NCBI GenBank assembly: GCA_013141415.1
Contig: JABFQY010000003.1
Location: forward strand, 395,729-459,728
DNA length: 64,000 nt
Direction: 5' to 3'
Source: Kiritimatiellaceae bacterium
GTDB taxonomy: Bacteria > Verrucomicrobiota > Kiritimatiellia > Kiritimatiellales > Tichowtungiaceae
The notes below the pieces were generated by a model, which saw only the letters and a program-made list of their open reading frames with translations, ran no database searches and was not told the origin of the DNA. This document shows positions 1-64,000 of this stretch, piece after piece; position 1 is the first letter of the stretch, and the number at the start of each line of letters is the position of its first letter. The translations under genes were made by a program, and so were the position numbers.

Positions 1-375
1 ACCAGGGGCTCCATTTGATCTTATGTTAAAATCAAACGAGATTTTTACGTTCCCGTTATTGGATATCGACGTTGCGCCGCTGTTCGTTGAACTGTATATC
101 AGCGTCTGATTCAGAGGATTAGTGGTAATGTTGTCATTTACATACAAGGATCTCAGAGAAGGGGTGTTTGCTGTGAAAAGAGACCCGACACCGCCAATAC
201 TGTTGGTCTGGCCTGAAGTCATGCCTGTGCCTGTCCAGCCGTTTCCACTGCCGATGAAGCCGGTAGCTCCGTTTGAGTAACTCTGGAAGTCTTGTTGGTA
301 CAATATACCTCCGTAAGAGACTCCGACTGCTGCGAGCACACATGCACCCACCATGATTATTTTGATCCATTTCAT
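1..375 (-). CDS. Secreted protein of unknown function, N-terminal part only
   Basis: The reading frame starts at an ATG at 375 and stays open to the window edge, so only the first 125 residues are visible. It begins with a clear signal peptide (KWIKII, hydrophobic run VGACVLAAVGVSYGG), followed by a region starting ILYQQDFQSYSNG and rich in Gly, Asn, Ser and Thr. The 'DFQSY..G' opening is typical of secreted LamG/concanavalin-like or PEP-CTERM proteins of PVC bacteria. The C-terminus, where a sorting tail would lie, is outside the window. A purine-rich stretch (GGAAGCAG) precedes the ATG on the minus strand. Function is unknown. Confidence 0.75.
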   Translation of the reverse strand, partial: MKWIKIIMVGACVLAAVGVSYGGILYQQDFQSYSNGATGFIGSGNGWTGTGMTSGQTNSIGGVGSLFTANTPSLRSLYVNDNITTNPLNQTLIYSSTNSGATSISNNGNVKISFDFNIRSNGAPG

Positions 376-603
376 TTTCTGCTTCCTTTCATTTTCCGGT
401 TTCTTTCGTCTCAGCGCACGACCACTTCCCGTGCGTATTTTCACTCAACGACTGATGTTATAATAACTATTTCTCGGGATGGCAATTTAAATTTTAATAA
501 TTAAATTAATCTATTACAGGCTCTGACGACTCAGCTCAGCCAAAAAGTATCCGGCAGAACGGCCCTGATCGTTTCCGCTAAAAAACAACCAGCTGTTTCC
601 TTT

Positions 604-2139
604 CTACACCTGTTCGATTTCGATTCCGCCGACCAATCGGCGGGCTTCAACCATGGCGTTGGCTCTCACCGTGTATTCCCCGGAATCCAGCGTCTTGCAT
701 CCCGCAAGGGATTTCTTTTCCATAGCCACGCGGAGAAGCTGCTCCGCCAGCAGGGCATTGTTCCGCTCTGTTTCACTGCCACCGGTTTTCAGTTTTTCCG
801 CTTTTGTCAGAATCAGTCTGCTCTGCATATCAAGGATTTCTCCCAGCGTAACCGCCACATCAGTGGAAAGGCTGTCAAGCTCAACTCCCCCGACCAGATG
901 ATGAGCCGTTAACAGATGCTCAAAACAATAGCTGTAGTTGAACGGGTGAATAATATGGGGCGCGTTCGGAAGCGTAGGCGGCCATTGGCCATCGCTATTG
1001 TAGCTGTTGGTCAGATGATACCAGCTCTTTTCCGCAACATGCTTCGGAAGCTGCATTTCAATCCGGCTGAGTTTTTCGCGGATAAGATCCTGCCACGGGC
1101 GAAGCAGTCTGGCCATCGGTGTGGAGGCCCAGGTGCTGGCCTGAGCTCCATGCCAGGCCGCATCATCATCCCAGGTAATGGGCTGTGTATTAGGCGTCAG
1201 CTCGCACGCCTCTGCAAAGGTGGCAAATTCCCCGCGCTGCTGAACTGCTTCAACCAGTGCAATCAGTTTTTCTTTGGCATCCGGAACACGCTCGAATACC
1301 CGATCCGGCTCGTTCTGATATTTCAAACGAAACCAGCCGTTCGTACCGATATATTCAGCATCATCCGCAAAAATAACCAAAGCGCCTTCGCCCATTCCTT
1401 TGCGATCCCCGCTATAACGGTCAATGGTTGCCAGATATTCCTCGTGGGAATACCCTTTCATCCCCATGAAATAGCGAACGGCATACTGGCACACGCGATC
1501 GGATCTCAAAAAGACTCTAAGCTCATCGGGCTCCAGTCCTTGCACATGATTAAAAGGATAGTGCAGAGCGTAGTCATCTGACGGCAGGTCATACTTGAAG
1601 TCGAAATTGTAAAAATTCTTTTCCTTGGTGGCTTCCTTCGCATAGATTTCAGGTCGTTGCGGGGTTCCGGACGGGCCGTTTTCGCAACGACTGTAGGATT
1701 CAAAGTCCCCGGTCAGATATTTGTATCCCGCATCCCGCACAATCCCGGGAACATAACTCCGCCAGCCGCATTCCGGATTCCAGAAACTGACCGGACGCAG
1801 GCCAAGAATCTTCTCATAGATCCGATGAGAAAATTCCAGCGTCCAAAGGCCGTCTTTTTCCGGAAAATTAGGCAACATCGGATGGGCATACGGGGAGCCC
1901 ATGAACTCGCAAGAGCCGTTCTGGATGGCGGCTTTGAGTTTTTCAACCACATCCGGCGTATATTTTTCCATCATCTCAATGGTGTACCCGCTCGCTTCAA
2001 AAACATATTTGGTGCCGGGAAAATTCTTCCTCATGGTATCAATGGTCATCTCATAGGCTTCGCGGATTACAAATTCATACTGATCCGGTGTGAGATAGGC
2101 ATAGTTCAAATTGGCGTGAAAAATCATTACATACTTCAT
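604..2139 (-). CDS. GH57-family glycoside hydrolase (alpha-amylase-like)
   Basis: This 511-residue protein looks like a GH57 (beta/alpha)7-barrel enzyme acting on alpha-glucans or related alpha-glycosides. Family landmarks are visible: HANLNYAYL near the N-terminus in place of the usual HQP, GSPYAHPMLPNF around residue 80, WNPECGW around residue 120 carrying the likely nucleophile Glu, and FADDAEYIG around residue 255 carrying the likely acid/base Asp. The start was set at 2139 (MKYVMIFHANLN) because AAAGGAAG precedes it; the frame runs open to 2184 but without a better ribosome site. There is no signal peptide, so it should act in the cytoplasm. It is last in a minus-strand series after two beta-helix proteins. 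The exact substrate cannot be read from sequence. Confidence 0.8.
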   Translation of the reverse strand: MKYVMIFHANLNYAYLTPDQYEFVIREAYEMTIDTMRKNFPGTKYVFEASGYTIEMMEKYTPDVVEKLKAAIQNGSCEFMGSPYAHPMLPNFPEKDGLWTLEFSHRIYEKILGLRPVSFWNPECGWRSYVPGIVRDAGYKYLTGDFESYSRCENGPSGTPQRPEIYAKEATKEKNFYNFDFKYDLPSDDYALHYPFNHVQGLEPDELRVFLRSDRVCQYAVRYFMGMKGYSHEEYLATIDRYSGDRKGMGEGALVIFADDAEYIGTNGWFRLKYQNEPDRVFERVPDAKEKLIALVEAVQQRGEFATFAEACELTPNTQPITWDDDAAWHGAQASTWASTPMARLLRPWQDLIREKLSRIEMQLPKHVAEKSWYHLTNSYNSDGQWPPTLPNAPHIIHPFNYSYCFEHLLTAHHLVGGVELDSLSTDVAVTLGEILDMQSRLILTKAEKLKTGGSETERNNALLAEQLLRVAMEKKSLAGCKTLDSGEYTVRANAMVEARRLVGGIEIEQV

Positions 2140-2282
2140 TCGGCTTCCTTTGTGTTTGGTTGATACTGCATCATCTGTCTGCATTCAGGTTATGACCCGC
2201 CCCGGCGAATCGCTCCGGAATTCAGACGTGAAATTCTATTTTAATTCTTTCTCCATCGATCTTCTGCTCATCCATATCTTTT

Positions 2283-4016
2283 TCAATCAACAGCCTGTTT
2301 TCCAATGTCACGGTATTCGGGATCCAGCCCGGCATTCTTGATAATGTCCGGAACCATGGAGGCATCCATGGGAAGGATCCGGATATCCCCCGGTTGATTA
2401 AAAAGATACCGCTCCACCCCGCTTCCGGCCGAAGCGCAATTCTGCTGAAAGGTAATGCCCCCGCTGCGTTCGTCCATGTAGTAGCACTTGGGCGACGCTG
2501 CACCGACCGCCCATCCGGATGCATTCACATTGGAAACCACATTGCGGAAGATCAGACTGCCCGGCATTTCCGAGAGCGTATAGATTCCCGCTCCGTCGGA
2601 AAACAGCTCCATCGGACTATCAATGTGGTTCCACCGGATGAGGTTGTCGTGCATGGCATTCGGGACGGCGGTCCACCCCCACCCCACGCTGATCCCGCTG
2701 TAGGCCAGATGCCGCAACTCGTTATGCTCAATTTTCACCGCAACCGGCCAGCCGCTGAGAATGCCGACACTGCCGCCGTATTCATACCCGACCGACTCAA
2801 TCCAGTTATTGTGAATCCAGTCGTTGACGCATAGATCCCGCTGATCGACCGGATTGTACGGTGTATGGATTTCCACATCCGGATCGGACAGCCGGGTATG
2901 AGAAACCGCTGTTCCGGCGATATCATAAAAAACATTTCCCGCCACTTCACAGTCGTGTGTCCCGTAATGCAAATCCAGACCGGTGCTCCCCAGTTTTTTG
3001 AACACATTGCGTTTGAAAACCAGATGGCCCGCACAGGCGACATAAACCGCAGACGGAGGCCGTCCGACATATTGAACATCTTTGTCAGTCGGCTCCAGAC
3101 TGTACTGCCCGGCCTGCACATTGAGATACCCCCGGTCACTCGGCATCGTCCAGCTGGAATGCATGAAAGTCAGCCCTTCAAAACGCAGATACTCCACCGG
3201 TTGATCCAGAGTGCCTTTAACGGAAAGTAATGTCTCAAGCTGAGGGACAATCACTTCAGCAGAGTCCATTTTCTCTCCGGCTCTCGGCAGATAGCAGCAG
3301 ATCCCTTCCCGGCGGCTGAGACTCCATTCCCCCGGTCGGTCGATAAATTCCCGAGCATTTTCAAAGTGAAAGGATTGTCCCGGCAGTTTCATAGGATACC
3401 GGCGCCGGAAGACCATATCCCGTTCCGGATTTTTCACGGTCAGCTCAACGCCCTGAGCCTTGACTGAAAAGGTTTCCAGCCGCATAAGAGCAACGCTCCA
3501 CTGCATCTGGACATACATTTCCACCTCATCAAAATGCTGCCAGTCCCGCACTGTTCCGGGGGGCAAAAGAATCGTCTGATTCTGTTCGTTCCATTCCGCC
3601 AGATTCAGATAGCTGCCCGGATTTGGAAACCGAGAACGGGAAGCTTTTCTGCCATTGACATAGAGTTGACGAAAATCCAGTCCGCCGGTGGAAGCCTGAT
3701 AGAGCAACTTGCCGACTTTTTCCCAGCCATCAAGGTGCCGTCCGCCGCTAAGAACCGGCTGCTCTCCGGGATAAGCCTGATAAACAACCGGATGGGACGC
3801 TGTTCCGGAATCCCGCACATCGAATTCGATCGTTCGTTCAAGGGTATACGTGCCGCCGCGCAGATGCACCACCGTTTTCCCCGGCTTGCTTTTATCGGTC
3901 TTCCGCGCAGCCCGCTGTGCCCGTTCAACCGTTTTAAAAGGAGAATCCTTGATCCCGTCATTCTGATCGGACCCTTGAGGTGCAACATAAAATTCGTGAC
4001 AGGAAGCAGGCGTCAT
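2283..4016 (-). CDS. Right-handed parallel beta-helix protein, GH141-like
   Basis: This 577-residue protein opens with FYVAPQGSDQNDG and an SPFKTVERAQRAAR segment, the usual start of GH141-like and related parallel beta-helix carbohydrate-active proteins. Many short Asn/His-rich coils follow, such as NVFYDIAGTAVSH, NWIESVGYEYGG and YSGISVGWGW. It is a paralog of the next gene upstream, sharing the YSGISVGW, AHDN/MHDN and NHI landmarks. No signal peptide is present at the only available ATG, since an in-frame stop lies just upstream, so it may be cytoplasmic or the signal may have been lost. It sits 37 bp downstream of its paralog. GH141 members include alpha-L-fucosidase and xylanase activities; the activity here is not determined. 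Confidence 0.72.
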   Translation of the reverse strand: MTPASCHEFYVAPQGSDQNDGIKDSPFKTVERAQRAARKTDKSKPGKTVVHLRGGTYTLERTIEFDVRDSGTASHPVVYQAYPGEQPVLSGGRHLDGWEKVGKLLYQASTGGLDFRQLYVNGRKASRSRFPNPGSYLNLAEWNEQNQTILLPPGTVRDWQHFDEVEMYVQMQWSVALMRLETFSVKAQGVELTVKNPERDMVFRRRYPMKLPGQSFHFENAREFIDRPGEWSLSRREGICCYLPRAGEKMDSAEVIVPQLETLLSVKGTLDQPVEYLRFEGLTFMHSSWTMPSDRGYLNVQAGQYSLEPTDKDVQYVGRPPSAVYVACAGHLVFKRNVFKKLGSTGLDLHYGTHDCEVAGNVFYDIAGTAVSHTRLSDPDVEIHTPYNPVDQRDLCVNDWIHNNWIESVGYEYGGSVGILSGWPVAVKIEHNELRHLAYSGISVGWGWTAVPNAMHDNLIRWNHIDSPMELFSDGAGIYTLSEMPGSLIFRNVVSNVNASGWAVGAASPKCYYMDERSGGITFQQNCASAGSGVERYLFNQPGDIRILPMDASMVPDIIKNAGLDPEYRDIGKQAVD

Positions 4017-4053
4017 CTGTTTTTACTCTGAGGGTTGGTTGATTCCGCGGAAA

Positions 4054-6789
4054 TTATTTTACCGACCGTTCATCCAGCTTCACATTGTCCAGATAGAAAC
4101 AGGTGCGGTTCGTTCCCGGACTCATGAACCCCAGCCACTGCAACGCTTTCGGACGGCCAGCGGTGTCAATTCCTTGAAAAATGCGGGGCGGCCCCTCCGG
4201 CGGCATAACAGTTAAATCAAACTTCCCCGTACTATCCGGCCCGAGAACGTAATCTATCTGAAAATGGATCCATTTATCTGAAGGCAATGTAAGAAGCGTC
4301 CGCTGACCTGCAAGGAGATCCCCGTTGCTGCTCACCGTCAATGACGGGCCTGTCCTGTAGAATTTTCCATGATCGCGCGTTTCGATGCTGAATGCCGCGC
4401 CGGGATCCAGACGCAAATCAAAAGAAAGGCGAACAGAGCCGTTCCAGAAAGCCCCTTTATAAAAAAGATGCGGACTCCAGGCCGGCGACAGATCCGGAGT
4501 ATCTGAAAATTTCAGACTGTTCTTCCCCGTTGCAGCGGTCTGATCTGTAACGGTCAGTGCTCCTGATTTTCCAGAACGTAAGGAGTCCAGATCAGGCGGT
4601 CTGCCGACCGCCGTATTTTCAAACCCTTCGCCCGCTGACAGAGCAAACCCTTCGCCGGATGGAATTTTAAACGGTACACGAATAATCTGCTTTGGGGCCT
4701 GAACCCAGCGGTCATCGCCGTAAAGCCCCGCCTTCCGGCCTGCGTCAACAGGATTAAATCCAAGCTTCAGTGCCGGGGAATTTTCTTTAAGCCGGAAATC
4801 AAATTCAGCGGGATTTACAAAGCCGGGATCGGCAATGACAGAATGCCGGTCGTGCCCCCGTGCATGCCAATTTGTGAAGGCTCCTCCGTTGAAGTTCGGC
4901 TCGGCAGCTCCGGTACTCCAGTAAAGATTGGAGTCCATGTTGTATGCCTTGTCGTTTGTCCAGTCCCCGAAAAGCATTTCTTTGCCTGAGTGATATACGA
5001 TGTTCTGTTTGAATGTGAAATAGAACTCTTCATTCTTGGGGGCACAACGGATGCTTTCGTCGCCGGTTAATGCAAAGATATTGTTGCGTAGCGTGTTGTT
5101 GCGGGCCCAGTGGGATATATAGCCTTCGCTCTTCGTATTGTAGACAATGTTGCTTTCCAGCACAGTGTACTCACTGCCCTCGTCATTATAGAGTCCCCAT
5201 CCGCCGTAGCTGTAGGAGTAGATATCATGAATCACATTGTTGGCAATCCGCGTTCCGGGCGATACCCCCAGCGTATAGACACCGCTCATATCACTGAGCA
5301 CCGCACGGCCCAAATGATGGATATGATTATATTCGATGATGTTGTCGTGCGCAGTAGTGGGATTGAACTGCCATTGCCAGCCGACGGAAATGCCGGAATA
5401 ATCCAGATCGCTGATTTCATTGTGGGTAATGCGGTTGTAGGAGCTATGAGTCATCCAGATTCCGATGCCGGCATGAAAAATATGGCTGCTGTCATGTATC
5501 CAGTTGTTATCAATGATCGTATTTCCAGTCTGCCATGCGTCATTTTCCGGCAGCTTCACCTCACCAATACGCAACCCTCCGGCACCTAGATCATAAATAT
5601 GGCAGCGTTGTATACGATTGCTTGTGCATCCCCGCTCCAACCACATGGCATACGCGCCGACATGAGCGATCTCACATCCTTCAAAGACGCTGCGGCGCAG
5701 GCCACGGGCAAAAACCGCCTGTGACTTCATGTCGCTATGATTCTGTCCGTCCGCGCTGTTATCTTTGGAAAGATCCCATTCGCTGTGCTGAAAAGACAGG
5801 CTGCGAAAGACCAGATACTCAATCCATTTTCCGGCATCCGGATCGCCTTCTAAATGCAACACCTCCTTGTGGCGCGGAGCAATACTGACCGCTTTTGTCA
5901 TGTCCTCGCCCGGCAGAGGAAAATACAGAAGCTGTCCTGTTTTCCGGTTCAAATACCATTCACCCGGCACATCAAGCGCTTCGCGGTAATTCTCAACAAT
6001 ATAACGCTGGCGTGTTTCCCAGTAGCTGGGCGTCCAACGGCTGGGCGCAGTAAAACGGACGGTTTGATTACTCGTATCGAGGTTTTTTATCCAGTGATGA
6101 GATGTCGTCCATGAATGAAAAAGAACGATCTGAGCATCATCGAGATTATCCCAATCCTTCAGATCCTGATCCGCGTAACGAAACCCGATACAGGTTTCCA
6201 GACTGTAGCGGTCTTCTTTATTATATTTCTTCGATAAAGGGCCTGTTGTTCGCAGATACCCTTCGTTGGGGGTTCGGGCACGGGTGCGCCGTTCACCGTT
6301 GATAAACAGTTGGTTAAAATACCAGGATCCTGCACGCACTTCCGGAACATCAACCGCCCAGAGGCCGTTTGTCAAAGGATACCAGCCTGTGATGGCCCGA
6401 CCCGCACTGAAGACCGGTTTTTCTTCCGGATAGGCGGCATAAATAATCGGCGCCGTCTCGCTGCCGGAATCGGCAGAGGTAAAAGCCAGCGGTTCATTCA
6501 GGAAATAGGTGCCACCGCGAATCAGGATGGTAATGGGAGCATTGGTGCCCGCTGCTTTAAATCGGCGTACCGCATCGCGTGCATGGCCCGGCGAGGCGAA
6601 CGGCCCATCTGTACCGGCTTTGTTGGGCACAGCGAGCGTTCCCGACCAAGCATCATTTCCGTTGGTGGCAACGAAAAAATCCGCTTTTGGGACGACAGTT
6701 CCCATCCCATTGACATGAACGGTAAAGACCGAAAGTACAGTAGCGAAAACGACAAATACCGCTGTGGTGTAATTTTTACTTCCTCGCAT
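4054..6789 (-). CDS. Secreted right-handed beta-helix protein (GH141-like) with C-terminal LamG-like domain
   Basis: A 911-residue protein with a signal peptide (hydrophobic run AVFVVFATVLSVFTVHVNG), then FFVATNGNDAWSGT, the usual opening of large parallel beta-helix glycan-active proteins. Residues about 35-640 hold the helix coils (HNEISDLDYSGISVGW, NIVYNTKSEGYISHW). The last roughly 200 residues look like a concanavalin/LamG-type beta-sandwich (FENTAVGRPP..., FYLDNVKLDE). AAAGGAAC lies upstream of the ATG. It is a paralog of the unsecreted 577-residue protein directly downstream and probably shares its transcript. It follows the symporter gene by 56 bp. A glycosidase acting outside the cytoplasm on a complex polysaccharide is the most likely role; the linkage is unknown. 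Confidence 0.75.
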   Translation of the reverse strand: MRGSKNYTTAVFVVFATVLSVFTVHVNGMGTVVPKADFFVATNGNDAWSGTLAVPNKAGTDGPFASPGHARDAVRRFKAAGTNAPITILIRGGTYFLNEPLAFTSADSGSETAPIIYAAYPEEKPVFSAGRAITGWYPLTNGLWAVDVPEVRAGSWYFNQLFINGERRTRARTPNEGYLRTTGPLSKKYNKEDRYSLETCIGFRYADQDLKDWDNLDDAQIVLFHSWTTSHHWIKNLDTSNQTVRFTAPSRWTPSYWETRQRYIVENYREALDVPGEWYLNRKTGQLLYFPLPGEDMTKAVSIAPRHKEVLHLEGDPDAGKWIEYLVFRSLSFQHSEWDLSKDNSADGQNHSDMKSQAVFARGLRRSVFEGCEIAHVGAYAMWLERGCTSNRIQRCHIYDLGAGGLRIGEVKLPENDAWQTGNTIIDNNWIHDSSHIFHAGIGIWMTHSSYNRITHNEISDLDYSGISVGWQWQFNPTTAHDNIIEYNHIHHLGRAVLSDMSGVYTLGVSPGTRIANNVIHDIYSYSYGGWGLYNDEGSEYTVLESNIVYNTKSEGYISHWARNNTLRNNIFALTGDESIRCAPKNEEFYFTFKQNIVYHSGKEMLFGDWTNDKAYNMDSNLYWSTGAAEPNFNGGAFTNWHARGHDRHSVIADPGFVNPAEFDFRLKENSPALKLGFNPVDAGRKAGLYGDDRWVQAPKQIIRVPFKIPSGEGFALSAGEGFENTAVGRPPDLDSLRSGKSGALTVTDQTAATGKNSLKFSDTPDLSPAWSPHLFYKGAFWNGSVRLSFDLRLDPGAAFSIETRDHGKFYRTGPSLTVSSNGDLLAGQRTLLTLPSDKWIHFQIDYVLGPDSTGKFDLTVMPPEGPPRIFQGIDTAGRPKALQWLGFMSPGTNRTCFYLDNVKLDERSVK

Positions 6790-6845
6790 AATTGTTCCTT
6801 TTCTAAATCGTCTCTAGCACGTCAACCTTAACTTATCGGCAGAGG

Positions 6846-8255
6846 TTAGAGTCCCGACTCCGCCGCTTCTTTTGCCTGCAAACGAAGCCGGATTTCATCC
6901 ATCTTCTCTTTCGTTAAAGGATAGATATGGACAAAATATATGGCTGATAAGGCCAGTACTCCCGGAAGAACAGCAAACATAATCCGAAGGTTGGATACCG
7001 CCTGTTCTGACTGTTGCTGCAAACTCGTATCAATTCCTGCAACAACAAGAAGAAAGCCTGCGACACCGCCAGCAATTGCAACTAATGATTTGAAAACAAA
7101 TGACTTAACGGCACTGAACACACCTTCCCGGCGCACGCCAGCCTGCAATGCATCATAATCACATATATCGGCTAACCACAGAAATGTAACCGTTTGCATG
7201 CCAATAACTCCCGGAGCAGTAAGCAATGTGGTGAGCACCGCCAACATGGGGAAATGTGGATTATAAGCCCACCAGCTCGACGCGGATCCAGCTGTAAGCA
7301 ATAAAATAGAAAGATACAGAGTTTGCTTATCACCGATTTGTTTAATGATTGTTTTGATAAAAATTGAAAATACGACCGCACTAATCCCCCAAGTCATTCC
7401 AATATAGCCCCATAATTTAGCCATAGCGGCACTGTCGCCATTGAATATATGATATGTGCCCACAAATATATTAAATCCGCCCACCAGCGAAAAACCAAGC
7501 ATGGTCAACGTAGCAACTGCCATCATAATCCAAAAAGGACGGCACTTAAGCGACTCCGTTAAAGCCGTCCGCAGAGGGATATAAGCTTGTTTCATTACCG
7601 CCGGGTTTTCTCTGGAGGCGGCCACTGAAACAATGGAAAGAATCACACAAATAACTCCGATAATCAGTCCGACCGTGCGAGCACCCTCAAGTACGTTTCC
7701 GCCGAATATCGGACAATAAAACAATTTATAAGCCCATGGCGTCACAAGGGTAACCAGCCCCCATATCAAACTTCTATTACTCATCACGCGCGCGCGGACA
7801 TCGGGGTCCATCGACAGCTCGTTCCCCAGTGCGTAGTAGGGAACAAAATACAGAGTCGCCCCTACATAAAACAGTGAGTTCATTATAAAAAAGTAAACAA
7901 GAATCCCAGTTTCTCCCCAGCTCGGTGAAGGGGTCCAGGTTAACCAGAAAGAAAGACCCATAATCAATCCGCCAAGAAACATCCATGGCCGACGACGCCC
8001 CCAGCGGCTTTTGGTATTGTCTGAGACCCACCCCATCGCAATATCAAGAATCGAGTCCAAAAAACGGGGAATCGCAATCGCCGCACCAAGCCAAGCCGGA
8101 TTAACTTTAAGGTCTATACTATAAAAAGGCATCACAACAATACTCAGTGTACTGATCATGACGATCTCGATAGCTTTTCCCATATTGTAGCCGACAATAC
8201 GGCCAATACTTAACGGTAGGTCATAACTGCTTGCGGTACTTTTTAAATCCCTCAT
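6846..8255 (-). CDS. GPH-family (MelB-like) sugar:cation symporter
   Basis: About 469 residues with twelve predicted membrane segments. It has the glycoside-pentoside-hexuronide symporter signature near the N-terminus: a GYNMGKAIEI opening, then RFLDSILDIAMGWVSDNT and SRWGRRRPW, the loop between helices 2 and 3. It should import a sugar or short oligosaccharide across the inner membrane with Na+ or H+. The start at 8255 is chosen because GAGAGGG lies just upstream; a further-upstream ATG at 8282 lacks a ribosome site. It stands between the Gfo/Idh gene and the secreted beta-helix gene. It is the only sugar importer seen in the window. Confidence 0.85.
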   Translation of the reverse strand: MRDLKSTASSYDLPLSIGRIVGYNMGKAIEIVMISTLSIVVMPFYSIDLKVNPAWLGAAIAIPRFLDSILDIAMGWVSDNTKSRWGRRRPWMFLGGLIMGLSFWLTWTPSPSWGETGILVYFFIMNSLFYVGATLYFVPYYALGNELSMDPDVRARVMSNRSLIWGLVTLVTPWAYKLFYCPIFGGNVLEGARTVGLIIGVICVILSIVSVAASRENPAVMKQAYIPLRTALTESLKCRPFWIMMAVATLTMLGFSLVGGFNIFVGTYHIFNGDSAAMAKLWGYIGMTWGISAVVFSIFIKTIIKQIGDKQTLYLSILLLTAGSASSWWAYNPHFPMLAVLTTLLTAPGVIGMQTVTFLWLADICDYDALQAGVRREGVFSAVKSFVFKSLVAIAGGVAGFLLVVAGIDTSLQQQSEQAVSNLRIMFAVLPGVLALSAIYFVHIYPLTKEKMDEIRLRLQAKEAAESGL

Positions 8256-8383
8256 TTGAACCCTCTCATGATTATTCGTCATTTGAAGCGAGTCTCAACA
8301 CCCAGCCAGCCTCATGACTACAGAATACTCTGATTCAACCGTCGGAGCAGTCTCCGATTAGTATCCACCCCGCGTATTGTTAA

Positions 8384-9580
8384 CTAAACCCTCCGGGTAG
8401 CCCCGGCAGCCCCGGCCTCTTTAAGAATATCCGATATTTTTACAATCGCCTTCGATTGGATCGAACGCTCAGCGGCTTCTCCTACCACCACAGACCAGAA
8501 TCCGTCGCGTGCAGTCGGATAACACACCGGCTTCCCTGCAATTGCATCGTAAAATGTTTCGTGTTCAAGAAACGTCGATCCGCCATGATTACCGGTTTCT
8601 GCTACATGCGGCGGAAATGTTACATGCCCGCAGAAACTGGGCAAATTACCCCGTCGCCAGATTTCCAGTTTATGATCCGGTTTATCCACAACGCGAATCC
8701 GTCCGGCCGTGCCGTTAATAATGAGCTCTTCCGAATCGGCAACACCATAGGAAAACATACACTCGTTCAGACAGGCGCGGACTCCATTGTCGTATTCAAC
8801 CAGAACAAATGCGTGATCCAGAATATCTGATTTTTCCCCGCGGAATTCAAAATCCAGAAAATTCACGGCCGCTCCCCCGCTGGCATAGACACTGACCGGC
8901 AAGGCATCCGGTCCGGCACAAACATTAAATAAATCAAAATAATGGCAGCATTTTTCGACTAAAGTTCCGCCGGAATACTTCGAAAATTTATTCCATTGTC
9001 CTACTTTATCCAGAAAAGGAAATCTGTTCTCGATCATAGAGATCATACATGGCTTGCCGATCGTTCCTCGATTGTTCAACTCATCAATAGCCAGCATGTA
9101 TGTACATTTCTGCCTGTATTCCAAACCCACCTGAAAAACAGAAGGATAAGCTTCTGCTATTTTCACCACTTCCCAACCTTCGCGACTCGTCGTCGTCATC
9201 GGCTTTTCCAACAAAATCGGTTTACCGCTGGCAGCAACCTCCTGTACCACTTCAAGGTGTGTGTAGTTTGGGGTGGCAATAATGACAGCATCGACCTCTG
9301 GGTCGGCTACCGCTTCTGCTATACTGCGGTATTTGATGACACTGGAATAATCCGCGAACCATTTGGCTGCGGATTGCAAACTCAGCTCATTGGGGTCATA
9401 GAGTCCGCGGACAACCGCACGCTTTGTCCTCAAGGCGGTCCAGATATGCTCTTGTCCCATAGCACCTGCGCCAATGACCGCTAAACGTATTTTTTTCTCC
9501 TCGGCTCCTTTAGTCGCCTGAAGATCCTCTTCTGTAAAAAAATCCAACTTGAGACTGCCTGGAATATGATGTCCGCTCAT
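8384..9580 (-). CDS. Gfo/Idh/MocA-family NAD(P)-dependent oxidoreductase
   Basis: A 398-residue protein with a Rossmann fold beginning at residue 31: IRLAVIGAGAMGQEH gives the GxGxxG nucleotide site, and LLEKPMTTT gives the EKP motif that holds the catalytic Lys. The C-terminal half fits the alpha/beta substrate domain. Members oxidise or reduce hydroxyls of sugars, inositols and sugar acids, and a few use NAD to cleave glycosides (GH109, GH188, GH179). A 30-residue N-terminal extension (SGHHIPGSLKLDFFTEED) is unusual. GGGAG lies upstream of the ATG. It has 128 bp to the symporter downstream. Sequence alone does not tell a dehydrogenase from a NAD-dependent glycosidase. Confidence 0.82.
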   Translation of the reverse strand: MSGHHIPGSLKLDFFTEEDLQATKGAEEKKIRLAVIGAGAMGQEHIWTALRTKRAVVRGLYDPNELSLQSAAKWFADYSSVIKYRSIAEAVADPEVDAVIIATPNYTHLEVVQEVAASGKPILLEKPMTTTSREGWEVVKIAEAYPSVFQVGLEYRQKCTYMLAIDELNNRGTIGKPCMISMIENRFPFLDKVGQWNKFSKYSGGTLVEKCCHYFDLFNVCAGPDALPVSVYASGGAAVNFLDFEFRGEKSDILDHAFVLVEYDNGVRACLNECMFSYGVADSEELIINGTAGRIRVVDKPDHKLEIWRRGNLPSFCGHVTFPPHVAETGNHGGSTFLEHETFYDAIAGKPVCYPTARDGFWSVVVGEAAERSIQSKAIVKISDILKEAGAAGATRRV

Positions 9581-9773
9581 GATTTATTCTCCCGTTAAAC
9601 GATCCCGTGTTTTTCATGCCAGCTGAGTGTGATAGTAGAGTTGATTTTTTTGATGGTGGCAAGAAAACTTTAATTTTTATAATAATACAAAATCTCCGCT
9701 GGCAGAAATCCCTTGCAAACCACACGCAGATCATCCAGCCGAAGGCTCCTGCCGCACGGAGGCTCGTTCACCT

Positions 9774-11714
9774 TTATTTTTTTATATCCACCCAGACCGG
9801 ACTGGACCAGGCCATCTGAGCATCTGCCTGTGTTATCCGAATATAGTACCATTCCCCCCTGCCCAGCTCGTCTGTAACAGACAGCCCGCCGCTTATATCA
9901 TCACCCGTACCATCCCAAGTTTTAATTACCTCATTATTTCGAAGAAGCTCGACCTTTTTTATGCTACCGGTGCCGATTGCACGAAAGGAAATAGTTCTCT
10001 GGTCTTTCGGACTTAGCTTGATTTCACTTCCCATCGGAAATCCGTTTACGGTAAAAAATACAAGGATACGCGCTCCACTGACCGCATAACAATGGCGGTC
10101 ATACAGAGAGTTAAAAAGGGATTCCCTCGCCAATTCGGAACTGAGGATTACCGCCATTCCCTCACCAATACCGGGCCGACCCCAATGCGTATCCGTTGAA
10201 CCGATAAACCCCAGCCGGTGGCCCATTGACAGCGCGGTCTGCACACTGGATCCAACATCCTCAGGAAAAACAATACGAAGCTCCGGATTCGGGCCGCCGG
10301 GGGCTTCAGAAGATCCTCGGTTTTGATCAATTTCAACGATTCTTTGGTATTTATCATTACTCTTTGACCAATCCAAAGGGCCCCACACATACGACCCATC
10401 CGCCTTCAGGCCACCCCGCATGTTAGAATGATGAGGAACAGTGAGAGCTCGCACATGGTGTTCATCAAGAAATTTCCACCAAGGGGCCGTGTTGTCGCCG
10501 CCTTTAGGCTGCTCTGGCCCTTTGTCATCAGGATAATAAACATTCCGGTGTCCATAGCGCCCAGAACTCCATTCAAACCCGATCATGGTGGGAAAATGCA
10601 AAGGCACGTTATGCCGGTTGCCAGCCGCTATCAACTCCTTATACTTTTCCTCCCGGGGCGAGTGATCTGACAACGCCGCGAAATCCAAGCCGCAAAAATT
10701 ACGCGCATGTTCATACGCATGATCCGGCGAGCCCACAGCGTCCGTTGAAATCTCACAGTGAACATGAATGTCCCCAAAGAAGATCCCCGGTTCTGTTTTT
10801 TCCCGGGGCAATACCGGATTGCTTACACTTTTTATTGATTTATACGACGCGGTAATTCTGGTTACCACATCCGGCTGAAAGATGGCTTCAAAATGTTTAA
10901 AGCCCCGATCCGATTCTTTAAACGTATAGGACATGGGAAGGTCGGTTTCCGCACTGCAAGATATTTGAACCGTACCCGAGAAGTTTGTGACCGGATTATC
11001 GTATTTATCCGTTACCGCAATGGTAACCCGCCCTTTCTGTCCCTTGACCGGGCGCGCTTCAGCAGTACAGAACAGTTTCCCGGGAGCCCGGCTGCATGCA
11101 CTGAGACGAATTCTGTTCTTTAGCCGGATTTCCTTGCCATCGGCAGTCAGTATAAAGGCATAAATTCCGCCCTCTAAATTATTCACCTCAGGGAACCGCA
11201 TGGAAAATGCAATACGGACTTTCTCTCCAGGCAGGATTTTGCAGGCGTCCACTTTCAAAACAGCGAGCGGAGTGTATATAGGCTTGGGCCAGGTTGCATT
11301 TTTATAGGGTTCAGCGACACCACTCAGAACCGCGCCGTTCTGCGTTTTAATATCTACTTCAGGCTTGGGTTCAAAGGCGGATGCCGTCCTCCAGTAATCC
11401 CATCTCAAACAAATCGACTCACCTATTTTCACCCCTTCGCTACCGGCAGTATACACAAAAGTACATTGTGAAAATTCGCCTGCAGGATTCTCATCGTTCT
11501 CCAACAAACAAATGGTTCCGTATTTTTTATCCACATCTTCAGCAACCGCAGACGCATCAGCTTGCACTTGATTTCTTACAGGAACCGTGAGTCCTGACCC
11601 TTCTGCAAGAGTGGCGGATCGGAGCGGCTGCAAAGCGATAAACCCCAGCAACAGATAAACAGCCATTGAACTACGCACCATGCACCTCATTTTTAGTTGA
11701 CCCGCCGACACCAT
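9774..11714 (-). CDS. Secreted DUF3604 (PHP-type metal-dependent) protein
   Basis: A 646-residue protein with a signal peptide (SSMAVYLLLGFIALQPLRSAT) and an N-terminal beta-rich region to about residue 300. A PHP-like metallo-domain of the DUF3604 type follows. Metal-ligand motifs visible are GDIHVHCEIS, AALSDHSPREEK, VPHHSNMRG and GSTDTHWGRPG. The family occurs in PVC and marine bacteria near sulfatases and glycosidases; its reaction is not well defined. The start is uncertain: ATGs at 11714, 11690 and 11681 are all in frame and none has a strong ribosome site. It is the first gene of the minus-strand run and is divergent from the SGNH hydrolase across 52 bp of very AT-rich sequence. Confidence 0.75.
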   Translation of the reverse strand: MVSAGQLKMRCMVRSSMAVYLLLGFIALQPLRSATLAEGSGLTVPVRNQVQADASAVAEDVDKKYGTICLLENDENPAGEFSQCTFVYTAGSEGVKIGESICLRWDYWRTASAFEPKPEVDIKTQNGAVLSGVAEPYKNATWPKPIYTPLAVLKVDACKILPGEKVRIAFSMRFPEVNNLEGGIYAFILTADGKEIRLKNRIRLSACSRAPGKLFCTAEARPVKGQKGRVTIAVTDKYDNPVTNFSGTVQISCSAETDLPMSYTFKESDRGFKHFEAIFQPDVVTRITASYKSIKSVSNPVLPREKTEPGIFFGDIHVHCEISTDAVGSPDHAYEHARNFCGLDFAALSDHSPREEKYKELIAAGNRHNVPLHFPTMIGFEWSSGRYGHRNVYYPDDKGPEQPKGGDNTAPWWKFLDEHHVRALTVPHHSNMRGGLKADGSYVWGPLDWSKSNDKYQRIVEIDQNRGSSEAPGGPNPELRIVFPEDVGSSVQTALSMGHRLGFIGSTDTHWGRPGIGEGMAVILSSELARESLFNSLYDRHCYAVSGARILVFFTVNGFPMGSEIKLSPKDQRTISFRAIGTGSIKKVELLRNNEVIKTWDGTGDDISGGLSVTDELGRGEWYYIRITQADAQMAWSSPVWVDIKK

Positions 11715-11766
11715 TGATGGATTAATTAATATATTTTTTTAATTTTTAATAACAAGGGGATTGCAA

Positions 11767-12969
11767 ATGAAAATAAAGACGAAGGTTTTTTCCTGCTTGG
11801 TTTTATTATTAAACGTCTCAGCTTTTGCGGCTGCAGACTCCTACACATATGACTGTGTCACAGCAGAAGAATTGAGGATGCGAGACGGAATCCCTAACTT
11901 TTTTGTAAAAATTCAATCGGAAAAAGAGATCCGGATTGCTTACCTCGGAGGCAGTATCACTGAAGCAAACGGCTGGAGGGTCAAGACCATGGCCTGGTTT
12001 AAGCAACAGTATCCAAAGGCCCGTTTTGTGGAAATTAATGCGGCTATCTCAGGAACAGGGTCGGATTTTTCTGCCTGCCGGCTCGATGCCGATGTGTTGC
12101 CAAACAAACCGGATCTGGTTTTTCTGGAGTGCCGGGTAAATGGCGGCGGGGGCTTCGAGCGCGAATCTGTTGAAGGCGTCGTGCGGCAAATCTGGAGGGA
12201 TAACCCTCAAACAGACATCTGCCTCATTTACACAATCTCGCTGCCGATGCTCAAAGATATTCAGGCGGGAAAGACGCCAGGGTTCGGACGAAAAATGGAA
12301 ACTATAGCTAATCACTACGGCATTCCGAGCATTGATCTGGGAGTCGAAATCGCAAAACTCGAAAAGGAAGGAAAACTGACCTTTAAGGCCGCTGAACCGG
12401 AACAAGGCAAGATACTGTTTTCCAAAGACGGAACCCATCCCGGCGATGAAGGACACCAGATATACGGTAAGATCATCGCCCGCTCCATGCTTAAAATGCA
12501 GAGCCAAGCGAACGTGATGAAACACACATTGGGTGAACCGTTAGATCAAAACTGCTGGGAAACCGCATCATTGCTTCCAGTCAACGCGACGGAACTTAGT
12601 GCCGGCTGGGTTTCTGTGGATGAGGAAGACGTAAATTACAATGTCAAGCGTACCAAAGACATGTTGCGCAAAGCAGTAAAGTGCAATCAAATCGGAGAAA
12701 CCATAACGGTCAGATGGAACGGAACTACCGTCGGATTTAGCGATATCCCATGCGGCGATGGCATGGTCGTTGAGGCCGTTATAGATGGAAAACAGCCGAT
12801 TACTATGGAACGCAAGCAAACCGCGGAACGCAAGAACTCGCGCTTCTGGTACCTTCCTGCACAATCACCCGGAGACCATGAAGTTCGCTACACCATTAAA
12901 CAGTTACCCGCCGGGGAATCCTTCTACGCCGGGCAGTTCCTGATTGTTGGCACTCCGATTAAACGGTAG
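11767..12969 (+). CDS. Secreted SGNH/GDSL-type hydrolase (probable carbohydrate esterase)
   Basis: A 400-residue protein with signal peptide MKIKTKVFSCLVLLLNVSAF. SGNH blocks are present: IAYLGGSITEANGW carries the nucleophile Ser in block I, SGTGSDFSACR resembles block II, LECRVNGGG carries the Asn region, and KDGTHPGDEGHQ carries the Asp/His pair of block V. The C-terminal 140 residues form a separate beta-rich domain. AAGGGGA precedes the ATG at 11767 with six bases between; a TTG two codons earlier is not needed. It probably removes acetyl or other acyl groups from a polysaccharide in the periplasm or outside the cell. It stands alone on the plus strand and is convergent with the GH116-like gene. 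Confidence 0.8.
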   Translation: MKIKTKVFSCLVLLLNVSAFAAADSYTYDCVTAEELRMRDGIPNFFVKIQSEKEIRIAYLGGSITEANGWRVKTMAWFKQQYPKARFVEINAAISGTGSDFSACRLDADVLPNKPDLVFLECRVNGGGGFERESVEGVVRQIWRDNPQTDICLIYTISLPMLKDIQAGKTPGFGRKMETIANHYGIPSIDLGVEIAKLEKEGKLTFKAAEPEQGKILFSKDGTHPGDEGHQIYGKIIARSMLKMQSQANVMKHTLGEPLDQNCWETASLLPVNATELSAGWVSVDEEDVNYNVKRTKDMLRKAVKCNQIGETITVRWNGTTVGFSDIPCGDGMVVEAVIDGKQPITMERKQTAERKNSRFWYLPAQSPGDHEVRYTIKQLPAGESFYAGQFLIVGTPIKR

Positions 12970-12992
12970 CCGAGCCGTCCATTGTACCCCGG

Positions 12993-15347
12993 TCAATCTT
13001 TCCGGCTGATCAAGGCCCAGATAATCAGGGGACGGAAATTAATGATGGCGCGAAAACGCGCATCTTCAGTCCATGCCGCCGGAGACTGAAACCACAGCCC
13101 GAATTTCTTGTAGGCCGTGTTGTACAGACAATCCAGCAATGCATCCGCCTCCTGTTTCAGCCCGGCATCCAGAAGCTGCCCGGCAAAGGAAAGATTCAGG
13201 CCATACAGAATCTCACTGCGTTGACATTCCTTTGTATTGAAGTTGCTCTCCCCGGATTGCCCCGCCTGTCTCCAGCCGGTGATATTGACGGCTCCGACAT
13301 TTCGTCCGTATTCGACAAAATTACGCTGATAGACCCTGCTGAGATGTGCGCGATAACGGTCGGGAGAAATCAGATTTTTCAACCCGCAGATACCGGCGAA
13401 CCAGATACCGAACAGCCCGTCGACAAAAAGTGCGTCCGGCGACTCTCCTTCTGTATCCAGCCGATAATTTGTCCCATTCCAAAGCTTCTCCTCGAATGCC
13501 TTGCCGGCAGAAGCCGCTATGGGGCGCCATTCCGTTATAAAGGTCTGGTCGCCGATCCGTTCGGCCATTTTGACCGCCGCGCTGATCGCACCGAGCCACA
13601 ACCCGCCGCAATAGCAGCTTGGCCCCCTCATAGGAATGTTATCCATCGTTTGGTCGGGAGTGCCATCATTCTCGATCAACCCGTCATGATCTGTGTCGAA
13701 TTTTTTCAGGTACCGCAATGCCGCCCTTACCGCTGGCCAGGTCTCTCGCAACAGTTCGTCATCATTAAGGAAAATAACGTCCCTGTAAATATTCAGAACA
13801 AACTGGCAGTTCAGATCTTTCCACTTGTTGGATTCCTGCCAGCTGTAGTTATTGATGGAAAATATGGGATCGTCATTCGGATCGCCAAGATCATGAGGAA
13901 CGGCGCCAGCTATATTTGACTGAAATAAATGCCCTCTGGACATACAATTCCGCAAATAGTCGTCCTCGCGGAATACACCGGCGGCGAGGCGTCTGATGAC
14001 GTTCTTTTCCAGTTCCGGCCAATAGTACATAAACAGAAATGAACCGTATATCCAGAGATCCAGCGTGCAATAATACGGATAGTCAGGGCACTCTATAACC
14101 GCAAAAATTGAATCCTGACCGGGATTTTCCTTAGTTCCATCTGTCCAGACCGTCAGCCCGTCAACCGCCAGATAGGATTCATTGAAAAGCATCGCGAAAA
14201 AGGAATCGGGCATCGTTGGATTCTCGCGAATAACCGTTTGATGCCAATTGTCAATTTCCTGCGCCCATTCCGGAAATTTATTCAACGCTTCCGTAGCAAG
14301 CGCAACCGCATTTTCCCCGGATCGGTCAAAATGGCGGGTATACTGCCGCCAATGTTCACGACCATTTCCGAATTCGATCAGCGGCAGATCCCACGACAGC
14401 ACCATCGGTACAGATTGCGTTTCTTTTGGTTCAAGCCGTAATTTTACGCAGAGGGCGCCCGCCATATCCGCTTCCGGAACAGTCCTGTAGCCGGGTCTGT
14501 CGTCCAGATTGCCATCGCTGACGAAATCTTTCCAGATGTCGCTTCCGTCTGTTACGGATGAAGGAAAGGCCAGACGCCTTGTAACATTCCGATTTTCTGC
14601 CGGTGCGGTGGCAATACAGAACTGCCCGAGGCCCTCCCGGATATTCAGGCCGTTGCCGGCGCGCTCCATCACAATGCCACAACAGCCGCTATCATCAACA
14701 AGCCGGTTGCAGTTTCCGCCGCTTTTGCTGTGCGGTTTATCGCGGGAAAAGTCATTGAACCAGCCAACCATATTGGCAAGGCTGAACATCAGTGACACGT
14801 CCACCGGACGGTCATGAGGGTTGGTTATCTTCCAATCAAATACCCCGACAGGCAGGCTGGTCTCACGATATCGCCCGGGAAGAATCGGCGAGAACTGTTC
14901 GCACAGCAGCTCAACCGCCAATTCGTCATTTGCCGGATAGTGATACCAGGCCTTCGGATAAAGTGCATAGTATGCGGCCCCCTTGCCGGAGTAGCTCCAG
15001 TTCCAGGCGGACAGATCAGCTCCAGAAGAGTTGTCGTCCGGTCTCTGACGCGGATATCCAGGATGCAAGGCCACAGCCTGCGGATCTTCACCGTCAAATT
15101 GAGTCCGGACGGAAAACATATTTTCCGGTATACAGAAATTCTTTACCGCCCCGGCCTTGACCGTCCACCGGTTAAAACTTCCGCGATAACTCCGGACGAT
15201 ACCGCCTGTACCAAACCCGCCAAGGGGCGCGCCCTGATATGAACCGCAACTCTGGAGTGTTGGACGTGCCGGTGTTGCATTGACCTCCGGCTGATCCGTC
15301 ATTCCAATTGACCATGCCTGCCGCGGTATCTTCGTACACACTGTCAT
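12993..15347 (-). CDS. GH116-like glycoside hydrolase (GBA2/DUF608 type)
   Basis: A 784-residue protein matching the bile-acid beta-glucosidase (GBA2) architecture. It has an N-terminal beta-sandwich with GGFGTGGIVRSYRGSFNRW at about residues 43-61, and a C-terminal (alpha/alpha)6 domain with HDGLIENDGTPDQTMD and CYCGGLWLGAI near residues 560-600. The Asp of PDQT is in the position of the GH116 acid/base. The family is retaining and acts on beta-glucosides, xylosides or GlcNAc. There is no signal peptide. It starts 2 bp after the stop of the FucI-like gene, with AAGGA inside that gene's end, so it is the last cistron of the ten-gene operon. Its position suggests it releases the sugar that the operon degrades. 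Confidence 0.82.
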   Translation of the reverse strand: MTVCTKIPRQAWSIGMTDQPEVNATPARPTLQSCGSYQGAPLGGFGTGGIVRSYRGSFNRWTVKAGAVKNFCIPENMFSVRTQFDGEDPQAVALHPGYPRQRPDDNSSGADLSAWNWSYSGKGAAYYALYPKAWYHYPANDELAVELLCEQFSPILPGRYRETSLPVGVFDWKITNPHDRPVDVSLMFSLANMVGWFNDFSRDKPHSKSGGNCNRLVDDSGCCGIVMERAGNGLNIREGLGQFCIATAPAENRNVTRRLAFPSSVTDGSDIWKDFVSDGNLDDRPGYRTVPEADMAGALCVKLRLEPKETQSVPMVLSWDLPLIEFGNGREHWRQYTRHFDRSGENAVALATEALNKFPEWAQEIDNWHQTVIRENPTMPDSFFAMLFNESYLAVDGLTVWTDGTKENPGQDSIFAVIECPDYPYYCTLDLWIYGSFLFMYYWPELEKNVIRRLAAGVFREDDYLRNCMSRGHLFQSNIAGAVPHDLGDPNDDPIFSINNYSWQESNKWKDLNCQFVLNIYRDVIFLNDDELLRETWPAVRAALRYLKKFDTDHDGLIENDGTPDQTMDNIPMRGPSCYCGGLWLGAISAAVKMAERIGDQTFITEWRPIAASAGKAFEEKLWNGTNYRLDTEGESPDALFVDGLFGIWFAGICGLKNLISPDRYRAHLSRVYQRNFVEYGRNVGAVNITGWRQAGQSGESNFNTKECQRSEILYGLNLSFAGQLLDAGLKQEADALLDCLYNTAYKKFGLWFQSPAAWTEDARFRAIINFRPLIIWALISRKD

Positions 15348-15349
15348 AT

Positions 15350-16720
15350 TCAGTCCTTACATTCGATGCCGAGATTTTCCATCAGAGCATAAAGATGTTT
15401 CTTCACGTGCCCTTCGGCAATAACCGGATGGTGAGGGAATCCCGCTTTAACCATTCGGATGAAATAATCGTTGATATCGACTGAGTCAAAACAGCCTGTT
15501 CCGTTGGTTCCTTTAAGATGACGTTTCGGTTCAACGGTTTCCCCTTCGATTGCTGTGAACAGATACTTTCCGTTCAGGTGCCACAGGCGGAAGAGCGTGA
15601 TCGGCATGCCGGATTTGAGCGTGGCATCAACCACCGCTGGATTGCGATTGTTGAAGTGGCGGGCGATCTTCGGAGGAACCTTGCTGTCCAGCCCCTGACA
15701 CATCTGAAACGGCGCGGCACCGCCATGCCACAACGTAATATGGTGTTCGTCATGTTCAAGCCAGTCGGACAAATAGCAGGCTCCGCAGCCAACAGCGTAT
15801 CCAAGCAGGCAGCTCAGAGCGCCGTCGGTATCGCCTTCGCAGGCGACGGCATAGCCTTCGGAGGAGAGCCGGGCCATGGCCAGATACGGCCATTGAGTGG
15901 AAGAAAGTTCAGGCCAATCCCTTACGCTTAGCGCGTTCAGCGGCAGAGTATCCATCATTTCTTTCATGCACAGGTAATACTTCGATGACAGCAGCAGGTC
16001 GGCTTCACTGATATCATCCTCACACAGCAACCCGAGCTGTTTCATTTTTTTGAGATCGGCCTTGGCCGCTTCATCGCTGACAGCGTGAATGCTGTCAATA
16101 AACTCATGCATGCTGATGTGGAATAACTCGGTATGGAGATTTGCCTTCATTGACGCGGGATCAACGTGCATATCAATAAACCCGGGTGCATGATAACCGA
16201 CCAGCCCGGCGCTGCCGTTGCGGATAAGTGAATAGGCATAGGCCCGGTAAACCGCGTTGCTGAAATCCCGCACCGTTTGAGCTTCCCCGGGCATGCCATA
16301 AACAAACTCAAAAGGATGTCCCGTCTGGGCCAGCGTGGCGGTAAAGGTGTGGGCACCGACCAGTGAGCAGGCGCTGATCATGGACCCCTCCTGCTTTTCC
16401 GGTGTTGCCCAGAACACAACCGGCGCACGGCTGTGCTGAGCAAGAACCGGAGCCATACGCCCATCGCTCATCGTCGGTTGGAGTGCAATATAGACCTGAC
16501 AGCCTTTGTCTTCACAGACTTTCATAGCCTGCCGCATTGAGATGCCGTCGACAACTTTCCCTTCCGGAATGAACACGTCGAAGGGGGAGTTCTTCAACTG
16601 CCCGCGCACCAACCCTTCAATATGGTCGCCCCATTCCGGCACGAACCCGGCGCGTTTGCGCTTCAGAAACAAAACCCCGATTTTCACTTTCGGCTTTGGA
16701 TGATCTGTAAAAATATTCAT
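15350..16720 (-). CDS. FucI/AraA-fold sugar isomerase-like protein
   Basis: A 456-residue protein with the L-fucose/L-arabinose isomerase-type layout. It opens KVKIGVLFLKRKRAGFVPEWGDH, has a central alpha/beta region, and ends in a domain with THFGGxAP-like landmarks seen here as LWHGGAAPFQMCQG, plus HVKKHLYALMEN. The proteins are usually Mn-dependent aldose-ketose isomerases of unphosphorylated sugars. The ATG at 16720 overlaps the stop of the aldolase gene by one base (TAATG) and has AAGGAAAGG upstream, so the two are translationally coupled. In this operon it is the best candidate for the first aldose-to-ketose step. I recall fucose-isomerase-like enzymes being described as sulfoquinovose isomerases (SqvD type); identity here is not established. 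Confidence 0.72.
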   Translation of the reverse strand: MNIFTDHPKPKVKIGVLFLKRKRAGFVPEWGDHIEGLVRGQLKNSPFDVFIPEGKVVDGISMRQAMKVCEDKGCQVYIALQPTMSDGRMAPVLAQHSRAPVVFWATPEKQEGSMISACSLVGAHTFTATLAQTGHPFEFVYGMPGEAQTVRDFSNAVYRAYAYSLIRNGSAGLVGYHAPGFIDMHVDPASMKANLHTELFHISMHEFIDSIHAVSDEAAKADLKKMKQLGLLCEDDISEADLLLSSKYYLCMKEMMDTLPLNALSVRDWPELSSTQWPYLAMARLSSEGYAVACEGDTDGALSCLLGYAVGCGACYLSDWLEHDEHHITLWHGGAAPFQMCQGLDSKVPPKIARHFNNRNPAVVDATLKSGMPITLFRLWHLNGKYLFTAIEGETVEPKRHLKGTNGTGCFDSVDINDYFIRMVKAGFPHHPVIAEGHVKKHLYALMENLGIECKD

Positions 16721-17616
16721 TATGCCTTTCCTTCCGAGCCTACGGCTCTGATGATTTCTTTCATGTCTTTCTTCAGCAGATCTTTTACTTCCCGCATAAT
16801 CCGCCAGGCGTGCCACAGATGCTCCATGGAATCAGTCAGTTCATTGAAATACTTGATATAGTTAAATCGGAAGGCCTCGCCAAAGTTCACCTTGTTCATG
16901 CCATATTGCACCAGCTTGGAAACATCCTCCATCGAAATGCCGCAGGTTCCGTGCTGTACCAGCGGAACATCCAGCGCGCTGCGCAGTTTCTTCAGCAGCT
17001 CAAAATCAATCTCGGTCTGCTTCTGATAAACTCCATGTGTCGTACCGACAGAAACCGCCAGCATATCCACATCCACTTCGCTCATAAACCGCCTGGCTTC
17101 CGCCAGATCGGTTTTGGCAGGTGTTATCGACGGCTTTTCAGCAACCGCGATCCGGCCGATGCGTTTTTCCCTGGACGGCTCGTTGCCTTTGACATATCCG
17201 ACTTCCGCCTCAACGGAGCATCCCAGAATCCGGGCCAGCTCGACCACTTTCTTGGTTTTGCAGATATTTTCGTCCAGCGGATCATGTGAAGCATCGAACA
17301 TAAACGAAGTGAATCCGGCCTGAAACGCCTTCGCTGCGCTGTCGAACGTGTGCCCATGGTCGACGTGCAACGCGACCGGAACGGTGATGTTCAGTTCGTC
17401 CATTAGATGGCCGGCCATGATGCAAAAATAATTGAATCCACGATACTCCATATTCGGTTCGTAGGACTGAAGAATCAGGGGGGATTTCATCTCCTGCGCC
17501 GCTTCCAGTGCCGCCCGGGCGATATCATACGTTGCTCCGTTGGCATTGAATGCCGGGATCGCATACCCGCCATCTCTTGCGGCTTCGACCATTGCTTTCG
17601 CATTAACAAATTTCAT
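16720..17616 (-). CDS. Class II ketose aldolase (FBP-aldolase family) with altered phosphate loop
   Basis: A 298-residue zinc-dependent aldolase. Metal and catalytic landmarks are present: HVDHGHTFD (zinc His and nearby Asp), VEAEVGYVKG (Glu), SVGTTHGVY (His) and VQHGTCGI (His). Two loops that bind the DHAP phosphate in normal members differ: HGGSG is HGTCG, and the usual KVN(I)NTD is KVNFGEA. This suggests the donor is not an ordinary ketose bisphosphate. The start at 17616 has AAAGGAAC upstream; the longer frame to 17685 overlaps the preceding gene. It lies 13 bp after the RpiB-like gene and overlaps the isomerase-like gene by one base. A direct retro-aldol cleavage of an unphosphorylated or sulfonated ketose is possible but unproven. 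Confidence 0.82.
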   Translation of the reverse strand: MKFVNAKAMVEAARDGGYAIPAFNANGATYDIARAALEAAQEMKSPLILQSYEPNMEYRGFNYFCIMAGHLMDELNITVPVALHVDHGHTFDSAAKAFQAGFTSFMFDASHDPLDENICKTKKVVELARILGCSVEAEVGYVKGNEPSREKRIGRIAVAEKPSITPAKTDLAEARRFMSEVDVDMLAVSVGTTHGVYQKQTEIDFELLKKLRSALDVPLVQHGTCGISMEDVSKLVQYGMNKVNFGEAFRFNYIKYFNELTDSMEHLWHAWRIMREVKDLLKKDMKEIIRAVGSEGKA

Positions 17617-17629
17617 CTGGGTTCCTTTT

Positions 17630-18127
17630 TTAAAGTGTTTCGAGTTCCCTGTTCCGAGCCGGTTCTCCGCGAGCAACCATTTCATCGCGAGCTTCCTTCC
17701 AAAAATTCAACACGTCCGGCGAAATGCCGGTCGCATCCTGAAACTTTGCGCCAACGAACGCATCGGCCATTTCACACGCAAGCTGTTCGCTGACGACGGA
17801 TTCGCCCATGCACAGACAATTCGCACCGTTAACCACCCGGATCATTCTCGCCGTAGCGACCGACTCGCAGGAGCAGGCCAGAACTCCTTTGAATTTTCCG
17901 ACGCTTATACTGGCCCCGGTTCCACTGCCGCAGCAACTGATTGCGATTTCGGCTGCGCCGGACTGCAACGCTTTTGCGACTCGCTCCCCGACGGAATTAT
18001 ATTTGATGAATTTGTCGGCATTGAAGCATCCGACATCAATGATCTCATGCCCCTGTGATTCAAGATGCTTTTTGATCGCTGTTTTAAGCGCCAGACCTTT
18101 TACGGCCGATCCCACAATTATTTTCAT
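17630..18127 (-). CDS. RpiB/LacA/LacB-family sugar isomerase
   Basis: A 165-residue protein of the ribose-5-phosphate isomerase B / galactose-6-phosphate isomerase family. It starts MKIIVGSAVKGLALK in place of the canonical GxDH-type opening, then has ISCCGSGTGASISVGKFKG, the family's central CGTGIG signature with an extra Cys, and NCLCMGE near residue 125. It is slightly longer than the usual 140-150 residues. AAGGAG lies upstream of the ATG. The family interconverts aldose and ketose forms of short sugars. In the transketolase-type sulfoglycolysis pathway a member (SqwI) isomerises 4-deoxy-4-sulfoerythrose; with the split transketolase encoded 2 kb upstream, that role is a reasonable hypothesis. 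Confidence 0.85.
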   Translation of the reverse strand: MKIIVGSAVKGLALKTAIKKHLESQGHEIIDVGCFNADKFIKYNSVGERVAKALQSGAAEIAISCCGSGTGASISVGKFKGVLACSCESVATARMIRVVNGANCLCMGESVVSEQLACEMADAFVGAKFQDATGISPDVLNFWKEARDEMVARGEPARNRELETL

Positions 18128-18147
18128 GCGTCTCCTTTTTTACTTCT

Positions 18148-19404
18148 TTAAATCACCATCAAATCCGGCAATAAGGCCGTGGTTCCGTTGCTTGATGTCA
18201 CCTTCCGAAACGAAAGAGCAGGCGCCAGTTGACTCATATCGAGAATCAATGGCGCAACCCCGTCAGGCCGAACAATTCCTTGTAACTCAACTTTAAACCC
18301 CAATAGTGTATCGACGGGATTAATGGCAAATTGAGTCCACGATTCAAGTCGACGGGTGCCAGCGGGATCAATCATACGATCCCGGTTGCCTAGCGGTGAG
18401 GTTCCTCCTCCGGGATGATGTAACGTGGCAGACTGAGCGAAGCCACTTAAGCCAGTGTCGTTCTCTATCATTTTAAAACGCTCGACCATCCCCGCATAAA
18501 TATCGCTCTCTCTCACACTCTCACGGTAAAGGTCGGCATACTCAACCGCAGCCTGTTGCAAAGCCCGATAAACATCCGCCTCACGATCCGACACCGACCC
18601 GCCCAGTTTCACCATCAAAGATTGCGACACGATATGTTCGGCATACCGCGCACCAACCACCAGTTTCATCCATTTTTCAGGACGAACCCGATACTGCGCT
18701 GAAGCGATCGGATGCAAATGGAGTTCCTGCCCGGCCAGCGCAATCAGAACCAGATTAGCATCCACACCCCGGGCGGCTAAATTATCCAGCAACAGACCGC
18801 GCACCATCAGTCCGTTCATGCCCTCTCTGAGTTGCCCGGCCGTCTCTCCCAGCGCCTGCATCGCAGTCCCCGACAACCACTCCAGCTTTTTAAATGAGCT
18901 GCCTTCGAGCCCGCCCGGCAATGGGCGGACAATCCGATCCATCACGGCCAAATAATCTTTTGAATCGGCGGTTGCGGTCGATGCTGTCAGCGGAGGAACT
19001 GTCTCTGAAAAATTGAATTCAATTCCTGGAAAAAGTTTAAAGACCGATGGAATTTCGTCCTTCAGTCGAGGCATTTCAAACGTCTTTGAAACAACCGTTA
19101 TCTTGAACGAATCCGTGCTGGAAACCTGCACCAGCGCCTGAACCGGAGAAGCCGCACCCGGCGCAATATCACCCAATTGATGTTTCAGCCCCGTCAACCA
19201 GCGCATGGCGCCCTCGCTGGAAAAAACGACGGCGGCGTATCCGCAGTCTGCCAGCACACCAGCCAGATGCCGCAACTTCAGGCGAAGTTCTCCAGCGGTT
19301 GTCACAGGCGGAGGACTTGATTTCCCTGACCCCGCCTGACAAGAGAAAATAGCCGGTCCGGCATCTTCCGGTTCTCTCTTTAATTTTACGTCTGTGTTGA
19401 TCAT
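18148..19404 (-). CDS. M24-peptidase-like (creatinase/Xaa-Pro peptidase fold) protein, probably lacking metal ligands
   Basis: A 418-residue protein with an apparent creatinase-type N-terminal domain to about residue 170 (GYAAVVFSSEGAMRWLTG) and a pita-bread-like C-terminal domain. The region that should carry the two metal Asp residues reads KLVVGARYAEHIVSQS (about residues 245-260). The following His block reads LHHPGGGTSP, and the later Glu block reads FAINPVDTLLGFKVELQG. Most expected ligands therefore look missing. The start at 19404 follows AAAGGT; its stop is 20 bp from the RpiB-like gene. It may be a binding or regulatory protein, or an enzyme with changed chemistry, inside the sugar operon. 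Family assignment is by overall pattern and is moderate. Confidence 0.6.
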   Translation of the reverse strand: MINTDVKLKREPEDAGPAIFSCQAGSGKSSPPPVTTAGELRLKLRHLAGVLADCGYAAVVFSSEGAMRWLTGLKHQLGDIAPGAASPVQALVQVSSTDSFKITVVSKTFEMPRLKDEIPSVFKLFPGIEFNFSETVPPLTASTATADSKDYLAVMDRIVRPLPGGLEGSSFKKLEWLSGTAMQALGETAGQLREGMNGLMVRGLLLDNLAARGVDANLVLIALAGQELHLHPIASAQYRVRPEKWMKLVVGARYAEHIVSQSLMVKLGGSVSDREADVYRALQQAAVEYADLYRESVRESDIYAGMVERFKMIENDTGLSGFAQSATLHHPGGGTSPLGNRDRMIDPAGTRRLESWTQFAINPVDTLLGFKVELQGIVRPDGVAPLILDMSQLAPALSFRKVTSSNGTTALLPDLMVI

Positions 19405-19417
19405 TTTTTTACCTTTT

Positions 19418-20167
19418 TTATAACGAAGACACCATCGCACTGATTCCTGTGGCCAGCAGACAGACACAGGTCAAACAATAGAGCCGCTTTCTTGACATGC
19501 GATGGCCAAGAGCCAACCCGATCCGGCCTCCACAGTAAATCACCGGCGCAAAAGCCAGTCCGGTCAACACCGACATCCACAGCGGACCGAACCCCGGCAG
19601 TACAAACATCATTCCAATCATAATTGGAATGAATGTCAGAAACGTTGCGAAGTAAAATCCCCGGATTTTTTCAGGCGGCCAGTCGTGCGCCATCACCCAA
19701 AGCACCAAAGGCGGCCCACCCATCCCGACCATTCCGGCGAGCAAACCGCTGGCCGAGAAAGCCGTCGCCGTATATCCCCAATGGATTTTATCAACCGGCT
19801 TCGGTTTCCAGACAGCCTGAATACCCACCAGCAGGCAAATAATCGCGCCTACTGTGAAGCGAATGTACCGGGAATCGAGCGTGATCAGCTTCTTCAAAAT
19901 CAACAGCCCGGCGAGTAGCCACACAACGCGCAACCCCGTGGCTATCCAGGCCTGCCTCCAGGGAATGGATGCATAAAGACAGCGTACTCCGAAAAAAGAC
20001 TGAATGAGGGATCCAACCGCAACCATCACGATGACCTGTTGAAGAGGAATGCCTAACCAGACCAGCAGAGGCGTGGCTAACAACGCATAGCCGAACCCGA
20101 CAGAGCCCTGCACCACGGCCGCAGCTCCCAGCACACATCCTGACAAAATGACGGTTATAAGACTCAT
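19418..20167 (-). CDS. TauE/SafE (TSUP) family anion exporter, copy 2 of the operon
   Basis: A 249-residue integral membrane protein with about eight helices and the internal repeat of the family. It has VVQGSVGFGYALLATPLL in the first half and GLLAGMVGMGGPPLVLW in the second. Characterised members export sulfite or small organosulfonates such as sulfoacetate. AGG lies just before the ATG at 20167. It comes between the transketolase C half, 80 bp upstream, and the M24-like gene, 13 bp downstream. It is clearly different in sequence from the other TauE/SafE protein of this operon, so the two may export different compounds. Confidence 0.85.
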   Translation of the reverse strand: MSLITVILSGCVLGAAAVVQGSVGFGYALLATPLLVWLGIPLQQVIVMVAVGSLIQSFFGVRCLYASIPWRQAWIATGLRVVWLLAGLLILKKLITLDSRYIRFTVGAIICLLVGIQAVWKPKPVDKIHWGYTATAFSASGLLAGMVGMGGPPLVLWVMAHDWPPEKIRGFYFATFLTFIPIMIGMMFVLPGFGPLWMSVLTGLAFAPVIYCGGRIGLALGHRMSRKRLYCLTCVCLLATGISAMVSSL

Positions 20168-20247
20168 AAACCTGATTTCTTTTCATTGTAATACGGCCGG
20201 ACGCTCGTTTAGAGCGCCGTCCGGCATGATTACAGGAAATCGCAATT

Positions 20248-21198
20248 TCATTTTTTTGCTTTGGCCATTTCCCTGCAGGCTTTAGCAATATGTGCAGGGC
20301 CGAATTCGTGTTTATCAAACAGATATTGTTCTGTAGCGACCTCACCGAACTGGTCAGGGATGCCAAGACGTTTAACTTTTGTCGGACAAACTTCGCTCAA
20401 TATTTCACAAACCGCACCGCCGAGGCCGCCGATAATATGCTGATTTTCAACCGTTACAACCGCACCGGTTTTTTTTGCAGACCGAATCAACGTGCCTTCA
20501 TCAAAGGGCTTTACGGAACCGTAATGCAGCAATTCAACCGAAATACCTTCTGCTTTCAGCTGCTCAGCAACTTCAACAGCAAACTGCGTCATATAGCCGG
20601 TCGAAACCAGTGTGACATCCGTTCCTGTGCGCAGTACCACAGCACGCTCCGGATCAAAGACATAGTTTTCATCAAAAACTTTTTTAACCTGCGAGCGAAC
20701 CAACTGCATATAGACCGGCTGCTTAGAAGCCGCCATATGATACATCATCGCACGCAACTCATAGACATCGCAGGGGCTGTACACATGCAGGTTCGGCATC
20801 ACTCGCATCGTCGCTAAATCCTGAAAATCCATGTGTGTTCCCCCGTTGGGGCCCTGCGTGATTCCCGTGGCCGTTCCGACAATTTTTACGTTCGTGTTGG
20901 CATATGCCACACTGAGATAAATCTGGTCGTAAACTCGGCGTGAGGCGAAACAGGAAAAGCTCGCACAAAAAGGGATTTTCCCCTCAATTGCCAAACCCGC
21001 TCCGACACCGATCATATTCGCTTCGGCGACACCGGCATTTACATGATTTTTCGGATGAGCCGCAATAACCGCCGGATTGGTGCCGGAGGCTTTTCCTAAA
21101 TCCGCCTCAAGACACATCACATCAGGATTTTTATCCATCAGCTCGTTCAACACCGCAGCATATACCGCCCGCATTTCCATTTTATGCAAATCACTCAT
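20248..21198 (-). CDS. Transketolase, C-terminal subunit
   Basis: A 316-residue protein holding the pyrimidine-binding and C-terminal domains of a split transketolase. The cofactor-activating Glu lies in NAGVAEANMIG near residue 58, followed by FASRRVYDQIYLSVAYANTN and a C-terminal regulatory domain with VVTVENQHIIGGLGGAV. GGAGAAAATAA precedes the ATG. It starts 24 bp after the N-terminal subunit gene, as expected for a heteromeric enzyme. It would transfer a two-carbon unit from a ketose to an aldose using thiamine diphosphate. Split pairs serve the pentose phosphate pathway in many bacteria and archaea, and one (SqwGH) serves sulfoglycolysis. Confidence 0.92.
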   Translation of the reverse strand: MSDLHKMEMRAVYAAVLNELMDKNPDVMCLEADLGKASGTNPAVIAAHPKNHVNAGVAEANMIGVGAGLAIEGKIPFCASFSCFASRRVYDQIYLSVAYANTNVKIVGTATGITQGPNGGTHMDFQDLATMRVMPNLHVYSPCDVYELRAMMYHMAASKQPVYMQLVRSQVKKVFDENYVFDPERAVVLRTGTDVTLVSTGYMTQFAVEVAEQLKAEGISVELLHYGSVKPFDEGTLIRSAKKTGAVVTVENQHIIGGLGGAVCEILSEVCPTKVKRLGIPDQFGEVATEQYLFDKHEFGPAHIAKACREMAKAKK

Positions 21199-21222
21199 TT
21201 ATTTTCTCCGTATAATTTCTTT

Positions 21223-22071
21223 TTAATAAGGAAGTTTGACGTCCTGTACCGCAAGGGATTCTAAATAGCGGTCGTGCGAAGCGCGATCGGGCACCCTGAT
21301 GTTGTGACTCCCCGCAGTGTTTTCAACCAGCGGACACCCCTTCGCTTTAATCGTGTGGGCAATTACCATGACAGGTTTGCCTTTCACGGCTTTGGCCTTG
21401 GAAAGTTTGCTGTAAATGTCATCCCAATCATGCCCATCCATTTCAAACACTTCCCATCCAAAGGCTCGCCATTTGTCTGCAAGCGGTTCAAGACCGAGTA
21501 CTTCATCGGTAGAGCCGTCGATCTGAAATTTATTGTAATCCGTAATGGCGATCAGGTTGTCCAGCCGGTGATGTGCAGCGAACATGGCTGCTTCCCAGTT
21601 CTGGCCCTCGTTACTTTCGCCGTCGCCAATTATGCAAAACACATGGTGCAACTGCTCATTCGTCTTCGCTGCCTTCGCCATTCCGCAAGCAACCGAAAGT
21701 CCCTGCCCCAAAGAGCCGGTTGTTGCGTCTATACCGGGAACGCTGCGGGCATCCGCATGACTCGGCAGTCTGGTGCCGTCGGCATTAAGCGTGCCAAGCC
21801 AAGCCGCTGGAAAAAATCCTTTATAAGCAAGCGCGACATAAAGCACCGGCGCGGCATGTCCCTTTGACAATACAAGCCGATCTCGACCGGGAGCCGCCGG
21901 ATTCGAAGGATCGACACGCATGACCCGGTAGTACAAAGTATGCAGAATTTCTACAAGGCTGAGCGCCCCGCCAATATGCCCCGATCCCGCTCGGCAGATC
22001 ATATCAGTAATTATATAACGCCATTCCGCCGCCATGCGCTCTGCTTTACACTGATCAAATTCTTCACTCAC
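21223..22071 (-). CDS. Transketolase, N-terminal (thiamine-diphosphate) subunit
   Basis: A 282-residue protein with the thiamine diphosphate motif GDGESNEGQNWEAAM ending in LDNLIAITDYN at about residues 148-180, plus CRAGSGHIGGALS and SKGHAAPVLY near the N-terminus. The start is a GTG at 22071 with AAGGAG six to seven bases upstream; an ATG two bases earlier is out of frame and reads straight into a stop. It is paired with the C-terminal half directly downstream. It comes 13 bp after the first TauE/SafE gene. Together the halves make a full transketolase; the acceptor and donor sugars are not shown by sequence. Confidence 0.92.
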   Translation of the reverse strand: MSEEFDQCKAERMAAEWRYIITDMICRAGSGHIGGALSLVEILHTLYYRVMRVDPSNPAAPGRDRLVLSKGHAAPVLYVALAYKGFFPAAWLGTLNADGTRLPSHADARSVPGIDATTGSLGQGLSVACGMAKAAKTNEQLHHVFCIIGDGESNEGQNWEAAMFAAHHRLDNLIAITDYNKFQIDGSTDEVLGLEPLADKWRAFGWEVFEMDGHDWDDIYSKLSKAKAVKGKPVMVIAHTIKAKGCPLVENTAGSHNIRVPDRASHDRYLESLAVQDVKLPY

Positions 22072-22084
22072 ATTCTTCTCCTTA

Positions 22085-22849
22085 TTATTTGCCCATTACT
22101 AACCCATAAAAAACAGCCGTTCCTGCCAGAAACAGCACCCCATATACCATCATCCGAAACAATCGTTCATTCACCCGGTGATGAAGCCAGTCGCCCACGG
22201 CGATCCCGGCAACAAGAAAAGGAAGTGCTGCCGTGATGGCTTTCATGATCTGAGGATTCCAAACCCCGCCAATCACAGTCCATTTGACAATCAGAATGGT
22301 ATTTAAAACCGTCCACAGCAGGCAAAGCGTAACCCGGAACAAGGACTTATCGGGCAACGCCCGGCCTGCATAAATAACAACAAAAGGGCCGCCGGTGCCA
22401 AAGGCTCCATGAATCACCCCGCCAGTCAAAAGCACCAGCCTCATCCAGACAGAGCGCGTGTCTTTTGCAACCAGCAGTTTGTGACCAGCGCGCCATGTTT
22501 TGACAAATCCTCGGAACCCGACCCCCACCATAAAAGTCGCAAGTAATGCTTTAAGTCCTGTTTCCGGCAACTTATCGAACAGTAGCATACCGATCGGCAA
22601 TCCGATGGCGGCATGCAGAACGATAAACAGAAAGGGCTTCCATTGAATATGCCGCCACGACCTCGCCACGATGTAAATAGCCAGAAGCCAACCCAGCACA
22701 ACTAGAACCGGCACAGCCGTATGAAGACCCAGCAAGGCCGCAGCGAAGGGCAAAGCCAGCACTGTACAGCCGAATCCTGTGACTCCCTCCAGCATATGCG
22801 TAAGGAACACCACCACCCCGAACAGTAAAATGGCAAGTAAAGGATCCAT
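22085..22849 (-). CDS. TauE/SafE (TSUP) family anion exporter, copy 1 of the operon
   Basis: A 254-residue membrane protein with repeated TSUP motifs: LEGVTGFGCTVLALP in the first half and GGVIHGAFGTGGPFVVIY in the second. The ATG shares its first base with the stop of the alcohol dehydrogenase gene (TGATG), so the two are translationally coupled. Members export sulfite and C2-C3 sulfonates. Coupling to an alcohol dehydrogenase suggests it exports the reduced product of that enzyme, for example isethionate or 2,3-dihydroxypropane sulfonate. That export role is an inference from context only. Confidence 0.85.
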   Translation of the reverse strand: MDPLLAILLFGVVVFLTHMLEGVTGFGCTVLALPFAAALLGLHTAVPVLVVLGWLLAIYIVARSWRHIQWKPFLFIVLHAAIGLPIGMLLFDKLPETGLKALLATFMVGVGFRGFVKTWRAGHKLLVAKDTRSVWMRLVLLTGGVIHGAFGTGGPFVVIYAGRALPDKSLFRVTLCLLWTVLNTILIVKWTVIGGVWNPQIMKAITAALPFLVAGIAVGDWLHHRVNERLFRMMVYGVLFLAGTAVFYGLVMGK

Positions 22850-23970
22850 CAGACGGCCAGCTCCTCATACATCTGAAATAAAATCTGCGCAGTCACCGGA
22901 ACCGGATTATTATTCATCAACGGATGAAAACTCTCCTCGACCAGCCGAGAAACCTCTGCCTTCGGGATCCCGGCGTCTTTCAGAGTGCATGGCAACCCGC
23001 CGTTCACTTTGAGATTGCGAATGACGGCAGACATTTCTTCAATGGAAAAAAATCCGCAATACCGGGCAAACGCTTCCATCCGTCCGTCCATAGCTGGAGC
23101 ATTCAATTTCAGGGCAAATTCCAAGGTGAATGCACAAGCTGTCCCATGCGGCATATGGAACCGGTTTGACAATGGAAACGAACAGGCATGTACCATTGCA
23201 TTTTTCGGCAGCTGAAAAGCCATGCCGGCCAGCAGTGCGGCATAGGACATCGCCGCACGAGACTCTGCATTGGACGGGTCTGCGTACACCACAGGCAGGC
23301 TTTTGAATATCAGGCGGGCAGCTTCCATTGCCATTAGGTCGCAAATCGGCTGGTGATTTTTCGACCAATACCCTTCCATTGCATGCGACAAGGCATCCAG
23401 TCCGGTTGCAGCCGTTATTTTTAAGGGAAGCGAATAGGTCAGCTCCGGATCAATGAGGGCTAATCGCGGATAAAATGAATCAGAAGCAATCGGTCCCTTC
23501 ACACCCTTTTCCCGATCATCAAGCACCGCAAACGGTGTAACTTCGGAACCGGTACCAGCGGTTGTCGGCACGGCAATCAAAGGCACCCGATCCCGACCGA
23601 ACTTTTTCCCCTCTGTATGAAAGACCCTTACACTGGGTTCTTCGGTACAGGCCAAACAACAGGCCGCCTTTGCACAATCCAGCACACTGCCACCGCCTAC
23701 CGCAACCACGACGTCCGCATTGACTTCACGAATAACCCCGGCAAGCGCATCCACATTTGCCACCGTTGGATTCGGCTCCACATCAGTAAATACTGTACAG
23801 AGGCCGATTCTGTTCTTCATCTCTTTAAAAAAATCGAGCTCCGCCACTCCGGCATCTCCAACCAGAACAACCCGCTCCCCGCACTGCGCGACCACTGCGG
23901 TTATTTCCTCCCGTACACCAGAGCCGAACCGCACCCTGACCGGAAGTTTAAAATCCCACTGCTTCTGCAT
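22849..23970 (-). CDS. Iron-dependent (group III) alcohol dehydrogenase
   Basis: A 373-residue protein with the usual opening RVRFGSGVREE, the NAD site AVGGGSVLDCAKA near residue 95, PTTAGTGSEVTPFAV near residue 140, and the metal ligands in TGLDALSHAMEGYWS (Asp and His, about 190-200) and FHMPHGTACA (His, about 270). AAAAAGGA lies before the ATG. It is the first gene of the ten-gene operon and faces the ROK regulator across 115 bp. The family includes lactaldehyde reductase, butanol dehydrogenase and the sulfoacetaldehyde reductase SarD of Bilophila. In this operon it would regenerate NAD by reducing the terminal aldehyde, giving an alcohol to be exported. Confidence 0.88.
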   Translation of the reverse strand: MQKQWDFKLPVRVRFGSGVREEITAVVAQCGERVVLVGDAGVAELDFFKEMKNRIGLCTVFTDVEPNPTVANVDALAGVIREVNADVVVAVGGGSVLDCAKAACCLACTEEPSVRVFHTEGKKFGRDRVPLIAVPTTAGTGSEVTPFAVLDDREKGVKGPIASDSFYPRLALIDPELTYSLPLKITAATGLDALSHAMEGYWSKNHQPICDLMAMEAARLIFKSLPVVYADPSNAESRAAMSYAALLAGMAFQLPKNAMVHACSFPLSNRFHMPHGTACAFTLEFALKLNAPAMDGRMEAFARYCGFFSIEEMSAVIRNLKVNGGLPCTLKDAGIPKAEVSRLVEESFHPLMNNNPVPVTAQILFQMYEELAV

Positions 23971-23988
23971 AACGATCCTTTTTATTTA

Positions 23989-24035
23989 AAAAATAAATTA
24001 ATATCTCTTCAGACCCATCCGGTCAATTTATTTTT
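23989..24035. promoter_or_regulatory. Inverted repeat between operon and ROK gene, candidate operator
   Basis: Arms AAAAATAAATT (23989-23999) and AATTTATTTTT (24025-24035) are perfect inverted repeats of 11 bp, 25 bp apart, centred in the 115-bp divergent promoter region between the alcohol dehydrogenase and the ROK repressor. ROK repressors bind AT-rich inverted repeats next to their own genes. The arms are low-complexity A/T sequence, so chance similarity is possible. Confidence 0.4.
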
Positions 24036-24085
24036 ATTTTTTTTTGAATTAATTTGGCTCGCATCAAACAGACCGCTGGCATTAG

Positions 24086-25306
24086 ATGTGCGCTATGCGA
24101 AATGGCCTTATAGAAAAGAAACTTTTTATCATCGACTACATCCGGAGGTTTTCTCCGGTTCCCCGCCACATCATTTCGCAACGTTTCAACATGAATCCAG
24201 CCACCGTCGGCAACATAATGGAGCGGCTTATAAATGACGGCCTTGTCATGGAAACCCCACTCACTCCCCTCGAGGAACGCCGTACCGCAGGCCGCCCTCC
24301 GGTCGGCCTGAAAATAAACCCGCTCGCAGGTTATTTTATAGGGATTGATATTTATGACAGGCGACTGACAGCACTCCTTACCGATTTCGAATGTACCCCT
24401 GTCTGCGAATACCAAGCGACATTCAAACAGGGGGCTTCCGTCGACACGATCCTTAAAACACTCGAACAGTCCGTCCGTGCCCTTTTGAAAATATCAGGCA
24501 AGCCAAAAATTAAACTCAAAGGAATCGGCCTTGGCCTTCCGGGCCGCATCAACCTGACCGATGGAATTGCGGTCGAGTATTCCCGTATACCGAACTGGAA
24601 AAATATTGCCGTCGGGCCTTTCCTCCAAAAAGCATTCAACACACCCGTATTTATAGAACACAATAGCAACACGACAGCCCTTGCTACGGCCTGGCTTAGC
24701 TATCCGCACATATCCGGAGTTGTTGCAACCGTTCTGGTACGGACTGGAGTTTCTCTGGGCATCGTTCAAGACCGTCAAATCATCAATAGCGGCAGGTACA
24801 GCGCAGGAGAACTAGGCCATACCGTGATCAATTTTAACGGACCTACCTGCCGGTGCGGAAATAAAGGTTGCCTTGAAAACTACGTATCCGGGGCTGCCTT
24901 AAGCCGGATCGTGTTGGAAACAGCGGAAAAATACCCCGACTGGTCGGCCTCAAAAGTACTTAAAAAAAATACGATAGATGCCGATCTGATTTGGGAATTG
25001 GCCGCCGCCGGTGACCAACGAAGCCATGATATTCTCGAAACCATGTTTGGGCACCTCTGCATTGGAGTTGATACCGTTTTGAAGCTCTACGCCCCGGATG
25101 TCATTACAATTAATGGTATTTTTCACAAAGCCGCCCCCTTGCTGCTAAGCGCAATTGACCGGCTCTGTTCACACCCTCTGCGCAAACAAACCCGCATCTG
25201 TATTGAGCCGTACGACTTAAAAAACAGTGCCCTGGGGGCTGCTATCCTCGCAGCAACCTACACCTGCAATCCTGTTCACAATCTTCCCGGCCGACACGCC
25301 GTATAA
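24086..25306 (+). CDS. ROK-family transcriptional repressor
   Basis: A 406-residue NagC/XylR(Bacillus)-type protein with an N-terminal winged helix-turn-helix (FNMNPATVGNIMERLINDG, about residues 35-53) and a ROK sugar-kinase-like domain. The zinc site GPTCRCGNKGCLE is at about residues 250-263 and the EHNSNTTALATAW segment near residue 190. It should sense a sugar or sugar derivative and repress the divergent ten-gene operon. The start is uncertain: ATGs at 24086 and 24095 both lack a good ribosome site. It is followed at once by a transposase relic. Confidence 0.88.
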   Translation: MCAMRNGLIEKKLFIIDYIRRFSPVPRHIISQRFNMNPATVGNIMERLINDGLVMETPLTPLEERRTAGRPPVGLKINPLAGYFIGIDIYDRRLTALLTDFECTPVCEYQATFKQGASVDTILKTLEQSVRALLKISGKPKIKLKGIGLGLPGRINLTDGIAVEYSRIPNWKNIAVGPFLQKAFNTPVFIEHNSNTTALATAWLSYPHISGVVATVLVRTGVSLGIVQDRQIINSGRYSAGELGHTVINFNGPTCRCGNKGCLENYVSGAALSRIVLETAEKYPDWSASKVLKKNTIDADLIWELAAAGDQRSHDILETMFGHLCIGVDTVLKLYAPDVITINGIFHKAAPLLLSAIDRLCSHPLRKQTRICIEPYDLKNSALGAAILAATYTCNPVHNLPGRHAV

Positions 25307-25329
25307 AAAAGACCACTATGCATTTCTTC

Positions 25330-25469
25330 CTCGCTGAGGCGCGGCATCTGATAGAAAACTTTTTCTGCTGACTCAAACAGTTCCGTGTGATTGCAACGCG
25401 TTATGACAAAACCGCCCGCAACTTCTGGCAGCAATCCATCTGGTGTCTGCCGTCATCTGGCTTGATTGA
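25330..25469 (+). pseudogene. Relic of an IS5-type transposase C-terminus
   Basis: Translating from 25330 gives LAEARHLIENFFC, an in-frame TGA, then LKQFRVIATRYDKTARNF, which is the familiar C-terminal end of IS5/IS427-group transposases. After about 25419 the match continues only in another frame as LAAIHLVSAVIWLD followed by a stop at 25469. There is thus one nonsense change and one frameshift, and nothing upstream of the fragment remains because the ROK gene ends at 25306. No terminal inverted repeats are seen. It is a decayed remnant, not a mobile element. Confidence 0.8.
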
Positions 25470-25478
25470 TGACACGCC

Positions 25479-26510
25479 CTAATGCAGTTCGCGTACCGCG
25501 CGAATCATAGCCAGATAGTTTTCCACCGGAACATATTCAGGAATACTGTTGCCTGTGCCGAGCGCATAACCGCCGCGCTTCGAAGTCTGTGCAACGATGG
25601 CCTTCGCCCGCTCATACACAGCTTCCGGCATTGACCGGCAAACAAAATCCAAATCCAGTCCGCCCAGAATGGCAATCCGGCTGCCGTACTTTTCATACGC
25701 TTGCTCTATCGGAAGAATGGCGTCTTCATAGGAGTGCTTTGCATCATATTTCATATCGTCGATAATATCATCCCAGACGGCTTCCAACTGGCCGCACGAA
25801 TGCAAAATCGCCGGACGCCCGGCCGCGTGCGCGGCGGCGGCAATTTTCTTATGCCACGGAAATACAAACCGGCGCAACTGCTCAGGACTGAAAAGCGTTT
25901 GTGAGCGGAAGCCCCAATCGTCGTTGGAAATAATGGCTCCAACCGTGTCGTATTTCAGGCATTTTTCATAATACCGCAGGAAACGGGATCCGACCTGATT
26001 AAAAATATCCGTCGCCAGCTCTTCATCTTCCATGATCATAAAACAGAGGTTTTCATAACCCACCAGGCTGGTTACATTTTCCAGCACGCCGCCCGGCCCC
26101 CAGGCGATCAGCTTCATGCCTTCCGGCATGAACGGTTCAATTTCGGCGAGCTGATCAAACACCACCTTATCGGGATCAGGCCACGCGTAGGCATCGAACG
26201 AGGCGCGATCAGAAATGATGCCTTCATTCATTGAACAGGAGGCCTTTGATTCCTTGTTGCTCATCTCAAACGCAAAGTCAGCAAACACGACCGGCGCATA
26301 ATCATAGCCCAGATTTTTGTAGGCAAGAATAGTGGTCAGCATCCCTTCCAGCTCTGGCGGGCAATCCGCCGGCAAAGAACCGCAAAACTGCTTGTAGAGC
26401 GGCCAGTTCATATAGAATTCAAACAGAGTCGGGCGGGATGGGCGCTTGTTCTGCAACACGGCACGAATATTATTAAAGTCAGGGCGCGGACAATACGTTT
26501 CAGTGGACAT
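25479..26510 (-). CDS. Uroporphyrinogen-decarboxylase-superfamily protein (URO-D paralog 1)
   Basis: A 343-residue TIM-barrel protein of the URO-D/MtaA superfamily. It has AWGPGGVLENVTSLVGYENL in the middle, SNDDWGFRSQTLFSPEQLRRF, the LHSCGQ motif near residue 240 and a TGNSIPEYVPVENYLAM end. The His-x-Cys-Gly motif is where methylcobalamin:CoM-type methyltransferases bind zinc. True heme-pathway HemE residues are not evident, and the gene is in a glycan-degradation region, so porphyrin synthesis is unlikely. AGGAGA lies upstream. It is divergent from another paralog, with a shared 193-bp promoter region. The reaction is unknown; methyl transfer is one possibility. Confidence 0.75.
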   Translation of the reverse strand: MSTETYCPRPDFNNIRAVLQNKRPSRPTLFEFYMNWPLYKQFCGSLPADCPPELEGMLTTILAYKNLGYDYAPVVFADFAFEMSNKESKASCSMNEGIISDRASFDAYAWPDPDKVVFDQLAEIEPFMPEGMKLIAWGPGGVLENVTSLVGYENLCFMIMEDEELATDIFNQVGSRFLRYYEKCLKYDTVGAIISNDDWGFRSQTLFSPEQLRRFVFPWHKKIAAAAHAAGRPAILHSCGQLEAVWDDIIDDMKYDAKHSYEDAILPIEQAYEKYGSRIAILGGLDLDFVCRSMPEAVYERAKAIVAQTSKRGGYALGTGNSIPEYVPVENYLAMIRAVRELH

Positions 26511-26589
26511 AGATTCTCCTCTACTGTTTTCAAAAGGCTATAGCTCCGCATTTTGACCGTCTATATGCTTTTGCAAATTAAACTTAATA

Positions 26590-26629
26590 AAATGCGGAAA
26601 ACGATAAATGAAATACGGAAAGGATTATT
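26590..26629 (+). promoter_or_regulatory. Candidate XylR-type operator A, upstream of URO-D paralog 2
   Basis: Direct repeats AATGCGGAAA (26591) and AATACGGAAA (26612) are exactly 21 bp apart, 75-114 bp before the start at 26704. The site matches five other sites in the window, with GATAAA in place of the CATTAA core, then ATACG and GAAA. A related half-site, AAAATGCGGAG on the minus strand near 26546-26556, faces the divergent gene at 25479. Confidence 0.55.
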
Positions 26630-26703
26630 CCCAAACTGCTTAAATGGATGTTTGATAATCAAAGCTATTAAAAGTAAATCCAGTTTGAAGCAGGGAAAAA
26701 ACT

Positions 26704-27699
26704 ATGTCGCGAACCCAGACCCTTGATTTTCTGAACAGGCGTAACAGTGGATATGCTCCAGTCATGCCTATCACCATGATGTTTGCCGCAAATTATATCG
26801 GCGTTCCATACAAAGAGTACGCTCTGAATCATGCCGTACTGGTGGAAGGACAAATACAAACAGCCCGACGCTTCGGCTTCGATTTTATTTCCGCCATTTC
26901 CGATCCGGCCAGAGAGGCCGAAGACTGCGGAGCAACGGCACATTATTTTGACGACCAACCCCCGGCGCTGGATGAGCATTGCGCCCTGCTTCAGGAAAAA
27001 AACCGGCTAAGTACGTTAACGATTCCGGATCCTCTGGCCGGAGGACGCATGACGGATCGGGTAAAGGCTGTCGAGCTGATGAAAAAACAGGCGGGAAACG
27101 AGTTTATCGTTGAGGGCTGGGTGGAAGGCCCTTGCGCCGAAGCGGCCGATTTGCGCGGCATCAATACGCTGATGACCGATTTTTTTGATGACGAACAATT
27201 TGTGCGCGACCTGCTTACTTTTTCAACCGACATGGCCATCCAATTTGCGAAGGTGCAAATCGATGCCGGAGCCGATGTCATCGGTATCGGCGATGCCGCC
27301 TGCTCACTCATCGGCCCGTCACTCTACAGCGAATTTGTTCTTGAGGAAGAAAAACGGCTGATCAAAGCCGTTCATGAGCGAGGCGCCTTTGCACGTTTGC
27401 ACATCTGCGGAAACATTTCCGGCCTGCTGAACTATATGCCGGAACTGAAGTGCGACATCATTGACCTGGACTCCATGGTGGAGATAGAGACCGCTCGTCG
27501 GATTTTAGGATCGGATCAAATTCTGCTTGGACAGATTGATCCGGTACGAATCATCCGCAACGGCACTCCGGATCAAATTCGCAATGCAGTAGCTACCTGC
27601 AAAGCCGCAGCGTCCCCTTGGTATATCACCGGTGCCGGTTGCGAAATTCCCCGGGACACGCCTTTCGAAAACCTGCTGGCGCTAACCTCGCGAGCCTAG
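26704..27699 (+). CDS. MtaA/URO-D-superfamily protein (URO-D paralog 2)
   Basis: A 331-residue protein closest in pattern to methylcobalamin:coenzyme M methyltransferase MtaA. It has VEGWVEGPCAEAADLRG, ADVIGIGDAACSLIGP, LHICGNISGLL (residues about 234-244) and a late Cys in GAGCEIPRDTPFENL. His-x-Cys plus the late Cys is the zinc set of the MtaA group. The ATG is preceded by CAGGGAAAA. It is monocistronic, with operator-like repeats 75-114 bp upstream and stable hairpins after the stop. No corrinoid-binding protein is seen nearby, so a partner would have to be encoded elsewhere. Confidence 0.78.
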   Translation: MSRTQTLDFLNRRNSGYAPVMPITMMFAANYIGVPYKEYALNHAVLVEGQIQTARRFGFDFISAISDPAREAEDCGATAHYFDDQPPALDEHCALLQEKNRLSTLTIPDPLAGGRMTDRVKAVELMKKQAGNEFIVEGWVEGPCAEAADLRGINTLMTDFFDDEQFVRDLLTFSTDMAIQFAKVQIDAGADVIGIGDAACSLIGPSLYSEFVLEEEKRLIKAVHERGAFARLHICGNISGLLNYMPELKCDIIDLDSMVEIETARRILGSDQILLGQIDPVRIIRNGTPDQIRNAVATCKAAASPWYITGAGCEIPRDTPFENLLALTSRA

Positions 27700-27721
27700 A
27701 GCGTTTTTAGAAGAACTGTAG

Positions 27722-27815
27722 CCGCGATCCGTGATCGCGGATGAACGGAAACAACACACCCACCGCAAGTTCCGGCGGGGTCACGGCCCCCGCCCTACAA
27801 GGCCGGTCAACGGCC
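27722..27815. terminator. Cluster of three hairpins between convergent genes
   Basis: Three perfect inverted repeats lie in the 132-bp gap between two genes that end towards each other. They are CCGCGATC/GATCGCGG with a 3-base loop (27722-27740), GGCGGGG/CCCCGCC with a 7-base loop (27774-27794) and GGCCG/CGGCC with a 5-base loop (27801-27815). They could stop transcription from both sides or be a dispersed intergenic repeat element. No long T run follows, so this is not a classical terminator. Confidence 0.5.
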
Positions 27816-27831
27816 ACAAAATTTCCTAAAA

Positions 27832-29223
27832 TTAGAGGCCATGCGCTTTTTTAAGGCGCAGCAGTTCCGCCGGATCAAGCAACGGATCACGGGTCTCTTT
27901 TTGCCAGTCCTGCAGTAGATTCTGGAGTTTCGTCAACTCCGTTGCGTATTCGGGATGATCCGCCAGATTAACCGTTTCAAACGGATCCTTGCCCAGATTG
28001 TATAATTCCCACTCCGGCGGATGCAGATCGGTTGAAAAAGCGTTTTTCAGCGCACTGTCTTTAAGTCCGGATACGTTGTCTGTCCCGCGACGATTCACCG
28101 GATTAGCTCGGGATGAATCCATGTTGTGAATTAACTTCAAATCGCCGTCGCGCACTGACCGGCGCGGATAAAAGTGGTTCTCGGCATGGGATGTATATTC
28201 GGAATATAAATCCTTACGCCAGTCCGCTGGTGTATTCCCCTGCACGGTCTCACGCAACGAACGGCCCGCCACCGGCGGACATTCTGCACCAACCGCATCC
28301 AGCACCGTTGGAACGATATCTACAGCTGACACCAAATCATCGCATTTCAATCCGGCCCGGCTGACTTCGGGCCATTTAACGATTAACGGCACATGCACTC
28401 CTGCCTCATAGCTGGTGACCTTGGCGCGGGTGAAATCAGGGCCGTTATCGCTGATAAAAATGACCAGTGTGTTGTCATACTGTCCGGCCTGCTTCAACCG
28501 GTCGAACAGCATTCCCAGCCCGACATCCATGCGATTGACGCAGTTGTAATACGCGGCCACATCGGAAAGCGTGGCGGCATCTCCAAGGAATCCGAACGGA
28601 ATGACATCGGCCGCTGTATAAGGTTTTTCGGGAAGTCCTTTACACTGGTTCGCCTCCGCATCGTAGGGCCGGTGCGGATCAAAATAATTCAAATACAGAA
28701 AGAACGGGCGGGAGCCTGCTTTTTTCAAAAACTCCTCGGCTTTATCGGCCACCGTCCGGACGTCGCGGGTAACAATCGGGTTGTTACTGCGAGACCACTC
28801 GAAGTCGAAAGGAATCTCATTCGGCCCCACATTGACGTGTTGCTTGCCGATAATCCCGTTATAGAACCCCGCTTTTTTCAACAGGAACGGCAAGGTTGAA
28901 ATCCCGGGTTTCAGAGCATACTCCGGATGAGCTCCGGCCAGTCCGATATGTCCGTTCTGATGCGGATAAAGGCCGGTCAGGATAGAACTGCGCGACGGAC
29001 TGCACGAGGCGTGCGTCACATAAGCGCGAGTGAACAGCACCCCTTCGGCGGCGAGCCGATCCAAGTTCGGTGTAATCGCCAGCTTGTCGCCATAACAGCC
29101 CGCCTGCATTCCCTGATCGTCCGTCGTGATCAACAGAACATTCATCGGCGGCGCGGAAAAAACTCCCGTCGCAGGCGCGGCCATAACCGCGCTCAGCAAT
29201 GCGGTTTTCAAACTTTTATTCAC
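27832..29223 (-). CDS. Type I (S1-family) sulfatase, exported
   Basis: A 463-residue arylsulfatase-type enzyme. The C-x-P-x-R maturation site is CSPSRSSILTG with Cys at about residue 74, which must become formylglycine. Metal residues appear in LLITTDDQG and FISDNGPDF. The likely start is a GTG at 29223 that overlaps the previous gene's TGA (GTGA) with GGAG upstream; it gives a normal signal peptide (NKSLKTALLSAVMAAPATGVFSA). The ATG at 29277 would put 18 unneeded residues in front and overlap the upstream gene by 58 bp. It removes sulfate esters from glycans in the periplasm or outside. It is the third gene of an operon with a second sulfatase and a GH63-like enzyme. Confidence 0.88.
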   Translation of the reverse strand: MNKSLKTALLSAVMAAPATGVFSAPPMNVLLITTDDQGMQAGCYGDKLAITPNLDRLAAEGVLFTRAYVTHASCSPSRSSILTGLYPHQNGHIGLAGAHPEYALKPGISTLPFLLKKAGFYNGIIGKQHVNVGPNEIPFDFEWSRSNNPIVTRDVRTVADKAEEFLKKAGSRPFFLYLNYFDPHRPYDAEANQCKGLPEKPYTAADVIPFGFLGDAATLSDVAAYYNCVNRMDVGLGMLFDRLKQAGQYDNTLVIFISDNGPDFTRAKVTSYEAGVHVPLIVKWPEVSRAGLKCDDLVSAVDIVPTVLDAVGAECPPVAGRSLRETVQGNTPADWRKDLYSEYTSHAENHFYPRRSVRDGDLKLIHNMDSSRANPVNRRGTDNVSGLKDSALKNAFSTDLHPPEWELYNLGKDPFETVNLADHPEYATELTKLQNLLQDWQKETRDPLLDPAELLRLKKAHGL

Positions 29224-30617
29224 TGAGCGACTCCATGTTCTTTTGCCCACAACCGATACTGATCCGGCGGAAGCCACTTGAATTTCGCCGGGGGAAGAGC
29301 CGCGCTCCAGCGTTCAAATGCGCTCCGTAATTCATGAACCCGCTCGGGATAGGCTCCCGCCAGATTATTCTTTTCCCCGGCATCCGCCGGAATGTTGTAC
29401 AGGCCGACCACTTTCAGCCCGCTCATTACCAGCTTCCAGTCGCCTTTGCGAGCCGCCTGCAGACCCAGTGCATCCCAGCAAAGCGTTTCTTCTCCGTGCA
29501 GCGGCTCTTGCGAAATCCCTGTCAAAAGCGGCATCAGGTTCTTCGAATCATACGTCCGGTCGGCGGGCAGTTTCCCGCCAGCCGTTTCGATGGATGTTGC
29601 AAAAATATCGGTAGCCAGCACCGGATGTGAACAGGATCTGCCGGGTTTTATTTTTCCCGGCCAATAGGCAGCCATCGGCACCCGCATGCCGCCTTCAAGA
29701 AGCGAACCTTTGTAGCCGCGCAACAGTCCGTTGTTGTAAGCCCCGGTTCTTTCCGGCCCGCCATTGTCGCTCAGAAAAAAGACCAGCGTGTTTTCTTCCA
29801 GCCCGCACGCTTTGAGCTTCTGCATGATGGTGCCGACACCTCGATCCATTCCTTCAACCATGTTCACCAGCATCCGGCGGTTCTCAACCACATCATCCGT
29901 TCCATCCAGAGGAATTGACGCATTGCCGGGGTCTTTATCGTACATCAGCGGCGTATGCGGTGCGCTGAAAGGAACATACATAAAAAACGGCCCGTTTTTA
30001 TGCCGCTCAATAAAATCAGCGCTTTCGCGGGCAAAGGCATCCGTCAGATATTCCTTCTCGACGACCCGCCTGAATCCTCGTTGCATACTGTCCGGAAGTC
30101 CCATATTGCCCAGATCAAAATAGCGGTAGAGGGAATTAAGGAACCCGTAAAATTCATCGAAACCGCGATTCATGGGGTGACATTCCGGCTGAGTCCCCAG
30201 ATGCCACTTGCCGAACATCCCTGTGGCATAACCCTGCTTTTTCAGTAGTTCAGGAAGGGTGATTTCCTCTTTCGGCAGACCCAGCAGATTGCCGGGAGCC
30301 GTTGGAACCACCTGATCGGGATTGCCGGAGAAACCGAAACGCAGATGGTGCCGACCGGTCATCAGGCTGGCTCGTGACGGACCGCAGGCCGGATAAGCGA
30401 CATAGGCCTCTTTAAACTCCATTCCACCTTGGAAAAGCGCGTCAATGTTCGGCGTTTTTATATCCTTCGCGCCATGGATGCTTAGATCGGCATATCCCAA
30501 ATCATCCGCTAAAATAATCACAATGTTGGGCGGCAGGACGGCGTTGTCGCTGTTTCCTGCAAAAGCTGCCCCCGCCGCAAAGCCAACCGACCACATCGTT
30601 TTGCTGAATCTCTTCAT
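29220..30617 (-). CDS. Type I (S1-family) sulfatase, exported
   Basis: A 465-residue sulfatase with signal peptide (KRFSKTMWSVGFAAGAAFAG), metal motif NIVIILADDLGYADL, maturation site CGPSRASLMTGRH with Cys at about residue 78, MFGKWHLG near residue 140, and FFLSDNGGPE. The start at 30617 has AAGGAG six bases upstream; the frame open to 30677 overlaps the upstream gene. This is the common arylsulfatase A-like layout. Its stop overlaps the GTG of the next sulfatase. The two sulfatases are different enough to act on different sulfate positions of one polymer. Activation needs a formylglycine-generating enzyme or anSME, not seen in the window. Confidence 0.9.
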   Translation of the reverse strand: MKRFSKTMWSVGFAAGAAFAGNSDNAVLPPNIVIILADDLGYADLSIHGAKDIKTPNIDALFQGGMEFKEAYVAYPACGPSRASLMTGRHHLRFGFSGNPDQVVPTAPGNLLGLPKEEITLPELLKKQGYATGMFGKWHLGTQPECHPMNRGFDEFYGFLNSLYRYFDLGNMGLPDSMQRGFRRVVEKEYLTDAFARESADFIERHKNGPFFMYVPFSAPHTPLMYDKDPGNASIPLDGTDDVVENRRMLVNMVEGMDRGVGTIMQKLKACGLEENTLVFFLSDNGGPERTGAYNNGLLRGYKGSLLEGGMRVPMAAYWPGKIKPGRSCSHPVLATDIFATSIETAGGKLPADRTYDSKNLMPLLTGISQEPLHGEETLCWDALGLQAARKGDWKLVMSGLKVVGLYNIPADAGEKNNLAGAYPERVHELRSAFERWSAALPPAKFKWLPPDQYRLWAKEHGVAQ

Positions 30618-30640
30618 GACCAACTCCTTATTATCTGTAT

Positions 30641-31894
30641 CTACACCGGCAGCATTTCCAGCACGAGCAGATTCCAATCCATAAACCCGGCGTGGCTCAA
30701 CGGGATGCCGGAGTCGGGATGGTAATATTCATGCAGGGTACCGTTCGCCGCAAGATCGCCGGCCAGCAGACGAATCGTCTTTTCCGCCAGAGCGTCCGCT
30801 TCGCGTTTATAGCCGTAGGCCTGGAATCCCTTCCACGCAACATAGTTGTTCAAAGACCAAACCGGCCCCAGCCAATTGCTGGGATTACCGCTGAATTCCA
30901 GCGAAAACATGGGCTCTTCCGCCGACAGCGAGCGTACGCCGCAAGTTGCATGAAAACTCGCGTCATTCAGATAATGCCGCCGCATAAGAATTTCTGCCTG
31001 AGCATCGGTGGAAAGCCCGCACCACAGCGGCATGAACCCGGCAAAGGTCTGGACTTTCAGCGGCAGACACTGCCATGACATCGCCATTCCCATCGGCACA
31101 TTGGGAATCAGCTCCGCGCGGCGATCCACGCACTGCACATCAACGGCGTAATAAAACCCGTCCCGCCGATCCCAGCAGTATTTTTGAATGCAGGCGCCTA
31201 AATCCGCCGCCCGCTGATTCAGCATGTTCCGGTCTGCGACACGGCCTAATCGTCCGGCCAGCTCTGCCGCAGCCAGCAGGTCATTGTAATACAGGCAGTT
31301 GAGAATAAGACCGGCGGAAGAAAACGGCGGACGTCCGAAGATCGCCGGATCATTATCCACAGCCACCGCGACATCATTACCCCAAACCAGCAAACCAAGC
31401 GGAGCCTGATAGCGGGTAATCCACGAGTCGTAAAACCGAAGCAGACCGTCGAATCGTGATTCCAACCATTGCACATCATTCGATTCATTGGAAATCAGCA
31501 GGGCAAGCTGAGCAAAAACCGGTTTGGCCTGATTGATTTCCAGATTCTCTTTTTTTAGGCAGCCAAAAAAGTCTGAGCTATCTGCGTTCATCATAATGGG
31601 CAGACGTCCTTCATCGGACTGGTAATCGAAAAAATTGTAAAAACTTCCCTGCGCGTGCTGGCAGATTTTTTGGCATAGCGTTTGATCGCGCAAACGGGCG
31701 GCCAGCTCGAAAAGCCCGCGGGCGGTCCAGAGCGTATCCCAGTCCCACAGCTCCGTGCCGTAACATTTCCCCGGGATAGCCGCCGAGATGCTCGGATGGC
31801 GCAAGATGCCTTGGGCGGATCGCAACAGAGTCGGTCCTGTTTCGGAAAAATAGTTCAGCAGAGAATTTCCCGCCTGCGACACAGACTGATGCAT
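30641..31894 (-). CDS. GH63/GH37-like (alpha/alpha)6-barrel glycosidase
   Basis: A 417-residue protein without a signal peptide. Landmarks fit the mannosylglycerate-hydrolase/GH63/trehalase-like group: ELWDWDTLWTARGL near residue 48, LLVWGNDVAVAVDND near residue 165, NWLGPVWSLNNYVAWKGF near residue 335 and LHEYYHPDSGIPLSHAGFMDW near the C-terminus. It starts with AAAGGG upstream and is the first gene of the operon with two exported sulfatases, 23 bp before the next start. It would act on short oligosaccharides in the cytoplasm. The sugar specificity is unknown. Confidence 0.75.
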   Translation of the reverse strand: MHQSVSQAGNSLLNYFSETGPTLLRSAQGILRHPSISAAIPGKCYGTELWDWDTLWTARGLFELAARLRDQTLCQKICQHAQGSFYNFFDYQSDEGRLPIMMNADSSDFFGCLKKENLEINQAKPVFAQLALLISNESNDVQWLESRFDGLLRFYDSWITRYQAPLGLLVWGNDVAVAVDNDPAIFGRPPFSSAGLILNCLYYNDLLAAAELAGRLGRVADRNMLNQRAADLGACIQKYCWDRRDGFYYAVDVQCVDRRAELIPNVPMGMAMSWQCLPLKVQTFAGFMPLWCGLSTDAQAEILMRRHYLNDASFHATCGVRSLSAEEPMFSLEFSGNPSNWLGPVWSLNNYVAWKGFQAYGYKREADALAEKTIRLLAGDLAANGTLHEYYHPDSGIPLSHAGFMDWNLLVLEMLPV

Positions 31895-31930
31895 AGGGAC
31901 CCTTTGCTTAGTTAAACGTCAAAAATGATC

Positions 31931-31960
31931 ATAAAAAAACGGGGAAGAAACTTCCCCGTT
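31931..31960 (-). terminator. Rho-independent terminator of the PEP-CTERM gene
   Basis: AACGGGGAAG (31938-31947) and CTTCCCCGTT (31951-31960) form a perfect 10-bp stem with a 3-base loop. On the minus strand the stem is followed by a run of seven T. It lies 21 bp after the stop of the minus-strand gene that ends at 31982. Confidence 0.92.
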
Positions 31961-31981
31961 TTCCGCAGTCATCAGATTGTC

Positions 31982-32764
31982 TTAGCGACGCATGCGACGG
32001 ATCAACATCACCGCCAGCGCACCAACGCCCAGCATTCCGATGGTGGCCGGTTCAGGAACCGCGTCCAGACTGAAGTTGTCAAACGTGGCAAGACCGGAAG
32101 TGGCATACATGCCGCCCAGCCCGTCCTGAAGCTTCTTGAATGTTCCACCTACCGTGACATTATTGGTTGTATAAGCCATTGTGCTAGTCGTCTTATCAAA
32201 GACGCTGATATTAAATATGTACGGATCGACGGAAGAGACCGTGTAGGTGTACACGTGATTCGAGACATACGACACTGCACCGGCTTTGTTTACAATCGAA
32301 CCGGCCTGTTGAACGAAATTTGAAAAGACTAGAAACTGAGCTGCACCGTTCCCTCCAACGCGGAATAAATAGTAACTGCCATTTTCCGCGCCGCCATCCT
32401 GATAGTTAAAAACTAATCCGGCATAGGATGTCGAGTTAGTCGAGTATTGGTTAATATCAGCGGACAGTGTGAAGTTTGTTGCAGCTCCGGCATTAATGGT
32501 ACCTGCAGCGGTATTGAGCAACATCGCCTTGGTAAGAAGGGGTGCCGAAACGACGCCCATATCCACTTCGTTATTAAAAATACGATATTGCGTGTTGGTA
32601 TCATCCGTTCTGGCCGTCTTCCAGTTTGATCCGATGCTCACGGCGATCTGCGCATTATTGGTCGCAAACGTCGTGTTCGCACGGTTGAAGTTATCCGTTA
32701 TCAAAACGGCCTGAGCGGCACTGCATACCATACCCATCATCAATGTTATAATTATCTTTTTCAT
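31982..32764 (-). CDS. Secreted PEP-CTERM protein made of one repeated beta-sandwich module
   Basis: A 260-residue protein with a signal peptide (KKIIITLMMGMVCSAAQA), a central module of about 205 residues and a classic sorting tail: VPEPATIGMLG, a hydrophobic helix and RRMRR. The tail is recognised by exosortase in the inner membrane, which is not in this window. The module starts ITDNFNRANTTFAT and holds AQIAVSIGSNWKTART, YAGLVFNYQDGG and SLD. The same module occurs in four other proteins here. AGGAAGG is upstream, a candidate operator lies about 100 bp before the start, and a strong terminator follows. It probably binds surface glycans or belongs to the extracellular matrix; that is inferred. 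Confidence 0.88.
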   Translation of the reverse strand: MKKIIITLMMGMVCSAAQAVLITDNFNRANTTFATNNAQIAVSIGSNWKTARTDDTNTQYRIFNNEVDMGVVSAPLLTKAMLLNTAAGTINAGAATNFTLSADINQYSTNSTSYAGLVFNYQDGGAENGSYYLFRVGGNGAAQFLVFSNFVQQAGSIVNKAGAVSYVSNHVYTYTVSSVDPYIFNISVFDKTTSTMAYTTNNVTVGGTFKKLQDGLGGMYATSGLATFDNFSLDAVPEPATIGMLGVGALAVMLIRRMRR

Positions 32765-32860
32765 CTTTATTCCTTCCTGCTGTTTACTAACTACGATTCG
32801 TTACTCCTTCTTCACATCTTCTGTTTACAACGTATCGCTTGGAACATTTCCCCGCCACGG

Positions 32861-32897
32861 TCTTTTGCGTATTGTTTTTAATGTTTTCCAAACACCA
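32861..32897 (-). promoter_or_regulatory. Candidate XylR-type operator B, upstream of PEP-CTERM gene
   Basis: Read on the minus strand it has GTTTGGAAAACATTAAA, then four bases, then ATACGC. It shares cores CATTAAA and ATACG, at the same spacing, with sites C to F. It begins about 99 bp upstream of the start at 32764. Confidence 0.6.
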
Positions 32898-32918
32898 GAG
32901 TTACCGAGAAAAATGAGA

Positions 32919-35120
32919 TTAATTACCGGCGGCAGTCCGTAGCGGCTCACATACGATGTCATCAAAATACGCAACGCCACAGGTTGAATAGACGCCACCG
33001 CACCCATCAACATAGCTGTGCTGAGCATCCGCAACCTCTTGAGCAAAGAGAACCTCTCCGCTTTCTGCATTTTCAATCGTCAGCTTGAACGCGTAAGGTG
33101 CCACCGACCGGATTGTCAGCTTATAGGATGTTCCTGCAACCTGCTTGAATGCATTTGCCTTGTTAAAAACCAGCTCCTTGCTGTTCTGGCGTAAAAACTG
33201 AACTCTTCCATCGCCGCTGAAACGAAAAACATACTGCTTTTCGCTGTCCTGATAATTACAGCACAGGCCGGCAAACGCACTCGCACTCTCCGTTTTGAGC
33301 ATCACAGTTCCGGAAAGCTTAAATCCGGCTTTGTCCGTATTTTTGGTAACCATGGCTGCATGATAAAGAACCGGGAATGGCGGTGTTGCAGAGCCCTGTG
33401 TGTTTAGCCGGTTTTCCGTAATTCTCCATTTACTGCCAGCGTCGGTTTTCCACCCTTCACCAAGCTGTTCCGATGCTTCTTTTCCGACGAAAGCGGTAGA
33501 TTTGCGGTCAAAATGGTCGGTTACGGTTCCAGCCGCCACCGGGGTGTCTGTCACGGCGGAGGCCGGACGTTCCGCAGTTTTCTTCGGCTGCCCGCCCCGC
33601 TGAATCATCAATGGACTTTCTGCATCGAACTGCTTGCGCAGGTCTTTTACGACGGGTTCATATTCGGGATTCGAAATCAGATTGCGGGTTTCGTGCGCAT
33701 CCTTTTCGTAGTCGTAGAGTTCTTCGGCAATGGTGTCTCCGGTAGGATTAAGCCAACGGACATACCGGTAGCGGTCGGTGCGCATGGAGTATCCGGCATT
33801 CGGATGCTGCCAGTTGCGCCGGTTCATGGTGAATGCGGCGGTTTTCCATGGCTGATCTGGTTTGATCAGCAATGGCATCAGGCTCTTTCCGTCACACTGC
33901 GGAGGAATCGCAAGTCCCGCCAAGTCGCAAAGCGTGGGGAAAATATCCACCAGCTCGACCAGCCGGTCAGTCCGCTCTGGAGTCAACGACGGAGCACAAA
34001 CGATCAGCGGGCAGCGGGCCGCGGCCTCATAATCGGTATCTTTTCCAATGATGCCGTTGTCGCCAAGGTGGAATCCATTGTCGCCCCACAGAACAATCAC
34101 CGTATTGCTCTCCATACCGAGCGTCGTCAGCTCATTCAGAACCTTTCCGACTTGCGCATCGATAAACGAGCAGGCCGCGTAATAGCCGTGCGTTATACGT
34201 CGCCGGACTTCATCAGGAATCGGGCCGCTTTTGGGAAGATCGCTGTATGTGCGCGCTTCAAAGGAATCGTGTGCGGCATAGGCTGGCGCGCCCTGCGGGA
34301 ACGACATATTTTCCGGAACAGGCAGCTGCTCCGGATCATACAAGTCCCAGTATTTTTTGGGAACAATCAGCGGCAGGTGCGGCTTCAGGAATCCGACGGC
34401 CAGAAAAAACGGTTCTTCCGAACCTTGGAACCCGCGCAACACGCCGATCGCTTTGGAGGCCAGTTCACCGTCGGGATAGCCTGCTTCATCCGCGTCCGCC
34501 GCTTCACTGAATGGTCCAACAGTATAAACGTACTTCTGGTGTTCTGTGAATTTTTCGCCCGCCGCCTCGCGGGCCGCGATCCCCGCCTGCCGTTTTTTCT
34601 GATCCTCAATATTCTGAGGAAGGAAATAACCCCGGCCCGGAATGTTTTCCCAGCGGCTCCACGAGGCGGGATCGGTGTTGGCCATGTGATGAAAAATCTT
34701 GCCCATGCCGACCGTCTGGTATCCGTTTTCGCGAAAGTACTGCGGCAAGGAAACCGTATCCGGAACCGTCTGCCGGAAATTCAGCACATTATCCTGCACC
34801 TTACTGTGTTCAGGATACATTCCCGAAAGAACGCTCGCCCGGGACGGGCCGCAAACCGCGAACTGACAGTATGCGCGCCGGAATAAAACACCCTGTCCGG
34901 CCAACCGGTCGATGTTCGGTGTTTTCATCTGTGCGTTACCGTAGCAGCCCAGCTGCGGACGCAGGTCATCCACCGCTATGAATAAAATATTCGGGCGAAC
35001 CGTTTCTGCCGCCGGTGCAAGACTGGCGGTTAATGCAGAAAACCGGAGCGCATTGAAAAGCAGCTTCCGGTGTGGCTTATGCCTTCGCACGAAAGCTTCG
35101 GAATCCTGTTTTCTCTTCAC
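32919..35120 (-). CDS. Iduronate-2-sulfatase-like S1 sulfatase with C-terminal beta-sandwich module
   Basis: A 733-residue protein. An N-terminal signal with paired Arg (FVRRHKPHRKLLFNALRF, then SALTASLAPAAE) could be read by Sec or Tat. The sulfatase part (about 42-510) has ILFIAVDDLRPQLGCYGN, maturation site CGPSRASVLSG with Cys at about residue 90, GKIFHH, and LWGDNGFHLGD, the iduronate-2-sulfatase-like pattern. Residues about 535-725 are the window's repeated module, nearest to the free-standing protein at 40240-40911. A GTG at 35120 with AAAGGAAG upstream is the likely start; the ATG seven codons earlier has no ribosome site. It follows a secreted protein gene by 26 bp. Confidence 0.87.
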   Translation of the reverse strand: MKRKQDSEAFVRRHKPHRKLLFNALRFSALTASLAPAAETVRPNILFIAVDDLRPQLGCYGNAQMKTPNIDRLAGQGVLFRRAYCQFAVCGPSRASVLSGMYPEHSKVQDNVLNFRQTVPDTVSLPQYFRENGYQTVGMGKIFHHMANTDPASWSRWENIPGRGYFLPQNIEDQKKRQAGIAAREAAGEKFTEHQKYVYTVGPFSEAADADEAGYPDGELASKAIGVLRGFQGSEEPFFLAVGFLKPHLPLIVPKKYWDLYDPEQLPVPENMSFPQGAPAYAAHDSFEARTYSDLPKSGPIPDEVRRRITHGYYAACSFIDAQVGKVLNELTTLGMESNTVIVLWGDNGFHLGDNGIIGKDTDYEAAARCPLIVCAPSLTPERTDRLVELVDIFPTLCDLAGLAIPPQCDGKSLMPLLIKPDQPWKTAAFTMNRRNWQHPNAGYSMRTDRYRYVRWLNPTGDTIAEELYDYEKDAHETRNLISNPEYEPVVKDLRKQFDAESPLMIQRGGQPKKTAERPASAVTDTPVAAGTVTDHFDRKSTAFVGKEASEQLGEGWKTDAGSKWRITENRLNTQGSATPPFPVLYHAAMVTKNTDKAGFKLSGTVMLKTESASAFAGLCCNYQDSEKQYVFRFSGDGRVQFLRQNSKELVFNKANAFKQVAGTSYKLTIRSVAPYAFKLTIENAESGEVLFAQEVADAQHSYVDGCGGVYSTCGVAYFDDIVCEPLRTAAGN

Positions 35121-35146
35121 TATCTTCCTTTCAGTAAACATACGAA

Positions 35147-36226
35147 TTAGTACGAAGTGTACACGTTAAAATTATCTCCGATATAGGACATCGAAAACAC
35201 AGGCTCAGAAGCGATGGGGATACGCGTTGCTTCAACGCCGACGCAGGCCTCTTTCAGCACATAGTTGTTTTGATCGGTGGAATAGTTTGTCGCGCCCATT
35301 TCGTAGGTGTTCAGATAGTTATTAACGTCCGTGATCAGATTGGCCAACTGGGTGCGCGACACCGAATAGGCAAAATACGCTTTATTGGTCGACATCACGG
35401 TTATCTGACTGTTCGACGACGTCGCCAGTTTGGTGCAGTACTTAGTTCCCGGCCCGAAATGCGTCACTCCGCACATCTCACCTGTGGGAACACGAACAAC
35501 TCTTTCTCTTGAGATTCCTGCACCAATAGTCTGGGTGCCGTCATACGTCTTGAAACCACGCGTATCAAAAACCTGCGTAATTAATGTCAGCATCTGGCCG
35601 GTCGAAACATCCTGAAACAGCATCGTAATCACAGACCAGCCTACCGGACCTACCGTTGGAGAACTGCCGCCGCCGTCATACTTGGTCACGGCGATATTCG
35701 CAGCAACGACAAGGCTGGCCGAAGAGCTGTATCCAGAACTAAACACCGCAGGCGGAGTCGAAGGACTATAGCTGTACCGCAAGGTCATCCGATCACCGCT
35801 TCCCGTCCATTCCGTACTCTTCATATAGCCGCCCCAGTTCTTCCCTGAAGCTTGCAAAGCGGTTTTGTCGGTGCCGACTGCATTGTTCTCACAAACCTGA
35901 GTCTTCGTCTGCCAGTAAGGGCTGGGAGGATTGTATCCGGTTTTCTGCCAAACCGGCCAGCCAGCCACAACCTTCGGTACATTTCCTAAGTTGAAGGCAC
36001 AGAAGTTATACTGATCTTTGGGCGCACCTGGAGTGTACGCGGTTCCAATATGGGTAACTGTATCGCCGTAAAAAGCTGATTCCGTAAGGTTAGTGATCCC
36101 TGCGGTATCCCGGGTGTGGAGATATTGAGCCGCGTAACAAGACACACCGGAAAAACTGAACGCCATAATGGATGCGGTAAAAAACAGCGGAACAGCCAAA
36201 ACAAACGGCAATTTATTTTTTCTCAT
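35147..36226 (-). CDS. Secreted protein of unknown function
   Basis: A 359-residue protein with signal peptide (RKNKLPFVLAVPLFFTASIMAF, then SFSGVSCYAAQ). The mature part is rich in Thr, Ser, Tyr and Gly with several Cys (CAFNLGN, TQVCENNAVG, GEMCGVTHFGPGTKYC, KEACVG). It resembles no family I can name; the composition suggests a beta-rich extracellular protein, perhaps a lyase-like jelly roll or a binding protein. The start at 36226 has GGAGGGG five bases upstream; a longer open frame to 36322 lacks this. It is the first gene of a unit with the iduronate-2-sulfatase-like enzyme and carries operator C about 93-132 bp upstream. Confidence 0.7.
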   Translation of the reverse strand: MRKNKLPFVLAVPLFFTASIMAFSFSGVSCYAAQYLHTRDTAGITNLTESAFYGDTVTHIGTAYTPGAPKDQYNFCAFNLGNVPKVVAGWPVWQKTGYNPPSPYWQTKTQVCENNAVGTDKTALQASGKNWGGYMKSTEWTGSGDRMTLRYSYSPSTPPAVFSSGYSSSASLVVAANIAVTKYDGGGSSPTVGPVGWSVITMLFQDVSTGQMLTLITQVFDTRGFKTYDGTQTIGAGISRERVVRVPTGEMCGVTHFGPGTKYCTKLATSSNSQITVMSTNKAYFAYSVSRTQLANLITDVNNYLNTYEMGATNYSTDQNNYVLKEACVGVEATRIPIASEPVFSMSYIGDNFNVYTSY

Positions 36227-36318
36227 AATTCCCCTCCTGTTACGGTTATTTTCACATCCTGCATGGACTCCCTTGCCCCGCATTGTGACTGGAAAATAAA
36301 CCGGCGAGACGGGTTTCA

Positions 36319-36358
36319 CCATATCGGTTTCCGTATAATTATTAATGAATTCAACACC
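36319..36358 (-). promoter_or_regulatory. Candidate XylR-type operator C, upstream of secreted protein and sulfatase unit
   Basis: On the minus strand it has GTTGAATTCATTAA, six bases, then ATACGGAAACC followed by GATATGG. The stretch ATACGGAAACCnATATGG is shared with operator F, 14 kb away. It sits 93-132 bp upstream of the start at 36226. Confidence 0.6.
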
Positions 36359-36370
36359 TTGGAAACCACT

Positions 36371-36402
36371 GGAACAAAAAAGCCACCAAAAAAAGGTGGC
36401 TT
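36371..36402 (-). terminator. Rho-independent terminator
   Basis: AAGCCACC (36380-36387) and GGTGGCTT (36395-36402) form an 8-bp stem with a 7-base A-rich loop. On the minus strand the stem is followed by TTTTTTG. It lies about 40 bp after the stop at 36443 and ends the transcript of the esterase and module genes. Confidence 0.85.
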
Positions 36403-36442
36403 AATCTGTCCGCAACGCCGGACGGAGTGAATTGATAACGCT

Positions 36443-37201
36443 CTAATTCGAAATAAGATACAGTCCAAGCGTCCGGATCTGGATCGTCATATCCAGACTG
36501 AAGTTGTCGAACGTGGTAAGTCCGGAAGTGCCATACATGCCGCCAATCCCGTCCTGAAGCTTCTTGAAGGTGCCGCCTACGGTAAGATTGTTGGTTGTAT
36601 AAACCGTCGTGCTGGTCGTCTTATCGACGACACTGCAATTATATACGTATGGACTGACTGAGGCGACCGTGTAGGTATACACATGATTCGAGACATATGA
36701 AAACGCACCGACTTTGTTCAAAACCGAACCGGCCTGCTGAGTGAAATTCGAATAGACCAAAAACTGAGCGGTACCGTTCCCTCCAATGCGGAATAAATAG
36801 TAACTGCCATTGTCCGCGCCGCCATCCTGATAGTTTAAAACCAATCCGCCATAGGATGTCGCGTTAGCTGAGTATTGGTTAATATCAGCGGACAGCGTGA
36901 AGTTCGTCCCTGTTCCGGCATTCAGGGTGGCCGCCGTCGTATTGAGAAGCATAGCCTTGGTAAGAAGGTTTGGCGCAACGGTACCCATATCCACTTCGTT
37001 ATTAAAAATGCGGTATTGTGTGTTGGTACCACTGGCATCATCCGTTCTTGCCGTCTTCCAGTTCGATCCGATGCTCACGGCGATCTGCGCATTATTGGTC
37101 GCAAACGCCGTGTTTGCGCGGTTGAAATCGTCGGTAACTGTCAATGCTTGAGTCGCGCAACAAAGCATCGTTGATATCAAAATCATTGTCACAAGCTTCA
37201 T
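36443..37201 (-). CDS. Secreted beta-sandwich module protein, paralog without PEP-CTERM tail
   Basis: A 252-residue protein with signal peptide (KLVTMILISTMLCCATQA) and the same module as the PEP-CTERM protein at 31982-32764, to which it is very close over about 210 residues (AQIAVSIGSNWKTARTDD, ATSYGGLVLNYQDGGADN, GGTFKKLQDGIGGMYG). After FDNFSLD the sorting tail is replaced by MTIQIRTLGLYLISN. The other frames in this stretch give no PEP motif, so this is not a simple frameshift. The ATG at 37201 is chosen because AAGGAG lies six bases upstream. It follows the acetylesterase gene by 21 bp and is ended by a terminator. Confidence 0.82.
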   Translation of the reverse strand: MKLVTMILISTMLCCATQALTVTDDFNRANTAFATNNAQIAVSIGSNWKTARTDDASGTNTQYRIFNNEVDMGTVAPNLLTKAMLLNTTAATLNAGTGTNFTLSADINQYSANATSYGGLVLNYQDGGADNGSYYLFRIGGNGTAQFLVYSNFTQQAGSVLNKVGAFSYVSNHVYTYTVASVSPYVYNCSVVDKTTSTTVYTTNNLTVGGTFKKLQDGIGGMYGTSGLTTFDNFSLDMTIQIRTLGLYLISN

Positions 37202-37222
37202 ATTCATCTCCTTTATTGTCCG

Positions 37223-40162
37223 TTATTGAGCTTCAGAAGGCGTCATTTTAACGCGGTAAAATCGATTTGAGAATCCATTTCTCTCCGAAACGATATTCTT
37301 CCATGACCCATCGCCGGTCATATTGTAAAAAACAGGCACCCAAGCTGAGTCCTTGAGATTATCCGTTGTTTCCAGCCGATAGCGGCGCCCCGTTGCAGAT
37401 GGAAAGCCAATCTGTACAGTGGTTCCGGCCCCATTCAGCAGACCGACCCGGAAAACCGACCCGCCATTCAACGGAGCAGTGCCTGCCAGATATTCCTGCA
37501 AATTGTTAGCACCGTCGCCATCTGGATCAGCTCCGGACGCCGACTCACTGTTGGTGGTTGTTCCATCGCCGCCAAAAGACGCGGCCCTCCAGCTATCCGG
37601 AACTCCATCGCCGATGCTGTCTATCGTCCGGTAAACGGCGGTTACCGTTACGTTTTGCGTTGGCATACCCAATGTAGTGACGGGTGCAGAGGCATCAACC
37701 AACTGCTGGGTTGAACCTGACCAGTGATCAAAAACCTGACCGGACGGCGCGGGATTTGCCTCGATCATAAGAATCGATCCGGCCTGCGAGGTGCCGCTGC
37801 CATAGCCGTTGTTGACCGTCAAAACGTATGTCGCATCGTTTGTGTTACGGTAGGTGGCAAGCAGATAAAGGGCATGATCCGGCATGGTGACGGTTGCGTT
37901 GGACGCATTCGGATTATTAATTTCTGATGCCGCACCGATCCAGCGGTCAAACACTTTGCCAGTAGCCGGCGCATTGGCTGTAATAAGTTGTGTCGCGCCG
38001 GGAACCAGTTTAGTCGCGCTGCCGCTGCCGGACAGAATATCCAGCCGGTACGCCTCATCGGTATAAAAAGGCACTGCGGGCAGTCCGGCTGCGTTGTAAA
38101 GCTTGTTGGATCCGGAAGGTGCGGCGGCGTAGCAGTAGCGGACATACACCGGTGAGGCCACCGTCGAATTAGAAACGACCACAGTATCTGCCTCGATGAC
38201 TGCCGTGGCATTCGTGAATACCTTATCGGCTCCCGCAATTTCAAAATTCTCCAGCGGCCCGCTCACCGTTACGACCGGATTTGTGCTGGCTTTGAATCCG
38301 GTAATCAACCCGGGCTCTGCGCAGTCAAACACCACCCGGATGGACGATCCCTCCTGTAGTAACCGCTGATAAATCGGTCCGCTATAAACAACACTCTGGT
38401 TAAACTCTTTTTTCAGAGCCCACTGCGCCAGACGAAAACCTACATCCTGTTTGTTGAAAGGATGAATATTCACTGCACCGTCGTTTCCAGTATCAATCGT
38501 TACGGCCATACCGGTATTTGTTTCAGAAAGAAATCTCCGCTGCGCAGAACGCATACCCGGCCAGTCAACACCCGTCGTCCATGTTGAAAGCTGGACATAA
38601 TAAAACGGGAAATCACCCTGCCCCCAAGCCTGCCGCCAGCCGCGCACCAAGGCCATCATTTTAAAGCGATAGAAATCAGCTTCGCTGCTGTTTGCTTCGC
38701 CTTGATACCAAATGGCTCCGCGAACGCCGTAAGGAATCAGCGGAGCAATCATGGCGTTGTAGATGTCGTGGAATCCGGTCAGTCCGCCTTGTCCCAAATT
38801 CTGTCGAAGGCCGGCAACTTCCGGAACCATTGTCAACCCGTCGGGAGCAATGAACCGCTCGATTTTTTGTCCGCCCCATGCACAGGCCAGCAGTCCAACC
38901 GGCACTCCTGTATTCAGATACATGCTGCGCGCAAAAAAGTATCCGACAGCCGAAAAATCAGAAACTGTGGCCGGACTGCAAAGCCTCCACCCATATTGAA
39001 TGATTGGCTCGTCCAGTTTCGTGACAACGGCATTCGTTCGTACTTGGAGATACCGGATCAGCGGGTAGTTGGCCGCAGCAACCTCCTCGGCTCTGGCGGT
39101 TATGCCCCCGCTTATAGGCAGATACATGTTGGACTGGCCAGAGGCCAGATATACGTCGCCAAAAAGAACATCACTAAACAGAATATCCCGCTCACCCGGT
39201 GACGAAATCCTCAGCGTATGCGACTGTCCGCCGTCATGAGCATGAGAACCAATCCAAGCCTGCCAGCGTCCGGTTTGATCCGCCGTGGCGGTGCCGACTT
39301 CGACGTCATCCAGCTGAACGGTCACAACGGCTCCAGACGCGGCGAGACCCCAAACAGGAACATTCATATCCCTTTGTAACACCATGTGATCCTGAAATAA
39401 CGAATGGGCGAAAAGCTGGACATTGGCCAGCGGCGCGGTGATTTCCGCCCACGTTGCAGCGGTTCGTATATTGTCAATGGTGGCTTGATCGTCTGATCCT
39501 GCCGGACGGAAGTCGCCGGTCGCCTGAATACGCAATTTGCCGACTGAGGCGAGCTTAACGGAAACTCCGGACAACGATGGATTGGTTTCCGAAAAGCTGT
39601 TTGAACCGGTCAGGTCGTACCATGCATCCATTTTCCCGGCGCCGGTATCAATCCGCATGATGACTGAAACGGCACCGGTTAAGGAGATACTCCCAGCCAT
39701 CAGTGTTTCGGTGAGTCCGTCCGGCGCAGAAACTCCGTTTTGGTCATGGAAAAATATACCGGCGACATTGGTTCCTGTTTCATCCAGAAAAGCCATACCC
39801 AAAAGGGCTCCACTGTCATTTCTGTAATCAGACAGATCGTAGTTGAAATCATACCGCAGGTACTGAATGCCCGATAGCGGGTGAGCCGCAACGGCATCCA
39901 GTATGGTTCCGTCGGTCCACATTCCGCCGCTTCCGGCAACACTGCCGACGCTTACCAGTCCGCCGACCCCGTCCGCCGCCAATACACCCAGCCCGCCGGA
40001 TGAAAACTGTGCGGACTCGGTGCCTGAATTAATGGCTTCAGACAGTGTCTTCCCGGCGGGATCCACCTCAAAAGTCCACTCATTCAGAGAACCGGACGCA
40101 ACAACTGCCGCCCCTCCAGTCAGAAGATAGAACAAGGATAAAATGGCAACATGATTTTTCAT
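37223..40162 (-). CDS. Multi-domain secreted sialate O-acetylesterase-like enzyme
   Basis: A 979-residue protein: signal peptide (KNHVAILSLFYLLTGGAAVV), an N-terminal LamG-like beta-sandwich (about 25-240), and an SGNH-type acetylesterase domain (about 250-690) with ASGQSNMYLP (nucleophile Ser), GAIWYQGEANS and INIHPFNKQD carrying the Asp/His region. Two Listeria-type B repeats follow (about 695-835; KVFDRWIGA and QVFDHWSGS), then a Ca-binding DPDGDGANNLQEYLAG segment and a final beta domain with GRRYRLETTDNL. AGAGGA lies before the ATG; the TTG one codon earlier is not needed. It removes acetyl groups from polysaccharide outside the cell. It is a distant paralog of the esterase at 56939-58459. 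Confidence 0.87.
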   Translation of the reverse strand: MKNHVAILSLFYLLTGGAAVVASGSLNEWTFEVDPAGKTLSEAINSGTESAQFSSGGLGVLAADGVGGLVSVGSVAGSGGMWTDGTILDAVAAHPLSGIQYLRYDFNYDLSDYRNDSGALLGMAFLDETGTNVAGIFFHDQNGVSAPDGLTETLMAGSISLTGAVSVIMRIDTGAGKMDAWYDLTGSNSFSETNPSLSGVSVKLASVGKLRIQATGDFRPAGSDDQATIDNIRTAATWAEITAPLANVQLFAHSLFQDHMVLQRDMNVPVWGLAASGAVVTVQLDDVEVGTATADQTGRWQAWIGSHAHDGGQSHTLRISSPGERDILFSDVLFGDVYLASGQSNMYLPISGGITARAEEVAAANYPLIRYLQVRTNAVVTKLDEPIIQYGWRLCSPATVSDFSAVGYFFARSMYLNTGVPVGLLACAWGGQKIERFIAPDGLTMVPEVAGLRQNLGQGGLTGFHDIYNAMIAPLIPYGVRGAIWYQGEANSSEADFYRFKMMALVRGWRQAWGQGDFPFYYVQLSTWTTGVDWPGMRSAQRRFLSETNTGMAVTIDTGNDGAVNIHPFNKQDVGFRLAQWALKKEFNQSVVYSGPIYQRLLQEGSSIRVVFDCAEPGLITGFKASTNPVVTVSGPLENFEIAGADKVFTNATAVIEADTVVVSNSTVASPVYVRYCYAAAPSGSNKLYNAAGLPAVPFYTDEAYRLDILSGSGSATKLVPGATQLITANAPATGKVFDRWIGAASEINNPNASNATVTMPDHALYLLATYRNTNDATYVLTVNNGYGSGTSQAGSILMIEANPAPSGQVFDHWSGSTQQLVDASAPVTTLGMPTQNVTVTAVYRTIDSIGDGVPDSWRAASFGGDGTTTNSESASGADPDGDGANNLQEYLAGTAPLNGGSVFRVGLLNGAGTTVQIGFPSATGRRYRLETTDNLKDSAWVPVFYNMTGDGSWKNIVSERNGFSNRFYRVKMTPSEAQ

Positions 40163-40239
40163 CAAATTCCTCTGGAATAATATCTACACGAACCAACCCA
40201 ATCGACCATCAACCGCCGAATGGGAATCGATTCCTCAGT

Positions 40240-40911
40240 CTAAATTACGGGTTTTACTTCAATTATCTCGAATGAGATGTCATCAAAAATCGCCGCCCCG
40301 CAGGAGGAGTAAAATCCGCCGTAGCCATCGGTATAGACTTTCTTATTGTCGGTAACCTCTTGCGAAAAAACGGTTTCGCCGGTACCGGCATTTTGGATGG
40401 TTAGTTTGAAAGCATACGGCTTTTCACACAGCACGGTCAGACGATACGCAGTACCCGGCACATGCTTAAACGCATCAACCTTGTTGAGTACAGCGTCGGC
40501 GCTGTTTTTACGGAGAAACTGTACAAGCCCCGCTGCACTGTAACGAAAAACGTACTGTTCGTTGCTGTTTTGATAGTTGCAAACGAGTCCGGCTAACGCC
40601 GTTCTGTTCTCTGTTTTCATCGTAACAGTTCCGGAAAGCATAAACCCACTGCCATTCCCGGGCTTAGTGACCATCGCTGTATTGTAAATAATCGGCTTTG
40701 GAATTTCTGCGGGAACTTTGGAGGTCAACTGCTGGTTCAGAATGCGCCACGCTCCTCCCGGCGATTCGGTTTTCCAGCCTTCGCCGATCTGTGCCGCTTC
40801 ATCCTGAGTGACAAATGGTGTGGACGTCCGGTTGAAGTCATCACTAAACTGCGCCGCTGAAACACAAGCAGCTACTAAAACAACAGATAAACATAATATC
40901 TTCGTTCTCAC
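40240..40911 (-). CDS. Secreted single-module beta-sandwich protein
   Basis: A 223-residue protein: signal peptide (RTKILCLSVVLVAACVSAA), then one copy of the shared module (FSDDFNRTSTPFVT, AAQIGEGWKTES, ALAGLVCNYQNSNEQYVFRY, IFDDISFEI). It is closest to the C-terminal domain of the sulfatase at 32919-35120, sharing for instance GEGWKT, NTDKAG/GNGSGF-FxLSGTV and NYQxSxxQYVFR. The start is a GTG at 40911 with GGGAGG upstream. It is the first gene of a unit with the large acetylesterase and carries operator D 83-117 bp upstream. No sorting tail is present. A glycan-binding role is plausible; not shown. Confidence 0.8.
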   Translation of the reverse strand: MRTKILCLSVVLVAACVSAAQFSDDFNRTSTPFVTQDEAAQIGEGWKTESPGGAWRILNQQLTSKVPAEIPKPIIYNTAMVTKPGNGSGFMLSGTVTMKTENRTALAGLVCNYQNSNEQYVFRYSAAGLVQFLRKNSADAVLNKVDAFKHVPGTAYRLTVLCEKPYAFKLTIQNAGTGETVFSQEVTDNKKVYTDGYGGFYSSCGAAIFDDISFEIIEVKPVI

Positions 40912-40993
40912 TTTAACCTCCCGTGATGTTTGATTTAAATTTAAAATTCGAGTCTCTGTATATTGTCACTTCCCCACTGATGACGACTACGTG

Positions 40994-41028
40994 ATTTCTC
41001 GTATATAATTTAATGATTTCCAAACAGG
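40994..41028 (-). promoter_or_regulatory. Candidate XylR-type operator D
   Basis: On the minus strand it has GTTTGGAAATCATTAAA, then four bases, then ATACGAGAAA. It lies 83-117 bp upstream of the GTG at 40911 and matches sites B, C, E and F in both core elements and their spacing. Confidence 0.6.
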
Positions 41029-41057
41029 CTCCATCCTATTGCTTTTATTTTAAGTGA

Positions 41058-42308
41058 TTACGACCCATTGCACTCACGAACAGCGTTCAGCATGGCAATG
41101 ATATTTTCCAACGGGGTTTTCGCCTGTACGTTATGAATGGCATCGAAAATAAAACCGCCGTCCCGCGAAAATATTTTGCAGCGCTCCAAAACCTGCGCGC
41201 GAACTTCTGCCGGCGTTCCGAAGGGCAGCACATGCTGAGTATCCACGCCGCCGCCCCAGAAGACGAGCTTGTCGCCGTAACGATCTTTAAGTGTCTGAGG
41301 ATCCATGCCGGTGGCGGAACATTGCACCGGATTGATGATATCGAATCCGGCATCAATGAAGCGCTCCATGAAATTTTCGACCGCGCCGCAGGAATGTTTA
41401 AAGGTTTTCCAGTTGGTGTTGGCGTGAATCCAGTCGTTCATGCGGCGGTAATACGGCAACCACAGCTCATCAAAAGCCGCCGGAGAACAGAATGAGCCGG
41501 TCTGGGTTCCAAAGTCCGTGCCGCACATAAAAATCACATCCATCAAACCGTCCAGTACCGGCGCGGCGCGTTTCAGATTTTCCAGCGCAATATCCGTCTG
41601 CCGGTTGAACACCTCGTGTACGTAATCCTGCCGCGCAGCGGTGGAAATATACCATTCCGAAATATCACGGATTCCTTTCGGTGCTTTGAGAAACGGCGCC
41701 GGAACCAGCGCGATGTCGCCAAGAGCTGTTCCGCCGATTCCACCAACCACGGCGCGGCCAGTCGCGGCGGATTTTTCAGCGGCGGTTTTAAGTGTGAAGA
41801 TCTGTTTATCCGTGAGCAGAGTAAACTCTTCAAGGTTGTCATCAGGATTCAAGTTGTCGTCATCAATTTCCGGCTGGCGGATAATGCTGTCAAAAAAGTA
41901 TCCGCCGTTCGGCAAATGGCCGGACGGCCCGGCCGACCGGTCGCCCTGCGGATAGATATAGAGCCCCTTTTCGTTCTGCGTTACCTGAAAGCCGCCGGGA
42001 ACCAGCACCTCCTGCCCCCATGGCGTCCGCCACTCTTTCCAGTCGGTGGCAGGAAAGCCAAATAACGTCGAAAGGGACTCCATGCCGACGACATCGACAC
42101 CGATTGCATCAAGCAAATCATCCTCGATCAGGCCGAGCATTTGACAGGGCTCATGAATTTTGACCGGCTGTTTTTTCAATCCGTAGTAGTCCCGCAACTC
42201 CGCCACGCAGGTACAGTGCATTCCGGTTACTGCCGTTGAACCGAAGTCCACCGATACGGGCCCGTTTTCGTGATTCAGAGCTTTGAGTACTTTTTCGCGC
42301 GATGTCAT
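41058..42308 (-). CDS. Uroporphyrinogen-decarboxylase-superfamily protein (URO-D paralog 3)
   Basis: A 416-residue TIM-barrel protein, longer than paralogs 1 and 2. It opens TSREKVLKALNHE, the usual start of the MtaA/CmuA-type group, and has VDVVGMESLSTLFGFP, MCGTDFGTQTGSFCSPAAF, the zinc-type motif FKHSCGAVENFM near residue 310 and VFWGGGVDTQHVLPFGTP. AAAGGAAG precedes the ATG. It is the last gene in the unit that starts with the GH65 fusion and includes two large secreted proteins. The function is unknown; the conserved His-x-Cys-Gly favours a zinc methyltransferase or a related reaction over porphyrin decarboxylation. Confidence 0.78.
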   Translation of the reverse strand: MTSREKVLKALNHENGPVSVDFGSTAVTGMHCTCVAELRDYYGLKKQPVKIHEPCQMLGLIEDDLLDAIGVDVVGMESLSTLFGFPATDWKEWRTPWGQEVLVPGGFQVTQNEKGLYIYPQGDRSAGPSGHLPNGGYFFDSIIRQPEIDDDNLNPDDNLEEFTLLTDKQIFTLKTAAEKSAATGRAVVGGIGGTALGDIALVPAPFLKAPKGIRDISEWYISTAARQDYVHEVFNRQTDIALENLKRAAPVLDGLMDVIFMCGTDFGTQTGSFCSPAAFDELWLPYYRRMNDWIHANTNWKTFKHSCGAVENFMERFIDAGFDIINPVQCSATGMDPQTLKDRYGDKLVFWGGGVDTQHVLPFGTPAEVRAQVLERCKIFSRDGGFIFDAIHNVQAKTPLENIIAMLNAVRECNGS

Positions 42309-42376
42309 CTTTTTCTTCCTTTAATTAAATTATTTTTTACAGATCAGCTGCCACCCAATACGGTTTTCAGCCGCCG

Positions 42377-44713
42377 TTACAACCCGGGTTCCGCATCCAA
42401 AACAAAGTTGTCAAACGAAGCAAGACCGGACGTGGCGTACATTCCGCCCAGTCCGTCCTGATGCTTAACTACATTGGCGGCCAACGTAATATTTTTCGAA
42501 TAAACGGTGGTGCTGCTCACCGTGTCGAAGATGTTGATATCAAAGGTATACGGGTCGGCTGAGGCGACAGTAATCGTATACGGACGGTTCTGGACAGCGG
42601 TAAAAGCCCCCACTGTATTGATCGGGCTCGCCTGCTGAACGCCATTTGAATAGCAGAGCATCTGCACGGTTCCGTTTCCAGCCGCACGGAATAAATAGTA
42701 ATTACCCGCATCCTGATAATTAAAAACTAAACCCATAAAGGCGGTCGAAAGAGAAGAATCTTGCTGCAACGTGGCAGACAGCGTGAAGTTGGTTCCCGCC
42801 CCGGCATTCAAAGTACCCGTAGCCGTATTGATCAGCATCGCTTTTGTAATGAGTGCTGGCGAAACGATACCGATATCCACTTGGTTATTATAAATGCGGT
42901 ATTGCGTGGCTTCATCCGCCGAATTTCCGCGCTTCCAGTTTGTACCGATCTGTGCGGCAATTTGCACGTCATTGGTCGCCCATGTACCCTGATTTGCACC
43001 GGTAAAACTGTCCGTTACCACTGAGGTCTGAGAGGTACTGTCGGATTGATTATAGAACATCACATGATCCAGCTCGAACGCTCCGTTAGTCGAATTCAGC
43101 AAACTGAGTTGCAACTGCCTCACCACGCCGCTCCAGTTGGTAAATGAAGTCGCCATATTAATTTCATACGTTTGGAAAGCCGTATCATTTGATGAAATTG
43201 CAAAGCTTTTCGAGTTGGTGACGCTGTCTGTATAAAAGCGAACCGTCAGGTATTTAGTGTCACTTTGATTCTTCATCCGGACAGAAAGACACGGATAGTT
43301 GGAGGCCTCCATAAACATCGGCGTCCAGGAACTGGTAATAATGTAATTGGGCCAGTTCGTAAACGTTGAGCGTAAAACGCCGTTGGTTATCTCCAAAGAA
43401 GTCACATTCCCGCCGGGCCGCCATGCAATTCCGGGCGAAAAATTATTAAAATTCCAGCCGTATGTACGGGCTGCGTTATCGACTCTGGCGCTAACTCGGT
43501 AAAAATCGGCTTGTGAGACCCCGGTCGGTATAAACGTGTTATAGGAAGGGTTCCCAGTTTGGTTGGTATAAATATCGGCCCAGCTGTTGGCTAGCAAGTT
43601 GGAAGTCCACTGCACACGGTAACGCCGCCCCCAGTCACCTGACCAGAACAGGGAACGATCCGGTAAATCTGAAAGATATAATCCTTCCAAAACATCCTTC
43701 GGGTCTGTTCCGGCCACGAATTCATTATAATCGGTCAGCCCATCAGAATCATAATCGGAAGTGTTGCTGGCTGTGTCCAACGAGCTGAACTGTTCATATT
43801 CCCATGAATCTTCCATGCCGTCGTTGTCGGAATCATATCCGTTGGCATGAATGTCATAAAAAGCCTGACGAATGGCAACGTCTGTTCCGATTGCCAAAAA
43901 TGTGTCGTATTCCACTGAACAACCAGCGGTTAATGTAAATTGCCGGGTCGGTGCAAAATAGGAACAGCTGGGAGCAGACGGGCCGGTTGCCGATCCGGCG
44001 TTATATCGGTACGCAACCATTTTCCATGAATCAGGCGTGTAAATTCCTATCCCTGACCGGGACGCCGTATTCACATAGGCGGCCCAGTGCTCCGTCCGGT
44101 CATGATATTCTAAGGCCGGTGGATTGGCCGGGGCCACTGTAACGCTCGTCAGAGCTTCGTTTTCCCACGGATGAGCTCCTTCGTAAAAAACCAGATCGGC
44201 CAAAGCATAATCGACAAAAACGGCAGGCATTTCCTGTGACTTAAACGTGACCTGTGAACTGCCGGAATATTTCATCCGGTTATGGATATGAGCCATATTC
44301 CCCTTGAGCGTAATCCACTCCTCCATTTCCACTTCAGGAAGCGAAGCCCCCGTCGCCCAATGACAGGGACGGATCTTGGCATAAATACGGCCCCCGGAGT
44401 TGGTAAAGGCCAGCAAGGTCGCCGGCCACTGATTGAGATATCCGCCACCTTGCACCGGATTGTACGCCCAGTCCTGCCCTGCCCAGGAAGAGCCGTCGCT
44501 GTCACCGTAATAGGATTGCTGAATAAACCGTCCGTTGTCGTAATTATTCAGCAGATTGGCTCCACTGGATAATGAGAAATATCCGATGCAAGCACCGCGA
44601 TCCTTATCTACACCAATTTGAACGGTTCCGTTCGTCAGATACGACCAAGTGACCGCCGACGTGTCCATCACGCAACACACACAACAAAAAATCAATACCG
44701 ACAGACTTCTCAT
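42377..44713 (-). CDS. Large secreted multi-domain protein ending in the shared beta-sandwich module
   Basis: A 778-residue protein: signal peptide (RSLSVLIFCCVCCVMDTSA), an N-terminal domain to about residue 285 of unknown type (VDKDRGACIGYFSLSSGANL; MEEWITLKGNMAHIHNRM), two Ca-binding thrombospondin-3-like segments (DSDNDGMEDSWEY, DYDSDGLTDYNEF, about 290-335), a middle beta domain with RRYRVQWTSNLL, a carbohydrate-binding-like sandwich (about 430-560) and the shared module (about 570-775: VTDSFTGANQGTWAT, AAQIGTNWKRGN, GLVFNYQDAGNYYLFRAAGN). No sorting tail follows. The N-terminal domain recalls proteins that bind or cut polysaccharides, but I cannot name its family. It lies between a URO-D gene and another unknown secreted protein. 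Confidence 0.75.
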   Translation of the reverse strand: MRSLSVLIFCCVCCVMDTSAVTWSYLTNGTVQIGVDKDRGACIGYFSLSSGANLLNNYDNGRFIQQSYYGDSDGSSWAGQDWAYNPVQGGGYLNQWPATLLAFTNSGGRIYAKIRPCHWATGASLPEVEMEEWITLKGNMAHIHNRMKYSGSSQVTFKSQEMPAVFVDYALADLVFYEGAHPWENEALTSVTVAPANPPALEYHDRTEHWAAYVNTASRSGIGIYTPDSWKMVAYRYNAGSATGPSAPSCSYFAPTRQFTLTAGCSVEYDTFLAIGTDVAIRQAFYDIHANGYDSDNDGMEDSWEYEQFSSLDTASNTSDYDSDGLTDYNEFVAGTDPKDVLEGLYLSDLPDRSLFWSGDWGRRYRVQWTSNLLANSWADIYTNQTGNPSYNTFIPTGVSQADFYRVSARVDNAARTYGWNFNNFSPGIAWRPGGNVTSLEITNGVLRSTFTNWPNYIITSSWTPMFMEASNYPCLSVRMKNQSDTKYLTVRFYTDSVTNSKSFAISSNDTAFQTYEINMATSFTNWSGVVRQLQLSLLNSTNGAFELDHVMFYNQSDSTSQTSVVTDSFTGANQGTWATNDVQIAAQIGTNWKRGNSADEATQYRIYNNQVDIGIVSPALITKAMLINTATGTLNAGAGTNFTLSATLQQDSSLSTAFMGLVFNYQDAGNYYLFRAAGNGTVQMLCYSNGVQQASPINTVGAFTAVQNRPYTITVASADPYTFDINIFDTVSSTTVYSKNITLAANVVKHQDGLGGMYATSGLASFDNFVLDAEPGL

Positions 44714-44738
44714 ATCTTCACCTGATTTATTTTCATAG

Positions 44739-46403
44739 TTACGACCCCGGCATCACGAGCACACGGAAAAACCCGCTTCCTGACCGATTCGTCTGCGCGA
44801 TGGAATACTGCATAACCGAATCATCCGGCTGCATTGATGAAAAGCCCGGCACATCCGTCCAGACCGCGTTCACCAGCGTCGTCGAAGTTTGCATCGTGTA
44901 CATTTCATACGGTCGACTCTTCCAGAAAATCGTATCTGGCGCTCCACCCAAAGCCAAGGTCAGCGACGGCGCATTGGTGGCAGAAACCGAATCCGTTACC
45001 GGGCGGATATAATCCACGCCGACGGAATGGCCGTCGCCATAAAGCACCGGATCAAAGCGCAACTGGATGATTTCGCCCGACCAGTTGGTGTTGCCGCTCA
45101 CGTCGAATAGATATTCCTTCCATCCGCCGCCAGCGGCAACGGCCAGCGATACGGATCGGTCGTCGCTGAATTCAGCGTCTCCGCTTCGTTTCCAGTAAAG
45201 CTGTGCGATGCTGGCGGCAACAGGATTCCCCGCGTTAGCCGTCCGGATCAGAATCCGCTGGTATAATGAAGCATTCAGCCTCATCGGCGGGCCGATTAAT
45301 TGAGGATCATTGGTCGCCGCCGTCAGCACCCAGGTTCCGTTCGTTGCTCCGGGAGCACCTTGATCCGTCAGATTGGTATAACCCCATCCATCCGCTTCAC
45401 CGGAGGTATTGAATTCATACGGTCTGGCAAAATTCAGCCCGTAGGCCTGCAATCCGAAATTCCTGACCTGCATCGCAACACGGCTTAATCCGGGAACTTC
45501 CCAGCCCATGTTCATACCGCCGATTTTGTAATCGGCGTAGTTAAACGAATTGGTCAAATACCCGAGCGCCCACGCTTCCTGCAATCCGGCCTTGATGTGT
45601 GGCAGAATGTCTCCGGTAACTCTTTTCCATTCTCCGGTTCGGAGCCCGGTCGTGCAGAACGGAGCGATACCAATGTTATACATCAGCTTGCCGGTACCCG
45701 CCGTCACCCCGTCACCATCCTGTGCCACAGCGAGTCCGGGAAGAGGATATCGGTCATCATACAGCGCCAATCCGAACCAGTAATAATTCCCGTAATCCGC
45801 GGTTTTCGGATTGGTCTGTAAATTTTGAACCGTGAAATAAATTAAAAAATGTGCGGCATGAAGACCGGAGGAATATCCGTTGGTGTAAATGTTCTGCGCA
45901 TATAAAAGGCGGGCTTCAATGTCGATGATCAGCTCATTCAGGTCGGCAATAGACGGAGCATAGTTTTTGAACCACCCCTGCGGGTTGCTAATCCGCTGAG
46001 AAATCAAAAATGCAGGCCAGGATTCTCCACTTTTCCGGTACACTCCGCCGTACTCATTGACGGAATCAACAGCCAGAATCAGATCTCCATCTACGCTGTC
46101 TTGCGGACCTAACGCCACGGTCTTGAAGGAATTGCTCCACTGTATCGACCCGGAAGCAAGAGCCGCCGGGGACACTCCATAAATTGACTGCGTACTCCCC
46201 CACTGCGCCAGTCTCCACCATGTCTCACCATACGGTTGTTTATGCTGAATAAGCCCCTCATCCGCACCGCCAACCGGCGCAAGAATGATCACACCGTCTT
46301 GAAAATGCCGGTCAGCGATCAGTTGAACCGCCGAAGCGGACAATCCAACAATCATCCAGCCGGTCAGCCAAGCAGCCCGCAGAAAGCTGTGGTTCATTTT
46401 CAT
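44739..46403 (-). CDS. Secreted protein of unknown function
   Basis: A 554-residue protein: signal peptide (NHSFLRAAWLTGWMIVGLSASA), a first domain to about residue 320 with many Trp/Tyr and acidic positions (YGETWWRLAQWG, GLHAAHFLIYFTVQNLQ, GNYYWFGLALYDDRYP), then a carbohydrate-binding-like sandwich (about 325-470) and a short C-terminal beta repeat resembling the RRYRLETT-type ends of neighbouring secreted proteins (YEMYTMQTSTTL). The start at 46403 is chosen because AGGA lies seven bases upstream; a GTG two codons earlier is possible. It starts 26 bp after the GH65 fusion gene. I do not recognise the family; Asp and Glu in the first domain would allow a glycosidase. Confidence 0.68.
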   Translation of the reverse strand: MKMNHSFLRAAWLTGWMIVGLSASAVQLIADRHFQDGVIILAPVGGADEGLIQHKQPYGETWWRLAQWGSTQSIYGVSPAALASGSIQWSNSFKTVALGPQDSVDGDLILAVDSVNEYGGVYRKSGESWPAFLISQRISNPQGWFKNYAPSIADLNELIIDIEARLLYAQNIYTNGYSSGLHAAHFLIYFTVQNLQTNPKTADYGNYYWFGLALYDDRYPLPGLAVAQDGDGVTAGTGKLMYNIGIAPFCTTGLRTGEWKRVTGDILPHIKAGLQEAWALGYLTNSFNYADYKIGGMNMGWEVPGLSRVAMQVRNFGLQAYGLNFARPYEFNTSGEADGWGYTNLTDQGAPGATNGTWVLTAATNDPQLIGPPMRLNASLYQRILIRTANAGNPVAASIAQLYWKRSGDAEFSDDRSVSLAVAAGGGWKEYLFDVSGNTNWSGEIIQLRFDPVLYGDGHSVGVDYIRPVTDSVSATNAPSLTLALGGAPDTIFWKSRPYEMYTMQTSTTLVNAVWTDVPGFSSMQPDDSVMQYSIAQTNRSGSGFFRVLVMPGS

Positions 46404-46428
46404 TACCACATCCTGTCACGATCATGCC

Positions 46429-49230
46429 TTACACAAGCACAGCTACATCAAATGAGGAATAGTCCGTCAAACAAAGATTCGCCGCGCCAAGACGCTCCTG
46501 CGGTCCGACACCGACACATTTCATGCCGGCGGCCAATGCCGCCGCGACGCCGGACTCCGCATCTTCAAAAACTACACACTCTTCCGGACTTAGGCCGATC
46601 CGCCCTGCACCGGTCAGAAAAATTTCCGGATGGGGTTTCGGGTTTTCAATGTCATTTCCGCCAATCACCGCATCGAAATATTTGCTGAGATCCAGCGCAT
46701 CGAGAACCGTCTGCGCATTTTTACTTGAAGAACAGATCGCCAGCTTCAGCCCGTCCTGCTTAAGCTTCTTCAGCAAATCAATCACGCCGGGATAAAGATC
46801 CCCGTCATTGATATCCATCAGCAGTTTTTTGTAGTACTCGTTTTTTACATCGGCCAGCTGCTCTTTTTCCTTCAGCGGCATATCCACCTTATTATGATCC
46901 AGAATAACCTGAAGCGATGCGAGGCGCGGCACACCGCGACAGCCGTCATTGATCTCTTCATCAAAGGCCCAGCCTTTTTCATCCGCCAGCTTTTTCCAGC
47001 CCAGATAATGATATTTGTCCGTAAACACCACCACTCCATCGAGATCAAACAGCACACCTTTAATCTCCGGCGGCGGCGTCACCGTTGCTTGTCCGTCAGC
47101 AACCTTGACGCGCAATGTCTCGCCACGGAAAGAAAGGTTAAACGAGAGTGATTTCCAGTTTTCCGGCAGGTGCGGATTAAAGCGCAGGGTATCGCCATGC
47201 AGTTCAAGTCCGGCAAACCCATAGACCAACGCCTGCCACAATCCGCCAAAATTGCCGATATGAATCCCTGCATAGGTGTCTTTGTTGTAATCAACAAAAT
47301 CAAAATTGGCAGAGAGATCAAAATAGTGCATCGCACGATCCAGCATTCCCAGCTTTGCCGCGACCAGCGCATGGATTGAAGGGCTGAGCGAAGAGCCGTG
47401 CAGGATAAACCGCTCGTAATAGTCCCAGTTTGCCTGCAAATGCTTACGCTCAAACTTCTCCGGCATCAGCGTCAGCAACAGAATCACATCGGGCTGCTTC
47501 ATCCCCTTGCACTCATGATACTCAGCACCGGGACCGCCCCACTCGCCGCCGGTCACATTCCAAGTGTCTTTCAAATCATAAAAACCGTCACACTGCGGAA
47601 TCAGTCCGGTCTTTTCATCCACCGGACAGTACATTTTCTCTGAGATCTCCAGCCATTTTTTTGCTTCCACCGGATGGTCGTTCAGCTTGGCGGCTCGGCA
47701 CAGAACATACGCAGTCAGATAATTGGTGTAGGCATTGTTATCGGTCACCGGATGATATTCGTCCGGCCCGCCGACCCCATGAATTTCATAACGATCCTCG
47801 GCTGCATTAAAAATCACGCGCTCTGCCATGTAGCGAGCGCATTCGGTCACCACCTCTTTGCCTTTGGTTTCCAACCATTGGAAATCGCCGGAAATATCAG
47901 CATAACGCAATGCACAGTACGCCACATCGACCGTCACATGAATCTGGGTGCGGCTGCAGGTGATGGCGACCGGTGCATGCTCAAACCCTTCGATAGAGGT
48001 TTGCCACGGATAACGTGCGCCGGGACGCCCTTCCGATTTCGCATAGGCCTTGGCTCCGTCCAGCATCCGGCGGCGGTAACGGCAGTGCGCCCCCCCCCAT
48101 GCTGGAAAAACCCACTGATAAAACGGCGCAAGATTGATGTCGGTATCCCAGAAAACATGCCCGCTGTACCCTTGGCCGCTTAACGCTTTGGCGCCGATAC
48201 TGACACGCGAGTCGGTCTGCGGCGATGCGATGATCAGATGGAACAGTGCAAACCGTATCCGCTGCTGTGCTTTTACATCGCCTTCAATCTGAATATCCGC
48301 CTGCTCCCATAATTTTTCCCACGCTCTGGAACTTTCGGCATGACAGACATCAAACCCGGCCTCAGCACTCTTTTGAGCGAGTTCCACCGCAGACTGCTCA
48401 GGGTTTTCATCCTGTGTTGAATAGAGGGTGCTGAATTTTTCAAGCGTCAGCGTTTCGCCCTGCTTTACTTGAATCACGGCAATTTTTTTGTACCGGCGCA
48501 ACTGCAGTTCATTTTCCCAGACATTGAAAAGCTTTCCGTTCACCGACAGCCGGTTTTCCAAACATTGGAAAACGTCCGTACCACTACTAACGACCACTGA
48601 CTTCATCAATAGGCCGGACGATGAATTCTGAAGAACCGACTCGACGTATTCGATATTCAGCGATGCATCAATGCCGCTTTCAATCCGTACTTCGCCTGAC
48701 CAGTTCTCCGGAGTAATGCTGATTTCCTGAGCGATCAGATGCCGCTGAGCCATGCTGCAAAAACGGCGGAAATGAAGCGAGGTGATCTTCCCTTCGCCAT
48801 TGTCCCAGCGAACTGTGCGATGCAACGTTCCTGTTTTTAAATCAAGCGTTCGGTTGTATTCCAGCAAGGAGCCGTCCCACATGCGAAACGGTTTACCGTC
48901 AATCCAGATTTTGCAATAGAGCGGATCCGGCAGATTCTGGATGAGATAAATCTCTTCTGGTGTCGGCATCAGCTCTTCGTTAAAAATATATTTTTTACGG
49001 CAGAAGGTGTCCGCTGTGCAGAATTGTCTTTCAATCGACTTCCGGAATACCCCTGCGGCAAAGAGCCCCTGAACCTCTTTAGTTCCCAGCTCTTCATAAC
49101 TGCCGCGCAGTCCCATCAAACCATTGCCGATGCAAAACTGAGTTCCACCAACCCGTTCATTAGCCGGGTGATAGACAGATTCGCAAATGAGCCACTCCGC
49201 CCCGCCATTTCTCTCAATCATACGCGCCAT
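46429..49230 (-). CDS. GH65 disaccharide phosphorylase fused to beta-phosphoglucomutase
   Basis: A 933-residue fusion. Residues 1-715 are a GH65 phosphorylase: ERVGGTQFCIGNGLMGLRGSYEE at the start, GHVFWDTDINLAPFYQW near residue 365, GVGGPDEYHPVTDNN with the catalytic Glu near residue 488, and a C-terminal jelly roll ending before EIKGVLF. Residues 722-933 are a HAD-family beta-phosphoglucomutase: GVLFDLDGVVVFTDKYHYL (nucleophile Asp), LAICSSSKNA, NPKPHPEIFL and VFEDAESGVAAALAAGM. It would split an alpha-linked glucose disaccharide with phosphate to beta-glucose 1-phosphate and convert that to glucose 6-phosphate, in the cytoplasm. The ATG follows AAAGGA. It opens a four-gene unit and has operator E just upstream. 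Confidence 0.9.
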   Translation of the reverse strand: MARMIERNGGAEWLICESVYHPANERVGGTQFCIGNGLMGLRGSYEELGTKEVQGLFAAGVFRKSIERQFCTADTFCRKKYIFNEELMPTPEEIYLIQNLPDPLYCKIWIDGKPFRMWDGSLLEYNRTLDLKTGTLHRTVRWDNGEGKITSLHFRRFCSMAQRHLIAQEISITPENWSGEVRIESGIDASLNIEYVESVLQNSSSGLLMKSVVVSSGTDVFQCLENRLSVNGKLFNVWENELQLRRYKKIAVIQVKQGETLTLEKFSTLYSTQDENPEQSAVELAQKSAEAGFDVCHAESSRAWEKLWEQADIQIEGDVKAQQRIRFALFHLIIASPQTDSRVSIGAKALSGQGYSGHVFWDTDINLAPFYQWVFPAWGGAHCRYRRRMLDGAKAYAKSEGRPGARYPWQTSIEGFEHAPVAITCSRTQIHVTVDVAYCALRYADISGDFQWLETKGKEVVTECARYMAERVIFNAAEDRYEIHGVGGPDEYHPVTDNNAYTNYLTAYVLCRAAKLNDHPVEAKKWLEISEKMYCPVDEKTGLIPQCDGFYDLKDTWNVTGGEWGGPGAEYHECKGMKQPDVILLLTLMPEKFERKHLQANWDYYERFILHGSSLSPSIHALVAAKLGMLDRAMHYFDLSANFDFVDYNKDTYAGIHIGNFGGLWQALVYGFAGLELHGDTLRFNPHLPENWKSLSFNLSFRGETLRVKVADGQATVTPPPEIKGVLFDLDGVVVFTDKYHYLGWKKLADEKGWAFDEEINDGCRGVPRLASLQVILDHNKVDMPLKEKEQLADVKNEYYKKLLMDINDGDLYPGVIDLLKKLKQDGLKLAICSSSKNAQTVLDALDLSKYFDAVIGGNDIENPKPHPEIFLTGAGRIGLSPEECVVFEDAESGVAAALAAGMKCVGVGPQERLGAANLCLTDYSSFDVAVLV

Positions 49231-49288
49231 AAAATCCTTTATTGGGTGATTTATAAAAGGATTATTGCGCTATTCGATGCGGACGTGA

Positions 49289-49328
49289 ATATCGTTCCGC
49301 GTATTTGATTTAATGAATTCCAAACATC
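49289..49328 (-). promoter_or_regulatory. Candidate XylR-type operator E, upstream of GH65 fusion
   Basis: On the minus strand it reads GTTTGGAATTCATTAAA, then TCAAATACGCGGAACG. It lies 59-98 bp before the start at 49230 and touches the 3' end of the XylR-type gene itself. It shares both core elements and spacing with sites B, C, D and F. Confidence 0.62.
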
Positions 49329-50508
49329 AGAACCCATGTATTGATGAAGGGGTTTTCACTTCTTTGCGGAATTCAGACGGCGAAATGCCTGCGATCTCTT
49401 TAAACACCGTGCTGAGCCGGACGTCACTGCCGAACCCGCACAGGACGGCTATTTCAGTAATGGAAAAATTCGTATCCGCCAGCATCTGTTTGACCCGCTG
49501 TATCCGTTGCCGGCGGATTTCCTCCAGCGGAGTCCGGCCTAGCTCAGTCCGGAATTTACGTTCCAGCAAAGTGCGGGAAATGAAAACGCACTTCAGCATG
49601 TCTTCGACTTTAATCGGCTCAGAAACATGCTCCTGAATAAATTGAAGCGCCTTGATCACTACCGGGTCGGAAACCTGCAATACATCGGTAGATTGCCTGC
49701 TGACCAGCCCCATCGGCGGAAGAAAATGCTTTTTCTGTGCTACTTTCTTTCCATTCAGTATCTGCTCCAGAAGTTCAGCGGCATCATAACCGACCCGCTC
49801 AAACGGGGCACGGATACTCGACAGCGGCGGGTTGGAGATGTTGCACAGCAGCTCATCATTTCCAACGCCCATCACCGACACCTCTTCAGGCACTCGGAAA
49901 TCGTACTGCCGGCAGAACTGAATAAACAGAAAGGCCTCCCAGTCATTGCAGGCGAAAACCGCCACTGGTTTCGGCAGATTTTTCAGCCATTTTAACTTAT
50001 TGCGGTCAATGGCCTCGCACGTCCGTTTATCAATGTTATGCACCTTGGTCGGATACAGGTGAACAGAACATTCATATCCGGCCTCCTCCACCGCATAACG
50101 GAAGGCCTCCGCCCGCTGAACAGAAAATTCATGCATATCATTACCGAGAAACGCAAAGTGTTTAAATTTCCGTTCCAAAAAGTAATTGGCGGCCATGCGG
50201 CTTATCGCGTCTTCGTCCACGGTTACAAAAGGAACCGCAGGGTCATCCGGTTGCATCAGAATCGCCACCCAAGGCCGCTTGTAATTGCAGCTCTGCTCAG
50301 AAGTCGAGGCCTCTGTATCAACCACTCCGGAAATAATGCCGTCAGGGTTCCATTGGCGAAGATCCTGTTCAAGCACTGGTGAATCCGATTGCACCAGATG
50401 CAGCGTCCATAACGGGTGTTTTTGCGCAAATTTTGAAACGCCCAGTAAAATATTTTGCCCGTGCCCGTGCCACGGAACTGCGACAGCTATCTTACGCATC
50501 TTGCCCAT
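49327..50508 (-). CDS. XylR-type transcriptional activator (periplasmic-binding-like sensor plus AraC DNA-binding domain)
   Basis: A 393-residue protein. Residues 1-280 match a LacI/periplasmic-binding-like sugar sensor (KIAVAVPWHGHGQNILLGVSKF; PVAVFACNDWEAFLFIQFCR; VSVMGVGNDELLCNI). Residues 285-385 match two helix-turn-helix units of the AraC family (SEPIKVEDMLKCVFISRTLL; NFSITEIAVLCGFGSDVRLS). This is the layout of E. coli XylR. It is divergent from the GH78 operon across about 140 bp that carry operator F. It is the only regulator of this type seen, and probably controls the six units with the conserved site. The effector sugar is not identified. The ATG at 50508 has no clear ribosome site; an ATG three codons later is possible. 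Confidence 0.9.
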   Translation of the reverse strand: MGKMRKIAVAVPWHGHGQNILLGVSKFAQKHPLWTLHLVQSDSPVLEQDLRQWNPDGIISGVVDTEASTSEQSCNYKRPWVAILMQPDDPAVPFVTVDEDAISRMAANYFLERKFKHFAFLGNDMHEFSVQRAEAFRYAVEEAGYECSVHLYPTKVHNIDKRTCEAIDRNKLKWLKNLPKPVAVFACNDWEAFLFIQFCRQYDFRVPEEVSVMGVGNDELLCNISNPPLSSIRAPFERVGYDAAELLEQILNGKKVAQKKHFLPPMGLVSRQSTDVLQVSDPVVIKALQFIQEHVSEPIKVEDMLKCVFISRTLLERKFRTELGRTPLEEIRRQRIQRVKQMLADTNFSITEIAVLCGFGSDVRLSTVFKEIAGISPSEFRKEVKTPSSIHGF

Positions 50509-50548
50509 ACGAATTCAGAAGTACACCTATGACTAATCGGATGCAAAA

Positions 50549-50592
50549 CCAAAATACCGAAACCATTAAACCAAATACGGAAACCAATATGG
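50549..50592 (+). promoter_or_regulatory. Candidate XylR-type operator F between XylR-type gene and GH78 operon
   Basis: Direct repeats AATACCGAAA (50553) and AATACGGAAA (50574) are 21 bp apart, two turns of the helix, and between them lies CCATTAAACC. The downstream part ATACGGAAACCAATATGG is nearly the same as in site C. It is 59-102 bp before the GH78 start and 41-84 bp before the divergent regulator. Confidence 0.65.
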
Positions 50593-50650
50593 TTTTTCAT
50601 AACCGCGTATGTTTTATTTGATCTCGATTTAACCCATATAGGAGATATTT

Positions 50651-53074
50651 ATGAGAAAAGAATTTTCTGGCGGTCAGCCGTACTGGATATGGTCCTCTGA
50701 ACAGAGCCACACAAAGCCGCTGGAACAGTCCCCTTCGCATTATGAAGTTCGTCGCTTTCGTCGCTCGTTTACACTGGATCAGACTGAAGGACTGAATCTT
50801 AACGTCGCCGTATCTGCGGACAGCCGCTATAAACTTTTTATCAATGGTATAGTGGTCGGGCGCAGTGTCGGCAAAGGCGATGTCCAGCGCCAGTTCTATG
50901 AAACGTACGACCTCACCAACTATCTGCGCCGGGGAACGAATATTCTATCCGCGCTGGTACTGGATTTTTCACCCGTAACCTGTCATCCACCGGAACTTGG
51001 CGCGCCTTGCTCCATTATAAGTCACTCCGGCGGGTTCATCCTCGACGGGGCCATACAAGATCGCGCTGGCAACTGCCTGCAAGATCTCGGCACGGACAGC
51101 CGCTGGAAAATCAGTATCGACACCAGCATGTATTTTCACAACCGGGGTTGCCCGCACGGCGGATTCGTCGGTTATTTTGAGGAACTTCATGTCGCTCATG
51201 CGCCGGAAAAATGGACCGAGCCTGATTTCAACGACTCCGACTGGCATACCGCGACTCAGCTATATCCCGCCACACGACTCGAAGATTATCGTGATGCGCC
51301 CTCCCCCTACGGACTGACCAAAACATTGATTCCACCGATGAAAGAAAGTGCGCCACGCCCGTTTACCGATATCTTTCTTCCCGGCGGAGCTGAAGCACCG
51401 GCAAACTGGAAAAACTGGCTGAACGGACAATCTGTCACGATAGAGCGCAACAGCTCCATCGAAATCATGCTGGATGCCGGTGCACTGCAAAGCGGGTTTC
51501 CAATGCTTGGAATCTCCGGCGGAAAAAATTCACAAATTACAATCATGTATGCCGAAGGGCTGCGTCTGCCGTGGTCGGTGGAAGACGCCAACATTCTCGG
51601 ACGGGGTCTGGACACATCCAACATTACCTGCATGAGCAGTGGCAGTGAGAAAGCAGGCTGGACGTTGGATCGGAGAGGATCCCTTGCCGGATGGTATGAT
51701 GAAATTCATCCGGACGGACGCGATTTTATTTATGAACCGTTCCATTGGCGGACGTTCCAATTTGTCAAACTGACAGTCAAAACAGCCGACACGCCGGTGA
51801 CGCTGCAACCGCTGGTTTACCGCTTCGCCTCTTATCCGTTCGAGCCGTTGTATAACTTTCAATGCTCCGCCCGGTTTTTCGAACAGCTAAACAAAATATC
51901 CTGGCGCACGTTCCAGCTCTGCACACACGAAACCTTCGAGGATTGCCCTTACTACGAACAGATGCAGTATTCCGGCGACAGCCAGATTACCTCACTGCTC
52001 GCCCTCGCCGCCACAGGCGACGCCCGGCTGACCAAACAGGCTCTCTATCAGTTTTCATGGTCTCTGCGAGCCGAAGGCATCACCGAATGCCGGTTCCCGG
52101 CCACCCTGCCGGTCGTCATCCCGTCCTGGAGTCTTCATTACATCTTCATGATCGCCGACTTCTTCGATTACACCGGCGACATGGAAACGGTTCGCGATCT
52201 GCTCCCTTGCATCCGTTCCATTCTCGACTGGTTCGACCGCCACAAAGATGAGAGCGGTCTGCCCGCAAAACTGCCGCACTGGAACACCGTTGACTGGTCG
52301 CCGCGCTGGGATCGCGGTCAGCCGCCAGGCTGGGAACGCGGGCCGACCTGTATTATCAGTTCGCAATATCTGCACGCGCTGCGCGTTGCTGCGAAACTGG
52401 AAAAAGCCGCCGGACGTAAAAATTTGTATGCGGAAGAAGCGGATACCATCGCACAGAAAATCAACACGCTGTTCTGGAACGAAGAGCGCGGTCTCTACGA
52501 AGACTGCCCCGGCGGCCCTGATGCCAGCCAGTACGGCAACGCCTGGGCCATCCACGCTGGTGTTGCAACACCTGAAAAAGCTGGTCGAGCCATAACCGCC
52601 ATTTTCGAAAACAAAGAACTCGATCCGGCCTCTTTCTTCGGAATTTATTTTATGGTTCGCGCACTGGAAGACGCCGAACAGTATCACCGCTTCCCGGAAC
52701 TGCTCGGACGTTGGCAGGAAATGATCGACGGTGGCTTCAGCACCTGGGCCGAAGACATTGTCTATTGGCGCTCGCTCTGCCATGCATGGAGTGCTTTCCC
52801 GACGATTGAATTTCTGCGCGGTGTTCTCGGCGTCAAACCGGGCAAACCCGGCTTTGAAGAAATAGTCATTCAGCCGCAGCCGCTTGACCTCCAATACGCC
52901 AACGGTTCTGTTCCAACGCTCAAAGGAAAAGTTTCCGTCGAGTGGAAAATTGAAAATAATGAATTCAAATTATCCGTTAATGCACCAGCCGGCATTCCTC
53001 TACGGATTATTCTGCCCAGCGGAAAAACGGAAGTTACCAAGCAGGGCAAAATCACCCTGACCGAAAAAATATAA
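50651..53074 (+). CDS. GH78-like alpha-L-rhamnosidase
   Basis: An 807-residue protein with the GH78 layout: N-terminal carbohydrate-binding sandwich (VSADSRYKLFINGIVVGRS), a second sandwich, and an (alpha/alpha)6 catalytic domain from about residue 405. The hallmark segment ETFEDCPYYEQMQYSGDSQ (about residues 425-443) replaces the commoner DCPQRDERxGWxGDAQ. Later landmarks are WSLHYIFMIADFFDYTGD, and the C-terminal sandwich GVLGVKPGKPGFEEIVIQP is typical. There is no signal peptide, so it acts on imported oligosaccharides. AGGAGA precedes the ATG. It is the first gene of a three-gene operon with a URO-D-like protein and a GH42-like protein. Rhamnose released would enter the RhaA operon at 59.5 kb. 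Confidence 0.85.
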   Translation: MRKEFSGGQPYWIWSSEQSHTKPLEQSPSHYEVRRFRRSFTLDQTEGLNLNVAVSADSRYKLFINGIVVGRSVGKGDVQRQFYETYDLTNYLRRGTNILSALVLDFSPVTCHPPELGAPCSIISHSGGFILDGAIQDRAGNCLQDLGTDSRWKISIDTSMYFHNRGCPHGGFVGYFEELHVAHAPEKWTEPDFNDSDWHTATQLYPATRLEDYRDAPSPYGLTKTLIPPMKESAPRPFTDIFLPGGAEAPANWKNWLNGQSVTIERNSSIEIMLDAGALQSGFPMLGISGGKNSQITIMYAEGLRLPWSVEDANILGRGLDTSNITCMSSGSEKAGWTLDRRGSLAGWYDEIHPDGRDFIYEPFHWRTFQFVKLTVKTADTPVTLQPLVYRFASYPFEPLYNFQCSARFFEQLNKISWRTFQLCTHETFEDCPYYEQMQYSGDSQITSLLALAATGDARLTKQALYQFSWSLRAEGITECRFPATLPVVIPSWSLHYIFMIADFFDYTGDMETVRDLLPCIRSILDWFDRHKDESGLPAKLPHWNTVDWSPRWDRGQPPGWERGPTCIISSQYLHALRVAAKLEKAAGRKNLYAEEADTIAQKINTLFWNEERGLYEDCPGGPDASQYGNAWAIHAGVATPEKAGRAITAIFENKELDPASFFGIYFMVRALEDAEQYHRFPELLGRWQEMIDGGFSTWAEDIVYWRSLCHAWSAFPTIEFLRGVLGVKPGKPGFEEIVIQPQPLDLQYANGSVPTLKGKVSVEWKIENNEFKLSVNAPAGIPLRIILPSGKTEVTKQGKITLTEKI

Positions 53075-53085
53075 AGAGATTATCC

Positions 53086-54168
53086 ATGAGCCTGTATTTT
53101 AAAGAGGACTGGGATTCCGCAAAAGCCATGCTGGACGGCTGGTGGAAGGGTGAAGTTCAGGATCGCTGGGCGTTGGGTGTCTGGGCTTCGAGGGAAACTG
53201 CACTGCCGGTGCCCGACGCTCCCACGGCTCCTGCGAACCACCGGGAACGCTGGCTTGATTTTCAAGGTAATGTTGCCCGGCGTGAAAAATGGTTTTCGGA
53301 AACATGGTTCGGCGGCTGTGTCTATCCGGATATAACCCCGTGTTTGGGTCCAGGCTGTTTAAATGTATTTCTGGGAACCCCGGTTGATTTTGAAGTCGAA
53401 ACGGTGTGGTATCACGCAAAGCATAATGATCCGGAAAAAATTGCCGGCCTCCGTCTGGATAAAAACGATTTTTACTGGCAGTGGATGATGGAAGCTTTGG
53501 CCTGTCAGAAACAGCGCTCTGAAGGGCGGTTTGTCGTCTCAATCCCCGATCTGATCGAAGGCGCGGATACGCTCGCTGCACTTTGCGGCCCTCAGGATAT
53601 GTTGATGCACCTGATTGATTATCCGGAAGCTTTGCACCGGTTGCTAAATCAGCTCGATGAGATTTATTTTGACGCCTACGATCCGATTTTTGATTTGTTA
53701 AAACTGGAAGACGGCAGCAGTTCATACTGGGCATTCAATGCCTGGGGGCCGGGCCGCACAGCAAAACTCCAATGTGATTTTTCAGCCATGATTTCCCCTG
53801 ATATGTTTGCTGAATTCGTTACGCCGCATCTGCGGAAGCAGGCCGCCAGAGTGGACAATGCAGTTTACCACTTAGATGGCCCGGATGCGGTTCGTCACCT
53901 GCCGGAGGTTCTCTCCATCAAGGAAATCAAGGCCGTGCAATGGAGTTCCGGCGCAGGACAGCCTCATCCTGCCGATCGCGTATGGTGGAAAAGTGTTTGG
54001 GAACCGGTATATGCGGCCGGGAAATCCGCCATGCTTCATCATGTTCCGGCCGATGAAATAGAGCCCTTTGTTAAAGAGTTCGGGCAAGCCGGAACCATGA
54101 TTACAACGACCATTGATACGGAATCAACGGCCAGGAAATTTTTGGACGAATCTTTAAACTGGAAATAA
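53086..54168 (+). CDS. URO-D-superfamily-like protein lacking the His-x-Cys motif (paralog 4)
   Basis: A 360-residue protein with URO-D-like features: WFGGCVYPDITPCLGPG, FVVSIPDLIEGADTLAALCG, LMHLIDYPEALHRLLNQLD, and MISPDMFAEFVTPHLRKQ followed by YHLDGPDAVRHLPEVL. The last segment is where paralogs 1-3 have HSCG or HICG; here the Cys is Asp (HLDG), so a zinc site of that kind is absent. It starts 11 bp after the GH78 gene and ends 4 bp before the next start. Its chemistry must differ from the MtaA-like paralogs. The gene's tie to GH78 suggests a role on rhamnose-containing compounds; unproven. Confidence 0.72.
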   Translation: MSLYFKEDWDSAKAMLDGWWKGEVQDRWALGVWASRETALPVPDAPTAPANHRERWLDFQGNVARREKWFSETWFGGCVYPDITPCLGPGCLNVFLGTPVDFEVETVWYHAKHNDPEKIAGLRLDKNDFYWQWMMEALACQKQRSEGRFVVSIPDLIEGADTLAALCGPQDMLMHLIDYPEALHRLLNQLDEIYFDAYDPIFDLLKLEDGSSSYWAFNAWGPGRTAKLQCDFSAMISPDMFAEFVTPHLRKQAARVDNAVYHLDGPDAVRHLPEVLSIKEIKAVQWSSGAGQPHPADRVWWKSVWEPVYAAGKSAMLHHVPADEIEPFVKEFGQAGTMITTTIDTESTARKFLDESLNWK

Positions 54169-54172
54169 ATTG

Positions 54173-56860
54173 ATGAAAAAAACGCCCCGCGCCTTAACTG
54201 CTCTGCTGATATGCTCAGGGTGCAATGCAGCCAGTATACCGCTTTCCAACGATTGGATCATACAAGGGCTGCCATCGTCTGCCGCACACGTTGACAATCA
54301 GACTGTAAAACTGACGCCCGAACGCTGTTCGCCTTCCGCGCACGCCGCCCAGAAGATTAACGGCCCGTTTAAAGAAGGCGAACTGTTGCTTTTCTCAGCC
54401 GATGTACAGACCTTAGGTGTTAAAGATGATGCGGGAAAAAACGCGCTGAAACCATTCGACCTTAACTTAAACGCTCAAAATGTCTGTCTGGCGATCGCTC
54501 AACTGGATGAAAAAGGCCGGCTGTTAAGCCTCTGTGGATCGGCCCGGATGCTGGGAACAGAACAAACCCGCTTAGAGCTCGAAATTCCTGTCCAACAGAA
54601 TGTCGCCAGCCTTGAGTTGCGACTGCTCGCCACATCGGTTACCGGAGAGATCAGTTATCGGAACATGCTTCTTGAACGCGTAATGGATACACCTCTACAG
54701 GCAACGTCCGAAGCAAAAGTTCTGACGAACAGCGTCGGCGGATGCTTCTGGCAAATCAATGGGAAAACCCAGCCGTTAGCGATGTATTTTGGCAACAACC
54801 AGTTTAATCGCGACGACCATATCCTCGAAGAAATGGACAAAGTCGTTGCTGCCGGCATTCCGGTTCTCTCCTTTAACCTCTATCTGCCGTCCATGATATC
54901 CAATACGGAACAACTCAAGGTGATTGAGCGGTTCATGAAAAAATTTCCTGACGCCTACTTTATGCCGCGTGTCTGGATCGGCCCGGGCAATGCCTACCAA
55001 CAAAGCTTTCCTGAAGAAATGATGCAATACGCTGACGGACAGATCGGCGGATTCGCATCCGAGTCTTCCGAACATTGGAAGAAATTCACCGACCACAACC
55101 TGCGGGAACTCGTCAAATTCATCCGGCGCTCACCCTATGCAAAACAATTTGTCGGGCTCGCATTAATCTATCATCAAACCGGCGAATGGGTTTACTGGGA
55201 TCCGCAAACCTCTGCCGGATACAGCGAAGTGACCCGGCAGGGCTTCATTCGCTGGCTGAAAGAAAAATATACTTCTCTCGAAAACATCAACACGGCGTGG
55301 AACCAATCACTCAAAAGCTATGAGGACATCCTGATTCCATCCGAAGCAGAGCGCAACACGGGTACTTTCGGGGCATTTCGCGATCCAAAAACTCAGCAAC
55401 GGGAAATCGATTTCTCCCTCTTTTACAATACGGCCAATGCCGACAACATCATCCGGTTCGCCAAAACGGTCAAGGAATCTACAGAAAACAAGAGTCTTGT
55501 CGCCTCCTTCTACGGCTACCTTTTCGAACTCGCCTGGGATGAAAACTGGCCACAGCAGGCAGGCCATCTGGGTCTGGAAAAACTCTATCGCTCCCCATAC
55601 GTCGACATCATTGGCGCGCCTTATTCCTATAGCCCGATCGGACGCGGCTTCGGCCTGCCAGTCGATTTGCATGCGCCGTTCGACGGCATCAATCGTCACG
55701 GAAAAATTGCCATGCTTGAGGAAGATACCTTTACACATCTCGCCAACGATCCCAAAGGGGTAGACGGATGGGTTCCTGTGATCGCTCCCGGCTATGCCAG
55801 CCGCACGACCAACATGACCGAAACGCTCGCCGTGCTACGCCGCAATCTTGGTTTAGCGATCACGCATAATCAGCTGGTCGTATGGCAGAATCTTTTCAGC
55901 GAAGGCCGTTTCAACGATCAAAAAATATGGGATATGTACAAGCCGTATCTGGAGTGGATGCAACAGCGAACAAAAACCGCAGCCCCGTTTCAGCCGCAAG
56001 TCGCTGTCATCGTGGATCCTGACAACATAACCCTTCTAAAAACCAAAGCCTACGGCATCACCGAACGCTGGCTCTACCAAATCCGCTTTTTCCTGAATCG
56101 GGTCGACGCATCCATCGGCTACTACATTCAATCAGATCTGGACAAACTTCCCGACAGCGTACGATGCGTCGTTCTGCTTAACCCGTACCGGATAACTTCC
56201 GAGAAGCAGGCTGCTCTCAAAGAACGTTTTATGCGCGATGGGAAAATGATCATTTTCTGCTATACACTCAATATCTATGACCCGACAGGAATCAACCCGG
56301 ACGGAACAGGATTTTGCGGAATTAACCTTGAGCTGAAAAAAGATCCATTTACACCTGAATCACGATTTAACGGCGCATTACGGGCGGATTTGCGCGGACA
56401 AACCTTCGGTGGAAAACAGTTTGGCCTTCAGCCGGCACAACCGTACGCCCCATGGCTAGCCGTGAACGATCCGCAGGCAAGCGTATTTGCTTCGTATACC
56501 TCCGGCGGAAAAGCATCCTGCGCCCTCAAAGAAATGAACGGCTGGACATCGGTCTATCTGGGATCACCCGGACTGCCTCCATTGGCGTGGCGGGAACTTT
56601 TTAAAAAAGCAGGGTGTCACCTCTATCTGGATGATAAAGAATTTTCCACTGACTTCAAAAATCCTGACTTTATTCAGGCCAGCGGAGACTTTCTGATGAT
56701 CCAATCCGCAACTGGCGGAACAAAGAAAATTCATCTGCCATCGAAAACAAGTAAAGTCTATCGGTTCGACGATTCCTCCCCGCAACTGACCGCAGAAGAC
56801 TGCACTGATTTTAGCGCGAATTTCAAACCGGGTATCCCTGCCTTTTTCCTATGCCAGTAA
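54173..56860 (+). CDS. Exported GH42-like (TIM barrel plus amidotransferase-like domain) protein
   Basis: An 895-residue protein. Its leader (KKTPRALTALLICSGCNAAS) has a Cys after SG, so it may be a lipoprotein, although the residue at -3 is Cys. Residues about 20-190 are a beta domain. The barrel (about 190-600) has TGEWVYWDPQTSAGYS, GFIRWLKEKYTSLENINTAWN (very like GH42) and KIAMLEEDTFTHLAND; Glu residues in TGEW and LEED are candidate catalytic pairs. Residues 605-750 look like the GH42 trimerisation (amidotransferase-like) domain. The ATG at 54173 is 5 bp after the previous stop. The substrate is unknown; it could be a beta-galactosidase or other exo-acting glycosidase. Confidence 0.75.
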   Translation: MKKTPRALTALLICSGCNAASIPLSNDWIIQGLPSSAAHVDNQTVKLTPERCSPSAHAAQKINGPFKEGELLLFSADVQTLGVKDDAGKNALKPFDLNLNAQNVCLAIAQLDEKGRLLSLCGSARMLGTEQTRLELEIPVQQNVASLELRLLATSVTGEISYRNMLLERVMDTPLQATSEAKVLTNSVGGCFWQINGKTQPLAMYFGNNQFNRDDHILEEMDKVVAAGIPVLSFNLYLPSMISNTEQLKVIERFMKKFPDAYFMPRVWIGPGNAYQQSFPEEMMQYADGQIGGFASESSEHWKKFTDHNLRELVKFIRRSPYAKQFVGLALIYHQTGEWVYWDPQTSAGYSEVTRQGFIRWLKEKYTSLENINTAWNQSLKSYEDILIPSEAERNTGTFGAFRDPKTQQREIDFSLFYNTANADNIIRFAKTVKESTENKSLVASFYGYLFELAWDENWPQQAGHLGLEKLYRSPYVDIIGAPYSYSPIGRGFGLPVDLHAPFDGINRHGKIAMLEEDTFTHLANDPKGVDGWVPVIAPGYASRTTNMTETLAVLRRNLGLAITHNQLVVWQNLFSEGRFNDQKIWDMYKPYLEWMQQRTKTAAPFQPQVAVIVDPDNITLLKTKAYGITERWLYQIRFFLNRVDASIGYYIQSDLDKLPDSVRCVVLLNPYRITSEKQAALKERFMRDGKMIIFCYTLNIYDPTGINPDGTGFCGINLELKKDPFTPESRFNGALRADLRGQTFGGKQFGLQPAQPYAPWLAVNDPQASVFASYTSGGKASCALKEMNGWTSVYLGSPGLPPLAWRELFKKAGCHLYLDDKEFSTDFKNPDFIQASGDFLMIQSATGGTKKIHLPSKTSKVYRFDDSSPQLTAEDCTDFSANFKPGIPAFFLCQ

Positions 56861-56862
56861 CT

Positions 56863-56879
56863 GCCGATTGAAAATCGGC
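56863..56879. terminator. Hairpin between convergent genes
   Basis: GCCGATT (56863-56869) and AATCGGC (56873-56879) form a perfect 7-bp stem with a 3-base loop directly after the stop at 56860, in the 78-bp gap between two genes that end towards each other. On the minus strand it is preceded by ACCGTA, giving GTAGCCGATTT, like GTAGCCGCGATC at 27719. It could terminate both genes, although no T run follows. Confidence 0.5.
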
Positions 56880-56938
56880 TACGGTAGAAGTCAAAAAATG
56901 TGCAAGCGGGAGTTTCTATTGTTTGGAGGCTTTCCGTC

Positions 56939-58459
56939 TTACCAGTTATCGGTTCTGAAAGGCGATGCCGGAAGTCCTTCCTTATTGAAGAAGTTACCGA
57001 TCGGGTTGTTGGCCCAGTTGTAGCGCACCGCCGCCGGCACCTTCACCTCCGGCGAACTGACGACCACTGTGTCAGCGGCAATCTGCGCGTCAGCCCAATG
57101 CCATTGCCTGTCTTCACCGGCAATTGCAAAGCCGGTCAATTTGTCGCCTTTGGCCGCAAGTCCACTACCGACATGATCCAAGCGAACAATCGCTTTATCC
57201 CCTTTGATTTCCAAGCCTTGGCAAAGCGGTCCGGAATAGACAATTTTTTCACCGTATGCTTTGACTCGTGCGGCCAGTGCCAGCCGCTCTCCAACCGTTT
57301 TTTTATCTCTCGGATGAATGTCGTTCGCATCACCAACATCGGTAATTACAACCATAGCCGTATTCGTCAGGCTCAGAGTCTTTGTCTGGGCTTCCCGCAG
57401 GTATGGCCATTTCGATGACGGGCCTTCAACCGGCCCGGTTTGCACCTTCATGAAATTGGCGAGCTGAACGTACAGGAACGGGAAGTCTCCTTGTCCCCAG
57501 ACATCACGCCAGTTCTGAATCATCGCAGAAAAGAGTTCGCGATACTGCTCATGCCGACCGGCGTTGGATTCGCCCTGATACCAGATGACACCACGCATCG
57601 CGGCCGGAATCAGCGGAGCGATCATACCGTTGTAGAGCGATGCCGGATACCACGGGTCAATATTCGGATTCCATAATTTCGGCTTTTGACCAACCTTTTC
57701 GCCAGCGGCAGTTTTCTGCTGCCACTCGGCCAGTTTCTTATCGAAATCAGCCTGAGCCGATTCAGGTGTATAATTTTTCAGTCTCTTCAATGAATCACGC
57801 AGGTTGTCCTCCATGAAAGGAAGCTGTTCGAGCTTTTTCCAACTCGTCCATGATTCTGCCGGCGTACCGCCCCATGCACAATGAATCAAGCCGACCGGAA
57901 CGCCAAGCTCACGGCAAAGCGCCCGCCCGAAATAGGTTCCTGTTCCGGAAAACTCACCGGCTGTTTCAGCGGTTGACGCAGTCCACGTCCCTTTAACGGA
58001 TGCTTCAGGATGTTCGGGATTGGTTTTGTGTTCCACTTTGAAAAGACGGAGAAGCGGATAGTTCGTTGCAGCCTGAAGCTCCTCCTCGGTCTGCTTGAGC
58101 ATACGCATCGTGTGATCCATGTTTGACTGGCCGGAACAAAGCCATACTTCCCCGACCAGCACATTGGTGCATTTGATCGAAGAATTTGCGCCGGTAATAA
58201 CCAACTCGGCAGGTTGTGCAGAAGTGTTCAGCGGAGCCAGATCAACCCGCCAGTTTCCTGCGGTGTCTGCAACCGCTTCAACCGACTGACTGGCAAACTT
58301 TACAGCGACCTTCTCACCCGGTGCAGCGGTTCCCCATACAGGAACCTTCATTTCGCGCTGAAGCACCATATTGTCTGTAAAAACCGACGCTGGGTTAACG
58401 CCTGCCAGAGCCAACAGGGTTGAGAAAACTAACCACATCAACAACACCCATCGCTTCAT
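56939..58459 (-). CDS. Secreted sialate O-acetylesterase-like enzyme
   Basis: A 506-residue protein: signal peptide (KRWVLLMWLVFSTLLALAG), a beta domain (FTDNMVLQREMKVPVWGTA), and the SGNH esterase domain with LCSGQSNMDHTM (nucleophile Ser near residue 111), IHCAWGGTPAESW, GVIWYQGESN and the Asp/His site GDANDIHPRD. The length and order are normal for the family. GGAGGG precedes the ATG. It removes O-acetyl groups from sugars of exported polymers or oligosaccharides. It is a shorter paralog of the four-part enzyme at 37223-40162. It is convergent with the GH42-like gene and has a 14-bp-spaced direct repeat just upstream. Confidence 0.9.
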   Translation of the reverse strand: MKRWVLLMWLVFSTLLALAGVNPASVFTDNMVLQREMKVPVWGTAAPGEKVAVKFASQSVEAVADTAGNWRVDLAPLNTSAQPAELVITGANSSIKCTNVLVGEVWLCSGQSNMDHTMRMLKQTEEELQAATNYPLLRLFKVEHKTNPEHPEASVKGTWTASTAETAGEFSGTGTYFGRALCRELGVPVGLIHCAWGGTPAESWTSWKKLEQLPFMEDNLRDSLKRLKNYTPESAQADFDKKLAEWQQKTAAGEKVGQKPKLWNPNIDPWYPASLYNGMIAPLIPAAMRGVIWYQGESNAGRHEQYRELFSAMIQNWRDVWGQGDFPFLYVQLANFMKVQTGPVEGPSSKWPYLREAQTKTLSLTNTAMVVITDVGDANDIHPRDKKTVGERLALAARVKAYGEKIVYSGPLCQGLEIKGDKAIVRLDHVGSGLAAKGDKLTGFAIAGEDRQWHWADAQIAADTVVVSSPEVKVPAAVRYNWANNPIGNFFNKEGLPASPFRTDNW

Positions 58460-58482
58460 AACAACCCTCCATTTGAATTAAA

Positions 58483-58506
58483 GACCGCTGAACTTTGACC
58501 GCTGAA
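58483..58506. repeat. Tandem direct repeat upstream of acetylesterase gene
   Basis: GACCGCTGAA occurs at 58483-58492 and again at 58497-58506, 14 bp from start to start, 24-47 bp before the minus-strand start at 58459. The placement fits an operator or overlaps the core promoter. It may serve the AraC regulator whose gene ends 48 bp further on. Confidence 0.55.
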
Positions 58507-58553
58507 TTATCTAAAAGCGAAATATTTTTAAATATCCTTTGCAAACCCATATC

Positions 58554-59420
58554 TCAGCCGATCTGATGACTGCGATAGGCTCTTGGGCTTTGATTCATCA
58601 TCACACGGAATTGCCGACTGAAATAATTACTGTCTTCAAATCCGCAACTGAAGGCAATCTCCGTGATGCTTTGAGCTGTGGATTCGATCAGTGACGCCGC
58701 ATGCGCGATGCGAATCTGTAGAATGTACTGGCTCGGCGGAATGCCGATGGTCGCCAGAAAAACACGTCGAAGATTTCTCTCCGACATGTGGCCGGTTCCC
58801 GCCAGTTCCGCCAGCGTGATTTTTTTATAATAGTTCTGCTCAATATAAGCCAAGACCCTTCCGATGCGCAGAAGCTCCTCAGACGACTTTCCGGGGGTCT
58901 CTTCATACCGGCGCGAAAGAAAAATGACCAGCTGGGTGAAATATGCTACTGCCATCCGCTGGAACCCGACCGGCTTGGCCGTCAGCTCATCTGCAATCTG
59001 TTGAATCATGCGTTTGGCCTTTTCCATCTGGTGCGGCAGAAGATGCTGATGCCCGGCCAGACGCGCCTTATCACTGCTCCGCCCGATTTCCAGATTGAAC
59101 ATGGCATGAAAGCCGGGAATTTTTCCGATATCTCCGGCGCTGAGGCCCAGGCTGTATGGATCGAACAGAATATTAATCAGCGCCAGATCGTTGCGATTCA
59201 CATATTCATGCTCCTGAGAATCCGGAATCACAAATACGTCGCCAGCCCGGATTGGACTGCTGGAGTCGCCGACCTGATGCGTACCGGAACCGCGAGTAAT
59301 GAAAACCAGCTCGTGGAACTGGTGGCTATGACGAGGAAATTCCGGCTGAGGATCCCGTATGTTTACAGCCAGAGGAAAATCTTCGTCCCGGAAATAGCTT
59401 CTGTTTGTCAAAATCTTCAT
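58554..59420 (-). CDS. AraC-family regulator with cupin sensor domain (RhaS/RhaR-like)
   Basis: A 288-residue protein. Residues 1-140 form a cupin sugar-sensing domain (FPRHSHQFHELVFITRGSGTHQ; RAGDVFVIPDSQEHEY). Residues 185-285 form two AraC helix-turn-helix units (ITLAELAGTGHMSERNLRRVF; SITEIAFSCGFEDSNYFSRQF). The layout and length match RhaS and RhaR. It is divergent from the L-rhamnose isomerase gene across 99 bp, which supports a role as rhamnose-responsive activator. The ribosome site is weak (AGGA about twelve bases upstream). Confidence 0.9.
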   Translation of the reverse strand: MKILTNRSYFRDEDFPLAVNIRDPQPEFPRHSHQFHELVFITRGSGTHQVGDSSSPIRAGDVFVIPDSQEHEYVNRNDLALINILFDPYSLGLSAGDIGKIPGFHAMFNLEIGRSSDKARLAGHQHLLPHQMEKAKRMIQQIADELTAKPVGFQRMAVAYFTQLVIFLSRRYEETPGKSSEELLRIGRVLAYIEQNYYKKITLAELAGTGHMSERNLRRVFLATIGIPPSQYILQIRIAHAASLIESTAQSITEIAFSCGFEDSNYFSRQFRVMMNQSPRAYRSHQIG

Positions 59421-59519
59421 GGCCGAATAATCCTATTAATTGGCCTCTCATTCAAGGCGCTAATCATTCATGAGGTATATTGTTTGTCCCTAGATATGCA
59501 AGGAAAGGAACCCCGCCCC

Positions 59520-60785
59520 ATGAAAAACATTTCATCCTCCGCTTACGAAACGGCCCGGTCTCAATACAATGAATGGGGCATCGATACTGAAAAGGCTATT
59601 CAAGCCTCACTTAAAACTCCGATTTCTCTGCACTGCTGGCAGGTCGATGACAACGTAGGTTTCGAATCGCAGGAAGGCATCAGCGGCGGCGGAATTCTGG
59701 CGACTGGAAATTACCCCGGCCGGGCGCGTAACGGTGCCGAAGCCCGGGCGGATTTAGAAAAAGCCATTTCGTTGATCCCCGGCATCCAGCGGGTCAATGT
59801 GCATTCCTACTACGCGGAATTCGAAGACGGATTCGTCGATCGCGACCGGCTGGAACCAAAGCACTTTCAGCGCTGGATGGACTGGGCGAAAAAACAGGGC
59901 ATCAGTCTGGACTTCAATCCCAGTTTTCATGCGCACCCCAAAGCCAATGACGGCTACACGCTGTCCCATCAGGACAAAGATATCCGGAATTTCTGGATCG
60001 AACACGGCAAGCGCGCCCGCAAAATCGCCGAAGCCATGGCCAAAGCTCAAGGAACTCCCTGCAGCCTCAACTTCTGGGTTCCGGACGGGTGCAAAGATAT
60101 TCCGGCCGACCGCTGGTCTCCGCGCCGCCGTCTGGCAGAATCCTACGATGCCATTTTTTCCGACACGTCGATTGATAACAATCTCTGCGTCGATTTCGTC
60201 GAAAGCAAACTCTTCGGCATCGGCAGCGAAGAATATGTAGTCGGCTCCAGCGAGTTTTACACCCTGTACGCACAAAGCCGTGGAAAAGGTCTGTGCATGG
60301 ACATGGGCCACTACCACCCGACCGAAGGCATTCACGATAAGATTTCAAGCCAGCTGATGGCGCAGAAGAGACTGCTCCTGCATGTGAGCCGTCCGATCCG
60401 CTGGGATTCCGACCATGTGGTCATTTTCAACGATGATCTGAAGAGCGTCTTCCTTGAAATCCAGCGCGGCGATGCTTGGGATAAAGTCACCGTCGCACTC
60501 GACTTCTTCGACGCCAGCATTAATCGGGTCGGAGCCTACGTCATCGGAACCCGCGCCACCCGCAAAGCGATCCTGTATGCACAACTTGACCCGTCATCCA
60601 AATTGAATGAGTACGAGGCCTGCGGTCGGAATACCGAACGTCTGGCTTTAATGGAAGAATTTAAAACCATGCCGTTCGCAGCGGTCTGGGATGAACTCTG
60701 CCGCCGCGCAAACGTTCCGGTCGGAACCGCATGGATTCAGGAAATGGTGTCCTATGAAAAAACGGTTCAGTCAAAACGGGGATAA
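59520..60785 (+). CDS. rhaA: L-rhamnose isomerase
   Basis: A 421-residue protein; E. coli RhaA has 419. Nearly full-length similarity is apparent from HCWQVDDNVGFE, GGGILATGNYPGRARNG, DFNPSFHAHPKANDGYTLSH (carrying metal-site residues), NFWVPDGCKDIPADRWSPR, CVDFVESKLFGIGSEEYVVG, MDMGHYHPTEGIHDK and FDASINRVGAYVIGTRA. It converts L-rhamnose to L-rhamnulose with a divalent metal in the cytoplasm. The ATG at 59520 is preceded by AGGAAAGGAA; an ATG eight codons earlier at 59496 is also in frame but has no ribosome site. It opens a plus-strand operon with an SDR, a PHP-like protein and a zinc alcohol dehydrogenase. Confidence 0.96.
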   Translation: MKNISSSAYETARSQYNEWGIDTEKAIQASLKTPISLHCWQVDDNVGFESQEGISGGGILATGNYPGRARNGAEARADLEKAISLIPGIQRVNVHSYYAEFEDGFVDRDRLEPKHFQRWMDWAKKQGISLDFNPSFHAHPKANDGYTLSHQDKDIRNFWIEHGKRARKIAEAMAKAQGTPCSLNFWVPDGCKDIPADRWSPRRRLAESYDAIFSDTSIDNNLCVDFVESKLFGIGSEEYVVGSSEFYTLYAQSRGKGLCMDMGHYHPTEGIHDKISSQLMAQKRLLLHVSRPIRWDSDHVVIFNDDLKSVFLEIQRGDAWDKVTVALDFFDASINRVGAYVIGTRATRKAILYAQLDPSSKLNEYEACGRNTERLALMEEFKTMPFAAVWDELCRRANVPVGTAWIQEMVSYEKTVQSKRG

Positions 60786-60804
60786 TCTAAAAAGATAAAC
60801 GGCC

Positions 60805-61614
60805 ATGAATGACTGGTTAAATTTAGAAGATAAAGTCGTCATCGTTACCGGCGGAGCCTCAGGAATCGGTAAAGCCTGCTGTGAAGAATTCGCCGCCTGC
60901 GGCGCTCATGTCGTCATTGCCGACGTCACCGAAGAGTCCGGTAAAAAAGCCGCAGCCTCCCTGCCCGGCAATACGCTGTTCGTCAAAACCGACGTCACAT
61001 CCAAAGCCAGCGTGGATGCTCTGGTCGCCGCAGTAGTCGCCAAATACGGCAGGCTCGACATTCTCGTCAACAACGCCGGAATCAACATTCCGCGCCTGCT
61101 GGTCGATCCGGCCGGTAAAGAAGAACTAACCGAAGCCGTCTGGGACAAAGTTGTCGCGATCAATATGAAAGGCATCTTTTTTTGTGCGCAGGCCGCCGCC
61201 CGCGTCATGCTCAAGCAGGAAAGCAAAGGTGTGATCATCAACATGGCGTCTGAATCCGGATCCGAAGGTTCGGAAGGCCAGAGCGTTTACGCCGCCACCA
61301 AAGGCGCAACCTACAACATGACCCGCTCGTGGGCCAAAGAACTTGGCAAACTCGGCGTACGCGTCGTCGGTGTGGCGCCCGGCATTCTCGAAGCAACCGG
61401 TCTGCGTTCCGAAGAATATGAACGTGCCCTCGCCTATACCCGCGGACAAACTGTCGAACAAATGCGCGCCAACTATTCCGAGAAATCGATTCCGCTTCAG
61501 CGCTCCGGAAAACTGAGCGAAGTTGCCAACACCGTCTGCTTCCTCGCCTCGGAGCGCGGCGGCTACATCCACGGCACCGTTGTCAACGTCTCCGGCGGAA
61601 AATCCCGCGCTTAA
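60805..61614 (+). CDS. Short-chain dehydrogenase/reductase (sugar or sugar-phosphate type)
   Basis: A 269-residue classical SDR. It has VTGGASGIGKACCEE (nucleotide site), VNNAGINIP, the catalytic Ser in MASESGSEGSEGQ, the YAATKG Tyr/Lys pair and PGILEATGLRSEEYE. The pattern is like sorbitol-6-phosphate 2-dehydrogenase and the SDR half of rhamnulose-phosphate aldolase/lactaldehyde dehydrogenase fusions. It follows rhaA by 19 bp, so it should oxidise or reduce an intermediate of rhamnose breakdown. Which one cannot be told from sequence. Confidence 0.85.
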   Translation: MNDWLNLEDKVVIVTGGASGIGKACCEEFAACGAHVVIADVTEESGKKAAASLPGNTLFVKTDVTSKASVDALVAAVVAKYGRLDILVNNAGINIPRLLVDPAGKEELTEAVWDKVVAINMKGIFFCAQAAARVMLKQESKGVIINMASESGSEGSEGQSVYAATKGATYNMTRSWAKELGKLGVRVVGVAPGILEATGLRSEEYERALAYTRGQTVEQMRANYSEKSIPLQRSGKLSEVANTVCFLASERGGYIHGTVVNVSGGKSRA

Positions 61615-61634
61615 TACAGAAAGGTTTTTTCATC

Positions 61635-62987
61635 ATGAGTTTCCAAGCCTTGGAAAAACAACTCGACTCCTTTGATCCGGCGAAACGTCTTGAAGCACTA
61701 AAAACACTGATCACTACCGGGCCTGCGCCCGCTGCCACCGGTGAGAATGTCAACATGCACATTCACACCTTCTTTTCTTACAATGCCGAAAACTGGTCGC
61801 CCTCGCACGTTGCCTGGGGCTGCCGCCAAAAAGGCCTTTATTCTGCCGGTATCATTGACTTCGATGTCATCGACGGCATGGATGAGTTCTTTCACGCAGG
61901 TGAACTGCTCGGGCTGCGCACCAACGTCGGCGTCGAAACCCGCGTTTTTTACCGCGAGTACGCTGACAAGGAGATCGACTCTCCCGGCGAACCCGGTGTG
62001 CATTACATCGACGCCGTCGGCTTCACCAAACATTTTCCGAAAGGTTCGCCGCAGGCCGTCACGCTGGCCGCTTACCGGCAGAATGCGCAGAACCGCAATA
62101 TCGCGCTTGTCGGACGCATCAATCCGCATGTTCCGGATATCGCGATTAACTACACTACCGATGTTCTCCCGCTGGTTCCGACCGGTAGCGCGACGGAGCG
62201 CCACATCATCGCCGCCTACGTCAATAAATCGCTTCAGAAATTTGCCGGCGAACAACTCATCGCCTACTGGGCCGAACTGCTCGGTATGGACAAAGAAAAA
62301 GCCGCCGCTCTGATCAAAGACCGCCCAACGATGGAAGATAAAGTCCGCTCCAAACTGGCCAAGCGCGGCGGCTTCGGCTACGAGCAGCCGAGCGAAAAAA
62401 CGTTCCCGCTGATGGAAGATTTCTGTGCGTGGGTCAAATCGTGTGACGCCATCCCGATGGAATCATGGCTCGATGGAACCAGCGCTGGTGAAAAAGATGC
62501 CAAAGCAATTCTAGAATGTTCCGTTTCAAAAGGCACACAGTGCTTCAGCATTGTGCCGGATCGCAACTGGAACATTAAGGATGCGGATCAGAAGGCCGTA
62601 AAAGTCGCCAACCTCCGGAAAGTGGTGCAGCTCTGCGACGCAATGGATCTGCCGATCAACATCGGCACCGAAATGAACAAAGGCGGGCTCCCCTTCGTGG
62701 ACGATCTGTCCGGCCCAGTGCTGAGCGAATTCAAGCAAAGCTTCATCCGTGGCGCACAGATTCTCGTCGGTCACGCTATCTGCGCCCGTTTCGCCGATTT
62801 CGCCTACGTCAGCGATTCCGCAGTCAGCGAATTTAAAACCCGCAAAGCGCGTAATGACTTCTTCGCCGCCGTCGGCGCGCTGCCGCCGGTTGACGCACGA
62901 ATCGGCAACGCGTTACGCGCACTCGGAACCAAAGCCGCACACGGCATTATTTTTGATTCAGTCAAAACCGGCTCATGGAAAATTTAA
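61635..62987 (+). CDS. PHP-domain-like metal-dependent protein in rhamnose operon
   Basis: A 450-residue protein with a PHP-like opening after a 38-residue lead: NMHIHTFFSYNAENW matches the HxH motif. GLYSAGIIDFDVIDGMDEF follows where AxTDH-like sequence is expected, so the second motif has changed. Later motifs are VGRINPHVP, ESWLDGTSAGE and INIGTEMNKGGLPFVDDL. PHP proteins are phosphoesterases or histidinol-phosphatase-like. It is 20 bp after the SDR gene and 10 bp before the alcohol dehydrogenase. The operon has no visible RhaB kinase or RhaD aldolase, so this protein may take a step specific to a variant route. The reaction is unknown. Confidence 0.68.
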   Translation: MSFQALEKQLDSFDPAKRLEALKTLITTGPAPAATGENVNMHIHTFFSYNAENWSPSHVAWGCRQKGLYSAGIIDFDVIDGMDEFFHAGELLGLRTNVGVETRVFYREYADKEIDSPGEPGVHYIDAVGFTKHFPKGSPQAVTLAAYRQNAQNRNIALVGRINPHVPDIAINYTTDVLPLVPTGSATERHIIAAYVNKSLQKFAGEQLIAYWAELLGMDKEKAAALIKDRPTMEDKVRSKLAKRGGFGYEQPSEKTFPLMEDFCAWVKSCDAIPMESWLDGTSAGEKDAKAILECSVSKGTQCFSIVPDRNWNIKDADQKAVKVANLRKVVQLCDAMDLPINIGTEMNKGGLPFVDDLSGPVLSEFKQSFIRGAQILVGHAICARFADFAYVSDSAVSEFKTRKARNDFFAAVGALPPVDARIGNALRALGTKAAHGIIFDSVKTGSWKI

Positions 62988-62997
62988 AAGGAGAACA

Positions 62998-64000
62998 ATG
63001 AAAGCTGCATTGGTTAAAGGAAAAGGGATTGTTGAAGTCGGCGAAGTTCCGACGCCGTCGCCCAAAGCGGGTGAAGTTCTATTGAAAGTCGATGCCTGCG
63101 CGCTGTGCGGCACCGACCAGCGCGTACTGCGCGGCGAAAAAGCGATTTCTGTTCAAATCATCGGGCACGAAATTGCCGGAACGGTCGTCGAACTCGGCGC
63201 GGGAGTTACCGGCGTTAAGGTCGGCGGACGTTACGCAATTCAGGCGGTCATCGGATGCGGCCACTGCCCGCCCTGCAAAGCGAACCGTCAGAACCTGTGT
63301 GACAACACATTTAAAGCAATCGGCTATGCATTTAACGGCGGCTTTGCCGAATACATGATTATGCCAAAAGCCGGCGTTGATCAGGGCTGCCTGATTCCGA
63401 TTCCTGACAGCATGTCCGCCGAAGTCGGCACTCTGCTTGAACCGCTCAGCTGCTCAGTCAACGGTCTGCGCTGCATGCCGATTGAAGAAATGGACACTGT
63501 TGTCATTTTCGGCGCGGGCGTCATCGGCGTTCTCAACGCGCTGGTAGCTCATGCGCGCGGCGCCAAGGAAGTGATTGTGATGAACCGCACTCAGCCGCGA
63601 CTCGATATCATCAAAAAACTCGGCCTGCCGGTTGACCACATCGTCAATCTGGAAGAAAACGATCCGGTCGAATGGATTCGCAAGCACACTAACGGCGTCG
63701 GTGCCGGTGCGGTAATTCTTTCCGCTTCGGAAAAAGCGCTCGTACCGATCGGTATGCAAATGCTCCGCCGCGACGGACATCTTTCGCTCTTTGCCGGAAT
63801 GAATAAAGAAGCTCCGATGGAGCCTCTCAATGTCAATCTGATCCACTACGATGAACTCCACCTGCATGGTGCCAACAGCTCCGTCCGGCGCGACTATATC
63901 GAAGCGGCGGAAATGCTCACCGACGGACGGGTTGACGGTAATTCGCTGATCACTCATACATTCAAACTGGCTGACTTCAAAGAAGCGATGGCCACCCAGC
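62998..64000 (+). CDS. Zinc-dependent medium-chain alcohol dehydrogenase, C-terminus beyond window
   Basis: The frame starts at the ATG at 62998 with AAAAGGAG just upstream and is still open at the window end, 334 codons in. The pattern is sorbitol/threonine-dehydrogenase-like. The catalytic zinc site is ACALCGTDQRV and IIGHEIAGTV, the structural zinc site CGHCPPCKANRQNLC (four Cys), and the NAD site VVIFGAGVIGVLNA. It is the fourth gene of the rhamnose operon. Such enzymes oxidise polyols or keto-sugars. Typical length is 340-350 residues, so little is missing. Confidence 0.9.
   Translation, partial: MKAALVKGKGIVEVGEVPTPSPKAGEVLLKVDACALCGTDQRVLRGEKAISVQIIGHEIAGTVVELGAGVTGVKVGGRYAIQAVIGCGHCPPCKANRQNLCDNTFKAIGYAFNGGFAEYMIMPKAGVDQGCLIPIPDSMSAEVGTLLEPLSCSVNGLRCMPIEEMDTVVIFGAGVIGVLNALVAHARGAKEVIVMNRTQPRLDIIKKLGLPVDHIVNLEENDPVEWIRKHTNGVGAGAVILSASEKALVPIGMQMLRRDGHLSLFAGMNKEAPMEPLNVNLIHYDELHLHGANSSVRRDYIEAAEMLTDGRVDGNSLITHTFKLADFKEAMATQ

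Follow-up and report, generated by a model that had tools for sequence, protein, structure and literature searches.

Sulfatase repertoires are very large in Kiritimatiellales (a congener of the bacterium considered here has 138 sulfatases), yet the way in which these enzymes are directed to their substrates is poorly described. In the 2.2 Mb genome of a Kiritimatiellaceae bacterium (G000), five minus-strand genes, one of them encoding a sulfatase, specify proteins that share a module, and the locus raises the questions of what this module is, how it reached its different carriers and what it does there. The window referred to below is the whole stretch of 64,000 nucleotides that was analysed around these genes.

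Module copies, their carriers and their distribution

The first-pass annotation had proposed one module common to five proteins, divided into two subtypes, and both proposals were borne out. The five open reading frames are present, with ends identical to or within a few codons of those first given, and their modules (195-218 residues, 30-81% identity) aligned end to end with 37 columns invariant in 5/5 and pairwise E values of 1e-23 or better. Copies A (32057-32707), C (36488-37144) and E (42389-43027) formed subtype 1 in a maximum-likelihood tree, and copies B (32940-33530) and D (40261-40854) formed subtype 2, all on the minus strand. BLASTp comparisons gave 1e-124 for A-C, 1e-81 for A-E and 1e-77 for B-D, against 1e-23 to 1e-30 for pairs from different subtypes, and every match with reversed-sequence controls was 1e-3 or worse.

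Proteins A, C and D are secreted and have one module each, secretion signals having been called by inspection. Protein A (31982-32764) consists of a signal peptide, the module and a PEP-CTERM tail, whereas a Pfam scan found no PEP-CTERM in protein C (36443-37207; signal peptide and module) or protein D (40240-40911; the module being the whole mature protein), neither of which had any Pfam match. D might be a lipoprotein, since its signal peptide includes VAAC, which could be a lipobox. Surface attachment by PEP-CTERM, as first suggested, is supported for copy A, whose motif scored 24.1 bits against a Pfam cut-off of 20.7 and whose genome encodes an exosortase (PF09721, E 3.5e-50, at G000:C1:30037). 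The module thus resembles PEP-CTERM/exosortase surface proteins in copy A and some relatives and differs from them in that most module proteins are without the motif. A literature search combining PEP-CTERM, Kiritimatiell* and polysaccharide returned no paper.

Protein B (32919-35120) is an S1 sulfatase (Pfam Sulfatase, 2e-44) of the Cys type (CGPSR motif) with a C-terminal module; its PDB neighbours are arylsulfatase 6hhm (3e-85) and iduronate-2-sulfatases (about 2e-62), and judging by these nearest solved structures it is of an iduronate-2-sulfatase-like kind. Protein E (42377-44713, 778 residues) comprises an N-terminal region, a TSP3-like repeat, a second region and the C-terminal module; both regions belong to no assigned family, and a single-sequence fold of the whole protein reached a pLDDT of only 30.7.

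Two genes without the module stand among these five, also on the minus strand. The protein at 37223-40165 is a SASA-type carbohydrate esterase with a TSP3-like tail, and SASA homologues of it that do carry the module occur in this and related genomes. The protein at 35147-36322, between B and C, has no Pfam match and is homologous (BLASTP E 1e-13) to the non-module part of a fusion protein at G000:C3:375204-376622; we call this part domain X. Four copies of domain X were found in this genome, all in the module cluster (the window copy and C3:373439-374413, 375204-375965 and 377012-377860, one of them fused to the module), and none in 57 relatives by genome search. The position of this gene and the fusion of its homologue hint at a fusion-linkage between domain X and the module. 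The proteins at 35147-36322 and 44739-46409 were suspected to be homologous, which comparison did not support (E 0.87). A recurrent C-terminal unit, in which a TSP3-like DxDxDG stretch is followed by about 90 residues that close with a hydrophobic F-[IY]-R-[LV] strand, was seen at 37223-40165, 42377-44713 and 44739-46409 and in many relatives; it may be a tail for sorting or anchoring that is common in Kiritimatiellales.

A profile search with the five modules located seven copies in the genome, all within about 70 kb (C3:368672 to C3:438752). The two additional copies lie 20-27 kb upstream of the window, one at the C-terminus of a SASA esterase (C3:368672) and the other at the N-terminus of a 523-residue protein whose remainder is domain X (C3:376041). 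Within the order, 7/43 genomes had a module match, strong in this genome, G009, G019, G033, G035 and G036 and weak and partial in G012 (E 8e-8). Across the phylum, with at most eight candidates scored per genome, 29/388 genomes were matched at E <= 0.001, mostly weakly and partially; the strong matches outside the order were five proteins from G265, G347 and G089. All five have one module, which in four of them is joined to a PEP-CTERM-like tail (two tails above the Pfam cut-off, two recognized by reading the sequence) and in the fifth has no tail. A profile search of contigs found no relatives with the five window modules and five loci with a broader alignment, and a plasmid search did not find the module.

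The resulting set comprised 41 module copies in 31 proteins. Seven proteins have two or three modules followed by a TSP3-like tail, three carry PEP-CTERM (one of them narrowly missing the Pfam cut-off), three consist of one module only, one more such protein is cut by a contig end, and three have unassigned parts. Sulfatase parts are found in four (two with the module N-terminal, two C-terminal), SASA in four, BNR_4 in two, GH42-like parts in two, FG-GAP/ASPIC in one and domain X in one, so that 12/31 carry sulfatase, SASA, BNR_4 or GH42-like parts.

Predicted fold and nearest families

The beta-sandwich fold first suggested for the module was supported by structure prediction: the AlphaFold2 model of module D (chain 40273-40857, 19 sequences) is all-beta, with a pLDDT of 91.8 and a pTM of 0.89. 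The best PDB match in a Foldseek search was CBM66 of the SacC levanase (E 1.3e-6; TM 0.62 by query, 0.74 by target), followed by thrombospondin C-terminal domains, galactocerebrosidase, legume lectins, galectins and BoGH43B. There were 54 PDB matches at E <= 0.001; the leading ones belong mostly to the concanavalin A-like lectin/glucanase superfamily, and on this basis and that of the model the module is assigned the two-sheet jelly-roll fold. Apart from CBM66, most of the top matches are lectins that bind carbohydrate or lectin-like parts of glycosidases. When a profile of the 41 modules was compared with PDB sequences, BoGH43B (3.6e-4) and CBM66 (about 4e-3, over 89 positions only) were retrieved.

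A profile search had been proposed as the way to find out whether the module equals a known family, and its outcome was divided. No Pfam or NCBIfam model matched the copies in the window, which fall short of the gathering cut-off of GH43_C2 (PF17851; 22.7 bits) and were not accepted as members, whereas some relatives exceed it (for example L041:6884-8710, with 38.2 bits) and 11/41 module members matched that family at E < 0.01. Membership of TSP_C (PF05735) was likewise rejected, since the best relative reached 23.8 bits against a cut-off of 25.6. Structure and sequence profiles agree, and the module is therefore, according to the predicted model, a concanavalin A-like beta-sandwich nearest to CBM66 and GH43_C2. 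In all probability this is a carbohydrate-binding domain that has yet to be classified and not something categorically new.

The module shares with CBM66 (Bacillus subtilis SacC levanase; 4b1m/4b1l/4azz) its fold, a weak profile match over the central strands and its attachment to secreted carbohydrate enzymes, and differs in being about 30 residues longer with about 16% identity, in being borne by sulfatases, esterases and PEP-CTERM tails, and in having no evidence pointing to fructan. CBM66 members themselves differ in ligand, some binding fructan ends and others trimmed xanthan side chains (PMC11002231). With GH43_C2 (BoGH43B, 5joz), which is the best Pfam family for 11/41 members and the best PDB sequence match, the module contrasts in standing at either end of its carriers and in having no GH43 partner among the 31 proteins. 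TSP_C has the same fold, and the module is often found near TSP3-like calcium repeats; unlike TSP_C, the module stays below the Pfam cut-off throughout and the TSP3-then-lectin order is reversed in the tandem module proteins, so the likeness in layout to thrombospondin is probably convergent.

Duplication and shuffling

It had first been suggested that the module spread by local duplication, which accounts for A and C and plausibly for B and D, and is incomplete as a description of the family. Copies A and C pair in the tree (98/95), and their DNA is 84.6% identical from residue 26 to the FSLD end with no detectable similarity outside the module, so the duplicated unit was the module; by sequence the two are recent paralogues. 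The values computed for this pair (dN 0.10, dS 0.47, dN/dS 0.22) indicate that A and C are under purifying selection. Copy E joins A/C together with the two modules of one G036 protein (100/99), its nearest neighbours in the tree being those of this two-module FG-GAP/ASPIC protein from another genus and family, and B and D join a sulfatase-borne module of G009, from another species (100/99). The copies in the window therefore represent two or more lineages of a larger family that has been shuffled.

The sulfatase and the module of protein B have separate histories, as their closest relatives differ: the catalytic part is 43% identical to a Pontiellaceae B12227 sulfatase with an N-terminal module and only 23% identical to the sulfatase of G009, a non-orthologue that carries the module clustering with B's. 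This discordance, and the restriction of A/C DNA similarity to the module, argue for real domain shuffling.

Proposed function

The fold, with CBM66 as the top match, and the recurrent fusion to carbohydrate enzymes favour glycan binding, and we give a rough probability of 0.65 to the reading that the module is a putative non-catalytic glycan-binding domain. As a CBM66-type domain, it would tether secreted sulfatases, esterases, lyase-like propellers and glycosidases to one shared polysaccharide, and the module alone would act as a lectin, either secreted or anchored by PEP-CTERM, that keeps this polysaccharide close to the cell. The conserved polar residues are D6, R105, Q113, Y138 and D192, with N94 and Q96 frequent (model numbering); judging from strand alternation, N94, Q96 and R105 may perhaps lie on one sheet face.

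Concanavalin A-like domains are partly structural in GH43 enzymes (GH43_C2) and in thrombospondin, and the fold is thus no proof of sugar binding. The main rival is a structural or protein-protein module that binds no glycan and stabilises or oligomerises its partner, as GH43_C2 shapes its own enzyme, or builds a matrix with TSP3-like tails and PEP-CTERM, comparable to TSP_C in adhesion. GH43_C2 and TSP_C are among the nearest families, the seven tandem-module proteins end in TSP3-like tails and four of the five strong copies outside the order join a PEP-CTERM-like tail and no enzyme, all of which suit this role; on the other side, the module has moved from one terminus to the other and from enzyme to unrelated enzyme, which is hard to reconcile with a domain packed on one catalytic domain, and a true carbohydrate-binding module is the best structural match. 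We regard a purely structural role as unlikely, with about one chance in four. That the free-standing copies are themselves enzymes (a polysaccharide lyase or glycosidase of this fold, such as PL7, PL36 or GH16) is much less credible: many such enzymes exist among concanavalin A-like folds, and alginate lyase Aly36B and Cip1 appear at Foldseek ranks 41 and 42, but no His or Glu is conserved across the 41 copies (His in at most 6/41 and Glu in at most 15/41 at any position), the GH16 acidic motif and PL7-type QIH are absent, and the modules are fused to existing enzymes of differing chemistry. The notion that the copies arose by local duplication and do little, whether retained or in decay within a cluster that expanded recently, could appeal to the recent paralogy of A and C and the absence of a PEP-CTERM tail from C, and is scarcely tenable given the dN/dS of 0.22, the intact state of every frame and the conservation of residues over 41 copies from three genera.

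For the glycan-binding reading, the surrounding genes bear on the ligand. Eight or more sulfatase genes lie in or beside the 70 kb cluster (33 in the genome), and the cluster and surrounding window also hold SASA esterases, GH141-, GH116-, GH78-, GH65- and GH42-like genes, transporters for sugars, and an aldolase accompanied by an isomerase of the fucose/arabinose type (a weak match). From these neighbours we infer that the ligand is probably a sulfated fucose- or rhamnose-containing polymer. The two module subtypes may differ in ligand. In the same cluster, CBM96 occurs on a GDSL esterase and a GH141-like protein and an F5/8 type C domain on another protein, so appended binding modules are usual here. 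Among other genes, 46429-49230 encodes a GH65 phosphorylase-family enzyme fused to a HAD (beta-phosphoglucomutase-like) part in one protein of 933 residues; URO-D family proteins are encoded inside this polysaccharide cluster at 25479-26510 and 41058-42308 (Pfam), and the ORF at 26704-27699 resembles them by appearance.

Against the glycan-binding reading stand the small share of sulfatases among the module proteins (4/31) and the patchy occurrence of the module in the order (7/43 genomes). Many genomes that lack it have numerous sulfatases, so sulfatase function does not depend on it. We also dropped the idea that module presence follows sulfatase number, because sulfatases abound throughout the order whether or not the module is there, and the connection to sulfation thus rests on the fusions and the gene context.

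More tentatively, and with somewhat less than even odds, the module may found a new Verrucomicrobiota carbohydrate-binding family, used as an interchangeable address tag for sulfated polysaccharide at either end of an enzyme, with the PEP-CTERM version holding the same polymer at the cell surface. If so, sulfatases, esterases, lyases and glycosidases and the cell itself would meet on one ligand. Since the module is small, free-standing in A, C and D and also present on sulfatases, it offers a directly testable handle on substrate identity, and its ligand would point to the polysaccharide degraded by the whole 70 kb cluster.
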